From the NCBI GenBank assembly GCA_035772405.1, contig JAYKKM010000029.1, positions 267,501 through 331,500 on the forward strand: a DNA stretch of 64,000 nt. Reading direction: 5' to 3'. This DNA is from Chrysogorgia sp. JL179-B06. Taxonomy: Eukaryota; Cnidaria; Anthozoa; Scleralcyonacea; Chrysogorgiidae. Positions within the stretch are counted from its first letter, which is position 1. Every line of letters begins with the position of its first letter. The translations under genes were made by a program, and so were the position numbers. Below, in pieces: positions 1-64,000 of this stretch. Below the pieces are notes generated by a model. It did not search any database. It was not told where the DNA came from and worked only from the letters and a program-made list of their open reading frames with translations.

Positions 1-111
1 TATCAACGGTTCATAATGGGCGTCCGCTGTTCTCCAGGATCACAGGCTCCAAAATAGGAAAATATATTCTGGAACGATTGTTAGCCGATATTTTGAGGCC
101 TATTATTACGG

Positions 112-141
112 CAACCTCGTTCCCAGGGCCTTATCTCCGCC
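112..141 (+). repeat. Left copy of a 25-bp transposon end motif
   Basis: The stretch beginning CAACCTCGTTCCCAGG continues to TTATCT and recurs exactly, inverted, at 6409-6433. Variants with TACCCAGGGTCT occur at 50007, 50215, 54979 and 55985. The motif therefore behaves as the terminus of a family of inverted-repeat elements. Here it lies in an intron of the RecQ-like gene. No target duplication was recognised. Confidence 0.6.
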
Positions 142-281
142 AATAGCTTTGCTTATTGCAAACTTGTTTTGTTATCAATTTAATTCCCTAAGCAAAATAA
201 AATCTATGGAGACTGGCAGCTGCACGATTTGATGCTGTTTTTGCCATGCATACTTTAATAGTAGTGTTGTTCTAATTTCAG

Positions 282-1104
282 GGGCGATGACTTCAGAACT
301 GATTTTGCCCAACTTGGGATGTTGTGTGCACTATTTCCGTCAGTTCCTGTTCTAGCCCTTACAGCCACTGCATCCAAGAAGGATAGAGACATAATAAAGA
401 AGACTTTACATATGAGAACTCCTTTGGATGTTGTGGTAAGCCCTAATAGGGTGAACATTTTTTACGACAAGGTTTTTAGATTGGGCTCAGATATTGAAGC
501 TTATGAAAATATTTTGGAACCCATAGCAGAAAATCTTCAAAAGCAGAAAATTGATTACCCTCTGACCATTATTTACATGAGCTTGAAATGGTATGGGTTT
601 GCATACAGACTATTCGACCGAATTTTGGCAAGTGAGCAATACTATCCAGCAGATGCTAATTACCCAGCACCCGAGAATAGATTATTCTCTCAGTTCCATT
701 CACCACAAACAACCAAGATGAAAGAACAAATTTTAAAGGAACTTGCTTTACCAACTCCAAAACTACGGGTTGTTTTTGCAACAATTGCAATGGGTATGGG
801 AGTAGACATACCTTCCATTAGGCAAATTATTCATATTGGACCACCCGGTACAATTAGAGAGTACATGCAAGAGACAGGGCGAGCAGGAAGAGATGGATAT
901 CCTTCAACTGCAGTGTTGTACTACAATAACAACGACATTGCTGTAAATAGAAAAGGAATCAGTGACAAGATCAGAGAGTATTGTCACCTGGATAAAAGCT
1001 GTATGAGGAAGTTTCTCTTAAACTGCTTAGATGCAGAATTTTCAAGGAAAGAACAACTTGACAAGTATTTGTGCTGTAGCCATTGCAGTTCAACATGTGA
1101 ATGA
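282..1104 (+). CDS. RecQ-family DNA helicase, 3' terminal exon (partial gene)
   Basis: This exon encodes the C-terminal half of a superfamily 2 RecQ helicase, an ATP-driven 3'-5' DNA unwinding enzyme. The exon follows a splice acceptor (TTCTAATTTCAG) and reads on from GDDFRTDFAQLG. Visible motifs are LALTATAS (motif III), ATIAMGMGVD (motif V) and QETGRAGRDG (motif VI, with the arginine finger), followed by a zinc-binding-type region ending CCSHCSSTC. Motifs I and II would be encoded upstream, outside the window, so the gene is incomplete here. No HRDC domain is seen. It converges on the DUF6589 gene. RecQ-like genes of this kind are multicopy and partly transposon-associated in cnidarians; whether this copy is a host gene or cargo is unresolved. 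The frame is open throughout. Confidence 0.8.
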
Positions 1105-1536
1105 AATGCTAGTACAGTGTATTGTATTTTGTATAATGATATTTATAATTAGGCCAAACAAATTAATATTGTTTCTGTAACAAGCTGAAGAAATTGTTCA
1201 TAGACCAGACCAGGCAAAAGCAACAATATATGGAAGATTAAATGAAATATTGGTTAATATTTGTTGTTTTTGCATGGTCTAGTCAATGGACAACGTCTTC
1301 GTTGACCCAAACATGCCTTTAGTATTTTACTCTGGCTAACATCAAATGATTTTACTCATAAGAGGAATACATCCTTGGCAAAAAGGTAATGTAGTGAAAT
1401 GCTGCCTTAACCATAACCAGGCTTGAGTAACTTTTGGCTTCCATGTTTCTGGAACACCAAAATGGCAGACAAAAGGCTTACAGTATAATTTCAATCATTA
1501 TGACATTGCATGAAAAAATAATACCCTATGGAAAAG
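1105..1536. other. Convergent intergenic spacer
   Basis: AT-rich sequence between the ends of the RecQ-like exon (+) and the DUF6589 gene (-). I see no coding signal or repeat boundary in it. Confidence 0.4.
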
Positions 1537-4500
1537 TCATGCATTCATTACATTGCCTTCCTCTTCAACAGGACTATGGTGTAATATGTTTTTTTTGTGA
1601 CGAGCCAACCATTTCATAAATTCAGCATTATTCAAACTTGTAAATGGATTAGAATCAATGTGAGGGAAGGCATTGTGTGCTCTCCCTGCTTGGATTGTGA
1701 ATGGCCTTAGTTCCCGAAAATCTTGCAATATTTGTTGCTCATCTGAAGTTGAAGATTTGTGGCTGTGTGCAGATGATGTGGCTTGGATAGATACTTGGCT
1801 ATCAAAATTTTCCACAATTTTCCGCACTCCACCAACTGCTTTGCTGACACGTTCAATGGCTTTGTTGGTCTTGTTGGCCCCCATCCCCTTGATAAGATTC
1901 TTCAAATCCTTATTTCGATTTTCTTGAAGGAGATCAATTTCAATGTTCTTGCCTTTCCCCCCCTTCCAGTTAGCAGTTGCGGCCCATGTGCATTGGTGTG
2001 CTTCACTTTCAGACAACAAAACTTCATTTTGAATGATGTTGACAAACATTTCAATTGCATAAGAGTTGAAACCAGTGTCAGTTTTGAAATGGTGTAACAG
2101 CTGCTTATGCAACTGATGAAGTCGTTGACCATTCCCTTCTTTTACAGCATCTTTAAAATCGGCGATCAAAAAGAAATACTGCAATAACTGTAATGAATAA
2201 TTTCTGACAAAATCATTCTCGTTATCACCTACAGGATTGTTGTCAGGCTCAGAAACATCAATTTCAGATCCTGTGCCATAGGGTACGGTAACAGCAGGGC
2301 TTAAATATTCATCAATGAATTTATCCAATGTTTGGTCAAAGTACTTTTGCTTGCATGTCTGGTCAGATAATAACTCTGGGCGAGGTGGTACATTCCTTCT
2401 TGGATGATCATGAACTGTATCCATGTTAAAAAAATCCAGCAAAGCTTCAACTGTGCAACACCTGCCAACACTGATGAAAAGTTGCTCACAATCCTCAAAG
2501 TGTTTCACATCCAAAGTGACGTTTCTTCTCTGTAGCTTTTCTCTGAAATAGCGTAGTGTTCCAACTTCTCTGGCAGAATTTTTGAACAGCTTTTTGAAGA
2601 CTAACTGTAAGTTTATAAATTTATATACTTTTAATTCATTTACCACCACCACAGACCTATTCCCTCAGCTGAATAAAATAGTCTGGTATTAGTGTAGCCA
2701 GAATAATAAAATAAAAACACTTGGCTCAGGAGGGAAATGTTAAGATTAAATGCCATGTATGGGGAATTGATACATATTTGTAATCTTTTTTGTTCTTCCA
2801 AGAAAAAATGTAATAAATCATCTTCATGTACTTACTTATTCACTGTCAAAATTGTTAGCAGAAATGATGTCAAAGTAGCAACGTGTGGAAAAGGCAAAAA
2901 CTACACATCTATTTGTCATGTTTTCAGAAGCAACATTTGCGGAAATTCCCATTAATACAAGAAATAACGGTCTCTTTCCAAAAGTGTCCCTACTTTGATG
3001 TCACATTCAGTACCTTCACCAACTTTGACAATGAAGATGAAGTTTTCAAAATTAAAATGACAATATATTACATTTTTTTCAGGACTAGTAATCCAAAGAT
3101 TATCTACAAATATGTACAATTACCAAACAGGAGATCGGCACTTTAAATATCTGAGATAACATCTTTTGTTTTGAAAACATACCTTTAGATAACTTCGTTT
3201 AGTATGCCAGTCCACAATCCTGAATGGATAAAGGTGGTCCAACTTGTCTTTTGCAGTGTGACACCCAGCCCGTAGATCTTTGGCACCTGCTAATCTCACC
3301 CTACTCAACTGATCCCCATAACAGGGTACTGTTGGCGAGGGATCATTATGTGGAAGGACTGGTGGAACATGTGACATGGTTGACCTGGTCTGGAAGCAAT
3401 CATTTCAATGTATGGTGGGATAGACTGAATACTTGTATCATCAGGAGGGTCACAAATACCAGCTTTAGTACACAGTTCTTGAATCCAGATTTCCATTTGA
3501 TCAAGCACGTTAACTAGCTCAGCATATTTCTTTTCATCTTTCATTAAGACAGGGAAGGGTACTACAAATGATTGAGAGCTCATTTCTTCTGCATACAGGC
3601 ATGATGTATGGTCAGAAATTAAGTCATTGAGGAAATGGAATTCTTTCATGAATTTGCAAAGGATCCTTGCAACAATGATTTTGTACCTTAAATAATCAAA
3701 TAAAAATTTTGTTGTTGAGACAAATTTAAATGATTGCCATTTAAATGATTTTTAGTTTGTAGCAAACCAAAACATCTATTGTCAATCAAAAGGGGGGAAA
3801 TTACCTATATAATTGATACCGGTAGGCATTTACAAAAGTTTAAAACAATTCTTTTGGGAACTATATATAGTCCAACAGTACTGAATTCTTTACTTTATGT
3901 TGTTTTTTGCTTGTGATTTCCATTGATAATATTGGTTGACACTCACATGGTTTTGTTTTGTGAAACTATATTTAATTTTTTACCTTTCTCTGGTGCAATC
4001 TATCTCATCACTACTTGGAGTTACAAGAGCTTTCACATTTGCTTTGGCAAGATCAAGTTGGGTACCTTGATTTCCAGTTGAGGGCTTGGCTGGTACACGA
4101 TCAAAAACCAGGCTAGTCGCAACGGCATGCACATCTTTGTTTTGGTTGTCCGATCTCATATTATGAACTTTAATTGTCCAATCAATGTTATCAAGGACAA
4201 AAACAAATTTATGACCTTTCTTCACAAGCTCCACAGCGTGATCCATAAAATGCTCTCCAATTTCTTCTAACAATGGATATTTCATTTTATATCCAAGGCA
4301 AAATCCATACTTGTTTAACTTGTCCAATAACTAAATAAATACCAGATAAAAGTATCTAGTGTATAAGCAGTAACTAAGGGAAGTATAGGAAGCCAGGTAA
4401 TAATTTGGGTCATCACCTACCTATACTATCAAGTTTTGTGATTGGTTGATTAAAACAATAAAACAATAGAATCAACCACAAAGAAACCAATGTCCTAACC

Positions 4501-6356
4501 TAACCACTTTTGTTCCATATAGCCAATCGCAAAACCTGTTCATTTTACGTACGTATTTACTGAATAATTTTGAGTAGGATATTAACACAATGGCCATCAT
4601 TTGACTACAGATACCAAAATGGTTTGACAGTATCCTCTATTATATAGGTTACTGGAAAAGCACTTGTACCTGTAGTTGAATAACATCATTGTGGAAGTGG
4701 GAAATTAACATGTCAGATACACTTATATTATGTAAGTATCATACAAAAATAAAGAGGTGTGTATTCAGCCCTTGTTCCCATTTTTGAAAAAAGTGGGGGA
4801 GGCACCTGCCGCAAGTGTACCCCTACTCGACTACCCTTGGTAACACTAACAAACCAAAGATGACAAGAACAGCATTGCAGACCTGATATGCATTTAATAA
4901 CTAGCCATATATCAGCCAGCAATACAGGCAGTAGTTATTTTAGTCAGCTGTCTGCATGAAATATCGTTGAATAATAAAATTTAATTTTTATGTTAATTTG
5001 ACAATAAACATTTAGGTAATGAACAATGTTATGTTTTATACCTTTTGATTTGCATCCCCATCAATCAAAAGTAAGGTGTTTATCCTTTGTACCAAACTTA
5101 ATTCGTGAAATCGTCTAAACATAATGAGGCCAAACACCAAGGACAAGGTACTGATTTTTTTCTCAGGAAGGTGATCAAGTTCCATCATAGTAGCAAGAAT
5201 CTTGTACACTGTGGGGCATTTCATTTCTTCCAGTATCTTGATAAAATCGAGGTTTGACATTCCACTAAAGTCCTTTCTTCTGAGAATGGAATTTGTTTCC
5301 CTTCGCGCAACAAATTTTAACTCTTCTTGCACATTTGCAAGAATGGTTTTCAATTATTTGTCAACGACAGTTTCATTATCAGCATCAGATGACCGTTTTT
5401 TATGCTAGGAAATACAAAAAACAGAAAACACACGCTATAGCATATAGTATAACCAATATGTTTGAATATATCTGTTATAGTATTTAATTTCTGAATTTTT
5501 GTCCTACCTTTATACTGACCACAGTTTCATTCTGAGACAGTTGAAGTGTTATTGACTGGTGAACTCCCGAGTCATTCTGTAACAGAAGAACAGTTGGCTT
5601 TATGTACAATTATAACATATCTCCATACTTGTTTTTAACTTTTTATACAAATATTAAGATATATTGGATGACGAGCAATGGGAGGGAAGTTGGGAATTAT
5701 TACGTTTTGAAGCCTGCCGATATTCTATATTTTTTACTATTGAAGCATAATTTGCTTCCACGCCACACAATTTTTTCCTTCTACCTGTTGACTGCTGGAG
5801 CCTAGAGTATTTATAAAATGGAGTTTCGCACTAGAAAAACAATTGTAACTTTAAGAGATTTATATGCCAACGTTTGATATAATTATGTGAAAAAACGTTC
5901 GTGCGTCAGAAATGTACGGCGCGCGGCGGAAAAGTGATAATAATTCAACACAATGTTGCATTTGCCACACGTGAAATCTTTTCGAATCGAACTTACCTCT
6001 TTTTCGTCAGATGGAAACATGATTCCACGACGACTTGTTGCGGTATCTTTGCTTCTTCTTTTCATTACCGGTAGTGATGATGGCGAAAATTCAGGGCATC
6101 TTTTTGTTCTGCATGTAGCAGCAAGCGAGTTTTGACTGTCGCAAATCAGCTTCTTAAACTCGAGGTGAGGTAAAGAATCGCCTCGAGGAAGATGTTCACC
6201 AAGGATTTCTGCCACACAATTAAGTATGTTAGAATTGCCTCGATGAAAAATGTTTGTACAATGATACGCATCGCAAATTTTGAGGCATAAACGGCAACGC
6301 GAACTTGAACTCCCAGAACTATAACACTTCTTTGGAGTACTTGGTTGTTTCGACAT
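1537..6356 (-). pseudogene. Spliced DUF6589-family gene, broken
   Basis: Six exons can be placed on the minus strand with GT/AG borders: 6356-5997, 5576-5508, 5404-5042, 4330-3984, 3686-3183 and 2604-1537. Exon 1 encodes a Cys-rich segment (CRLCLKICDAYHC). Later exons carry hallmarks I associate with the DUF6589 family: DNIDW and HNMRSDNQNKD in exon 4, GDQLSRVRLAGAKDLR and DWHTKRSYLK in exon 5, and ANWKGGKGKNIEIDL and GMGANKTNKA in the last exon. The family is multicopy in cnidarians and fungi and is thought to be transposon-derived; its biochemical role is not established. Two lesions are visible. An in-frame TAA occurs early in exon 3 near 5353. A one-nucleotide frame change lies near 3370-3390, just before the HVPPVLPHNDP stretch. 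It is either a recent pseudogene or contains sequence errors. Confidence 0.75.
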
Positions 6357-6408
6357 GACCACATGTGCAGACGGCTTTTTAGTTCTATATAAACTTGCAA
6401 GGTTGATA

Positions 6409-6433
6409 AGATAAGGCCCTGGGAACGAGGTTG
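6409..6433 (-). repeat. Right copy of the 25-bp transposon end motif
   Basis: Exact reverse complement of the 25 bases at 112-136. It lies in the presumed 5' untranslated region of the DUF6589 gene, about 50 bases upstream of its ATG. Together with the left copy it brackets the RecQ/DUF6589 pair. Confidence 0.6.
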
Positions 6434-6513
6434 TTATTACGGCTGTTAGTCGTGAGGCTCTGGACGAATCGGGTGAAGAATTTTTAACCAATATGGCCGC
6501 CAGAGGGAGTGGG

Positions 6514-6567
6514 ACTTGCGGCTAAATCGAGGAATGGCACATCACTCGACGCCATCTTGAATTCAGC
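6514..6567 (-). repeat. 54-bp inverted copy of the KDZ gene 5' end
   Basis: These 54 bases are an exact reverse complement of 7464-7517, which spans the start codon and first codons of the KDZ-type gene. The copy sits just upstream of the DUF6589 gene, so the two gene starts face away from a roughly 900-bp AT-rich spacer. Either an inverted duplication or the arms of a foldback insertion would explain it. Confidence 0.85.
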
Positions 6568-7463
6568 GCAATGGCCTGGGGTTGACTGCGTGTCTATTGC
6601 CCGTACAGTATTTACTGTTTAATTGTGCTGTCATCACAAGATAACTCATGTACTTGTCATATGGGGGATTAATTTGTTAAATATTATTTGTGTTATTACT
6701 ATCAAATAATTACTATTGTGATTATTACTATGATTATTATGTTATCATAAACCTTATTATAATTAGGCAAGCAGATTACTGGATTCAAGTTGAGCCGCAA
6801 CAACAGCTCATTCGTATTATGATTGCTGTCATTTTAAATAAACCATAGTTGCTTTGTGGTCTCAAATGGACCCAGTACCCTGCTCGATCAGGAAAGGGCT
6901 AGTAATTATTATTACTATTATTATTATCATCATTTTAATATTATAAATACATTACTATTATTATATTTTTATTTAATATTATTATTATTATTATCATTAC
7001 TTAATATTATTATTATTATTATCAGGGTCATAGCCACTCATCTCCGCTCGCATGCATCCCTTGACATTTTAAAACAGTCTTATTTCCCCTGATGAAATAA
7101 ATAAATAAAGGTCCTTTTGTAATAGAAAAAGCACTTTCCAAAAGCTGTTCCCCTTCGCCCCTGATTGTTACTGTTTTGAGATACATTTGCTATATTAATA
7201 ATAATAGCATGATATTATTTATATTATTATAATTTGTTATTACTATTGTGCATATTTTCTTATAAATTAGATTTAAAAATTTGTTTATTATTATGACTTA
7301 TACATCATTATTTAGATTCAAAACAGCATCAGTATTTATGGTAATTATATTTTAATCAGTGGAATTTAACTAAAATATACAGAAGTGATGAACCAAATTT
7401 ATTATGATATCACTTGCTTGTACACGGGAAATACACTTAACACTATGGTTTCCAGTCCTTTGA
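6568..7463. repeat. AT-rich spacer with ATT-type simple repeats
   Basis: The spacer between the two 54-bp inverted arms holds imperfect (TTA/ATT)n tracts, densest at about 6902-7022. No gene is seen. Its position upstream of both the DUF6589 gene (-) and the KDZ-type gene (+) would let it act as a divergent promoter, but no promoter motif was recognised. Confidence 0.5.
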
Positions 7464-8017
7464 GCTGAATTCAAGATGGCGTCGAGTGATGTGCCATTCC
7501 TCGATTTAGCCGCAAGTGGGAGTGGGCAGTCTCGTCGAGTTAAGCCTTATTCTTTAACAGTTAAGACATACTCATCGGCTGGAAAACTTTGTCGGAAAAA
7601 ATCGCTATTTCGGTTAATCGATCATTTTCAGAACGGCAAGGGACATCGACGAGTCATAATTGATAATGTTGAAAATATGGAGAATGCAATGATGATTTTG
7701 AGGAAGATCCAACGTGTATTATTGATATAGACGAGGTAAATTCACAGGACTCAGAGACAGTTTCTGGTTACGAAAGAAGACGCATAAAAGAAGCTGACCG
7801 GTGGAAGTCTTTGCAAGACGAAGTTGTTAAGACTTACGTAGAAACATCGGTAATGCCTCCCAACCAGTGCTGCGTTAAATGCTGCGAAGATGGACGGCCT
7901 GAAGTAGATGCAATCATGCGGTGTGCGGACTGTGGGCCATGGCAATTTTTTTGCAGCGACTGTGCAGAAACCCTTCACAGAACAAGAAATCAGTTCCACA
8001 TTGTTGAAGTATGGAAG

Positions 8018-9115
8018 GTAGGAATTATTCGATCGCAGCTACTGTATACTGTACTTATAATTGACAATTGATTTGTGCAATATTATTATATAAGTCTGTA
8101 TGCTACATTATATATCTGCAAGTTGTAGAATGTAGCCCACATTCTACAACTTACCTACATTGTAGGGAGGAGTGAGACGAGTGTGGTAATTTAGTGTTGA
8201 GATATGTGAATACACATAATGGGTTCCAAGAAATATTTTGGTGTAAACAGCTTAAAAACATGTTCATTCACAATTTCACATTAATAGTAAAAGTATTTTA
8301 CCTGCTACAGTATTATACCTGAAACTAGTGATGTCGTGTAACCAAAAAGTAAATGTTTTGCTATTTACTGTAATTGTCATGCAGTTTTGCTTGCCAGTTG
8401 ATCAGTTAGTATTGGTGATGTGTTTCTTTACTCATTAAAGTCCTGAGACCTACACACTGTAGTACATGTAACTCAGTAACTGTAGTTTACATGCACAGTG
8501 TATATGATGATACTTGTACTTCTATAGCCTACAGGCACACATTTGTACTGCCTGAGGATTAAGCACAAGGAAATACTGTGTACTGTAGTTCTCAGGGAGA
8601 CGTGTAAGGAGACAGTTGAGGGCATTGTCACAAATTGTAGTTCCTATAGACAGTTGCTACAATAATTACAGTTTATATTATACCTCAACTATAAATTGTC
8701 CAATCAAAGAGCTAGATTTGTACCACATTACCAGTCAATTTAAACTCAAATTCCCCACTGTGGCAGGGTATAATAGTGAATTCCCCTCTGTGGAGGAGTA
8801 TTCGACTTGAGTATCACATGCAAAATCAAATACCGCGCACAAAAACCAAATAACATGCGCGTATAAACCAAGACGAGCCTGTAAACAATGGAGGAACAAC
8901 AAGATGTTTCAAGACAGCATTCAAGATTGTTTCGGTATAATACATGTACATCATTTATAGACCCTCCGCTCGGGGAATTCATCGAAATATCATCCCTCGG
9001 GTAATATTTCGTCAAATTCCTCTCACTCCAGTCTATTAATGATAAATATACCATTTACAGTACAGTTAATATACTAGCTTTTCAATTTGCTTTTATGATA
9101 TATTTTCATATGAGT
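8018..9115. other. KDZ-type gene intron 2, first part, with a hairpin
   Basis: Noncoding. The only clear structure is a perfect hairpin at 8120-8152 with 14-bp arms (AAGTTGTAGAATGT) and a 5-base loop. The remainder is AT-rich with no recognisable gene. Confidence 0.5.
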
Positions 9116-9752
9116 CAAGGTTTAGGATGCAGTATTTGCTGTAGTGTTTTTGTAGCATCACTACAAACCATTACAAACCACTACAATATGTGATCATGAA
9201 GTACTCTTACGATTAATTTTAACGCTGTACATTTATGTAATGGTTTGTAGTGTTGTATAAAAAGGTCTGTATATTTATGTAATGGTTTGTAGTGTTGTAT
9301 AAAAAGGTCTGTATATTTATGTATATTTATGTAATGGTTTGTAGTGGTTTGTAGTGTTGTATATTAGGTCTGTATATTTATGTAATGGTTTGTAGTGGTT
9401 TGTATTGTATAAAAGGTCTGTATATTTATTAATTCAAAGTGCACAAGTTTGATGTGGAAGGACAAGTGTGTCAATGTTTCGTCTCTTTTGACTATAGGAA
9501 CACAAGGTGTCCTTGTGTTACTACAACCTTTACTTATCCCTCCAACATGTTATTCACACTAGGGCAACATGAAAACGAGGTTGTTGAGATTATTGCCATA
9601 AATTTTCCATGACAGATTCATTTGCTAGAATACTCTTAACACTTTACACTGTTGGTTTGAAAGTCTAAAAACTATAGTATAAAGGTTAAGTTTGTAATGG
9701 TTTGTAGCACCACTACAAAAACACTACAGCGAAAACTGAATCCTAAACCTTG
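9116..9752. mobile_element. MITE with long inverted ends and internal minisatellite
   Basis: The left end begins CAAGGTTTAGGAT and the right end closes with ATCCTAAACCTTG. The similarity extends about 60 bases inward on each side, through TGTAGTGTTTTTGTAG and CTACAAACCATTACAAA. Between the arms, 9230-9430 holds four to five imperfect copies of a roughly 42-bp unit containing GTAATGGTTTGTAGTG. The element is non-coding and non-autonomous. It lies in intron 2, ending just before exon 2 at 9791. No target duplication was assigned. Confidence 0.7.
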
Positions 9753-9905
9753 CCAGGCATATATATTTTGTTTATATGTTATCATTGAAGGATCAGTATG
9801 GAATGTTTGTTCCATTGCTTGTTGGTGGAAGTGTTCTTGGTGATCCACATCATGTAAAGTGCCCCAGTGCAGAAACACGTATCATAACATGTGTTGATCA
9901 GAAAG

Positions 9906-11186
9906 GTAATATTGCTAACTCCTTACAGTAGTACCATATCAATTATAAACTAGAAATACGTTATACGCAACACCCCTCGCCCGCTTACTGTTTGAAACTT
10001 TTATAGCGTAGTTGCTAATTTACTACTGTAATACAGTACTTTAGTTATGCGCTTTGTCCTAGTGATGTCATCAGCGTTCAATAATTTTTGTTTTGGACAC
10101 CTCCATTCAATAATTCACAGTATTCGACAGAATTGGGGAACAGTGTTGAGATGAACTGGTACTTTGTGTTAGGTATGCAAAATGTAGCAACATTTCATTG
10201 GTCTGCAGATTACACCAGTCACAAGTGATTGATGTGGCGACGCGGCCGGGCCCCTTGCAAGGTCCAGGCTATTTTGCCCCCCTTCTCACCGACCTTGTGA
10301 TTCATGAAATAATCAACTCAGTAGTTAGTATAAAAAGACACCAAAGACTGTTAAAGAATGAAGGAAGAAAGTGCATTCTCTTTATCATTCAAATGTCTAG
10401 GGGTGCATATAGTGCAAATGTATAGGCATCAATTTGGTTTTAATACAGTATTAGGGATTCTATCCCGATTGTTGGTGAGGATAGATGCTCTTGAGGTCTC
10501 AATGCAGGGCAGAGAAACTGACCTTTCCTAAGTCTGGACATGAAACTGATCGGTTAATAGAAACCCTAGGATTGGTACCATGTTAGTTAAGAAATGTCTT
10601 GAAGGCATTTTACCACCATTTCTAAAGAACTATTTTAATCTTAATGAATTTGTTCATTGCATGCATGTAAGAGCATTATCTAATATCTATTGCCTTAATT
10701 GACAATACTACATTTGTAGGATTTATACAACTTTCAAGTTATAATTAGTTTTTGTAACATATTGTACATATATATGAAATGTGTAATAAATTTATATTTG
10801 TAATAAATAATAATTGTAATTTGTTAGGAAACAGGACCCCGTCAATAGTAAATACCAGTGTTAGTATTATTAATAGTGCCTAAACTTTTCCCAATCCCAG
10901 AATGTATATAGTACAACTCTCTCAGTTAAGTATTTCAAAATTTGTCTAAAGATTTCTGAACAATCACAATTGTCAATGCAGACTATATACAAGTTACTTA
11001 ACTAACAAACAATAACATGACATGGTTGTTTTATTGAAGATAAAATATTGTTCAGCGTATTGTACATTGTAGGCAGAAATACAGATCTTTTAAAGGTTGG
11101 TGCACTGCCAAAATAGTGTGTAACAGGTCTCAGACATTCAACGTTTCGAGCGAAAGCCCTTCGTCATTCAAGACAATCAAAGAGTT
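9906..11186. other. KDZ-type gene intron 2, middle part
   Basis: Noncoding and AT-rich. A hammerhead-like or foldback motif (minus strand, TGACGAAGGGCTTTCGCTC then GAAAC) lies near 11137-11170, immediately before the retrotransposon. No gene seen. Confidence 0.4.
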
Positions 11187-11347
11187 TGTAGGAATCACTC
11201 AATTACGTATATAATATCTTTATTTACTAATCCATTTAACATGATACTTTCGTTTTGTAACACGAGAATACAACGTACTATATTGTTCTAACATCAAGTT
11301 CTTATGTCTCACCCGTCCGCTGACCAGGTTCTAAGTTTGTCCCTACA
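11187..11347 (-). repeat. 3' LTR
   Basis: 161 bp, identical by eye to 15287-15447. Its ends TGTAGG/CCTACA form a 6-bp inverted repeat. The last codons of pol overlap its inner edge by a few bases. Confidence 0.93.
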
Positions 11348-14300
11348 AGGCTCCCCCCCAGTGCGGTAACGTATTGGAACGTTTACCGTACGACCAGAGC
11401 GTGTCATCAACGGTGGTGTTGGTGGAAGCAATGGGAGAGGGCGGTTGAACTGTCTCGGTAGGGACATGTGTCTTTGGATGTTGGGTTGGCGCGCTGGGAA
11501 GGGTGTTTTCCATTTTCTTCTCCATGAAATCTGGCTTAAGTCTGTCAATGGATACCGTATCCTGACATCCGTTTTTATTTACCGTGAAGAACTTGTCATT
11601 GCGTTTAATGACGGGGAATGGGCCGTCGTAGGGTCGCTGCAGTGGACGTTTGACTGCATCACATCTTACGAAAACATGTGTAGCTTGTTGTAATGTCCTT
11701 GGCACGTAAGACAAGCGCGACCCGTGGTGTTGTGGAGGAACTGGACGTTGTCGGTGCATTATATCTTGCAACCGGCCAAGGAATGAGGAACGGTCGACCT
11801 CTTTGGTTTGAGAGTCGTTGAAAAATTCACCTGGGAGGTGGAGGGTGGTTCCATAGACCAACTCAGCCGGGCAGCATTCAAGATCCTCCTTGAGGGTGGT
11901 CTGGATTCCAAGCATAACGATGGGCAATTCGTCCCACCAGTTTGAGCTAGCCAAACGAGCTTTCAGGGATGTCTTCAATTGACGATGAAAGCGCTCGACG
12001 ATGCCGTTAGATTGTGGATGGTAGGCTGTGGTGCGATTACGTTTGATCCCGAGGAGAAGCATGAGGGATGCCCAGAGGTGAGATTCGAATTGACGACCAC
12101 GATCCGACATAATGCTCCTAGGCACACCAAACCTTGATATCCAACCATGCAACAGAGCACGTGCACAACTCTCCGCAGTCATGTCGATCATCGGTATAGC
12201 CTCTGTCCACCGGGTATATCGATCAATGCAAGTAAAGAGATAGCTGAACCCATGGGATGGAGGAAGTGGACCAACAATGTCAACATGAATCGCATCAAAA
12301 CGATGGTCGGGAATATCAAACTGCTGGAAAGGCGCTTTAGTATGTCGTTGAACCTTAGATTGCTGGCAGGCATTGCAGGTCCGAGCCCAACGTCGGACGT
12401 CACGATTGAGTCCATGCCATACAAAACGGGCGCTGATGAGCTTACAGGTGGAGCGGGTGCCTGGATGGGCAAGGTTGTGGAGCAAGTTGAATACCTCCCG
12501 ACGAAATGGCTCTGGAACTACTGGTCTAAAAGTACCCTGAGATGAGTCACAGAGGAGGGTAAGGTTGTCATCACCATCGAGGCTCACGTCTACTAATTTT
12601 AAATTGGTTACGCCAGCTTTTAGGCGCTGGGTCTCTTGGTCGTCAGCTTGTGCTCGAGCCATTGCACGAAAATCAAGTTCCGTATAGGTGGTTAAATTTA
12701 TTTGAATTCTAGAAAATGCGTCGGCCACGGCATTATTCTTGCCTTTGACATGTCGAAGGTCGGTCGTGAACTCCGAAATAAAAGCTAACTGCCTGATTTG
12801 ACGCGGAGAGCGTTGAGTGGAACCACTGGAGATTGCAAAAGTCAATGGTTTGTGATCAGTGTAGACCTGGAAAACGCGGCCTTCGAGAAACCAGCGAAAG
12901 TGACGTATGGCTAAGTAGACACCAAGTAGCTCTCGATCGAACGTACTGTAACGCGTTTCCGCCGGTTGTAACTTACGAGAGAAGAAGGCAATGGGGCGCC
13001 ACTCATGGTTGATAAATTGCTCCAGGACGGCTCCCACAGCAAAATCGGAGGCGTCAGACGTAATGCTAGTTGGTGCATTGCATTGCGGGTGAACCAATAA
13101 TGTTGCACTAGCTAAGGCTGATTTGCAAAATTGAAATGCTTCATCGCACTCTGGAGTCCAAATATATTCCGGCGAGGATAATAGTCGGTGCAAGGGATGT
13201 AACTTGCCAGCACAATGAGGAATAAAGCGATGATAAAAGTTAACCATACCGAGGAACTCGCGTAACCTCTTCTTGTCAACTGGTTGGGGAAAATCATGAA
13301 CTGCTTGGATGCGGGACGAAAGCGGAGAAATCCCTTGGGCACTGATGTGGTGACCTAAGAATGATAGCTGTGAACGTCCTAGCTCACATTTCTTAGGGTT
13401 AATGACCAAACCATAACCTTCTAATCGCTGAAAAAGCTGGTGCAGATGTTGGCGGTGTTGGTCGGGAGTGGTGCTAAAAACCAGGATGTCGTCGATGAAT
13501 ACAAACACGAAATCGAGATGACGACAGACTTCATCCATGAATCGTTGGAATGTCTGTGCGGCATTACGTAGCCCATATGGCATACGGTTGAATTCGTAAA
13601 GGCCGAATGGTGTGACGACGGCTGTTTTAGGGACATCCTCGGGAGCAACTGGAATTTGGTGATACGCCCGGACAAGGTCAATTTTCGAGAATATTTTACA
13701 ACCTGCGAGGCGAGCGGAAAAGTCCTGCACATGAGGCACCGGGTATCGGTCTGGTTTGGTTGCTGCATTAAGGGCTCGATAGTCACCACATGGGCGCCAG
13801 TCACCGTTAGACTTTGGGACCATATGAAGTGGGGATGCCCAGTTGCTTGACGATTTGCACACGGTGTGAGAGGAGAGCATCTGATCAAACTCTGTTTTGG
13901 CAGCCGCAAACTTTTCAGGAGAAAGTCGTCGGGCTTTCGCAAAAGTTGGTGGACCGGTTGTGATAATATGGTGCTGAACATTGTGCTTGACCTCTGGATC
14001 AGTAATGCATGGTTTGCAGACAGAGGGAAACTCAGCAAAAATACTATCGAACTCATTGGTGGGTTTGACTTGGGATATGCGACTTAGGGAAAGTGGTCGG
14101 ACTGAAGATATCTGTGCAGGAACGGTTACGGATGTTGCTGCATCGACGAGACACGAATTGGAAAGATCAACCACGATCCGAAAATGTCTCAAGAAATCAG
14201 CGCCTAAAATAGGTTGATTCACGTCCGCATTGAGAAAAGACCACTTGAGCTGCCGGTGGAGACCGAAGTCCAGGCAAAGTTCACGCTTGCCATAGGTATG

Positions 14301-14567
14301 AATAGTTGAATTGTTAGCCGCCGTAAGAGAAATACCTTTTCTTCGGTATCGTTTGTCCCGTGGAGTAGCTGGGTAAACACTGACCTCTGCACCAGTATCA
14401 ACCAAAAAGCGGTTTTTCGATTGTTTATCGGTGACATATAACAGGCGGCTTGAAGGACCCCCAGCCACGTGCGCCTCTACTTGTGGCCGGGCTTGTCGTT
14501 TCCCTGAAAGGCGCAGGGTGGACGACATTTGGAAGCCTGGACACCAAATCGGGTGTGATACCAACAA
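11343..14567 (-). CDS. pol: Pol polyprotein (PR-RT-RNase H-integrase)
   Basis: One open frame of 1074 codons. Order: aspartic protease with [11 protein letters not shown] near residue 55; reverse transcriptase with [11 protein letters not shown] as the YxDD-equivalent box; RNase H with [12 protein letters not shown] and [10 protein letters not shown]; integrase with an HHCC zinc domain (HPGTR...CNACQQSK), catalytic Asp in HVDIVGPL and MSDRGRQF and catalytic Glu in [11 protein letters not shown]; and a GPY/F-type module ([10 protein letters not shown]). The frame overlaps the end of gag by about 90 bases in another phase, so expression by frameshifting is expected. The true N terminus is probably set by that frameshift rather than by the first ATG. 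It reverse-transcribes and integrates the element. Confidence 0.95.
11348..11362 (-). promoter_or_regulatory. Polypurine tract
   Basis: On the minus strand a run of seven G followed by AGCC directly abuts the 3' LTR, the usual position for plus-strand priming. Confidence 0.7.
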
Positions 14568-15258
14568 ATATCGCTCTTGGCAGTTTCTTGGCCACCAGAA
14601 GCTGTCTGGGCTCTAGTGTCTAGCAGCTTGAGTACTTTATTGAGGTCAGCTCTGATCGATGAGATCTCAGCAGCAGATTCGGGTGTTTCAATTTGGGTCA
14701 CTGATGGGTGTGCTTCGGTTAACTCCATCATTCCATCTGCGATCAAGGCTAAGGCGGCGAGGGGTTTGTCGGGGTGGGATAGCAGTCCGATCTGGACGTT
14801 GGAAGGTAGTCGTTGTAGAAAAAGCTCACGTAAAAGTTCGTTTTCGGAGTTACCATGTAGCTGTTGTAGGCGTCGGAGCAGTTGAGATGGCATCCGATCT
14901 CCCAATTCTTCAGTATGCAATAGTTGTTGGATTTTTCGACGCTTGGAACGGAAACTCGCTTGGTGAGTGTCTCTTTCAGTACGTCGAACGGATTTGTGGC
15001 GGGAGGTGTAAGAATTAGATCACGAACTTCCGTGGCTGCTTCAGGCGATAAGGCAGCGACAATATGAGCGAATTTTGTACCTTGTGATGTGATCTTTTTC
15101 AGCGTAAATTGAGCTTCTACCTGTGCAAACCACAGTTCGGGGTCGGAGGGCCAAAATGGCGGAATTTTGACTACCACGGCGTTCGCACCTACGACGTTCG
15201 TAGCGGCCGTAGGTGGCGAATTTTCATTCGAGGCACTCGACGAAGAAGAGGTCTCCAT
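14477..15258 (-). pseudogene. gag: Gag polyprotein, one frame break
   Basis: The N-terminal half (from 15258) contains IPPFWPSDPELWFAQVEAQF, typical of CsRn1-type capsid. The second half continues in a different frame from about 14920 with GDRMPSQLLRRLQQLHG and ends with the zinc motif [19 protein letters not shown]. The break lies in a short A-run near 14930 and is consistent with loss of one base. Since the two LTRs are identical, the break is either very recent or a sequencing error. A full capsid and a CHCC-type nucleocapsid are otherwise present. Confidence 0.85.
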
Positions 15259-15274
15259 AATCTTGAAGTAAATA

Positions 15275-15285
15275 CGGGGTCACCA
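15275..15285 (-). promoter_or_regulatory. Primer binding site, tRNA-Trp type
   Basis: Minus-strand TGGTGACCCCG begins one base inside the 5' LTR and is complementary to the 3' end of tRNA-Trp, the primer reported for CsRn1-group elements. Confidence 0.75.
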
Positions 15286-15286
15286 A

Positions 15287-15447
15287 TGTAGGAATCACTC
15301 AATTACGTATATAATATCTTTATTTACTAATCCATTTAACATGATACTTTCGTTTTGTAACACGAGAATACAACGTACTATATTGTTCTAACATCAAGTT
15401 CTTATGTCTCACCCGTCCGCTGACCAGGTTCTAAGTTTGTCCCTACA
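15287..15447 (-). repeat. 5' LTR
   Basis: 161 bp, reading identical to the copy at 11187-11347; followed on its outer side by the AGTT target duplicate. Confidence 0.93.
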
Positions 15448-16548
15448 AGTTTATACTGTACGATTATAAACGATAAAGTAGTGTCTAGTGAAGGCAGTGG
15501 CTATTCGTACGGTAGCAGTATTAAAGGCGGTAGTCTTTTATAATTCAACGAAATGCTAATCCTAATAACCTAACCAAATTACCAACCCTAACCAAAAAAC
15601 TATGCTGAAAAGGCATATTAATGTATTAAAAATAATATGTTTATCGAACTCGACCGGAAATCGCGGGTTGGGAACGAACGCCTTGTATCTTAATACAAAT
15701 ATATAGACACTTAAAAGTTAAAATAAAAGGGCCTTCGCTCAACACAGACTCACAGTGTACTATCCTTGAATACTGAGAATACTAATTTATTTACCTGTAT
15801 TCGTGTCCGAGCAAAGTATCCATAGGCATAGATGAATATTACAAAATAAAACTTGCTTGTCCGTCATTCCGTCAACACTACATTCCAACAGTTTCGGCAT
15901 TTTCGTCGCCTTTGGCTTTGTTCACAATCTTTCAACCTTCTTGTTTCCCTTCTCTTCGCGAGCCGAACTTCGCGTTGTTCTGGAGTTTCTTCTCGCGATT
16001 TTCGACGCCTTTGTTCACAATCTTTCGACCTTGTTGATGTATTCTTAGCTGTTGGTTTCGTTTTCCCGCGGGCAATATCGGACTTTCGTTCTCCTCTGCT
16101 CGTGCAGCTTCAACCTGCCATTCGTTGTTTAAATCACTCATTTCACTTTTTTCCAGTTTCCAATACTGTTTAAAATTCACAAACAGTATTAAAAGTCGCT
16201 TCTGAAAAATATTTTTAAAAACCATAACACAAAATGTTCCCGGCTCACGACCTACAGATAAATATCCTTGTAGATCCATACATATCCTTGTTTAGCTATT
16301 TTCTTCCCCGTGAGATCCGAACCTCGTGATCAAACCAAAAAACGTACGGTTCACGGTTGATGGATACCTATAAATATACACGGGACAAACTTGTTCTGAA
16401 ACTATTGACCCTGCAGACCAGACGACCGGACATTGAACCACCCCGTCAAGATTATCACCCTGGTAGCGCCGTCCGGGCGAGGGGATTATTATGGCTCAGA
16501 ATTATTTGCACACACTCATTCAAGATTTGTGTTTCATATTTACTTTAG
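15448..16548. other. KDZ-type gene intron 2, last part
   Basis: Mostly noncoding. A minus-strand frame from 16141 to 15932 (69 codons starting MSDLNNEWQVEAARAEENE) is charged and contains a short internal duplication (KIVNK). It could be a first exon of an antisense gene, but no homologue was recognised, and nothing else is seen. Confidence 0.3.
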
Positions 16549-16880
16549 GTAGACAACATTTGAAAAAAGTCTGTTTCTGCAGCTGTGAAAACAATGCTGC
16601 AACATTGATAAAACTTAATCTGTGGCCTGGATCACGACCAAAAGTTGCTTTTCACTTGGATTTGATGAATTTGGCAGAAACGTTTTTGCTGGAGAGCCAT
16701 GTGTCACTTCATAAATGTTGTGACTCGATTGAAATTGAATACCCAACAATGTTACCTAAGCTGGTAGAGTATATATTCTTTTAAACAATTTGAAAATGTT
16801 TTGGATTGATGGTGTTATTTATTACTACAGTATATTGATATCCATCTCGTTATATATATACTAATGTTTGTTTAGACTTA

Positions 16881-17626
16881 AAGTGCTACTGCAATGAAAA
16901 AAATTGTCTATAAAAAACCTGAATATCTCTGGAAAGAGATGAAGTATTGAAAAACCAATGTCAGTGTCTCATTTTTAGAGCTGGGCCCGATTAATCGATT
17001 AATCGGTTACGATACAGACAATCGATTATCATCAACAACAATCGGATCATCGAAAACAACCATACTGCTTATTTACGTTACTGTTCTTAACTTTTAAATG
17101 CGTACAAAAGAGAGAACAAGCTTTTTAAAGTTTGTTCGTTTACGTAGTTCTAGAGTTCATAGTGTTAGGGTTGATTTCCAGTGCTGCATTTTTTCGATCT
17201 ACATCAGAACACATACACTCGTTCATTGACGCGTATTGAGCATACGTACGTAAAAAAGCATCACTGGAAAACAGTCTTAAAATGACCGACAATAGCTCTG
17301 AACACTACAAGCTTTGTATATTTTTATTATATCTAACGTTTTTTCTTTATAATCATGTTTTGTTTGTTTATATATAAAAAATTATATAAAAAACTGGAAA
17401 AAATATATATATTGTATTAACTGCAAGTCTTCACTTTCTGGCACAGGAAGTGCTAATTGCTACTCAATTTACGCAAACGATTAATCGATTATTAATCGAT
17501 TGTTGAGGACGATTAATCGATTATGAATTGAGCCCATTGGGCCCAGCTCTACTCATTTTAATAATACAGGTACTTTTAAATAAAATCAAAATTGGATAGA
17601 TGATTTTTTTCATTGCAGTAGCACTT
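16881..17626. mobile_element. TA-flanked MITE (outer of a nested pair)
   Basis: Inverted ends AAGTGCTACTGCAATGAAAA and TTTTCATTGCAGTAGCACTT are bordered by TA on both sides, as for Tc1/mariner-type insertions. The inside is non-coding and interrupted by a hAT-type MITE at 16976-17551. Located in intron 3 of the KDZ-type gene. Confidence 0.8.
16976..17551. mobile_element. hAT-type MITE nested in the outer MITE
   Basis: Perfect inverted ends TAGAGCTGGGCCC / GGGCCCAGCTCTA are flanked by an 8-bp duplication CTCATTTT (16968-16975 and 17552-17559), the hAT signature. Just inside both ends are several ATTAATCGATTAATCG-type units. A remnant of the same family lies near 43195-43225. Confidence 0.88.
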
Positions 17627-18550
17627 TACATTCCCATTTCTACCATACTTAGGTTTTTAAAGTTATAAGTTGATTATTTGGGTGTTTGCCATGACTATGA
17701 TATAGTGGACCTGTTATTGTACTGTAGTCTCCACCTGGCACTAAAAATGTTCTGAGCACATCCTTGACAGTCCAAATGTGCTAATATTCTCTGATGAAGG
17801 GCCTTTGCTTGAAATGTGAGACTGTTATTTCATAATTTCAGCAGTACACCAACCTTCCAATAATCTCTTTGTTACTGGCTCGCAGATTCATGATTATCAA
17901 ACTAGATTTGCTCAAGACTTGTGTCCTCATCAGTGTCGGACAATGTCAAAAAAGTTTCCATTACCTACCAATTGGGCCCTTTATTTTGGAATTCATTGGG
18001 AGAAAGTTTAAAAAATCTACGAAGTTTAAAAAGATTTAAATATAAGTTGAAAGTAACACTTTTAGAGGCTTATACCTGCAGCATCTGATGTTTTGCAGTC
18101 TATTTTATCTAAACTGTATACGTCACTTTGTAACTTACTAGTAATTATTCTCCTAGCTGCTGCATGCCTATTCTAACTAACTTGAAAAAATAAAACTTTA
18201 TTAAATTTATATTCTCAAACTGCCAAATGATATTTTGTTAACAACTTGTAACAGCTGAGGAAGCCTAAAAGGTTACAAGCTTCGCCTTCTTTTTTTAGGC
18301 TTCCTTGTCACTACGGTATATATTCTATACTATTTAGTTTTTTTTCTTTAAATTCTTGTATATTGTGACAAATAAAATTCTATTCTATTCTATTATATTT
18401 TATTAATATTAGGCTCTCAGATTTATCCTTTTCAAACAAATAATAATATACATGTATATGAATTGATGTACAATAACTTTTTGTTTTACTGTTTAGGTTT
18501 TTGAACTAATTTTAAACATGTTTTAATTTCCTGTATCCATTTATTTTAAG
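17627..18550. other. Intron 3, distal part
   Basis: Noncoding. A hammerhead-like string (CTGATGAAGGGCC...GAAAT) lies at 17791-17815 and a palindrome AGGAAGCCTAAAA...TTTTTTTAGGCTTCCT at about 18257-18305. No gene seen. Confidence 0.35.
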
Positions 18551-18946
18551 GTAAAAAATATTTATGCAGCACTAAATAGTGGATCATTTGATGAATATCG
18601 GTAAGAAAAATGATAATTTATGCAGTCTTTATTTCCTTTGTCTTTGTGTACTTTGTTGACCTGAATAATGAATGAATACTGTATATTCAATTGTTTTGCA
18701 GACTTGCTCATGTACATGTAAAGCATTCATTGTGAAAGCAACATAAGCTAGCGTAAAGCATTCATTGTGAAAGCAACATAAGCAACATAATCATGCATCC
18801 ATGTGAATGAAGTTACAGTATATATTAAAAGCAATATATATTAAAAGCAATGAAATTTCTTAAAATTTCTTTGCATTTCCTGTAGATAAATAAAATAATG
18901 ATACTGTTGTAGCTGAATTAAGTGAGTTTTAAAACTGGTCAATAAG

Positions 18947-18947
<1 letters not shown>

Positions 18948-18975
<28 letters not shown>
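18948..18975. repeat. (TA)n microsatellite
   Basis: About 14 TA units in intron 4 of the KDZ-type gene. Confidence 0.9.
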
Positions 18976-18979
<4 letters not shown>

Positions 18980-19330
18980 ACCTGTAGAATCAACTGGCTG
19001 ATCCAAGGGCCATTTTCACTGAACTTCCACCGACCACCATGTACATGTAGGCAAAATAACCTGGGTATACAAGATTGGCTAAACTTGATTTATGTCTTTT
19101 TTAATGTTAGATTTTTTAAGCACAGACTCAGAACTTTAGATTTACTAAGCATTGGTCTGGTAGACTACACAACCTGTCCTCTTTGCCCCCAAGTAAGTTT
19201 AATAGGTTCAAATTTAATTGACAATGTCCAATATCACTGTAAAATGCCTGTCTAACTCTAAATATAATACATTTATTTACTGTACCATACACTGCACCTT
19301 TTTTGGCTAATAGTTGAGATTACCTGTAGC

Positions 19331-20033
19331 ATTCAACTACTTGTGAAATCATTCGTCTGGTTGTTAAATCATTAAACTAGTTGACGACTCGTTTAACCAG
19401 CTGACAAATCATTTCACCAGTTTTGGAATCACTCAACTATACATGTGAACTGATTCAACTATATGTTACGCCATATGACACCGTCACACGTCAATCAACG
19501 TGTTGTGAAACGACTCAACGTAAAGTGAAATGACTCAACGTAAAGTGAAACCACTCAACGCAAAGTGATACGACTCAACGTAAAGTGAAATGACTCAACG
19601 TAAAGTGAAATGACTCAACGTAAAGTAAAACGACTCAACGTAAAGTGAAATGACTCAACGTAAAGTAAAACGACTCAGCGTAAAGTGATACGACTCAACG
19701 TAAAGCGAAACCACTCAACGTAAAGTGATACGACTCAACGTCTTGCGAAACGACTCAACGTAAAGTAAAACGACTCAACGAAAAGCAAAACGACTTAACG
19801 TAAAGTAAAACGACTCAACGTAAAGTACAACGACTCAACGTCTTGCGAAACGACTCAACGTAAAGTAAAACGACTCAACGTGTTGCGAAACGACTCAACG
19901 TAAAGTAAAACGACTTAACGTAAAGTAAAACGACTCAACGTAAAGTACAACGACTCAACGTCTTGCGAAACGACTCAACGTAAAGTGAAACGACTCAACG
20001 TGTTGCGAAACGATTCAACGTAAAGTGTGGCGA
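19331..20033 (+). repeat. Left inverted arm with a 20-bp minisatellite
   Basis: 19331-19560 (ATTCAACTACTTGTGAAATC to the first ACGTAAAGTG units) recurs inverted at 42405-42644. From about 19495 the arm expands into some 27 tandem copies of a 20-bp unit with consensus ACTCAACGTAAAGTGAAACG and variants with GTCTTGCG. The right arm has only about three copies. Array expansion on one side of an inverted-repeat pair is typical of terminal minisatellites in foldback-type DNA elements. Confidence 0.85.
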
Positions 20034-20040
20034 AGCTAGC

Positions 20041-20890
20041 GGTCATGCTAGTCATGCTCAGCATGACTAAAAATTTCCTGAAAATATATAGTTTTTGTTT
20101 GCTTTTATTTACTTTATTTGAAATCTCTCCTTTGAACTTTGAAGTCGTGCGCATTTCGAAGAGAACAAGTAATAATAGTTCACGTATATTACGCGGATAT
20201 TCTCGCTCCGTATCCGGCCCTGTCTAAAATCCGCCGTCTTCGTTCCCAGGCTCTTTTGTTCAGCCTGGCCCTGGCCCCGGCCAAGTCATGCTCTTTAAGA
20301 ATAGCATGACCAGCCATATGAATAGCCTGCGTAGCAGACGGTTGTTTGGGGGGAGGGGGTTATAATAATTCGGGACGCGGAATACTCGCGAGGCGGAAAA
20401 CCCGCGAGGCGGAAAACCCGCGAGGCAGAAAACCCGCGATGAGCTTTCCGCCTGACCAACTATGTTAAGGAGATTCTTGATTTATCATGGCATCAACGAG
20501 CTCTGATTCGGTCCAAACAGTCCTTGCTTATGAACTGCTTAGAAAACCGTTTTCGGCTCGAAACATCAACGAGAAAAATCTTCTTGTTGGACAGCGACCA
20601 TGGCCGGATCATGGCCATTCGTCTTTCTTTCATTTTATTTGCAATGAATCGCAGTTGAAAAAGTTTACCAAGAATTGTAAACAGACCGGCGGCAAACCAT
20701 TGCAAAGATTCTCTCCAAGATGACTAGATGAGAGAAACACGGATGAGAGATGAATCATGAAGACGGAATGGACAGCCCCGAAGGACAGGAAAATATTATT
20801 ATGCTGTGTTGACATTTATCTCGTTGATTTTTGTCCGATTTAAATAAATTCTATATCGAAATGATCACTTGAATCTGGCGAATCGAACGC
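20041..20890. other. Sequence between left arm and Polinton
   Basis: Contains a short GC-rich tandem repeat at about 20374-20440 (four units of CGCGAGGCGGAAAACC type). A 78-codon open frame at 20487-20723 resembles nothing I recognise. It is probably the interior of the inverted-arm element that the Polinton split. Confidence 0.4.
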
Positions 20891-20896
20891 TGTACG
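20891..20896. repeat. Polinton target-site duplication, left
   Basis: TGTACG abuts the outer end of the left terminal repeat and is matched by TGTACG at 40121-40126. Polintons make 6-bp duplications. Confidence 0.95.
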
Positions 20897-21430
20897 AGTA
20901 GTATAGAGAGTGGCGGTACGAGCTCAGTCAACGTCAACCGTAATATAAACACCAAAACATCGCCAAATTTGTGTCAAGCCACAACTCAGCAATGTTTTGG
21001 TGTTTATGTTTTACAATCGACGTTGGTGAGCTCGTACCACCACTCTCTATACTACTATGGCAATCATTAGTCAATCTAAACACCCCTCCCATGTTTTCTA
21101 CTCAATTGATGAGAAATACTAAAATAACGATTTTCGCTAAATTTAAAGCTAGAATGTGTCGTTTCATCATTTTCACGTCTTTAAAAAGTGGAGAATGTCG
21201 TTTCAACATTTTCGCGTATTTAAAAAAGGCATAGTGTGCCACTTCAACGTTTTCACACATTTAAAAAAGTAGAAGGTGTCATTTCAGCATTTTTACATTT
21301 TTGCTCAACAAACCACCGACACGTTCCACTGCTGTCTCACAAATTCACGCGCGAAAAAAAACCACTAGATTTTGATTCTAGTGGTGATGTTTATCCAAAT
21401 GGATAGCGAAATGGTGCTCTTTTGATTGGT
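20897..21430 (+). repeat. Polinton left terminal inverted repeat
   Basis: About 534 bp matching 39587-40120 inverted with very few differences. Weaker similarity runs on to about 21478, into the 3' end of the polymerase gene. Its outer 160 bp (20897-21056) form an imperfect palindrome with arms of about 69 bp. Its inner part holds four to five degenerate 38-41-bp units (21120-21305). A 9-bp-stem hairpin (ACCACTAGA...TCTAGTGGT) lies at 21361-21385, downstream of the polymerase stop codon. Confidence 0.95.
21120..21305. repeat. Subterminal tandem units in the left TIR
   Basis: Degenerate units of about 38-41 bp share GTGTCGTTTCA, ATTTTC and TTTAAAAA boxes in the same order. A mirror set is at 39712-39897. 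Their position resembles iterons near a replication end, though function is not shown. Confidence 0.6.
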
Positions 21431-21456
21431 CAACAAATAGCCGGTTGTTTTGCAAA

Positions 21457-24400
21457 TTAGTCCGTTTGCTCACTGTTTTCAATGTTTTTGTGACCATATG
21501 CGTAGGAGTCAATACCATTTTCTAAAAGGTATCGTTTATCATCAAAACAGGATAGCGACACTTTATTAATTTCGTAACTACCGAGCTGATGCTTGACACT
21601 TCTAATGGTCTTCATTGTGTGTCGCAATTGTTTCTGCTCAAGTAACACACTTTTATAATCTTCGTGCTTGATCACTTTTTTAATTATATTCTTTCTAATG
21701 CCTTTAGCGGTTTTCCCACCTACCCCATCCTCTTTCAAATAGCTATACATTTTACTGCGCAACCCGACGAACTCAATAATTGGTGTTCCAGCGCACTCGT
21801 CCTTCATCTTCCCAATAACTTTCTTATTCTCTCTAAAAAAGAATGGGCTGTCTGCAGGGTAGTCGCTATTGTCGAACTTTTCGCACTCCATCATAAAGTC
21901 GGAATAAACGTCGTCAGTTTTGATTGAGTACAACAGACTGTCAGTGTCAGTGAAGTGTAGTCTACAGGTGTCGCTAGAGTACTTTTTCATAATATAATTA
22001 TAGTGAAAGTTGTACATCAGCGTTTTACTCAAGTCTAGTATGCACATACCCACGTATGCGGGTCTATTTAATGTCAGCGTCTCTTTGACTTTGTGGACAG
22101 CGACTAAATTCTCGCTAAATATCTTGCAAGACACAAACGTCGGCTTCGAGACAAGCTTTTCTAATTTCTTCGCAGTGGTCACTAATCTTACGTCCACACG
22201 CTTCCTCAAGTTTTCCATTGTTTTCCCAAACACGCTATTGTTCATCAACTTGAAGAAATCCTTCTCGAAAGCGTTCTTGGCCGCGGTTCTTTTGACTGTG
22301 TTAAAGTCGATGTACTTGCCTAGCCACTTGGACTGGTCAAACTGCAGGACCCTGTGAGTCTTATTGATTTTTAATCCAAGATCCATGTACAACTGCAGAT
22401 TTCCGTAGTGACACACATACTTTTTTTTGTCCATCAAATTAGTCACCAGCTTCTTCACACCACCAACACTCACATTAAACTTATTTTTGATTTTTGTGCA
22501 GTACTCCGACAACATGTCAACAGTTATCTCCATCTTCTCGGGAGCCAACGGGTAATCGTTGTGTAGGTCATGCAAATGGTCTGGATACTCCAAGTCAACC
22601 TCAAGCAGTAAACCTTTTTTACTATTGTTGTGATAGTCGCATAGATTAACTTTTTCTATTTCTTTCTCAGTCAACCACTTGAAGCCGCCCGTGGGTAGAC
22701 TTCGACTCATCGCCCATCCGTACAAGTTGTTGGCGTCAAGGTACATCAAATACTTCGACTCTTGCGCTTTATCATACCCCTTCATGTATTTATTATTCGC
22801 CACGCCATGTCTGTTGCATATGTAGCTCACACCACCACGCATACCTAACTCTACGAACTGGAACATGTCAATGTCGGACAATAATTCGAGTTCCACTCCG
22901 GTCATCTTTAGCATGGCATCCCAAGCCAATCCAGGCGATGTGAAATAGTGACACGGGTCTAATTTGTACTCGCGATGGCATGTCTTTCTAAAGTTCTCAA
23001 AAACGTCAGCGAGCAAGAGCACATCGCTTTTCAAATACAGGTCGTGATACCCACCCATATTTTTAACGTCGAAGTAGTCCCACACATCGATGGCACGCTC
23101 GTGCATTTCTTCCGTGATGTGCTCATCGTTCAGAACGCTGTAGAAGTCCTTTTTGGAGGGTAGCTCGCATTCGTCGAATTTATCAAAGGAGTCCATATAG
23201 TCATAGGGGTAGACTCCCTTTCTTGTCATAAGTGCCAACCCCTCATCATGAAACACTTCTGACGTGTATTTGAAAGCGTCCCTTGGTAGGTTCCTCACCA
23301 AGTTGTCTAGACCACTACTCATGAACTGAAAGCTGTCCAAGAATACCAAGTTTTTTCCAAGCATGAACGCCATGTACTTCTCCATGTTGTTCGGTATCAC
23401 ATTTATGTCTTGACCAAACTTACCAATCTCCTGCATGATGAAATGGCTATCGTAGCCACGTAAGTTATGAAAGATCACAGGAATTTTATCAGTCAATCTA
23501 AAGTTCACGTTACACTGACGATGTGCAGACCCTCTGTACTTACCTGACACGTGACAGTGGTCTCTCACTCTAACGTCAGCGCTAATGTACTCAACACTGC
23601 AAATATGGCAACTTTTAGCCTCGTCAAAGTCCCTCTTATCGTCATCAGTCAGTATCATCTCTTTGTTAAAGTGACTCTCAGATGTCTTTTTACAATATTC
23701 GACAATTTCTAACATTTCCCCAATAAACTTGTTAACTGCATTTTCACCGCGATACACTTTCACTGGCTTACTGTACTCGTTATCGTAGCAACAAACTAAT
23801 TTATACCCATAACCGCAGTCAACGTGCCTCTGATAAGCGTTCGTGTAGCTACACTCGCTTGACAGCTTTGTTGTGTGCACCTTCTGTGTGATAGCCTCGA
23901 AGTCTGCATACACCACAAATGGTACATTTAATTGTCTGCTAAAATTCTCGTATTTCACTTTCGCACCTTTTTGCGGCATTTTAATAGCTTGCTTCCCATT
24001 GATGACCAAACATACTTCAATGTGGCTTTCAAGCACGTCCTCTCGGGTGAAGCACTGCAAACAATACCTACAAAAGTGCTTTCTCGCCTCATGCTTTGTT
24101 TGCCGGTGCATGAATTTATTAAAATCGCGAATGTAGACGTAGTGCTTGTTACCTACGTCATTAGTTATCAACAACAAGTCCATATGGTCAGGGTACACCT
24201 CCTTAGAAACGTACACAGGGAACGGCTGCTTATTTTCATACCCAAAAACATTAATGCTAATATCGTTAGCCTTTTCGATCTTGTTGTAGTCTTTGACTGA
24301 TACTGGGAAGTCAATTCCGTCATAATTCAGCTCACCGACATGCCTAGCGTACTTCGACGTTCTATCAGAGTTTTTTCCAGCAGGGAATTTATGTGCGAGG

Positions 24401-24753
24401 TGACACCATCTAAAGCACTCGTTGTCATTACCATTATTTACGTTTATCAAACCCTTCTTACTGTTACGCAGCTCCTTTGGCAACGCAATGTAGCTACTCC
24501 CACGCAGAGGTCTGTAAATAGCGATATTGACGTAGTGCGCATCTATTTTGTCGATAGTCCATCCAGACCCCTCAGATAACCACCCAGCTATCCGCGTCAA
24601 GATCTGTTCCGACCCACGATTGGCGACACCCTCGATGTCGTGTTCATTAATGACGACGAACGTTTCGCTGTTAAAGTAGGCGGTTTTGTATGTGGTCTTA
24701 TCGAGTTCTAGAGCCTTCTCAAAAGTGACCTTGACTGTCTCTACCACTTTCAT
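21457..24753 (-). CDS. Protein-primed family B DNA polymerase (pPolB)
   Basis: The gene encodes about 1098 residues from the first ATG at 24753; an upstream extension to 24783 would need TTG. It replicates the element by protein priming. Seen in order: a C2H2-like zinc motif (HFCRYCLQCF...H); exonuclease I VVYADFEA near residue 285; a treble-clef/EndoVII-like insert CHICSVEYI...RDHCHVSGKYRG near 390; exonuclease II FHNLRGYDSHF; SPGLAWDAML; palm motif A YLDANNLYG near 670; motif B NNSVFGKT near 840; and motif C FTDTDSLLYS near 935. Exonuclease and polymerase residues look intact. It is last in a minus-strand block. Its final codons (SEQTD) lie in the decayed inner edge of the terminal repeat. 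The stop of the preceding gene is 27 bases upstream. Confidence 0.95.
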   Translation of the reverse strand: MKVVETVKVTFEKALELDKTTYKTAYFNSETFVVINEHDIEGVANRGSEQILTRIAGWLSEGSGWTIDKIDAHYVNIAIYRPLRGSSYIALPKELRNSKKGLINVNNGNDNECFRWCHLAHKFPAGKNSDRTSKYARHVGELNYDGIDFPVSVKDYNKIEKANDISINVFGYENKQPFPVYVSKEVYPDHMDLLLITNDVGNKHYVYIRDFNKFMHRQTKHEARKHFCRYCLQCFTREDVLESHIEVCLVINGKQAIKMPQKGAKVKYENFSRQLNVPFVVYADFEAITQKVHTTKLSSECSYTNAYQRHVDCGYGYKLVCCYDNEYSKPVKVYRGENAVNKFIGEMLEIVEYCKKTSESHFNKEMILTDDDKRDFDEAKSCHICSVEYISADVRVRDHCHVSGKYRGSAHRQCNVNFRLTDKIPVIFHNLRGYDSHFIMQEIGKFGQDINVIPNNMEKYMAFMLGKNLVFLDSFQFMSSGLDNLVRNLPRDAFKYTSEVFHDEGLALMTRKGVYPYDYMDSFDKFDECELPSKKDFYSVLNDEHITEEMHERAIDVWDYFDVKNMGGYHDLYLKSDVLLLADVFENFRKTCHREYKLDPCHYFTSPGLAWDAMLKMTGVELELLSDIDMFQFVELGMRGGVSYICNRHGVANNKYMKGYDKAQESKYLMYLDANNLYGWAMSRSLPTGGFKWLTEKEIEKVNLCDYHNNSKKGLLLEVDLEYPDHLHDLHNDYPLAPEKMEITVDMLSEYCTKIKNKFNVSVGGVKKLVTNLMDKKKYVCHYGNLQLYMDLGLKINKTHRVLQFDQSKWLGKYIDFNTVKRTAAKNAFEKDFFKLMNNSVFGKTMENLRKRVDVRLVTTAKKLEKLVSKPTFVSCKIFSENLVAVHKVKETLTLNRPAYVGMCILDLSKTLMYNFHYNYIMKKYSSDTCRLHFTDTDSLLYSIKTDDVYSDFMMECEKFDNSDYPADSPFFFRENKKVIGKMKDECAGTPIIEFVGLRSKMYSYLKEDGVGGKTAKGIRKNIIKKVIKHEDYKSVLLEQKQLRHTMKTIRSVKHQLGSYEINKVSLSCFDDKRYLLENGIDSYAYGHKNIENSEQTD

Positions 24754-24779
24754 TCCGTTGGTCTCACCTAGTTCACGTC

Positions 24780-25145
24780 TCAAAAGGTTGATGACAGCAC
24801 TTCTCTACTACCATTCACCTGATTGATGTCTCTGTCGTCAATTACCTCGACTCCGTAGGACCTTGTGAACCCTCTCAGTGCTCGATCCAACAGCCGTGGG
24901 CTATGGTCCTCAACTGTGGGTTGTGCCTCCTGGTCTCTAACAAGACGGTTGTGTGTCCGACTACCAACGTTAACTCGTCTGTTTGTCAGCGGGTTAATAG
25001 TACTGACATTTGTCGTGTCGTTAAAAACACCATCTCTAACAAGTCGATTGTAGACTCGCCCATGAACGTTGACTGCTCTACCTGTTAGTGGGTTTACAAC
25101 GGCTGCACCATTTCTAACAAGTGAGTTTTCTGTGACGTCACCCAT
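24780..25145 (-). CDS. Small protein with NPLTGR/NPLTNR repeats
   Basis: 121 codons. Two related units, NPLTGRAVNVHGRVYNRLVRDG and NPLTNRRVNVGSRTHNRLVRD, lie in tandem, preceded by a half unit ENSLVRNG. NPxTGRxI-type motifs recur in proteins of giant viruses and other large DNA viruses (compare the two-cysteine adaptor-like modules), where they may mediate protein contacts. The C terminus is acidic and basic mixed, without membrane segments. It is immediately upstream of the polymerase in the same direction, so co-expression is likely. A role as terminal protein or polymerase partner is possible but only positional inference supports it. Confidence 0.65.
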   Translation of the reverse strand: MGDVTENSLVRNGAAVVNPLTGRAVNVHGRVYNRLVRDGVFNDTTNVSTINPLTNRRVNVGSRTHNRLVRDQEAQPTVEDHSPRLLDRALRGFTRSYGVEVIDDRDINQVNGSREVLSSTF

Positions 25146-25767
25146 GGCTTCTATATACTACACTTGTTTTTTTCCTAAGCCACTCGTCGTAGTAATTGCC
25201 ACCACTTTCACACCATCCCAGCTTTGGGTACACCACCCCAAACAGATTGTCATCAAACAAGTCTTTCACCTTCCCGTCTTTGAGGTCTGACACCTTCTTG
25301 AGTGTCTCGACTCGTCTTCTGTGGCACAACCTAATAATGTAGTACCCATACCTGCTGACATTTCTACCCTTAATCAAATTGCATGAGTGCAGTACATTGA
25401 CAACTTTCAGGAAGTCCTCTTTTATCAACTCAAGGTGCTCACCCTTCACAACGTTCCGTAGTCTCCTCCCCATCCACCAAGACCGTTTGTGAACGCTTTT
25501 TAACCGAGTGAGTCTCGTGTCGCTGTAACTCTGAACGTAACCCCATTCGGTGTCGCCACACTTTGGACATGCGTACCCACCACAATCAGTTAGATGTTTC
25601 ACAACGTTGCAATCTGAGCAGTAGTAAATTCCGAAGGTGTTTCCACACTCGATTTGCGTCTCACTCGCGATTTCGTCAATTGTGTATCCGTAGCTCATCT
25701 GCCTCATAAGTTTGTCCATCACTCTTATACTACTCCAACATATTTTTTTCACTGAGTTAGCACCCAT
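25138..25767 (-). CDS. VLTF3-like zinc-ribbon protein (candidate transcription factor)
   Basis: 209 codons. A zinc ribbon YYCSDCNVVKHLTDCGGYAC then CPKCGDTEWG is followed by a basic region (KSVHKRSWWMGRRLR) and a C-terminal FGVVYPKLGW. The layout resembles the VLTF3/A2-type late transcription factors found in large DNA viruses and some Polinton-like viruses. It would direct late gene transcription. The identification rests on the ribbon and overall arrangement and is tentative; a generic TFIIS-like zinc ribbon is the alternative. It overlaps the next gene downstream by 8 bases and the next upstream by 19. Confidence 0.5.
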   Translation of the reverse strand: MGANSVKKICWSSIRVMDKLMRQMSYGYTIDEIASETQIECGNTFGIYYCSDCNVVKHLTDCGGYACPKCGDTEWGYVQSYSDTRLTRLKSVHKRSWWMGRRLRNVVKGEHLELIKEDFLKVVNVLHSCNLIKGRNVSRYGYYIIRLCHRRRVETLKKVSDLKDGKVKDLFDDNLFGVVYPKLGWCESGGNYYDEWLRKKTSVVYRSHG

Positions 25768-26168
25768 ACCGCTATTCCACTACCCAAACCTAGCGCGCTA
25801 ACAAACAATAATTGGTATTCCTTCATTTCCGCACTCGGTTGGTAGTAATCCGCAATCTTCGGGGAGTCAGTGAACACTCGTCCGCTGTACCGTATGGTCA
25901 TTACGCTTCTAAGTTCTTCCAACGCGTGGTTTGTGTCATTAATGTCGGAGTTAGCATCAGAGAGCTGTTGTCGCAAACGCTGAATCTGATCTTTTTTAGC
26001 GACTTCATTTTCATACCACACTTCCTTCGCACTGGCTAGCTGTTCCAACGCATGGTTGTGTCTTTTCATCTCAGCTTCATAGCCTGAGTGGTTAAACTTT
26101 GAAAACATAAAGCCAGCGCCTGCAAAAGCCACTGCATTAAATATCCCTCCAGCCACAACACTCGCCAT
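25749..26168 (-). CDS. Membrane protein with central coiled coil
   Basis: 139 codons. A hydrophobic N-terminal segment (VVAGGIFNAVAFAGAGFMF), a long charged heptad-like region with many Gln, Leu and Glu, and a C-terminal hydrophobic segment (LLFVSALGLGSGIAVWVL). Topology suggests two membrane anchors joined by a coiled coil. No catalytic motif. It starts five bases after the stop of the upstream gene; start context GTAAGTTAATG. Probably a virion or membrane-associated accessory protein. Confidence 0.7.
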   Translation of the reverse strand: MASVVAGGIFNAVAFAGAGFMFSKFNHSGYEAEMKRHNHALEQLASAKEVWYENEVAKKDQIQRLRQQLSDANSDINDTNHALEELRSVMTIRYSGRVFTDSPKIADYYQPSAEMKEYQLLFVSALGLGSGIAVWVLTQ

Positions 26169-26172
26169 TAAC

Positions 26173-26409
26173 TTACGTTGATTTGAATGGATCTGTCGGT
26201 ATCCACTTTTTTGATTGCGCCCATTTTACTAGCAACGTTCCTGCACCAACAGCTGCAGCAAGTTTCACTGTACCTTTCACTGTCTCTGGTGTTCCCAATG
26301 GTTCTCCCAAAGCCTTTTTCGAAATCATACTCACTACCACAGCGCCAGTCGTGACAAGTAGCGCATCGTACAGTTCGTTCATAAGTTCTTTTCGATCGAT
26401 CGCGGACAT
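26173..26409 (-). CDS. Small two-pass membrane protein
   Basis: 78 codons. Two hydrophobic stretches (DALLVTTGAVVVSMI and GTVKLAAAVGAGTLLV) are separated by a short polar loop. The ATG is preceded by GTATAT. It lies between two other small membrane proteins in one minus-strand block with very short spacers. Function unknown. Confidence 0.65.
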   Translation of the reverse strand: MSAIDRKELMNELYDALLVTTGAVVVSMISKKALGEPLGTPETVKGTVKLAAAVGAGTLLVKWAQSKKWIPTDPFKST

Positions 26410-26432
26410 ATATACATTGTCGTGTGTTTTGT

Positions 26433-26780
26433 TTAAGAATCAAATGTGTCTAACGCTGGACGACGAGTTTTGTGGTTCTCTGACACACTAGCTGGTGCGG
26501 CACTCACAGGTTCTAATCGTGTCTCTTTTTCACTACTAATTGTGTACCATAGCGAAGCACCAGCAATGATAACACCAAGTGTCCCAACAATATAACCATA
26601 GCTCCACTCACTACCCTGTTCTTCGTTGACTATCATTTCACGCATTTTCTTTTCTTTCGCAGCTTTCGATATCTCAGCCAACTTTTTACCAGCAGCAACA
26701 CGCTTTGGGTCCTTTACCTTAACACTTTTCATATCAGCTGTGATCTTAGCGTCAACAGCCGTCTGTGAGTCTTCAACCAT
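26433..26780 (-). CDS. Single-pass membrane protein with basic KDPKRVAAGKKLAE motif
   Basis: 115 codons. A basic segment KDPKRVAAGKKLAEISKAAK precedes one membrane span (GYIVGTLGVIIAGASLWYTI). A motif of the kind DPKRVxAGKKLAE is familiar to me from cnidarian Polinton accessory proteins. It is first in the leftward block and starts next to a divergent promoter region. Possible DNA- or capsid-binding cytoplasmic tail; function unknown. Confidence 0.7.
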   Translation of the reverse strand: MVEDSQTAVDAKITADMKSVKVKDPKRVAAGKKLAEISKAAKEKKMREMIVNEEQGSEWSYGYIVGTLGVIIAGASLWYTISSEKETRLEPVSAAPASVSENHKTRRPALDTFDS

Positions 26781-26911
26781 CTAATACACTATCGCGTGTT
26801 ATCTTACTCACAGTTGACCTCACAGGTGCCTCACAGATGACCTCACAGGTGTCTCACAGTTCCAGACCAAAACGCACTAAAAATTAGGATTTTTTCTGGG
26901 AGTATAACATA
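26781..26911. promoter_or_regulatory. Divergent promoter region with CTCACAG direct repeats
   Basis: This 131-bp spacer separates the leftward block from the rightward gene at 26912. It holds repeated CTCACAG / TGACCTCACAGGTG units at about 26810-26860. Their repetition exactly between divergent starts suggests a regulatory site. Confidence 0.5.
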
Positions 26912-27682
26912 ATGACTCAAGTCCAAGACATCGCAGAAGAGATGACTCAAGACCAAGCCCGCCAAGAAGAGGAGATCGACGCAATGCGGAGAATGTCCTT
27001 TGTCGATGCGTCTACCCCACAAGGCGCCTCTGGACCCGACGTCTTAAAAGGGTACTCGCAAGTCTTCAAGTTGTGCGACCCCGGTTGTAAAAACGAAGAG
27101 GTGTCAAGACGATTTAGTACTCAGATTCTCTACACAAAGTTCGCTCATGATGCTTGGGTTGGACTTGACGAAGTTAGAGCCAACAGAATGGTTAGCGCAC
27201 TATCCAAGATGATCCCTGTGTGGTGCTACCCACCATTCAGACGTCTTACGCTAGCGAGTGACCACTACTTGAGCAACCCTTGCGAGTCCACCGCTACACT
27301 ACTCGGTAACTACCTCGAAGTGTTCTTGGCGACCCTTCTATGGAAACCATGCTCAACCAAAGCCAAAGCGTGGCTACACCTCGCCGCAAACTGTGACGTT
27401 AACGTTTGTAGGGTGGGGTGTAATGAAATACTGAGTGCGGGCGATATCGAGGACCACGTGTTCTCAAGCCCCCACCAGCATTTTTCGCGTGACATTGGGG
27501 AGTACGAGTGCTACCCATGCGGTGTGTCCACCAATAGCCTAACGTGTCGCTCAAGACATGAGAGCTCGAAGACTCATCTTGAAAACTTAGAGCTTCAGCG
27601 GATATTTAACAACGAACAACAGTTGCCGCGAGAGGGGAGAGCATTTCTCTGGAGGTATAGTAACCATGAAGAAAGTCGGTAG
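26912..27682 (+). CDS. Unknown protein with a matrin/U1-type C2H2 finger
   Basis: 256 codons. The N terminus is acidic and Gln-rich. The middle has no recognised motif. Near the C terminus ECYPCGVSTNSLTCRSRHESSKTH has the C-x2-C...H-x5-H spacing of U1/matrin-type zinc fingers, which bind nucleic acid. It overlaps the thymidine kinase start by 17 bases, so the two are probably co-expressed. I do not recognise a family. Confidence 0.6.
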   Translation: MTQVQDIAEEMTQDQARQEEEIDAMRRMSFVDASTPQGASGPDVLKGYSQVFKLCDPGCKNEEVSRRFSTQILYTKFAHDAWVGLDEVRANRMVSALSKMIPVWCYPPFRRLTLASDHYLSNPCESTATLLGNYLEVFLATLLWKPCSTKAKAWLHLAANCDVNVCRVGCNEILSAGDIEDHVFSSPHQHFSRDIGEYECYPCGVSTNSLTCRSRHESSKTHLENLELQRIFNNEQQLPREGRAFLWRYSNHEESR

Positions 27683-28229
27683 ACTGGAAATCGTGATTGG
27701 TCCCATGTTTGCAGGAAAAACAACCGAGACTCTTCGCAGGTTAGTCACGTTAAGTAAGTCAGGGCTCAAAGTCCTCTACATGAACAACACAGGTGACACT
27801 AGGCGAACTGACCACGCGTTCTCCACACATCGTCAGACTATCGTTGTTGGATCAGACAGTTTACCTGCAAAGTTAATCACCAACCTTCCGAGTTCTTCCG
27901 AGATAGCTGACTATGACGTCATTGGCATTGATGAGGGCCACTGGTACTCTGATCTGTCAGCTATTCGTGAATACATCAAAGCTGGCATCCACGTCATTAT
28001 TTGTGGTCTCATAACAACGGAGCACTTAAAAAGACTTGGTGAGCTTGACACACTGTTCCCAGTGGCAGACGACATCACATTTCTAAAAGCGTATTGCGCC
28101 GTTTGTCGCGACACTTACGGAACAACTGTTGAAGCGCCATTCAATTGGAGATACAACCCAGGGCCATCATTCGTTGGTGGTGCTGAGCAATATCGCGCAG
28201 TGTGCAGACGTCATCATCCTTCCACATAA
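27666..28229 (+). CDS. tk: Type II thymidine kinase
   Basis: 187 codons. The enzyme phosphorylates thymidine for dTTP supply. The P-loop GPMFAGKTTE lies at residues 12-21, the catalytic-base region IDEGHWYSD near 88-96, and the first zinc pair in YCAVCRDTYG. The nucleoside-binding C-terminal segment FVGGAEQYRAVCRRHH also supplies the second zinc pair. All key elements of the TK1-like family are present at a compact, virus-like length. It is intronless and overlaps the preceding gene. The only related role in this element is DNA replication, so it likely supports dNTP supply in non-dividing cells. Origin (host or large DNA virus) needs a tree. Confidence 0.93.
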   Translation: MKKVGRLEIVIGPMFAGKTTETLRRLVTLSKSGLKVLYMNNTGDTRRTDHAFSTHRQTIVVGSDSLPAKLITNLPSSSEIADYDVIGIDEGHWYSDLSAIREYIKAGIHVIICGLITTEHLKRLGELDTLFPVADDITFLKAYCAVCRDTYGTTVEAPFNWRYNPGPSFVGGAEQYRAVCRRHHPST

Positions 28230-28475
28230 AATTAGGGGTGTTCTCGGATACCCCACTTTTTTAAATTTAGACATTGGTCACACGAAGCGTCCAATGTCTC
28301 CCGTAGAAACATTTTTTCACACAGTGGTCAGAAGGTTTGCGAAGTAAATAGAGAAAGTTTCGCAGATATTTTTTTACTGAGTTAAAAACGTCTTTAAAAA
28401 ATGCTAGAGCAGTTGTCGCTTCAAACGTCGTCTCAACAACGAGAACGAGTGCTAATTCGACTTATTACTCGCTGT
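28230..28475. terminator. Convergent spacer with possible 3' end hairpin
   Basis: The thymidine kinase (+) and BRO-N gene (-) converge here. Just after the kinase stop, GGGGTGTTCTCGGATACCCC followed by ACTTTTTT forms a short stem and T-run. The rest is AT-rich without a gene. Confidence 0.35.
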
Positions 28476-29243
28476 CTAAAAAGTCTCTTTACAATAGCGT
28501 CTCTCATGGTTACTCAACGCTGATTTATTTTTAAATTTACGAAGGCAGTGAGAGCACTGAAACCCAACGTCAAAGAAATATTTTATTACCGCGGTAATAG
28601 CGTCGTCGTATGAGTCGCACAAGAGTGTTAGATAACCAGCGGATTTATATCTGAGCAACAGAGACTCCTGCTCTTTGGACGTCTTGCCTGTGCCACCTGG
28701 ATTCTTGAACTCGATCACAAGCCCACTATGCTGTCGGTTTGCATTGGCAATAATCAAGTCAGGCGTTCCACGTTGATAACCTTTTTTCCACGAATTTATT
28801 CTCTTCGCAGAAGTGTCTTGATTCTCGCCAAGCCCGGCTATCAAAATAGCTTCTGGATAGTATTTCCTAAGAAAGCCAACAACTTTCGTATGAAGGTCGA
28901 ACTCAGTGATCATTTTAAACTGATTGTGTTTGAGACCGACGTCAGCCACAGTCTTTCTAACGCTTGGTAAGACCTCTGAGTGCACCCACCTTCCGAAGTG
29001 TTTCGCGCGCTCCATTTTACTCGAGAACGTTAGTGAGTAGACCCCAAGTTCATTGATAAACGAGGCCTGCTCTATATTCATTTTGCAATCAGGTTCGACG
29101 TGGTCATTGACTGCATCTTTTGGTCGAGCGTAACCTAGAGCGCTTGCGACTTCTCTTGCTTTGAACCATGTTTCACCGTTGTGATTAACCGTTGTGATTT
29201 GGTGACCATCGAAGTCGAATAGTTGAGGCGCTATGGAAGTCAT
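28476..29243 (-). CDS. BRO-N / PD-(D/E)xK nuclease / zinc-finger fusion
   Basis: 255 codons from the ATG at 29243. Residues 1-110 match a BRO-N DNA-binding domain (WFKAREVASALGYARPKDAV, then FINELGVYSLTFSSKMERAK and WVHSEVLPSVRKT). The middle resembles a VRR-NUC-type nuclease, with GTPDLIIANANRQHSGLVIE leading into EFKNPGG (Asp and Glu-x-Lys). The C terminus is a C2H2-like finger (FQCSHCLRKFKNKSALSNHE). BRO genes are typical of large insect and algal DNA viruses and phages. The fusion suggests a sequence-directed nuclease acting in recombination, host DNA degradation or defence. Catalytic residues appear intact. Confidence 0.82.
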   Translation of the reverse strand: MTSIAPQLFDFDGHQITTVNHNGETWFKAREVASALGYARPKDAVNDHVEPDCKMNIEQASFINELGVYSLTFSSKMERAKHFGRWVHSEVLPSVRKTVADVGLKHNQFKMITEFDLHTKVVGFLRKYYPEAILIAGLGENQDTSAKRINSWKKGYQRGTPDLIIANANRQHSGLVIEFKNPGGTGKTSKEQESLLLRYKSAGYLTLLCDSYDDAITAVIKYFFDVGFQCSHCLRKFKNKSALSNHERRYCKETF

Positions 29244-29271
29244 CACTATATTATAGTCTCCCACAAAAAAA

Positions 29272-29412
29272 CTATTCGACGTGGGTGTTGGGTTTTTTAT
29301 AGATCTGGTTTGTCGCGTACCAATGCATCAGGTGTGTTTTATTAGCCCTCAGTTTTCTACGTCGTCTGAAAAAGTTTCTAATGCTACGAGCTAGTTTTCT
29401 AAGCCAACCCAT
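29272..29412 (-). CDS. 46-residue basic amphipathic protein
   Basis: A short open frame starting MGWLRKLARSIRNFFRRRRK and ending NTHVE. The N-terminal half alternates hydrophobic and Arg/Lys residues and would form a basic amphipathic helix; the N-terminal Met-Gly could be lipidated. It lies eight bases after the stop of the upstream gene in a tightly packed minus-strand run, which argues that it is real. Small basic or membrane-lytic virion proteins (adenovirus pX or pVI types) are the functional analogy, by inference only. Confidence 0.55.
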   Translation of the reverse strand: MGWLRKLARSIRNFFRRRRKLRANKTHLMHWYATNQIYKKPNTHVE

Positions 29413-29420
29413 CACATAAC

Positions 29421-29630
29421 TTAGGTCACGTCTCCTACAAGTCCCACAGTGTCTGACTCTGCAGGTAGCGTAATAGGTTTGCCGTAAGTCTTTTTAGACC
29501 TCATACCAATTTCAGCGTGGAGCTCGAGAGTAACGTCACCGCGACCAAATGATCCACCAGCTTTGAACATGTGATCAGTCGTTTTATTTATCTTATACAC
29601 TTCATGAGGTCTCGAAATACATGCTCCCAT
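29421..29630 (-). CDS. Small protein with myristoylation-type N terminus
   Basis: 69 codons starting MGACISRPHEVYKINK. Met-Gly followed by Ser at position 6 and an adjacent Cys fits an N-myristoylation plus palmitoylation signal. No other motif. Its start directly abuts the stop of the fibre-like gene and its stop lies 8 bases before the 46-residue gene. Likely membrane-targeted; function unknown. Confidence 0.6.
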   Translation of the reverse strand: MGACISRPHEVYKINKTTDHMFKAGGSFGRGDVTLELHAEIGMRSKKTYGKPITLPAESDTVGLVGDVT

Positions 29631-30581
29631 TTACTTTACACCATATTCCTTCATCATTTCTCCACCCATGATTATGATGTCTCGGTTCGCCATGTAACCA
29701 CTCACAATTTTCACACCGTAGAATTCTATCAACGATGGGTGCGCATAAGGTGCGAGTGGTATTCTTGGTCGATGTATTCCAAAAATTGTTCCATAGGGTG
29801 CGCCTATCTTTTTCATATTTGCTATGAAGTCTGAGTCGGTTGACTTAACGTTGTTGACTCTGACATGTGAATTGCTCATTTGCCAGTGTATCGATATCAT
29901 ATGCATTTTTGTGAGGTCGACACCACTCGGAATAGTGCATACTTTCTCCATCGCTGGGATGCTACCACCATACGCGAGCTTGTTGGTCACACCAGTCTTG
30001 TACCCTATGAACTTATCCCAACTACCATCGTCGTTTGATATAATTGTCTCCCAATTTGATCCAGCGGTTCTCATTGGTAACCTCACCACAACAAAAATGG
30101 AGAGATCACACCATTGCATACTTGGACAATTAAAATGGAGACCTGACTCAAGTGGGATTGGTGTTAACACGGGTGACAGAAAACTTTGACTCACACCGCT
30201 GATGCCAACAATAGGACCATAAGCCGGGTTGTTTTGCACTAATTTACTTGTTTCACCAATGGTTTTCACTTTGTTTGAACCATTGGTGTGAAACTCCACA
30301 TTTTTCAAGGCGTGTGTGCTAACGTTGAAGTCGAGCACAAGATTGTAGGACTGACTCTTGAGGAAACCTGACAGCAATTGCTCTAGAGTTCTTTTATTCG
30401 CGGCGTCTGAGTCATCGACTGGATCTGCTACGTTTTTTATTGCTGAGCCTTGCATGTCTATTATTCCAGACATCCTTCCACCAGTCGCGCTTAATTTAGG
30501 ATCTTCGTCCAGATGCCTTTTCGTTCTCTTTAGTATTTTATCGTGAGGGTCGTCAGACTCATACCCATAGTTTAGACTCAT
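29631..30581 (-). CDS. Fibre- or spike-like virion protein
   Basis: 316 codons. The N terminus MSLNYGYESD is followed by a basic stretch and then MSGIIDMQGSAIKNVADPVD with DSDAANKRTLEQL. This collar pattern (I-x-N-V-A-D-P, D-A-x-N-K-x-x-L) recurs in trimeric phage and viral fibre proteins. The C-terminal two thirds are beta-rich, possibly a receptor-binding lectin-like head. The MSLNYGY peptide recurs at the start of the gene at 32801, suggesting a shared capsid-docking tail comparable to the N-terminal peptide of adenovirus fibre. The spacer to the upstream gene is only two bases. Confidence 0.65.
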   Translation of the reverse strand: MSLNYGYESDDPHDKILKRTKRHLDEDPKLSATGGRMSGIIDMQGSAIKNVADPVDDSDAANKRTLEQLLSGFLKSQSYNLVLDFNVSTHALKNVEFHTNGSNKVKTIGETSKLVQNNPAYGPIVGISGVSQSFLSPVLTPIPLESGLHFNCPSMQWCDLSIFVVVRLPMRTAGSNWETIISNDDGSWDKFIGYKTGVTNKLAYGGSIPAMEKVCTIPSGVDLTKMHMISIHWQMSNSHVRVNNVKSTDSDFIANMKKIGAPYGTIFGIHRPRIPLAPYAHPSLIEFYGVKIVSGYMANRDIIIMGGEMMKEYGVK

Positions 30582-30583
30582 TA

Positions 30584-32074
30584 CTACTTCAAGGTGTATT
30601 TGGTTAGCAGATAGCCAGAGACTGCTGAGAACCCCAAGATTATCACCAGCGTTGCCGTGGTGTCTGACTCGTTTGTGGTAGTGACCACTGTTTTTTTCAC
30701 AGGAGGTGGTGTCACATTTTCTTGGTAAACTTTTTTAGCCACAGTCGTTGGTGCCACCACACTTTCTTGGTGAGCTTTTTTCTTCACAATCGTTGGTGCT
30801 ACTACTAAGTGAGTCACCACATTTTCTTGGTGGACTTTTTTAGCCGTAATTGTTGGTGTTGTTGCGTTCAAGCTGGTGTTCACTCCAAATCTCATGGACT
30901 CTGTGGCAATCTTTAATAAGTTGTTGTACCCAGCGATTTTATTCTTGAGTATCACTAGGTTACTTGGCATTAACCATGTACTTGGCGACACTGCAAGATT
31001 TTGGACAACGTTGGTGTCTCTAATCGATTTATTCATGTTGAGAATCCATGTCGACACGTCATACTGTACAACACTGTCAGAAAACAACTTGCGGAATTCT
31101 TGTTGGGTTTCTAAACTTCCTGCAGAGCCACCAACGACTGATACACGTGTTCTCGCTTGCGCACCAAGTGTGGAGTACACAAAGGCTTCTATGCTTTGAT
31201 TTAGATATTGCAGTCCAATGTTGGTGAAGCCGTCTGAGAGTCGCGCGACGTATCGTTTGTAATCGTTCTGAACGTCGTTGAGTGTGAAGACTCTGGATTC
31301 ACCTGTTGTGCCATCGCTCAGGACTTTATTCTGGTAGTAATGCTTTTTGGGGATCTTGGAAATCTTACCATATAATTCAGAGGCGTTGAATTCTCTACTT
31401 ATTGATTTCATTGTCTCACCACCCTCCATTCTTCTAAGAAGTCTTCTAATGGTGAAGTACAAATGAAACCTCATCACACTTGTGACCACGGGGTGAACTT
31501 CTTGTGACACTGATAAATGTTGCAATGACACCCCACAACAGAAACTCGCACAATACGTCGCGAACACAACACGGTAGTAAGATTCGTTGTCATCCCACTC
31601 TGATTTTGTCTTTGACGTGGTGACTCGCAAGGTTGGTAGCTTTGACATGAAGTAGCTACTCTGGTTAACAAAAACTTTAAAGTTATTCACTGGATAACTT
31701 AACACGTTTTCTGTTGGATAGCCATCCCAAAGCCCCCAGTGGTTTTTATGACCTTTTGGCAGTGGTTGGATAGTTCCACCACCTTGCCATATTATTGGGA
31801 ACTTACTATTGTGTAGCCACCTCCACATGCTTTTATCATTTTTGAAGGTTGTGCTGGTTATGTCTGTGCTGAGGATGTCGTTGTTTCTGAAATACACATC
31901 GACACTCATGATCTTACCATCTTGCAAAATATTTGGATAGAACTCGAATTTGCTTAAAGTAGCGTGGGGGTACTTTTTGATGAGGTCTGCCTTTGCGTCG
32001 TGTGCAGCCTTTGATGCGTTAGCCATCGCGAGTTTGTAGTACTTTCCATAGTAGTCGTGAAGGGCTTTCTGCAT
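30584..32074 (-). CDS. C-terminally anchored Polinton structural-type protein
   Basis: 496 codons from the ATG at 32074; a longer frame would need GTG. The N-terminal region (LAMANASKAAHDAK, FKNDKSMWRWLH, IQPLPKGHKNHWG, VVFATYCASFCCGVSLQ) looks like a family I recall from other cnidarian Polintons. The C-terminal part has a Thr/Lys-rich stalk with three KKVHQENVV-like units and ends in one membrane span (ATLVIILGFSAVSGYLL). Type II tail-anchored topology is likely. It is divergently arranged with the 32119 gene across about 44 bases. Function unknown; virion or membrane role by context. Confidence 0.65.
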   Translation of the reverse strand: MQKALHDYYGKYYKLAMANASKAAHDAKADLIKKYPHATLSKFEFYPNILQDGKIMSVDVYFRNNDILSTDITSTTFKNDKSMWRWLHNSKFPIIWQGGGTIQPLPKGHKNHWGLWDGYPTENVLSYPVNNFKVFVNQSSYFMSKLPTLRVTTSKTKSEWDDNESYYRVVFATYCASFCCGVSLQHLSVSQEVHPVVTSVMRFHLYFTIRRLLRRMEGGETMKSISREFNASELYGKISKIPKKHYYQNKVLSDGTTGESRVFTLNDVQNDYKRYVARLSDGFTNIGLQYLNQSIEAFVYSTLGAQARTRVSVVGGSAGSLETQQEFRKLFSDSVVQYDVSTWILNMNKSIRDTNVVQNLAVSPSTWLMPSNLVILKNKIAGYNNLLKIATESMRFGVNTSLNATTPTITAKKVHQENVVTHLVVAPTIVKKKAHQESVVAPTTVAKKVYQENVTPPPVKKTVVTTTNESDTTATLVIILGFSAVSGYLLTKYTLK

Positions 32075-32118
32075 ATATAATATACCATATGTTACACATA
32101 ACACATGCTACATTATAT
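32075..32118. promoter_or_regulatory. Minimal divergent promoter between two structural genes
   Basis: Only 44 bases separate opposed ATGs. Both ATGs are directly preceded by TATA-like TTATAT runs (TATTATATATG on each strand). Very short leaders are implied. Confidence 0.5.
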
Positions 32119-32781
32119 ATGGTCAGGGTTGTAGTATTGATTAGAGGTCCAACGGAAACTGTGGATCTACCAGAGGCACTTTTGACGTTTGGCTCAGATC
32201 CTCACTTACTAGTGAAAAAAGCGACCATCTTTTGGGACTACGTTAATGTGGAGACCGGTGTGAATGATGAAATAAGTTACAACAGCAACAAACACGTTTT
32301 TGGGTCTGGGTACCACACTTTTAAAATGATTGCCGACGAGTTGAAAGGATTAGGGGCTATCGAGCTAGTGGCTAACAAACACAATTCAAAGTGCGCGATA
32401 AGAACTGACCAACAATTAGAGCTGTTTAAATTTGGAGAACTCTTAGGGTTCAACGATAACACAACGGTGAGTAGTAGTGGTTTGGTCAGCCCTAATGTTG
32501 TGGACGTTAACAAAGGGTTGAAGTACGTACAAGTGGGTTGTAGTATTGTGAACAGACCTGAGAATATTGTTAATGGTAGCAAAAGCGAGGTTATCGTTGA
32601 GCTACCATTGACCACCACCCAACCACTGAAGAGCTCTGTTCAACAATTTTTCAACATTGAGTCGAAGGTGTCGATAAACAAAGGCGCTTTTACACAGCTG
32701 GTGTTTAATGTGACTGACCAAGATGGTAGTGGTGTCAACGTTGGTGACATATTGTTGGACTTGTATGCGACGCTTGAGTAG
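32119..32781 (+). CDS. Jelly-roll-like minor capsid/penton candidate, paralogue 1
   Basis: 220 codons from the ATG at 32119; an in-frame ATG lies at 32089. It shares with the next gene LVKKATIFWDYVNV near the N terminus, NKGLKYVQVGC in the middle, ESKVSINKGAFTQLVF and a C-terminal DILLDLYATL. The sequence is beta-rich with no catalytic motif. Neighbouring virion genes suggest a penton or other minor capsid protein. It lacks the MSLNYGY head of its paralogue. Confidence 0.6.
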   Translation: MVRVVVLIRGPTETVDLPEALLTFGSDPHLLVKKATIFWDYVNVETGVNDEISYNSNKHVFGSGYHTFKMIADELKGLGAIELVANKHNSKCAIRTDQQLELFKFGELLGFNDNTTVSSSGLVSPNVVDVNKGLKYVQVGCSIVNRPENIVNGSKSEVIVELPLTTTQPLKSSVQQFFNIESKVSINKGAFTQLVFNVTDQDGSGVNVGDILLDLYATLE

Positions 32782-32800
32782 CTAAACGTATGCTAAAGTA

Positions 32801-33589
32801 ATGAGTCTAAACTACGGGTATGACTCTGGTGGTTACACTGAGAAGCGACGTGTAGACGACGGTCCTCAAAAGTTGACGGTACTCGTTGAAGGTGTGGAGA
32901 AAGTTGTAACTTTTGACTACAGTGTAGTAGCCACACACGATAACCCACATATTATAGTTAAGACAGCCACTGTGTTTTGGAACTACAACAATGTGGTGGG
33001 TGATGATATTCGATTCTTACGTGTTAGATCAGGAACACCGTATACAGGACTCGCGACAACTCGATTGAGTGGGGGTCACTACGACTTCGACGCGTTGGTT
33101 AGAGCTCTACGACACGCGCTCAGGGGGGTTAATGTAGACTTCGTGGTGGAGAAGCTGATGGCCATAGGTAAAAGTAGGGTCAAAGTTCGGCCTTTGAGGG
33201 GGAGCGCCTACGCCTTAGTAGAACTTAGGCTAGGTGGTATCGGGCTTTTGCTCGGTTTCGCGAAGGACGCAGGAATTTCGTTAGACGCTAAGTGGCATGA
33301 CAGCCCAAACAAGATTGACATGAACAGAGGTCTAAAGTATGTAGAGGTCTCGTGCGACGCTGTTGAGACGGAGAGCAATGTGGGCACTGATGGGAAGCGT
33401 AGTAATGTGATCACAACGTTGCCAATACCCACCGAGCAGTCTCTTGATGGAGGGATACAACGCTACGCATACGTTGACTCCAAGGTGAAAATTAAAAAAG
33501 GTATTTACTCAAGTATGACGTTTCGTGTCAAACCAAACAATGGTGACGCTGATGTTGGCGCGGTGCTATTGGAACTGTATATTGTGTGA
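32801..33589 (+). CDS. Jelly-roll-like minor capsid/penton candidate, paralogue 2 with docking peptide
   Basis: 262 codons starting MSLNYGYDSGGYTEKRRVDD. After the N-terminal tail it parallels the preceding gene: IVKTATVFWNYNNV, GHYDFDALVRAL, NRGLKYVEVSC, DSKVKIKKGIYSSMTF and VGAVLLELYIV. The first seven residues equal those of the fibre-like protein on the other strand. It lies 19 bases after paralogue 1 and its last codons overlap the start context of the integrase. Tandem duplication plus acquisition of the tail is the simplest history. Confidence 0.6.
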   Translation: MSLNYGYDSGGYTEKRRVDDGPQKLTVLVEGVEKVVTFDYSVVATHDNPHIIVKTATVFWNYNNVVGDDIRFLRVRSGTPYTGLATTRLSGGHYDFDALVRALRHALRGVNVDFVVEKLMAIGKSRVKVRPLRGSAYALVELRLGGIGLLLGFAKDAGISLDAKWHDSPNKIDMNRGLKYVEVSCDAVETESNVGTDGKRSNVITTLPIPTEQSLDGGIQRYAYVDSKVKIKKGIYSSMTFRVKPNNGDADVGAVLLELYIV

Positions 33590-33594
33590 ATTAT

Positions 33595-34698
33595 ATGGAA
33601 CTCGGTGTGGAGACAGAGCAGGGGTTGAGAGACATTTACTACAATCCTAAGACGGGGTTCAGTGGTGCAGAGAGATTGTATCAAAGTGCATTGGGGGACG
33701 GATTGAAAGTAACTAGAAAAACAGTGAAAGAATGGTTGACAGCGCAGGACACCTACACTAGGTACAAACCTATTGTGAGGAGACATAAGTTCCGCGCGAC
33801 TTTTGTTGGATTTCTTGGTGAAGAGCTCCAAATGGACTTAGTGGACATGAGTAAATACTCAAAACAGAATGGTGGTTATTATTGGATATTGACAGGCATT
33901 GAAATATTGAGTAGATATGCTTTTGGCATTGCAGTTTATAGAAAAGACACTAAGAACATGACTAAGGCTGTTGGAAAATTGTTGGTTGACTTTAAAGATC
34001 GGTTTGGGGTCGCACCTAAGTTAGCGCAATTTGACGATGGACTTGAATTCTACAATGTTGGTGTGAAAAGTTTGTTGGAAAAACACGGTGTTGAATATTT
34101 CAGCACTAAGAGCGATAAAAAGGCTGCTGTTGTCGAGCGTTTTAATAGAAGTCTGAAGAGCATTATGTGGAAGTACTTTTACACTCGTGGGACGTACAAA
34201 TGGGTTGACGTTTTGGATCAGTTTGTAAGCAATTACAATAGCAGTGTGAATCGCAGTATTATGATGAAGCCAAAGGATGTTGATAAGTCAAACGAAGGCG
34301 AAGTTTGGACCACTTTGTTTGGTCACCAATTTGCAGACACCCCATTGCCAAAGTTTAGAGTTGGTGAGTCAGTGAGAATTAGTAAATACAAGAGCGTGTT
34401 CACAAAAGGTTACGAAGCCAACTTCACTGAGGAGCTGTTTAAAGTGGTGAAAGTTATTCGTGGTGATCCAAATGTGTACGAAATTGAGGACGTGAGCGGT
34501 GAACAGATTATTGGTAAATTTTACGAACAGGAATTATCGCTAGTCAATAAGAAACATGGCGACGATGTGTACAGAGTTGAAAAGGTGTTGAAAAGAAAGA
34601 AAGTCGGAGGGAAGAAGATGGCGCTGGTCAAGTGGTTAGGTTATGAGAGCAAACATAATTCGTGGATACCAGAAAGCGATATTCAAAATGTGAGTTAA
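33595..34698 (+). CDS. int: Retroviral-type integrase with chromodomain
   Basis: 367 codons from the ATG at 33595 (a GTG nine bases earlier is in frame). The rve core has catalytic Asp in ELQMDLVDMSK, Asp in LAQFDDGLEF and Glu in AAVVERFNRSLK. A C-terminal chromodomain reads VYRVEKVLKRKK, then ALVKWLGYESKHNSWIPE. It inserts the element, producing the 6-bp duplication seen at the ends; the chromodomain may target chromatin. Related to the transposon protein of the F54H12.3 type. Fully intact. A degenerate copy of its last codons lies downstream at 35668-35703. Confidence 0.95.
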   Translation: MELGVETEQGLRDIYYNPKTGFSGAERLYQSALGDGLKVTRKTVKEWLTAQDTYTRYKPIVRRHKFRATFVGFLGEELQMDLVDMSKYSKQNGGYYWILTGIEILSRYAFGIAVYRKDTKNMTKAVGKLLVDFKDRFGVAPKLAQFDDGLEFYNVGVKSLLEKHGVEYFSTKSDKKAAVVERFNRSLKSIMWKYFYTRGTYKWVDVLDQFVSNYNSSVNRSIMMKPKDVDKSNEGEVWTTLFGHQFADTPLPKFRVGESVRISKYKSVFTKGYEANFTEELFKVVKVIRGDPNVYEIEDVSGEQIIGKFYEQELSLVNKKHGDDVYRVEKVLKRKKVGGKKMALVKWLGYESKHNSWIPESDIQNVS

Positions 34699-34704
34699 TG
34701 TAAT

Positions 34705-35655
34705 ATGGCTGAAAGTGGCTTCGACAACCTTGAGATGGGTAGCTCTAACGAATACAAAGATGTCGCCGACGACAAACTAAAGTATAGTCTTGAAAAAGCC
34801 ACTAAAGATAGCGAGCTAGCTTGGGACGACCCAAACGTTGCAGTCGGCGAGAGAGTTAGACTAACTAAAGTGAGGAGTGGGCTGGCTCGCGAACATGGTA
34901 GAAGGGAGCGCCAACGCGTGGAGGAGGCCTTTAGCAATATTGAGACGCGGATTAATGACAACGCAAAAGACTACGAAGACGTTGCGAGGAGTGCGTCATT
35001 GTTAGACACCACACGCGCGGAGTACGTCGACATACCTGGACTAACACCAATCGAGAACCGTGAGTTGAATAGCGCACTCAATCCAAGCGAGAGTGTGACG
35101 TCTGAGTCAAGAATAGGTGATACTGGTACATTGCAAACACGAGTAGACTATTTTCGAGAAGCGATAGACAAAGCGGGCGAGAGAATGGCAGAGCTTGGTA
35201 AAAAAGATCTCGCGACTGTGGGGGGTGAAGAGCATATTAATCTAGCTGAAAGAGTGATTGGACTCATACAGGCTAGAGACATGATTATTGAACAGCGACA
35301 AATAGAGGGGGTTAGAGCGCGACAAGAGATTGATATTGACAGATTGCAGAAGTTCAAGAAGTGGGCTAGAGAAAATATGGTTGGGATGAGTGCTTTAGCG
35401 ATTTCAGTAGCTGCAATTGTGACGACTGTTATTATCGCTGGGAGGTCTAACGTTATGAAAGGCGCTATAGTCACGAGGTCATTCGCACAGGCTGTTAAAA
35501 ACGCGATAATGAAGATGGGTCCATGGGCTGTTGGGTTGGCTAATTTAGTTTACGACGCGCTGGTGGCAGGCGCAAAGGGTTTAGCTTGGTTAGCTCAAAA
35601 TCTATGGGTGTTTGCGGTGACATTCGCGTGGCTTGCGTACAATTATCTAAACTAG
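34705..35655 (+). CDS. Coiled-coil, C-terminal multi-pass membrane protein, copy 1
   Basis: 316 codons starting MAESGFDNLEMGSSNEY. A charged coiled-coil region carries LNPSESVTSESRIGDTGTLQ and RQEIDIDRLQKFKKWA. It is followed by a hydrophobic C-terminal third with about three spans (MSALAISVAAIVTTVIIAG, MGPWAVGLANLVYDALVAGA, LAQNLWVFAVTFAWLAYNY). The C-terminal half is nearly repeated in the next gene. The family is familiar from cnidarian Polintons; a capsid-internal, membrane-active role is plausible but unproved. Confidence 0.7.
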   Translation: MAESGFDNLEMGSSNEYKDVADDKLKYSLEKATKDSELAWDDPNVAVGERVRLTKVRSGLAREHGRRERQRVEEAFSNIETRINDNAKDYEDVARSASLLDTTRAEYVDIPGLTPIENRELNSALNPSESVTSESRIGDTGTLQTRVDYFREAIDKAGERMAELGKKDLATVGGEEHINLAERVIGLIQARDMIIEQRQIEGVRARQEIDIDRLQKFKKWARENMVGMSALAISVAAIVTTVIIAGRSNVMKGAIVTRSFAQAVKNAIMKMGPWAVGLANLVYDALVAGAKGLAWLAQNLWVFAVTFAWLAYNYLN

Positions 35656-35714
35656 AGAGAAAATGTGATTCGTGGGAGTCAGAGAGTGGTATTCAAAATG
35701 TGAGCTAATGTAAT
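35656..35714 (+). pseudogene. Fossil of the integrase 3' end between duplicated genes
   Basis: The spacer contains ATTCGTGGGAGTCAGAGAGT then GGTATTCAAAATGTGAGCTA, which aligns with the last codons and stop of the integrase (ATTCGTGGATACC...ATTCAAAATGTGAGTTA). The following TGTAATATGGCTGAA matches the start of copy 1. The duplication unit therefore began inside the integrase gene. Confidence 0.85.
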
Positions 35715-37154
35715 ATGGCTGAAGGTGGGGGAGGTTTTGGCGAGATTCAGATGAAGGACTTCGATAGACTTGATAGGTACACCGATGATCAATTAGATGT
35801 TGAACTTGAGAGCACCACCAAAGCTTACAATTTACTCGACGATAGGTACACCAGTGGTGACATGCCAGATATTGTGCGCGTCGAGTACGAAAAATTGTAT
35901 GGGAGAGTGGCTAGACTACAGGGTGAGCAAGAGAGGAGGTTTCTAGAAAAAGAGACGTCATTTATTGACACTGATGATGGTAAGACGGTGACAATAAGGG
36001 GGACTAACACAGAAGTCCCAACAGTAGAGTTTGTCGAACAGGAACCATATGGTGACGTCAATGACGTAAGTTTCAGTATAGCTTTTGAAGAGGAGGAGGA
36101 AATTAAGAAAAGACTGGGTGAGCTAAAATCACTCAACGAAGAGGTAATAAAAAACGAAGTAAAAAGAATCAAGCTGCTAAATACGAAAATAAACAAATTG
36201 AGTGGAAAAACACTTGGCCAGGACGATGCGTCAAGGGAGATAGTCAACAGGTCGTGGGTTACGGACTCAGAGGCTATTCTTTTCAAACCAATAGGCACGC
36301 ATGGTAAGTATGGAGGACCCAGGCTAATTCTAAAACCTAAAGGAGACGATTTGATCTACAGTAAAGATAACAATAGTAAAAGGGCTATTAAGCAGTTTAA
36401 AGAGTTAGTTAAACAAATCCCCAATAGCGCAGAAACAACAGCTGTCACAACAGAAGTGATCCCAGACGACGGCTTCTCAGTGATTGAAACAAGAGTGGGT
36501 CACGACGACATATCTGAGCTATCATCAAACGAAAACCGTGTGCTAGGTGGTGTGCTCAACCCAAGCGATGGTGTGTTGCGTGAGTCAAGAATAGGTGACA
36601 CTGGCGCGCTGCAAGTGCAGGCAGACCACTTTAAAGAAACGTTAGGTAAGACGAGAGGGAGATTGGCAGAGCTTAATAGAAAAGCTGACCAAACTGGTCT
36701 CACGCCTGACGAAGAGCAAGAGTACGCTGGTTTGCTTAAAAGAGTGAGAGGACTTGAGAAAGCCATAGACATAACCCTAGGACAGCGCGAGCTTGAAGAA
36801 GCTAGAGAGCGACAAGAAGTCGACATTGACAGATTTCAGAAATTTAAGGAATGGGCTAAAGAAAATATGGTTGGGTTGAGCGCTGTAGCAATTTCAGTAG
36901 CTGGAATTATAACAACAATTATTATCGCTGGGAGGTCTGCTGTTATGAAAGGCGCTATGGCCACGAGGTCATTTGCGCAGGCTGTTAAGAACGCGATAAC
37001 GAAGATGGGCCCGTGGGCTGTTGGATTGGCTAATTTAGTCTACAATATGTTGACGTTGGGTGCGAAGGGTCTCGCATGGTTGGCTCAAAATCTGTGGGTA
37101 CTCGCGGTGGTACTTGCGTGGTTTGCTTACGATTATTACAAGCTAAAACGGTAG
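35715..37154 (+). CDS. Coiled-coil, C-terminal multi-pass membrane protein, copy 2
   Basis: 479 codons starting MAEGGGGFGEIQMKDF. The C-terminal 200 residues parallel copy 1 (LNPSDGVLRESRIGDTGALQ, RQEVDIDRFQKFKEWAKEN, LSAVAISVAGIITTIIIAG, KMGPWAVGLANLVY, LAQNLWVLAVVLAWFAYDYY). The N-terminal part is longer and different, with acidic coiled coil (EEEEEIKKRLGELKSLN). Copy 2 is probably the ancestral-length form because it keeps the full N-terminal half. Location just upstream of the capsid gene supports a virion role. Confidence 0.7.
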   Translation: MAEGGGGFGEIQMKDFDRLDRYTDDQLDVELESTTKAYNLLDDRYTSGDMPDIVRVEYEKLYGRVARLQGEQERRFLEKETSFIDTDDGKTVTIRGTNTEVPTVEFVEQEPYGDVNDVSFSIAFEEEEEIKKRLGELKSLNEEVIKNEVKRIKLLNTKINKLSGKTLGQDDASREIVNRSWVTDSEAILFKPIGTHGKYGGPRLILKPKGDDLIYSKDNNSKRAIKQFKELVKQIPNSAETTAVTTEVIPDDGFSVIETRVGHDDISELSSNENRVLGGVLNPSDGVLRESRIGDTGALQVQADHFKETLGKTRGRLAELNRKADQTGLTPDEEQEYAGLLKRVRGLEKAIDITLGQRELEEARERQEVDIDRFQKFKEWAKENMVGLSAVAISVAGIITTIIIAGRSAVMKGAMATRSFAQAVKNAITKMGPWAVGLANLVYNMLTLGAKGLAWLAQNLWVLAVVLAWFAYDYYKLKR

Positions 37155-37177
37155 CGATAAAACATACGTAAAGGTAT

Positions 37178-38416
37178 ATGAACGCCACGTCAGCAGAGTT
37201 GAGTCCCGGTTTTAGACGAGCGACCATGGGTGGCATAAAAGGGGTGAGAACGCAACACGTAATCACGTTGAACCCTAATAAAGTCAGTCCTGGTGAGGAA
37301 CTTTACATTGATATACCGAAGCTCAAGGTTAGCAGCTGTTTGGTGCCTGGGTCGTTGGGTCTAGTGTTCGACTTTAAGAATGCAAACGTCAAAAGCTGGT
37401 TCTTGAACAATGTTAGTAAGTTGTTGGTTGAGAAACTTGTTGTGAGACTAGCTGGGGAGACTGTGTACGACAACAATGGGGAAAATTACACTGGTGTCTA
37501 TCGCGACCTTTGGGAAAGTGTTACTGCGCGAGACCAAATGATTGACTATGGTATTGGTGGTGAGAACTTGAGAAAGCTAGTTTCTAAGGACGACAGTGGT
37601 GCGACAAGTGGGAACGTCGCTAAAGTTAGTGACGCGTTGATGTTTGGTGTGATTGGAACGAAACAGCGGATTAAGCTTGGCAAGATTATGAATGACCATG
37701 GGTTGTACGCTCCTTTTAGCATGAACAACAACTTGCAGTATGTGATCACACTTCCGAAGGCCACAGACATCATGGTGGCGCAATCCGGTAGCGCTGTGGG
37801 TGGGTACACTCTGGAGAACCTCGAGCTTGAGTATGAGACGATTGATAACCAGGAGCTCGCTGACGAAATAGCGTCGGGCTACGCAAGTGGTCGTAGTTTG
37901 TCGTATGAGCACGTTACGTTGATGAAAACCACCGAATGGGACAAAGGCACGACCATTGTGAACGAAAACATTAATCTGCCAAGAAAAAGCATGAAGGCGA
38001 TTGTGTTGCTATTCACGAATAAGGTGCGAACAGACAGTGAGGAGTTTCTTTACCCAAATATTGAGAATATTAGAGTCACAATCGAAGGCGTGCCAAATAG
38101 TGTGTACTCACAAGGCATCCCAAAGTCGAAGTTCTATGCAGAAGCGAAACGACTGTTTGGGTTGGGTGAAGAACACGCTCAGTTCATGACCATACAGAAG
38201 TTCTACAAAGATGGCTTTGCGTTGGTCATCGACTTGAGGAGCGTTCAAGACAATTACAACGTCGCCACTGGCAAGAAAATTGTGAACACACAATCTGGCG
38301 TGCTTCTTGAGATCACTAAAAAAGCGACGACTGCGAATGTTATGTGCAGGGTGTTTGTGATGAGTGACGGACTGGTCAACTTCATGAACAATGGGTTGCA
38401 GTCAATCCAGTATTAA
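37178..38416 (+). CDS. Major capsid protein candidate (double jelly-roll type)
   Basis: 412 codons. Beta-rich, no catalytic motif. Runs I recall as conserved in cnidarian Polinton relatives include TQHVITLNPNKVSPGEELYI, SCLVPGSLGLVFDF, GRSLSYEHVTLMKT, INLPRKSMKAIVLLF and NIENIRVTIEGVPNSVYSQG. Its size fits minimal double jelly-roll capsid proteins, and it lies immediately upstream of the packaging ATPase, the usual Polinton order. Assembly into pseudo-hexameric capsomers is inferred from family context. The ATG is preceded by GGTAT. Structure prediction would settle the fold. Confidence 0.68.
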   Translation: MNATSAELSPGFRRATMGGIKGVRTQHVITLNPNKVSPGEELYIDIPKLKVSSCLVPGSLGLVFDFKNANVKSWFLNNVSKLLVEKLVVRLAGETVYDNNGENYTGVYRDLWESVTARDQMIDYGIGGENLRKLVSKDDSGATSGNVAKVSDALMFGVIGTKQRIKLGKIMNDHGLYAPFSMNNNLQYVITLPKATDIMVAQSGSAVGGYTLENLELEYETIDNQELADEIASGYASGRSLSYEHVTLMKTTEWDKGTTIVNENINLPRKSMKAIVLLFTNKVRTDSEEFLYPNIENIRVTIEGVPNSVYSQGIPKSKFYAEAKRLFGLGEEHAQFMTIQKFYKDGFALVIDLRSVQDNYNVATGKKIVNTQSGVLLEITKKATTANVMCRVFVMSDGLVNFMNNGLQSIQY

Positions 38417-38431
38417 ATCAAACGTGAGTTA

Positions 38432-39031
38432 ATGGAGACTCCGTTTAATATGCTAATTGTTGGTATGACAGCTTGTGGTAAGACGCATTATTTGCTGGAA
38501 ACATTGGAATCTGAGTACTTTAATAAATTTGACTACATTGTGTTGATTTGCCCTACTTTTGAGTGGAACAAAGCGTACCAAGATTGGAGATACATACGCG
38601 ACCCTGACGTGTTAGCGATAGACTGCACACAGGACAGTGTCGACGCTGTTCTCAAGTGTGTAACAAATGTTTTTAAAGGCACTAACACTCTGATTGTGTT
38701 GGATGACTGTGCGAGTTCTCAAGACGTCAAGAATAGGACTAGTCAATTGGTCAACTTAGCTTTTAGCGCGCGACATTTTATGCTGAGCGTTATTGTCATC
38801 ACACAACAACTGACGTCGATCGCAAAACCGTACAGAGAAAATATTAGTAAGCTCGTTTGCTTCTACTGCCCAAGTAGGAGCGATATGAAGGTCGTTATCG
38901 ACGATTACCTTGGAAACATTAGCAGAGAAAAATCGTCGGCGATTGTGACCACATTAAAAAATAATAAGTACGCTAGACTCGAAATCTCACTACGCTATCC
39001 ATACAGTCACGAAGTTGTTATTCCGCAATAA
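38432..39031 (+). CDS. A32-like genome packaging ATPase
   Basis: 199 codons. The Walker A motif GMTACGKTHYLLE lies near residues 11-23, Walker B is TLIVLDDCASS and a sensor-like SVIVITQQLTS follows. This is the compact FtsK/HerA-type ATPase that pumps DNA into capsids in Polintons and large DNA viruses. Start context GTGAGTTAATG. It follows the capsid gene by 15 bases and precedes the last small gene by 3 bases. Intact. Confidence 0.93.
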   Translation: METPFNMLIVGMTACGKTHYLLETLESEYFNKFDYIVLICPTFEWNKAYQDWRYIRDPDVLAIDCTQDSVDAVLKCVTNVFKGTNTLIVLDDCASSQDVKNRTSQLVNLAFSARHFMLSVIVITQQLTSIAKPYRENISKLVCFYCPSRSDMKVVIDDYLGNISREKSSAIVTTLKNNKYARLEISLRYPYSHEVVIPQ

Positions 39032-39034
39032 AAT

Positions 39035-39547
39035 ATGGGTATAAGTAATAACGCGATGGTGAAACGCAAAAGTGGGGAAAATCCTACGATTGAGGAACTA
39101 GTTGAGGAGACTGATGGTACTTCGACTGTGGAAGACAATATTGACGTTAGGAGATCCGAACTTATTAGACTGTCTGGTGATGGTGTGGTAAGCCAGTCCG
39201 AAGCGTACATTAAAAAAGCGTCCGCAAAAGTTATTGATAAGATATGGCGCCAATACGAGTTGAAGAGAATGGAAATCGCGAACGCTTTTCTCACTGACTT
39301 GCTAATCAGCAAATTCGCCAGCTTACTAGATGGGTTGAACGCTATAGAGAATCCTGACGAACTAAATGACGAGTTGCAGAAAGACCCGCTATTAAAGAAA
39401 GACGTTGAGAGCATTGTCGCGATTGTGACGCCGTATGTGCCTTTCTTGGGCTTGTTGTCGGGAGGAATCACAACGTCGAAATATGTGTACGATCACCATT
39501 TTAGGAGTGAGGTGGTAGACACTGAGAGTAGTGAACAAACAGACTAA
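39035..39547 (+). CDS. Unknown last gene of the rightward block
   Basis: 170 codons starting MGISNNAMVKRKSGEN. The N terminus is polar; the C-terminal part has one moderately hydrophobic stretch (VAIVTPYVPFLGLLSGGI). It starts 3 bases after the ATPase stop. Its last residues SEQTD are the same as the end of the polymerase at the other end of the element, because both stop regions lie in the decayed inner edge of the terminal repeats. No family recognised. Confidence 0.6.
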   Translation: MGISNNAMVKRKSGENPTIEELVEETDGTSTVEDNIDVRRSELIRLSGDGVVSQSEAYIKKASAKVIDKIWRQYELKRMEIANAFLTDLLISKFASLLDGLNAIENPDELNDELQKDPLLKKDVESIVAIVTPYVPFLGLLSGGITTSKYVYDHHFRSEVVDTESSEQTD

Positions 39548-39586
39548 TTCGTAGAGTAGTTGGCTATTTGTTAGCCAATATTGTTA

Positions 39587-40120
39587 GTCAATCAAAAGAG
39601 CATCATTTCGCTATCCATTTGGATAAACATCACCACTAGAATCAAAATCTAGTGGTTTTTTTTCGCGCGTGAATTTGTGAGACAGCAGTGGAACGTGTCG
39701 GTGGTTTGTTGAGCAAAAATGTAAAAATGCTGAAATGACACCTTCTACTTTTTTAAATGTGTGAAAACGTTGAAGTGGCACACTATGCCTTTTTTAAATA
39801 CGCGAAAATGTTGAAACGACATTCTCCACTTTTTAAAGACGTGAAAATGATGAAACGACACATTCTAGCTTTAAATTTAGCGAAAATCGTTATTTTAGTA
39901 TTTCTCATCAATTGAGTAGAAAACATGGGAGGGGTGTTTAGATTGACTAATGATTGCCATAGTAGTATAGAGAGTGGTGGTACGAGCTCACCAACGTCGA
40001 TTGTAAAACATAAACACCAAAACATTGCTGAGTTGTGGCTTGACACAAATTTGGCGATGTTTTGGTGTTTATATTACGGTTGACGTTGACTGAGCTCGTA
40101 CCGCCACTCTCTATACTACT
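39587..40120 (-). repeat. Polinton right terminal inverted repeat
   Basis: Mirror of the left repeat: terminal 160-bp palindrome at 39961-40120, subterminal units at 39712-39897 and the CCACTAGA hairpin at about 39633-39657. Similarity continues weakly to about 39527. Confidence 0.95.
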
Positions 40121-40126
40121 TGTACG
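40121..40126. repeat. Polinton target-site duplication, right
   Basis: TGTACG, identical to 20891-20896. Confidence 0.95.
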
Positions 40127-40269
40127 TTTCGTCGACTTAAAATGTGAATATCAGATGTTACATGCAGGTCCGTACTCAGAAAAGTTTACAGGGAGGGTGT
40201 AAGCTCACTTCAACCGACTGACGCACTAGCTTGTACCGACTACATCCTATCGATCGAAGCTTGTTAAAA

Positions 40270-40788
40270 CAGTGGCGGATCCAGGCTTGTTCGAAAGAGG
40301 GGGCGCACATGAAGAATCAGCACGTTGTCGTGAGTGTCGTGTATCTTCGCGGCCATGCCGCGGTCTGGGGGCATGCCCCCCAGGAAAAGTTTTGATTTTG
40401 CAAAGCCCAGAAGTGCTTTTCCGGCGATTTCTGATAATATTTTTTGCAAAATTAGGGCACCACGCCCTTGCTAAAAATGCACGATTACAAAGGGGCATCA
40501 AGATTAGGAAACACTTTAATATAAACTCAGATGAAGTGGTACAGAACCAATATATACACTTTAGCCTTCAGGCATCTGAAAACGTCTATCGTTTTATATC
40601 TTGGAACCCTTTTTAAAATATCTGAGAGCATGCAAACTGGCTTTTGCAATGAAAATTGGATAAGCTACCAAAACAAATCGGTCATTTATCACTCCGACTT
40701 CTTCGTCTTCACATGGTAAAAACAGAAAACACTTGTTTGCGGAATTTTAAAGGTGGGCGCGCGCCGCGTGCGTGTATCCGCCACTGCA
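40270..40788. mobile_element. MITE with CAGTGGCGGAT ends
   Basis: Begins CAGTGGCGGATCCAGG and ends GTATCCGCCACTG, an inverted end pair common in invertebrate hAT-like non-autonomous elements. Non-coding. An 8-bp duplication was not evident. A GCATGCCCCC-type interior string recurs near 41605. Confidence 0.6.
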
Positions 40789-42404
40789 AAATATTGTCTT
40801 TCCGTTGGGTGCCTACTAAAATGACCCTAGTCCGCTGGTGAAATGGTTAATTAGTCCTACGTTAATAACGCACTCTCAATACGAAATGAAAACATGATGA
40901 TATTTTAATTAATTTATGTTTTTGGCGTTCTCTCGTTGATTACATTTACATATAAACAAAACATTAGATTTGTGAGTCTTACATTTGGTAGTTTTAAATT
41001 AATTTAAACTGATAAGTGCTAAACGTTAATGATTCTACTTGTCCGTGTTAAATCGAACACGTCTAAAATATAATTTCTGCCGACTAAAATAGAACTTCTG
41101 CCGACTGAAACTCGTATAAAGATTTTTTGGGGGGTGTCACACCCGGTTATATGAGTAAATGCGTAAGCGAGTAAAGTACCCAAAACTCGTCTTTAAAATC
41201 AAAGGACATGGGCCATGGCTTCAAGATCTATTCGACGTTTACTTTGTGATTCAATGCTTTTATGTCCATTAAACCGATATAATTTCGTAAAAGATATGTT
41301 TCGTATACCTTGCCTTTTATTTTTATAAAAGTTTTGACACACGAAGACCTTCAATCGAAAAGATATTAGAAAGAATAGCATTGCCGTGGCAGGCGTTATG
41401 CATTGGGAGGGTTGCGGGCAGGCTAGCCTGCGTGCGACGCCTGATTTTGCTTTGCATTAGTTCCTAGGCATGCTGATGCGCTCTGGTATAAAAGCGAAAC
41501 GGTCCAAAATATGAAATTTTATAAACTTCTGAGCTGAAAAATCACCGCTCAGAATGCAGGAAATGCCATTTACGGGAATCTATATTTCAAAATTTTCCGG
41601 GGTGCATGCCCCCGGACCCTCCCATTTGGGACCAGCTTCGCCACTGAACGCAACGTAAGGTGAAATACGATAACCAGATATAACCTGAACGCGATAACCA
41701 GACAGCGCGCCGAAGTGTGCAAAGGTCCTGGCATGGTCAAGAGATGAATTAATAAGGCGCGTTTTATTGTCAAGTTTGTGGTGGAATATTTCACACTCTT
41801 TCTTTGAGAATGAGTCTTTGTAACTACTGCTATAGTGCTGCTGCCAAGGTAAGATATTATTTTTGTTCGTTGGCGTTGTACTCGTGTAGAAAATAGAATA
41901 ATTTATACAACTTCGTCATCTCCTAATATGAATCAACTGAAACCACATCATTTTATACCTTTATAAGCTTCCTGCAGAATAAGCTGTGTGTTTTCCTAAA
42001 ATGCATGCCATAACTCACCAAAGAATAGATATATACATGTAATAATAACTTTGTAAGATTTGCGGCATTTGCCTATTAGGATAAATAGTCTGGAACCCGT
42101 TATTTTTATGTTTATGTGACTGTAATGTATTAGTCAAATCAAAGACATTTTTTTCAAAAATGATGCTAATTCCGGGCAGGTTGAAATGCAGGTGCAAATG
42201 CCCCCGGCGGAAACATGAAAGCAATAACAGCAATTTTCAGTGTTTTCAAACATCAAATTATTATATAAATACTATTTACAAGGCACTGGTGTTAACCCTT
42301 TTACCTACTGTAGGCTGTACACTTAAGGCTTAAACTCCTCCATGATCGGTTGAGAACCGCCAGGGGGGGTGAGGACAGAGTCTGCTTTCGCAGACTACAC
42401 TTTA
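40789..42404. other. Sequence between MITE and right inverted arm
   Basis: Noncoding as far as I can see. Contains fragments related to the CAGTGGCG MITE family (about 41598-41650) and a small hairpin AGTCTGC/GCAGACT at 42379-42396 next to the right arm. Probably the other part of the element split by the Polinton. Confidence 0.4.
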
Positions 42405-42644
42405 CGTTGAGTCGTTTTACTTTACGTTGAGTCATTTCACTTTACGTTGAGTCGTTTCACAACACGTTGATTGACGTGTGACGGTGTCATATGGCGAAAC
42501 ATATAATAGTTGAATCAGTTCACATGTAGTTGAGTGATTCCAAAACTGGTGAAATGATTTGTCAGCTGGTTAAACGAGTCGTCAACTATAGTTTAATGAT
42601 TTAACAACTAGACGAATGATTTCACAAGTAGTTGAATGAATCCA
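42405..42644 (-). repeat. Right inverted arm with three 20-bp units
   Basis: Reverse complement of 19331-19560 with small differences; contains about three CTTTACGTTGAGTCGTTT units. Further degenerate GTTGAGTCATTT-like units continue to about 42880. Confidence 0.85.
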
Positions 42645-43681
42645 CGAATGTGAATTAAATCATTTCATTTTAAGTTGAATGATTTCACAACTAGTTAAAT
42701 GATCTCGTAACTGGTTGAGTCGTTTCACCGTGTAATGTTTGGTCATTTCTGTTATTGTTGAGTCATTTTTGTTTAGCACGAGTGAATCAATAACAGAGAG
42801 TTGAGTCAGTTGTCTTTAAGATAGATCGTTTGTGTTGATGTTGAGTCACTTCACATCAAGTTATTTGGATTCGCTGTTTTGATATTTTTGGTGGTAACGG
42901 CCGCCCATACCAACGTAACGCAATTTGACTAGCCTGGCGCTTCATAAAGGAGTATGTCCTTAATTTTCCGGTGATGCGCCGATACATCGTCTATCACCAG
43001 ATGAAGTTTAATTGGTTTCTGTTCACTGGAATCACACGCCCACTGGAATCTACATGGTTCACCAGCGGTAGCTACGTGGCAGATTACAATTATATATATA
43101 TATATATTCTTGAATTTAATTGATTCTTTTCAGAAGTCAGGAGTACTACAGGCATAAAGCTTGAATACCCCGAAGCCAAGATTCACCCAATACGATTAAT
43201 CGATTATTAATCGATTGTTGACGATGATTGCGGATATGAAGCGATGGGCGGAGCCCTATTTCTGTTTGAAGGGCCTGGATGTAATCCGCAGAAAAGCGGC
43301 CAGATCCAAAGAAACAACAGTCGATTTTCTTTGGTGTACCGCGGGATATATATAGCATAATATCCATGAATACTAATTAGATAAGAAATGAAGGAAAACA
43401 CTAGGGAAATCTTTGTCCAAGGTGGATAAAATGGACAAAACTTTGTTGGAAAACCTCCTCACTCGTGAAATAAGTCAGATAATGCCCTCGAACGTTGCGC
43501 GTCCTCGGGCATTATCTCTTACTTATTGGCTTCCGAGTCGGCTTGCAACCCGTGTTTTTTTAGCGTTAAAAACCGAGCCAATAAACGTAGTTTTCGTGTG
43601 TAAAATTGATGGACAGTTATTCACACATTTCCTAATGATTTCTCGCTGTTAGCTTGGTTTCGACAAGATATAGATAGCAAA
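42645..43681. other. Upstream region of hedgehog with repeat remnants
   Basis: Holds degenerate TTGAGTCATTT-like units to 42880, a (TA)n tract at 43091-43108, a remnant of the hAT-type MITE (CGATTAATCGATTATTAATCG at about 43194) and a hairpin AGATAATGCCC/GGGCATTATCT at about 43478-43521. The hedgehog promoter should lie here, but no TATA box was identified with confidence. Confidence 0.4.
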
Positions 43682-44764
43682 ATGGGTAAAGATCTTCTAC
43701 TCTTGCTTAATTTGATGGCAACCCAATTGGCTATATCGTGTGTGTCACGACCTAGTGGCCAAACAAGGACACGTCCAACACGGACGAAGTTTTATCTTCA
43801 CGAAAGATTTCCGGACGTGAACGAATTTGCAGAACGTGGTAGCGGTAATCCAGCAAAGCCAATCGCATATGGGTCGGCTGAATACAAAAAACTAGCGATA
43901 AACTTTAATAGTGATATAATTTTCGACGAATATGGTAGTCGGCGGATGAATAGGGTAGGTTTGTAATGTATAACATCTTGTTGTTTTCCTTTCCATTGAT
44001 TGCCATTAAATCAGTCACCGAGTGTAAATGCCAAATATCAGTAAATAGGTTTCAGCTCTGTCGTTACTTGTCTTTCTTGCTTTGAGTCGTTTCATTTGTG
44101 GATGTCATTCCATTCAAAGCCGTTTACTTCAAAATCAAACACTCCCATCACCATTCACCGCTTTTCTTTACCGTCTCTTTCCTTTTTTTCTAGAGGTGCA
44201 GAGAAGCGTTAAATGATCTGGCAAAATTGATAAAAGTTATATGGCCCGACGTAAGACTACGAGTACTCGCTGCTTGAAAACCCAAAAAAACCCTGCTCGT
44301 TGCATTACGAAGGCCGTGCTGTCGATATCATCACTTCTGACATAGATAAGTCCAAGTTGGGTCTGCTTGCGAGACTTGCAGTTGAAGCTGGCTTTGATTG
44401 GGTTTGTTATCTTAAATTCAGAGTCCATGCTTCTGTTAAATCTGGTGAATATTTTTTGTTTTATAAATATAGTTAATTCCAGAAAATAGCGTATCCTCAT
44501 TAGTTCTTATGTTTGGGCACGTCAATCTGCAACCATTTATTAGTACTCTGTGGAACGCTCTTTTATCTCGTTTTGTAGATGGCAAAGGTCAGCGGAGTAA
44601 TTTTAATAGAACAGGGTGTTACTCGACGTTTCCTCTGGAAGGTGGTACAAAGCTCCACAAGCCGCGCTGGCCGACTTGTCACAGGAAAGTTGTCAGTATG
44701 TTTACCGACAGCCCGCCTAATAAGTTGTTATGTTATTATCAATGTACTTTTAAACTGGTATTGA
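43682..44764 (+). pseudogene. hh: Hedgehog ligand gene, 5' exons, one frame break
   Basis: Three exons: 43682-43954, 44194-44444 and from 44579. Exon 1 encodes a signal peptide (LLLLLNLMATQLAISC) and the start of the signalling domain (NPAKPIAYGSAEYKKLAINF, DIIFDEYGS). Exon 2 holds the diagnostic [14 protein letters not shown] and [15 protein letters not shown]. Exon 3 opens with a Gly-Cys that fits the autoprocessing site and LEGGTKL of the Hint domain, then loses similarity. A single-base break with a TGA lies near 44267 in exon 2. Most of the Hint domain is missing, and a foldback element sits just downstream at 44786. Hedgehog is a secreted, lipid-modified morphogen. This copy is either a recent pseudogene or affected by sequence errors. 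Confidence 0.85.
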
Positions 44765-44785
44765 ATTTTAATTGAAATAGGAGGG

Positions 44786-44938
44786 GGACATCGTTGCAAA
44801 TTCAAACGGTCATAATTACTCCTTCAATTTCGAGCGCGTAATGCCTTCAAATCTTAACAAGAAACAAAGTAAAGGTTTGAAGGCATTACGCGCTCGAAAT
44901 TGAAGGAGTTATGACCGTTTGAATTTGCAACGCTGTCC
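44786..44938. repeat. Foldback element, about 62-bp arms
   Basis: The left arm GTTGCAAATTCAAACGGTCA... and right arm ...TGACCGTTTGAATTTGCAAC pair almost perfectly around a short AACAAGAAACAAAG-type centre. Non-coding; it would form a long RNA hairpin. Confidence 0.9.
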
Positions 44939-45232
44939 ACCTGCACGTAGGTACAATAAAAAGTTGATTTTGTTTTAAACTTTTTATATTATTATCTTTT
45001 TATATTATTATCTTTTTATATTTTTATCGTATTTTAGAACATGTCATACAGTCATAAAGAAGCACCAAAACCAGTAGAATTTCGTAGAAAAACGCAAATC
45101 CCCCTACCCAGGCTAGACTATACGCGCACTCGTTGTTGGAAGACCTCATACGTGGAAATATGTCTCGATCGAAAAGCCAAGAGCATGAACCTTGAAGTAA
45201 AAAGCTCGCCTGTAAAATACTGCTCGCAGGCT

Positions 45233-45783
45233 ATGGAATTGCTTATATTCTACTTGTTTGTTGTACCTTTGTCTGTGGTTTATGCGACCAACGACGAGAT
45301 GCTCGTCTGTGAGCCGTTGAAGATTATATTCTGTCAAGAAATTGGATACAATATGATACAATATACAATTTTGGAAATCGCAATCAAATGGAGGCAAAGC
45401 AGTCCATACAGAATTATATACCTTTGATCGAAATGAAATGCGCCCCAAACGTTAAACGTTTCATATGTGCGACATTTGCTCCAATATGTAGTCCCTATCT
45501 GCGCTACCCAGTGTTACCTTGTCGGTCAATGTGCGAAGAAGTCAAGAAAGGATGCATAAAACCGATGAATCGATTTGGTTTTGAATGGCCCGACTCTCAC
45601 AAATGTAGTGGATTCCCCGAGTTCTCCTCAACAGGAAAGATTTGTGTGAAGCCAAACCGCCAACACGTGTTTCATTCGTCCAAACCGACGCAAACTGTTT
45701 CGGTACCTTCCGGTAACGCAAAAGACGGACTAGATATTTGGCTTTTTGTTATAATTTGTATTCCGTTGCTTGTATTCGGATAG
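45233..45783 (+). pseudogene. Secreted/GPI-like Frizzled CRD protein, one frame break
   Basis: A signal peptide (MELLIFYLFVVPLSVVYA) is followed by a Frizzled-type cysteine-rich domain: VCEPLKIIFCQEIGYNM, then after a one-base frame change near 45355, IEMKCAPNVKRFICATFAPI, LPCRSMCEEVKKGC, FGFEWPDSHKC and GKICVKPN. All ten CRD cysteines can be counted. The C terminus DIWLFVIICIPLLVFG is hydrophobic to the stop, like a GPI-anchor signal, with no Frizzled seven-span region. It appears intronless. Such CRD proteins bind Wnts or related lipid ligands. An AATAAA follows at about 45826. The frame break needs checking before calling it dead. Confidence 0.85.
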
Positions 45784-45857
45784 TCCTAACAGTAACCTGG
45801 TTCCTCTCATGTTTACCCTCGTTAAATAAAGTATTTCTTCTTCTTCTTCAACTATTC

Positions 45858-46976
45858 TAGGGCCACAACTAGATTGTATGCAAATGACACTAACTTAACT
45901 GTATCTGGTTCTATAATATCCTTGAAATTAGATCGATGTTAGACAAGGATATTGAACGTCTGGTGGAGTGGCTTTATGCTAACAAACTCACATTGAATGT
46001 AACGCGAAGCGACACTTTCCTTTGTCGGCATAGCAGAGCCGATAAGGCAGCTTAAAGAGTGAGTGTCAGGGTAGTGCTTTGCGCGCTTGTTTTCTTCTTG
46101 GCGGCCATTTTATGGGACGCCTATTTCAGTTCACAAACGAATCCGTCGATATTTCATCAATCCTTCTTATAAATTATCCCTTTTCAAGTTTTCTAAGAAG
46201 TAAATATACCTGAGTTATCAATTATTGTGATATTTTTCGTAAAATTGATCATTTACTATAGTAATCTTTTCGATACTAGCAAAACACTTTACGTATAAGA
46301 AAGAAAAAACAGATTACAATCTTCGTAATACTTCAAATGCTGTTTGTTTGCCAAATCCACGTACGAATAATATGAAAAAGAGTTTCATATATGATGGGGC
46401 ATCTATATGGAACTCTTTGCCCACAGAAATTAGGGAGAGCAAGACCCTGTCATACTTCAAACATAAAATCGCTACTCATACCTTTGAATAAGCTTTATGT
46501 AAATATAATGACCACGTAAATATTGACACTTCTAAATAGCCTTTAAATTTACTATATATTAAAATATATAAATTATCTTGTTCTTTACTTGGTGTGCACT
46601 CATGCACTGACCTATATATAACTGTGAATGTTTAAAACTGTTATATGTGGGTTAGTGGTGCACACCAGTTACTTACTTTTTACTATACTCAGTATAGCAT
46701 ATAAATTATCTATTCTGCACTCCGCTGACCTATGTATAACTATGAAAGGTCTGTTTGAAACTGTTCAGATATATATAGGTCAGTGGAGCGCACCCACTAT
46801 ACTTACTTTGTACTATAGCTTATAAATTTTCTTTACTTAGTGTGCACTCCACTGACCCATATATGATCGTTATATAACCATTACATGTAAGTGGTCGGTT
46901 GTATAACTGTTATATATGGGTCAGTGGAACACGCCCAAGCGTGTTTAAATAAAGTTATCTATCTATCTATACATAT
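45858..46976 (+). mobile_element. Degraded LINE fragment with 3' UTR and (CTAT)n tail
   Basis: 45858-46000 translates, with breaks, to RLYANDTNLTVSGS and then LDKDIERLVEWLYANKLTL, typical of non-LTR reverse transcriptase. 46312-46491 encodes MKKSFIYDGASIWNSLPTEI and FKHKIATHTFE with a stop, the usual C terminus of such ORFs. The 3' part (46560-46950) has degenerate repeats of TATATAGGTCAGTGGAG type, and the element ends AATAAAGTTATCTATCTATC. A foreign segment from about 46004 to 46311 interrupts it. Confidence 0.75.
46054..46090 (+). repeat. Inverted 33-bp repeat, left
   Basis: GAGTGAGTGTCAGGGTAGTG continuing to CTTTGCGCGCTTG recurs inverted at about 47379-47414, bracketing the LINE 3' end. 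Possibly the ends of a composite insertion. Confidence 0.7.
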
Positions 46977-47985
46977 AAAAGAAGCTGCTACGAGCGCTTC
47001 GCTTCCGAAGCGTGGAAGGCCGGGTTATGCTGCTGAAACAGCGCGAATAAGTTTGCGAATGGAAGTGTTTGATGATTGACTAGTAAAGAAATATATTTTG
47101 TTTCTTCTGATGTTTTGTTCATTTGAATTTTCAAAGATTCAGGAACTAAAGCCATCCGTGCCAGCTTGTTCATCAGAAACGGCGTTGCGCGCGGCCCGCA
47201 GTGGTTCACAAACAAGCGAACCGCAACTGTTCAAATCGTCTTGAACATTAACTTCATAACGCCCCGAAGTCAGGATCGGACTACAATTTCAACATTTCCA
47301 AACAAATCTAGAGTTCACATGCAAATTATAGTTCTAACGATGCGATGCACTGCAATCAATTCGTATGAAAACAAAAATACAAGCGCGCAAAGCACTACCC
47401 TGACACTCACTCTGGAACAGGTAACACTTATACCAAATTGGCTTGGTAGCAGCACAATGACCTCCTGGCTTGAAAGTATTGCATTCTGGACTAACGCTTG
47501 TTATTAATTTCAGTCAGTTTGGCACATGCCCAGCACGTGTCCACAGTTAGGGGCAGGGACACTCCTAGTGCGATCTACCATTAAATTCCCCTCCCCCGGA
47601 AAAAAGCGTGATTGCAGTAATCTATATTTCTTTTCCCAGGGAAAATGAAATATAAAATGAAATACAACAGCCAAAAAAATTATCATCATTAGTGTACTAC
47701 ATATTGTTTGGCGCTGAAATCATCTCGGTAAGCGGGATGAATTTTTCCCATATAAACGCGAGCCAGAAATCATCTCGCTTGCCGGGTAGCTCGGTAACCG
47801 GGCTAGCTCTAACGTATCTGAAATAGCCTTCACCGGTTTTCGCTCAGCGAGTCCGGCCAAAAGATCGCTCTCAGCACGTTTTAACCTCCCATCCGTCCGC
47901 CATCCGTATCCGCGTTTTACTCTAACCCCGACCAAGACACACCTGACGCTATATACAAGTTTACGCGTTTGTGCCGGGTGTTTCG
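46977..47985. other. Non-genic region with right copy of the 33-bp inverted repeat
   Basis: Contains the inverted copy at about 47379-47414 and short open frames without recognisable homologues. No gene supported. Confidence 0.4.
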
Positions 47986-48076
47986 AAAACGAAGACCTAC
48001 GAAAACGAAGACCTAAGACGAGTCTTCGTTTTCGTAATTACGAAAACGAAGACCCATCTTCGTTTTCGTATTACGA
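47986..48076. repeat. Cluster of ACGAAAACGAAGACC units in both orientations
   Basis: At least seven copies of ACGAAAACGAAGAC, some inverted (GTCTTCGTTTTCGT), give overlapping palindromes. Confidence 0.85.
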
Positions 48077-49104
48077 AAACGAAGACCCATATCATAAAAC
48101 AAGGACTATTTATTAACATTTCTTAAAATTATTACCTTATTACTGTACTTTATGCATTGTGTTCTTCCACGTTTATTTCAATTTTAAATCTACCTGAGTC
48201 ATAGACATTCACAGCTCGATGTTGAGTTTTATACAAGAGAAAATTATTGCAGGTTATTATTAAATTATTGCTGGCGAGAAACCCCCAAAAAGATCACGGG
48301 TCAAATAGCTTCCAACGCTGTTTTGGCCATTTTTGGCCGAGCCAGAGAAATGGGGCGAGGCGGAAATTAAAAGAAGCGAGGTTGCCTGCCAAAAATCGAC
48401 ATGGTCAGTGTGCTCTGCGTATATCAAACGCGCATGCTAAAATGTACAATTATTTTGACAACTGAATAACAACAGTTGGCCTCGATTTCATTAGATATTA
48501 ATGTCAATACAAAAAATACCCAGAACGGAAAGAGCGCGAACGGGACTCGAGGACTCATGCGAGGCGCCTTCCTGTTGAAATTAAGAATACATAAAGTCAT
48601 AGATCAACTGCTTGGAATCCACGATGCACCAACACACACGCACAGCCCCAACCCCATTCTTCCGAACTCCACTGAAAAAACAAAATGAATAAAACTGAGT
48701 GGAATTCAAAAGAACGAGGTTGAAGCTGCACAAATACAACGATGCTCCGTGGAATCTAAGCAGTTGGTACATTAGAAAACTAGCTATCAGTGACAGGAGC
48801 AGTTGCGGTATAATGACCATGTATAAGTCATATCAACGTCAAAAATAGATGTCAGTAATCGGATAAATAAGTATTGAGTAAAATTGTTTTGAATGTTGCA
48901 AGACTGCACTGTTAAAGTAGGAGGCTTAGTTTTACAGGATGGTGCTTTAAGCATAAGGGTAGGATTTTTACAGATGCGGGTACGATTATAACTTATAAAC
49001 GAGACAAAGTTATAAACATTTAGATCAGAGACTATACAATTACTGTGGTTCCTAAATATGATATAAACTAAACAATACAGATGATACATGTGGTTACTCT
49101 AGAC
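48077..49104. other. No recognisable gene
   Basis: Short frames only; nothing with domain-like features. Confidence 0.3.
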
Positions 49105-49256
49105 GTAATATATGAAACATGAGGAAGTGTGTTTCATCAGGATATCCAAACACCGAGACGTTTGTTGAAAACCGAGGCGAAGCCGAGGTTCTTTAACAAA
49201 CTTCGAGGTGTTTGGATATCCTGAGGAAACACTCTTCCTCATGTTTCATATTACAT
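49105..49256. repeat. Foldback element, about 50-bp arms
   Basis: GTAATATATGAAACATGAGG... and ...CCTCATGTTTCATATTAC arms enclose a GAGGCGAAGCCGAGG centre. GATATCCAAACACC is shared by both arms. A related fragment follows at about 49325-49350. Confidence 0.88.
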
Positions 49257-50006
49257 CTCAAACAAATCAGTATTTTAAGAGAAAATCGAGGCGAAAGTTG
49301 GCTTAATTTATGTAATTTCTTCCTCCGATATCCAAACCACCGTCTCGGTGCTGATTTCCTTTGTTTTCGGGTCATGAATTATTAATGAGTTTGAGATAGA
49401 TACGCAAAATGTGACAAGACCTATTATCATTTTTTACAGAGAGCTTCTGAAATTCAGAGCAGACCTTGCACGGGTGATTCCACGGATTCATCAGATAACG
49501 AAGTAGACTCTGGTGATGGTGAACATGCAAGTGTTGTAGGAATTTTACACCATCTAGTTTAAAGTGCCCATAACCCCAAATACCATATTGCTGATATAGA
49601 TACTACATCAGGGACCGCGGAACAATTTTTGGATTGGGGGGCTAGCGAATTACGCTATAATTAGGGCTATATAAAAATCGCTACATAAAAATCACATGTT
49701 TGGAAAATTATTGGGAGCCCCCCAGCCCCCCTGCTCCGCGGTCCCTGTACATGAAGTGAAAAGTTGAATGACAAAATATTTTATGATTTGAGCTTTACGT
49801 TGATGTGCTATAATGGTTTGTTTCAACTGAAATTCTAATGATGTGACGTCATTTACGGCATTTGACTTTCTTTTCTGCTTTTGACAATAGTAACAGAGCA
49901 ATAACAAACTGCAATAAGAGAGATAACAGAGGAAACATGTAGAGAAGATAAAAGGGGAAAAAATAATGCACGCGGAAAATTAATATGCTCGGGCGGTCGA
50001 CCAACA
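49257..50006. other. Non-genic region
   Basis: Contains a short repeat ending GGGAGCCCCCCAGCCCCCC at about 49713-49732 that mirrors GGATTGGGGGGCTAGC at 49634. No gene seen. Confidence 0.3.
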
Positions 50007-50246
50007 CAACCTCGTACCCAGGGTCTCATCTCCGCTCGCCGCCGCCCCAAATTTTCCTTCACCATAAATCCTGATAAAACGACGCAATAGACGCATTCGA
50101 TTCGACCCTCGCTTCCCAAGGTAATATTATTGGCATACACGTGGCACCCAGAATCTGGGTGCCACGTGACTAGCCTCAGCCAGGGTCTCTTCGCAGCGAG
50201 CGTGGGGGGCGGCGGCGAGCGGAGATGAAACCCTGTGTACGAACTG
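50007..50246. mobile_element. 240-bp MITE with CAACCTCGTACCCAGGGTCT ends
   Basis: The left end CAACCTCGTACCCAGGGTCT continues with CATCTCCGCTCGCC and is matched by an imperfect inverted right end (GGCGAGCGGAGATGAAACCC). A perfect palindrome GTGGCACCCAGA/TCTGGGTGCCAC lies near 50142-50166. Same family as the motifs at 112, 6409, 54979 and 55985. Confidence 0.75.
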
Positions 50247-50442
50247 AGCTAAAGCGATGCGGAAAAAAATTATTATAATATACATTTCAGGTCATCTCAT
50301 GTTACACCGGTTCACGCGTCATCATCTTTCCACAACAAAAGTTCGCTAATTAAACATTGGATACCATGACTTCGTCTTCAATCGTTTTAATTTCTTCTGG
50401 CATGAAGGACCATGGTAGATTACTGTCTTCTAGAGGACACCG

Positions 50443-50846
50443 TCAACCACTGGGGCAGAACACTTCGGCAGACTTTTGAGATGAAATAAAATTACAAGAA
50501 CATGGAAAGCAGAAGTTGTGAGGAGGTACAGTGTGACATTGCACAAAATGAGTGTCCAGAAGATTTCCATTGCATAAGAAGCACACGAGGGTTGGGGTTT
50601 TCTTTACTGCGGACGAGGTAGACATCTTCGTCATTCCATCATCCCCCATTTCACTACTTGTCTCAGATGTCGATGGTCCAGGGCCCCAGGCTTGTCTGTC
50701 TCGTTGACGAGAGAACTGACCTCTTTGCCCTTCACTTGCGGTTGTCCTGCCTTTTCACTCTCGCACTTCTGTAGAACCTTAATGCAGAGCTTCGAATACG
50801 GCATCTTCTCGTCGCTTTTGTGACGAAACCCCGTTTCGCACGGCAA
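50443..50846 (-). pseudogene. Decayed IRF2BP-like copy (C-terminal RING part)
   Basis: On the minus strand, KMSTSSAVKKTPTLVCFLCN, NLLDTHFVQCHTVPPHNFCF and AEVFCPSG match the C-terminal RING-type domain of the IRF2BP family, followed directly by a stop. Upstream segments continue only in other frames (50631-50846) and no N-terminal zinc finger was found. It is in opposite orientation to the intact relative 1.4 kb away and shares the MSTSSAV linker with it. Confidence 0.65.
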
Positions 50847-51620
50847 ATGCTATACCCCGGGCGATGACCGAGTGGGGGAAACAAATAAAAAATGCCCCAG
50901 TGCTGACAGGTATAAATGAGGTTAGTCATAGCCAAGGTTAACAACAAAGGAACGCGCAAGGCCTGGCGCGAGAGAAGGCTTAAAAGCAACAAGCAACGGT
51001 ACTCGCGGAGGAATAGGCAGTACGCATTGAGACTGCGGGCACGCAGAGTAGCAGAGCTAATAGAAGGTGGTTTGCGTACGGAGGAAATTACCCCATCCCT
51101 CCCAAAAAATAAATAAATAAAATACGTAAATGTCTAAAATAAAATGAATAAATAAAATAACGGTTAGAAATACAATAAATATTCCACCGATAAACTCGGT
51201 GTGATAGGTGCAGACCTTTGGTAGACAAGTCAAGGCGGGGGATCGTTACATCATTGGCCTATAGACCTGAATCCAAGTAACTGAGCAACTGCCAGAAAAC
51301 TGAGCAACTTACAGGTCTGCACCTTACCATCCACATGGGTAAGTAGAGTGATTGTAGGTGTTAATTGATCAAATGTCTTCACGCTCGGGCTGACGTCAAT
51401 GAGCAAAACCCGACCCATTAACATGGTTAGACGTGGGTTAGACTCACCCTCGACATCGCCGGGATGTCGCACGGCCTAAAACGCAGCAAGATACATGTGT
51501 TGATGGATGTCGGCATATCTAAACACCGTACCGACGAACTTTCGCCAATCTTTTTGATGTTAAAATGCAGTAGGAGCTTCTGCGAGAAATTTGTTATTTG
51601 TGTTCCAGGCATTGTTAATA
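50847..51620. other. No recognised gene
   Basis: Includes one very basic 66-codon frame (50916-51116) without a recognisable family. Otherwise nothing. Confidence 0.3.
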
Positions 51621-51782
51621 ATCGAAATATAAAAAGATGGTTTAACTGCCGATATACGGATAATGAGATCTAACGTTTCGAGCGTGGTCCCTTCGTCGGA
51701 CAGAAACTGACGAAGCGACCACGCTCGAAATATTAGACCTAAATATCCGTATGTTCGACATGCAACCTTTTTATATTTCGAT
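51621..51782. repeat. Foldback element with hammerhead-like centre
   Basis: Arms start ATCGAAATATAAAAAG and end CTTTTTATATTTCGAT, about 75 bp each with mismatches. The centre contains CTGACGAAGCGACCACGCTC followed by GAAA on the plus strand, similar to a hammerhead core but with an extra base beside stem II. Related to the motifs near 11150, 56691 and the Penelope element ends. Confidence 0.75.
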
Positions 51783-52252
51783 TTGTATACCCCGCAACCG
51801 AAAATAATTTCTCTTAACCCCCCGTAAAATTTAACGTCCCCCGGTCCATATTGCGGATTTTTTTCACACGCTTGAGCTTTTCCGCCTAAAAAGCGTGTTT
51901 ATATAAGAAGCTGTTCTGTTCCTAAATGTGGATAATATATCAAACTACCACTCGTGCCTTCGCCACCTTCAACGAATACTCGCTTTCGAACTGTCGCAAA
52001 TCTATTCCGTTAACGTTTGTTTACATGTGGGGTCCCCAACGTTTGAAATATCACACATGCGCAGAACGGACTGGACTGCACCTTTAACGTTTGTTTACAT
52101 GTGGGGTCCCGGACTGGACTGCACCTTTAACAACTAACAAATGCAACTGCGTTCGTTGTGGGCGACATCGATATGTTTGATCAGCGGACAACTTTGTTTC
52201 CCGTAATCAATTCGAAATCACTTCGGGGAGTTCATAAAGCATCTAACGCAGT
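51783..52252. other. Upstream region of the IRF2BP-like gene
   Basis: Contains a direct duplication of AACGTTTGTTTACATGTGGG (about 52012-52032 and 52087-52107) with GGACTGGACTGCACCTTTAA also repeated. No gene seen; promoter elements may lie here. Confidence 0.4.
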
Positions 52253-53029
52253 ATGGCTTCGAGGTTTTTACAATTGTGCTACCTGTGTGATCTCCCTCAT
52301 AAACCGTGGGCGATGCTCACTGACTTCTCCGAGCCTATATGTCGTGGCTGCTGCAACTACGAGCTGAGCGCCTTTAGAACTGTGGAGTTCACCATAAACC
52401 AAGCAAGGAATTTACGAAAGAACTCAGACGAGAAAACGATAGGCTTGATTCCAGGCGACCAAGGGAATTACTCCAATACATCGCCGAGTCCACCTTCCGC
52501 TTTGATGTACGGAGTAAATACGGCAACCAGAAAACGAGAAAACGCGGAGATAACGACTGATCCTGTTTTGGCACGAAATAAGCGCAAAAGACGTAATCCG
52601 CAGAAAAGGCAGACAAACAAAAAAGAGGAGGGCAATGGAGTTAGTACGCGCATCAACGCCACTGCAGAGGTGTTGGACCATTCGCACCCAGATGGGATGG
52701 TCAAGATGTCCACGTCTTCAGCTGTGGAAGAAAATCCAACTCGAGGTAGCGCAGTGCCAGTAAAAGACCAACAGAGCACCATCTATGTTACCCCCATGCC
52801 CGTTACCTTACATTGTGTGTTGTGCAATATTGGAATCCTAGGATCTCCGTTCAATTATTGGGTTCAATGTCCCTCTGTGCCACATCACAAGTTCTGCCTT
52901 CCGTGTTGCCGTAAACGTATTGTGTCGCACAAATCTGAATCTGGCGAAGTGTTCTGTCCCAGCGGTGTTGGGAGAAAGATAATATTAATCGATCCTGGGC
53001 CTTCACGCCAAACGAAATTAAGAAGTTAA
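52253..53029 (+). CDS. IRF2BP-like transcriptional co-regulator, short form
   Basis: 258 codons, apparently intronless. The N-terminal zinc finger reads LCYLCDLPHKPWAML, then FSEPICRGCCNYE, matching the IRF2BP1/2/L family finger. The linker is basic (RNKRKRRNPQKRQTNKK, a probable nuclear signal). The C-terminal RING-type domain reads LHCVLCNIGILGS, VQCPSVPHHKFCLPCC and GEVFCPSGVG. Vertebrate members are twice this length, so the linker is short. Family members repress or ubiquitinate partners in the nucleus. AATAAA follows at about 53032. Frame intact. Confidence 0.85.
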   Translation: MASRFLQLCYLCDLPHKPWAMLTDFSEPICRGCCNYELSAFRTVEFTINQARNLRKNSDEKTIGLIPGDQGNYSNTSPSPPSALMYGVNTATRKRENAEITTDPVLARNKRKRRNPQKRQTNKKEEGNGVSTRINATAEVLDHSHPDGMVKMSTSSAVEENPTRGSAVPVKDQQSTIYVTPMPVTLHCVLCNIGILGSPFNYWVQCPSVPHHKFCLPCCRKRIVSHKSESGEVFCPSGVGRKIILIDPGPSRQTKLRS

Positions 53030-53306
53030 AGGAATAAACCGCAATATTTATATAATTTCGTGAAATTTTAGGATTAGCATTAGGATTGTTGTTAGCGTTA
53101 GTATTTACGGTATGCACAGCTTTTGTGTGATTATATATTATTATTATTATTATTATCATTAATATTTTAATAAGTATGAATTATTATTATAACATTACAT
53201 ATAATTCGAACTATTGCTGAAGGTATGGACAAATGTTATCTATTGAAGACATGGGTATTTTAATCATTTTTAGAATTGTAAATACTGGGTAGTTGTATTG
53301 ATATTA

Positions 53307-53824
53307 AAGGGATATGGCAATAAAAATTAAGTTTATCCTATTTGAAAGATGCATTTAATTCATTACAGAAACTTTTTACAGATTTTCCATATCGTTCTTG
53401 GTACTGTAAATATTTCACTTCTTTTTCACAAAAAAAAATGAACATTCCGCCATCTTGGATATGCATAACCATCCTTGGATATGCATGACGTCACAAGAAG
53501 GGTAAAATAATTTTTATATCAGCAATTATCGAGTCATTAGAAGCTGAATCTTAGTTGTTTTGGCTGTCGTATACTTTTAAGCTGTGAACTACAATCTATT
53601 TGAAAGCATTCCACTGATATTTAGGCAATTATTTGCAAGTTTTAGATTGTTTACCCTGCTTTTGACGTCACTTTATAATTAGATCTAATTATAAAACAAG
53701 ATGGTGGATTGCAGATATTTTTGTTCACAGATATTTCAAAAATTGAGGAAGCTACGGGGAAATTTTAAAAGGTGTTTGTAATTATTTTAAATGTTAAAGA
53801 AAATTTTATTGCCATATCCCTTCA
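53307..53824. mobile_element. MITE with AAGGGATATGGCAATAAAA ends
   Basis: Left AAGGGATATGGCAATAAAA and right TTTTATTGCCATATCCCTT are perfect inverted ends about 518 bp apart. The interior is AT-rich and non-coding. No duplication assigned. Confidence 0.85.
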
Positions 53825-54978
53825 GGTTTGAAAAATCATCCAGAGAAACATCCGGTTATTCTTTTGTGCGCAAGAATGCTCGATAATGGGCTGTGAGAAC
53901 CATGGCAATATACATGTATTTATATTTATTTTTTACTAGTTTTTCCATAGTATACATAATATAACAAACAATGGCATGATTTACAGACAGACAACAGGCT
54001 GGATAACCACAACAGCTAATGCCAATTACTGCGGCCCCCCCAAACAAATACAACTTATTCGCACATGAATATCAATCTAAAAAATACCGAATGGATGTTA
54101 GGATACATATTATGGTTGGTATATACATATAGTTAGTAGCAACACGATTTGAGCAGGTTCGTAAGGTTCCGAGCTATATTACAGATTATATAACAAAAAA
54201 TATATATTATTATTACTATAATTAAAGAATATTTACACAGGGAAAAAACGCTTCAGTGAAAAAAAGGCGCGTTTTTGACGTGTGGGCAGATTTTCAGAAA
54301 CAGTCGGCAGATTTTCAGTAAATGCAATATTTTCAGCTCGTCTTTTCACTCACTCGGCAGAAAAAACCTGCCTTGCCCCACGTGAGCAACAAGCCAAACA
54401 CGCGCCTGCCCACTGCTATCAATGCGTGTCCTGTAAAAATATAAAATAAAATAACTATATAAAGCCACCTCAAAATGCAGGAAATGCGATTTCAGACTCT
54501 AAAATTCAAAATCTTCCCGAGGCTTCGCCGGTGCCAGCCCCCCTTGTTATATTTTCTGAAAGAAACCCTGCGGATAGCGAGTGACATAATAATTCCTGAC
54601 TTGCGCGTCGTTCCTTCTTCAAAAATGTACCAATGATCTGTGACTGCAGTCCAAAATGGCGGTTGTCCGTATTATAAACAAGGTGGCCGGATTCATGGGA
54701 GTTTCAGATAAGAAAATGACTGGGCGTTGGTGACCGTACTAACAACAAGGTGGTCGTAAGGCGGGGTTCCACTGTAAATCCATCTCAGTTGCCACACCCA
54801 AACTTGGAACAAGTTACCAACAGAACTCAGATCGATTACATACAATCCTGGCCATAATTATTTGGACAACCGGCTTAAAATTAATCCGGAAAGCAAATTT
54901 CCGTCTGAAAAATCTAAATTCCCCCGTCTCCAAAAAAGGTTGATGATCTTTGCAGGCAAAATTGGACAGAGGGAGAGG
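53825..54978. other. No recognised gene
   Basis: Contains repeat fragments (AATGGCGGTTGTCCG near 54655, GTGGCCGG and GTGGTCGTAAGG boxes) and short frames only. Confidence 0.3.
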
Positions 54979-55045
54979 CAACCTCGTACCCAGGGTCTTA
55001 TCTCCGCTCCCCGGTTGCGGCTGGTCACGTGTCAACACAACGTTT
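54979..55045 (+). repeat. Fragment of the CAACCTCGTACCC MITE family
   Basis: Begins CAACCTCGTACCCAGGGTCT and ends near CTGGTCACGTG; only the left end is present, so a truncated copy. Confidence 0.65.
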
Positions 55046-55888
55046 TTGACACCGTGGGAGGGGATAAAGGACACAACTATTTACACGTATCACTAGACTT
55101 GCTCCACGGTTCGGTTAAAACGAGTTTAGTGGTTTGGGTTTGTTTACACCGGTTTGTTTCGAGTTTTGGTATTAAAGACGGGCGAGCGAAAGTCTAACGT
55201 ATCACATATCGTTCCCAGTGTGTAATGAAATGTTCTATAGTTTAACACTATTTGCTGGAGAAATTATTTTTGAGACTGGGAGTTCTTGATGTTGTTCAAG
55301 TAGCAACGGGATATGAAACATCGTTACACACTCCGGAGGCTTTGATTATTTGTCGCAAGAAATTGCCAGCCATTTAAAAATGAAATATCAAGAAAGAAGT
55401 TGGACTCATTCAACAGCTTGTTTTATCGTCCCTCAGATTAATCTATTAACTAATTTCGAGATTATGCGCAGGTTTCAGTTATGAAAGTTTCAAGCGTTAA
55501 TATTTTATTATTATGACTCTTATATTGAATGTTATTATTATTTCAGCATTAACTTTACACTGATTATTTCTTGGGAAATATTTTTTAAATCAACGTATTA
55601 ATCAGAACTTTAGACTGCTAATTAAAACGTTCTTTGTTGTAATATTATTTTAAAGACTTGAGTAAACAAAGCGTAAATGCGGTTGAAGCGCTTGTTTATG
55701 TCAACCTTTGTTGGAAAGAAATTTGATTTTAATCACTCCTTATGTTACAGACGTCCATACGCGTATTACAATAGTTTATAAGAATTTTAACTTCACGCAA
55801 AGTGTTAAACAAAATTTAGACCTTCACGGAAGTTTTTGTTCTGATGTTTGCTCTATTCACCTTTGCCACTCCTCCCTAAGTAATTTTC
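55046..55888. other. No recognised gene
   Basis: AT-rich sequence with short frames; nothing supported. Confidence 0.3.
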
Positions 55889-55904
55889 TAAACGCTAATT
55901 AAAA

Positions 55905-56015
55905 ACCCCCCACTTTTTAGGGGGCACGTGACCAGCCGCAACCAGGGTCTTTTCGCAGCGTGCGGGGGGGGGGGGGGGGGGGGGGCGGAGATAAGACCCT
56001 GGGTACGAGGTTGGG
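55905..56015 (-). repeat. MITE fragment with a 22-base G run
   Basis: GGCACGTGACCAGCCGCAAC leads to a run of 22 G (55964-55985) and then the inverted family end GGAGATAAGACCCTGGGTAC-GAGGTTG. The G run could form a quadruplex and is prone to assembly error. Confidence 0.7.
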
Positions 56016-56778
56016 GGAGAGGGTGTCGTTTATTTAGGTAATCTTTGTGACGATCACGTTCTTTTGTACACAAGTGTCCCAATGTATTTTGGCCAGGATT
56101 GTATGAAAATCAATGGCTCCCTAATGTTTCTTGAAAGGTGGCAAAAATGCAAATTTCAATCTCGAAAAGTGCCCATGGATATTTCGGAAACAGCTATGCA
56201 TAGAATAACTTACAGGGCATCAAATACTATTAATGGCTAAAGTGTTCATCTGTTGCTATGACAACAGTGACGTTTCAAAATGGCCGAAAATTAACATTTA
56301 ATCCAATTTATTTCGCAAACGAGTCGGTGACCACCGATTTTTTTTGCATTTAAACATTTCTTTTAGTTCAATTAATAAATTAATAAATAGGCAAAATTAA
56401 AAAAATTCAGTAGATCCAATTATTTTACACAAGAAAAATCATGTTTTTTTAGTTTTTAATATATATATATATATTGGCCAAACATTTTTTAGAGACAAAA
56501 CATAACATTGACTTGGACAATGTCCAAATTATTGATCGATGCGAGGCTAAATTTGGAAGCATGGCATTCAATGTGCGAACCGACGTCTTTTAATGACTTC
56601 GGTCTACAACATTATTCTTAAATCTTGAATATTTTAACTTCTCTTAATATATAAGCAGTGTTTTTTAGATCATCAGTATTTCGCTGACGAAGGTCACAGT
56701 ATCCTGACTGAAACGTCCACCTTTTTAACGTTTTTTAGACAGAGACAACGAAATTAAAAAAATTTTAACTTATTAAAA
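56016..56778. other. Non-genic flank with a hammerhead-like motif
   Basis: Mostly AT-rich. At 56690-56724 CTGACGAAGGTCACAG...TGACTGAAACGTC gives a stem with CTGACGA and GAAAC flanks, resembling the fold found in Penelope element ends. Confidence 0.4.
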
Positions 56779-60380
<3,602 letters not shown>

Positions 60381-60465
60381 CAAGTAGTGAGTATAACGAA
60401 AAAGTTATAGCATTGGTATAATATAAAAGAGCGCTCAATACCATTATAAGTAGAGCGAGGTAATA

Positions 60466-61080
<615 letters not shown>

Positions 61081-61324
61081 GTGTCTGTAGATATTGTACT
61101 ATTACGCTCCTTCACTTCGGTGTTGTTGAGCACTCTGCGAAGCCTGTTGGTGTAGGTGTCCTTTAGCGATAATGCAACGCCCACTACCCTTGTGGTAGTT
61201 TGAGCACTCTGGCCCTACACCGCTTCACGCTCTCTGGATGTGCGCATGACCGCTGTTTGTACCACAAGCGGTTGTCACCGGCAATCGTTTGTGTATAATT
61301 AGATCTCGTGCCCATATCTAGATC

Positions 61325-61383
61325 GTACCAAGCTACACTGATGAGCTGTGGAACAGCGAAACACGTGTCTGTAGATATTGTAC
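61325..61383 (+). ncRNA. Type I hammerhead ribozyme, copy 1
   Basis: Core CTGATGA (61338-61344); stem II GCTGT/ACAGC with GGA loop; GAAA (61358-61361); a short palindromic stem III (ACAC/GTGT); predicted cleavage after GTC at 61369. Stem I is CTACA/TGTAG plus GTAC/GTAC across an internal loop. All invariant core positions are met. Confidence 0.85.
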
Positions 61384-61608
61384 TATTACGCTCCTTCACT
61401 TCGGTGTTGTTGAGCACTCTGCGAAGCCTGTTGGTGTAGGTGTCCTTTAGCGATAATGCAACGACCACTACCCTTGTGGTAGTTTGAGCACTCTGGCCCT
61501 ACACCGCTTCACGCTCTCTGGATGTGCGCATGACCGCTGTTTGTACCACAAGCGGTTGTCACCGGCAATCGTTTGTGTATAATTAGATCTCGTGCCCATA
61601 TCTAGATC

Positions 61609-61667
61609 GTACCAAGCTACACTGATGAGCTGTGGAACAGCGAAACACGTGTCTGTAGATATTGTAC
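61609..61667 (+). ncRNA. Type I hammerhead ribozyme, copy 2
   Basis: Identical fold 284 bases after copy 1, with core CTGATGA at 61622-61628 and predicted cleavage after 61653. Cleavage at both copies would free a 284-nt monomer. Confidence 0.85.
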
Positions 61668-61749
61668 TATTACGCTCCTTCACTTCGGTGTTGTTGAGCA
61701 CTCTGCGAAGCCTGTTGGTGTAGGTGTCCTTTAGCGATAACACGGGACG

Positions 61750-62125
61750 AAAAAACGGATTTGCGACAAATTTGCTTCGTAGCAAATAATTTGCAAATTT
61801 AACCAACTATATTTGCATTAATTTGCACGTTATGTGTTTATAACTTTGCACTAGAACCAAATTTGCAACAAATTTGTCTTGGAGCAAAATATGTGCAAAT
61901 TTAATAAACTAAATTTGCATTAATTTGCACGTTGTGTGTTTTTAACTTTGCACTAGAACCAAATTTGCAACAAATTTGTATATGAAGTCAAAGTTGTTGC
62001 AAATTTGGTAAACAAATTTGCAACAACTTTGCATAGGTATTTTTCAACTTTGTCGTACAAGTTTGCAACAGGTTTACAAATGGATTTGCCAATTCTAAAA
62101 TATAAAGCAAATTCATTGTTAAATT
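61750..62125. repeat. Degenerate AAATTTGC-rich tandem repeat
   Basis: Two to three imperfect units of about 106 bp containing ACCAAATTTGCAACAAATTTG and TTTGCATTAATTTGCACGTT. Non-coding. Confidence 0.75.
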
Positions 62126-62604
62126 TGCATTAACTTTGCGCTCACTGTCAATTATAAACAAGACGCCCGATAGGCGTTAACTCGAGCTAGTTTTGGGATG
62201 GCAGCATGGCATACTGTATATATCGCTTTTCGCCAAATTTGTCAGTTGTCAGAAGTTTCCGTGGTTAAAATTATTCAGCTAAACTGCATGGGCCCACTCG
62301 TGCTACCACAAGTAGCGCGGGTATTTTTGGACTCGCGCAAGCGTCTGAATTTCAGAGGCATGAACAAACTTTTTAGCAGCTTGTCGCTGACGTTACAACA
62401 GACAAGTTCAGAATCAAGAAGTTCGATTGTCGCTGTTTCATAACTACGATCAGTATGTTTTCTTTCGAAATGTTTAGGTTAATACTTGACAGTTCGTGCT
62501 ATAGCAGGTTGATAGGGGTTAATTAGGGTTGAAGTAGGTAACAAATATTAACCAATAGGCGCAATGATATAAGATATTACGCGGGAAAATACGAATTCGA
62601 AGGA

Positions 62605-62832
62605 CATTTTTTACGACAGTCTAGAGTCACTTTGGCACGCGAAATAGCTTAAAAATAATCGACTTAAACGAAGCCACACAAAATGAAGAGGTCACGAGAA
62701 GGCTCCTAAATAACCAGAGGCTCGTCATTGAACAGAATACTAAGATTATTCAACAGCGGAAAGGAGTTGCTGCTGCAAACGAAAACGGCGTCAACAGCAA
62801 GGAAAAAGTACCTTCGACTTCGATTGTCAAGG
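62605..62832 (+). CDS. Possible coding exon of an unknown gene
   Basis: An open stretch reads KIIDLNEATQNEEVTRRLLN and QNTKIIQQRKGVAAANENGV and ends at a good donor (AAG then GTAAGG). The composition (Glu, Gln, Asn, Lys) suggests coiled coil. No partner exon or homologue was recognised, so this is weak. Confidence 0.25.
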
Positions 62833-63420
62833 TAAGGTTTAATAGTATAAAAGCTTTATAGTAAAAAATCACTTACAATTTATGGTATGGTCAAAAGTAA
62901 CATAAGGTTGTCATGAAATACATGTATATATGTCTTTATGCACATAACATTTGCTATTTGTGGAGCAACCGATCATGTACTGTAGGTATCGTTACAGTAT
63001 TTTACTGATTTACTCAAAATCAGGAATGGATATTAGTCTTGTCTCATACTAAAGCAGTCAAACAAATTTCAAGAGTAAAGGTTGGTGTATTGTTGAAATC
63101 TTTGATGAATGGTCTAGAACTTTTATAGGCATGAATTCATGTGACAAAAATTAACAAAAACTACTGAAAAACAATATTTATCATCATGAGATGTACATTA
63201 GGACTTTTGTTATTGTTTCCCATATTTGATTGATTAATTTTTGTCACACAATTTTCATGCCTACAAAAGGTTTGTTCCACTTCAGTACAATGACAAATGT
63301 ACACTTCAGAGTTCAGTAGATAACTGAAAGGGCCTTCACTCAAAAAGTTAGACCAGCTACTACATATCAATATTTCAGCAGAATCACCAACCTTTTTTTC
63401 ACTATGTATGGAAGGTCTTG
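62833..63420. other. No recognised gene
   Basis: AT-rich; nothing supported, although it could be an intron if the preceding exon is real. Confidence 0.3.
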
Positions 63421-63422
63421 CA

Positions 63423-63590
63423 TAATATATATATATATATAAATATATGTGTGTGTAATATATATGTGAAGTTATACATCAAGCCTATACCTCAGAAAAA
63501 TGTTCTGAGTTCCTGATGGGAATCGAAACCCGTAACCTTCTGATTGCTGGTGAGACGCTCTAACCATTGAGCCAGTACAAACTCAGATGA
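63423..63590 (-). mobile_element. tRNA-derived SINE
   Basis: The minus strand has box A TGGCTCAATGG (63564-63574) and box B GGTTTCGATTCCC (63518-63530) with a tRNA-like body between them, but no acceptor-stem pairing. A tail GAGGTATAGGCTTGATGTAT leads into an AT microsatellite. The tail string recurs at about 63727-63748, so a second fragment precedes the terminal AT array. Confidence 0.75.
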
Positions 63591-63791
63591 AGAGCGAAGG
63601 TTAATTAATGGTCTGATGTGATATGTGTGATATGTGCACTCTTTCGAGTCTCAACGTAATGTGAATATACTAGTACTGGTGAAGTGACGGCTTGGGAAAT
63701 TATATTATGTAATATATATTTAAGTTATGCATCAAGCCTATACCTCTTTTCTATACCTAAATTTTCACCTATTAACAGAAAAAGTCTCAGA

Positions 63792-64000
<209 letters not shown>

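Follow-up and report, generated by a model that had tools for sequence, protein, structure and literature searches.

The question raised by this locus is whether a short tandem repeat in the window (by which we mean the whole 64-kb stretch of DNA that was analyzed) is the genomic copy of an element that spreads through self-cleaving, circular RNA or a local duplication in which an old ribozyme has persisted. Metazoan non-LTR retrozymes, as set out in passages of the work of Cervera and de la Pena (2020, PMC7229834), are tandem repeats of 170-400 nt that carry type I hammerhead ribozymes, have a low GC content, lack LTRs, and occur in cnidarians, molluscs, amphibians, and others. Part of a later review (PMC7761336) repeats this class description and contrasts it with the minimal hammerheads of Penelope-like elements (PLEs). 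Further traits given for the class are strong self-pairing of the monomer, conserved tertiary contacts between loops 1 and 2, many dispersed genomic copies, self-cleavage with circular RNA in tissue, and the lack of a primer binding site and a polypurine tract. Our analysis indicates that the array is very probably a genomic copy of such a non-autonomous element, and it looks like an added member of the class already described rather than a new class.

The initial annotation had described a 284-bp tandem repeat with a hammerhead at each complete unit junction, and Tandem Repeats Finder, unit comparison, and a structural descriptor search agree on this. The repeat is laid out as follows.

61081..61740, plus strand: retrozyme-like tandem array, 2.32 units of 284 bp (Tandem Repeats Finder, unit comparison)
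61081..61364, plus strand: unit 1 (Tandem Repeats Finder, unit comparison)
61365..61648, plus strand: unit 2, with one difference from unit 1 (unit comparison)
61649..61740, plus strand: partial unit 3, 92 bp, the same as unit 1 (unit comparison)

Tandem Repeats Finder gives the array a period of 284, 2.3 copies, and 99% matches. The units lie head to tail as direct repeats, and their length falls inside the 170-400 bp range of retrozymes. Units 1 and 2 differ by a single mismatch in 284 positions (C at 61180, A at 61464), and all 92 bases of the partial third unit match unit 1. The GC content of the unit, 0.496, lies under the 50% limit given in the text of PMC7229834 but over the 45% limit in the legend to its figure 1, and is at the upper end of the class. 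When the array was compared with the 64-kb window by blastn, it returned the tandem units themselves and chance-level rows only; at a word size of 7, there was no further copy of the unit in the window, the best of the remaining rows having an E value of 0.33. No flank-to-flank repeat that could be a target-site duplication was found in the 60-70 bases at each edge, and the longest word common to the edges, GTGTC, lies inside the array. Such duplications are described in PMC7229834, in the passage cited here, as optional and as longer than 4 bp when present.

The ribozymes at the two complete junctions are as follows.

61325..61383, plus strand: type I hammerhead ribozyme 1, predicted to cleave between 61369 and 61370 (descriptor, sub-threshold HH9)
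61609..61667, plus strand: type I hammerhead ribozyme 2, predicted to cleave between 61653 and 61654 (descriptor, sub-threshold HH9, sub-threshold Hammerhead_1)

Both junctions read GTAC-CAAG-CTACA-CTGATGA-GCTGT-GGA-ACAGC-GAAACACGTGTC-TGTAG-ATATT-GTAC, and all the elements of a type I hammerhead are present: an open-ended, two-part stem I, stem II, GAAA, a short stem III, and a GTC site. Stem I is made of an inner 5 bp (CTACA/TGTAG) and an outer 4 bp (GTAC/GTAC). The CTGATGA core, which starts at 61338 in hammerhead 1 and at 61622 in hammerhead 2, is followed by a 5-bp stem II (GCTGT-GGA-ACAGC) and then GAAA, while stem III consists of two pairs and an ACGU loop within the palindrome ACACGTGT. 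Cleavage is predicted after C61369 and C61653, and the hammerheads are spaced by exactly one unit. The core, 5-bp stem II, GAAA, GTC site, and complementary two-part stem I read at both junctions in the initial annotation are thus confirmed in the sequence. The internal loop of stem I (CAAG/ATATT) and the GGA loop of stem II are also there, although tertiary contacts between loop 1 and loop 2 are not of a kind that sequence can prove.

These two sites were the only hammerheads that the descriptor search returned from the 64 kb on both strands. The chance controls show how readily such matches arise: there were no matches in 100 first-order Markov strands when stem II had at least 3 pairs and stem I at least 4; 27 in 2989 simulated strands when stems I and II each had at least 4 pairs, or about 0.02 per two-stranded window; and 150 in 2989 strands when both stems were relaxed to 3. 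Hammerheads 1 and 2 are copies of each other and so count as non-independent. The simple pattern CTGANGA-N6-30-GAAA occurs 14 times in the window against 3.6 expected, and 12 of these 14 matches lie outside the array junctions, so that the core pattern alone is weak evidence and it is the stems and the cleavage site that carry the case.

Covariance models gave a mixed answer. No Rfam model matched anywhere in the 64-kb window at its gathering threshold. Below threshold, HH9 aligned to both junctions (19.3 bits, E = 0.14, in a 1.8-kb search that returned 41 rows, mostly chance). When the search was confined to the 111 bases surrounding junction 2, a region picked because of the finding itself, Hammerhead_1 also aligned below threshold, with a score of 21.8 bits (E = 0.0021) and none of its pairs marked as non-standard. 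Rescaled to one model and the whole window, the E value would be about 3e-4. The canonical hammerhead proposed earlier therefore aligns to the type I model, but its score stays under the gathering threshold of 34 and is no clear pass.

If the ribozymes act, transcripts of the locus would cleave themselves at both GTC sites and would yield exactly one 284-nt monomer.

61370..61653, plus strand: predicted 284-nt monomer freed by two cleavages (fold z-score −4.06 linear, −4.14 circular)

Folded as a linear molecule, this monomer reaches −98.4 kcal/mol (z = −4.06), and none of 200 shuffled sequences is as stable; as a circle, it reaches −93.7 kcal/mol (z = −4.14; 0 of 100 shuffles as stable), with 68% of its bases paired. 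The hammerhead taken by itself is different: the isolated 63-nt region has a z-score of 0.18, with 101 of 200 shuffles at least as stable, and a 53-nt cut has one of −0.36 (64 of 200). In the 59-mer, the hammerhead fold has an energy of −8.4 versus −11.2 kcal/mol for the minimum-energy fold, a cost of 2.8 kcal/mol; forcing it on the circle costs 4.7 kcal/mol (−89.0 versus −93.7), and when the circle takes its predicted minimum-energy form, other pairs hide the hammerhead. In this nearest-neighbor model, which leaves tertiary contacts outside, the hammerhead is not favored, and the computed energies count against easy cleavage. The reason may be that the circle masks its own ribozyme or that tertiary contacts go unmodeled. 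A masked ribozyme in the circle has been described for plant retrozymes and viroids, whereas most metazoan circles leave the hammerhead free, some mussel circles excepted (both in passages of PMC7229834).

The form of stem III bears on how cleavage might proceed. Because it has two pairs and a palindromic ACGU loop, efficient cleavage may need two hammerheads that pair via the octamer ACACGUGU, whose self-duplex is computed at −10.3 kcal/mol. A hammerhead-to-hammerhead arrangement of this kind has been described for newt and axolotl (portions of PMC7229834 and PMC6155905). According to the first of these sources, in the portion cited, the hammerheads of amphibian satellites and axolotl have a very short helix III with a tetraloop, palindromic in HHR_Amex1, and are more efficient as dimers. 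The stem III at our locus is likewise very short, with a palindromic tetraloop at its end, which makes a dimeric hammerhead plausible here.

The tandem array, the two intact hammerhead sequences, and the strong self-pairing of the unit are direct observations. With the metazoan non-LTR retrozymes known from coral, mussel, and axolotl, the array has in common the type I hammerhead, tandem units of a few hundred base pairs, a highly self-paired monomer, and a genome that also holds Penelope-like elements, as these traits are given in the available part of PMC7229834. The likeness is one of such described features. We file the array as a probable retrozyme because most of the sequence-level features of the class are found in it, a target-site duplication being missing and the GC content borderline. 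The label given in the initial annotation is accordingly supported by the type I hammerhead, the tandem layout, the unit size, and the strong self-pairing, while activity is something that we infer.

Cleavage, circularization, reverse transcription, and insertion are carried over here by analogy with the published class. On that model, the monomer would be circularized by an RNA ligase of the host, a reverse transcriptase from another element would run round the circle more than once, and the resulting multi-round copy would give rise to a new tandem array with arbitrary ends.

The main competing explanation is that the array arose by DNA-level amplification, as a satellite or a local tandem duplication, and carries an old hammerhead while taking part in no current RNA-circle cycle. 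It would account for the lack of a target-site duplication at the array edges and of a second copy of the unit in the 64 kb, and the 2.3 tandem copies do adjoin a long simple repeat that may be slippage-prone; the nearest-neighbor energies that do not favor the hammerhead fold also point in its direction. Yet both junctions retain an intact core, stems, and cleavage site, and the strong fold of the whole unit would not be expected of an arbitrary satellite. Moreover, the hammerhead satellites of newt and salamander have themselves been reassigned to retrozymes (in a passage of PMC7229834). We consider a purely DNA-level origin unlikely.

Beyond the retrozyme reading itself, we looked for relatives elsewhere. 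The DNA pattern CTGATGAGN{7,14}CGAAACNNNNGTC had 41 matches in 33 stretches of IMG/VR viral contigs, but a stem I of at least 4 pairs beside a short stem III was found in none of the 41, the largest having 3 pairs. A more complete type I descriptor, whose output for any core is its best-paired reading, placed hammerheads in 18 of the 33 viral stretches, each with a longer stem III. The viral-contig hammerheads were rejected as relatives of the retrozyme on these stem I and stem III features. Six of the viral stretches (L033, L019, L021, L025, L032, and L005) have by the same descriptor three to five interspersed type I hammerheads each; their stem I frequently reads GGTTAA/TTAACC or nearly so, with more variation in L033, and their stem III is different. 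The pattern with ACACGTGTC had no match in the genome contig collection, and blastn of the array against plasmids gave none.

The next question is what might mobilize such a repeat. The initial annotation had noted that the array starts at an AT array about 0.9 kb past a Penelope element, and this arrangement holds.

57007..60207, plus strand: Penelope-like element, edges approximate as they merge into AT tracts (RVT_1 in the main ORF, pLTR copies, inverted copy)
60579..61080, no strand assigned: AT tract running right up to the array on its 5' side, with ATTAT as its final bases (sequence)

AT tracts lie on both sides of the Penelope-like element. Its main ORF piece matches RVT_1 (E = 1.2e-7), and the C-terminal end of that ORF matches a group I intron endonuclease model below the cut-off (E = 0.0028). 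The left end of the element (57007-57573) repeats some of its own 3' portion in inverted orientation; the alignment covers 573 positions, of which 38 are gaps and 1 is a mismatch (93% identity). In this inverted copy, a GIY-YIG match at 57174-57575 on the minus strand has 21.8 bits against a cut-off of 22.6 (E = 2.3e-4). Direct pLTR pieces start at 57571 and 60132. Near 58600 the reading frame is disrupted, and the last part of the main ORF does not read like the inverted copy. From the end of the element at about 60207, some 0.87 kb lead to the array and hold two AT tracts and a hairpin. This hairpin (60480-60573), long and near-perfect with arms of about 40 bp, lies between the AT tracts and is probably a foldback or MITE-like element; against the mir-3910 model, it scores 66.3 bits on both strands (gathering 95), as any foldback may.

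Instead of being an independent non-autonomous element, the array might derive, as a fragment or a solo pLTR, from a Penelope-like element that has a hammerhead of its own, a reading suggested by this proximity, by the tandem type I hammerheads in the PLE pLTRs of other species (in part of PMC7761336), and by the hammerhead motifs reported in all available PLE sequences (in part of PMC6155905). The unit, however, has no significant similarity to the Penelope-like element of the window (best match, E = 0.73), and 57007-60207 holds no exact CTGANGA core on either strand; when one mismatch is allowed in the core and a GAAA is required within about 50 bases of it, one strand has 8 such sites and the other 5. 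Given the motifs reported in all available PLE sequences in the cited part of PMC6155905, the missing core may mean that the copy is incomplete or decayed, or that the pattern was too strict. The minimal hammerheads of PLEs and terminons resemble the array in being type I, tandem, and associated with retroelements (passages of PMC7761336 and PMC11167929), but they lie inside coding elements and are described as lacking helix III or loop-loop contacts (same passages, and PMC7229834 in part for PLEs), unlike the array hammerhead with its short stem III and two-part stem I. A pLTR origin is thus very improbable, and of the Penelope link proposed earlier, the proximity stands, while neither an exact core in the Penelope copy nor a significant similarity of the unit to it was found. 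A viroid-like replicon with ribozymes on both strands is disfavored because the descriptor finds no hammerhead on the minus strand of the 64-kb window.

To return to the array as a retrozyme copy, its edges may be compared with what is known of Penelope enzymes. In the passages cited of PMC11167929, the purified Penelope enzyme of anole is reported to cleave AT-rich DNA, with 5'-ATT-3' as its most frequent site, and to initiate reverse transcription within an AC-rich stem-loop. At our locus, the 5' edge joins the end of the second AT tract right after ATTAT, and the 3' edge, at unit position 92, falls at the AC-richest part of the unit: the AC-richest 16-base stretches start at 94-95, and the 20- and 24-base stretches (starts at 85-91) straddle the edge, although 12-base AC-rich stretches at the edge tie with others in the unit. 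A 6-bp stem-loop is predicted at unit positions 103-119 in two or three fold windows, a neighboring window giving another structure, and the 3' edge is beside this stem-loop, not in it. Target priming predicts the AT tract at the 3' edge, whereas here it is on the 5' side only; the 3' neighbor of the array (61741) leads into a tandem repeat of about 102 bp. Because the AT tract is on the opposite side and both matches are post hoc at one locus, we regard it as doubtful that the edges record a Penelope-type insertion of circular RNA. The 5' edge was also considered as a self-cleaved RNA end and rejected, as the cleavage site lies 5 bases inside the array and not at its start. The approximately 102-bp tandem repeat just 3' of the array (61759-62052) is rich in ATTTGCA.

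The window holds other mobile elements. The region 19505-42460 is flanked by 20-bp tandem repeats (19505-20027 and 42398-42460) that are reverse complements of each other, and we take it to be Polinton/Maverick-like, its ORFs (21457-39547) resembling PolB, integrase, ATPase, and capsid proteins. Pfam gave one of these ORFs a weak Endonuclease_7 match only, below the cut-off. The ORF at 27591-28229 is presumably thymidine kinase-like, and we take the ORFs at 11343-15279 to be Ty3/Gypsy gag-pol-like. A tRNA scan of the 64-kb window returned none.

Animal retrozymes, described recently, give rise to abundant RNA circles through their ribozymes, and the cited portions of the papers considered here leave it unsettled which enzyme reinserts these elements. 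The array offers a usable test locus: its units are nearly identical, both ribozymes are intact, and its edges can be read next to an AT tract and a Penelope-like element. If its edges do record a Penelope-type insertion and other copies share both of them, this would point to the enzyme that mobilizes animal retrozymes.
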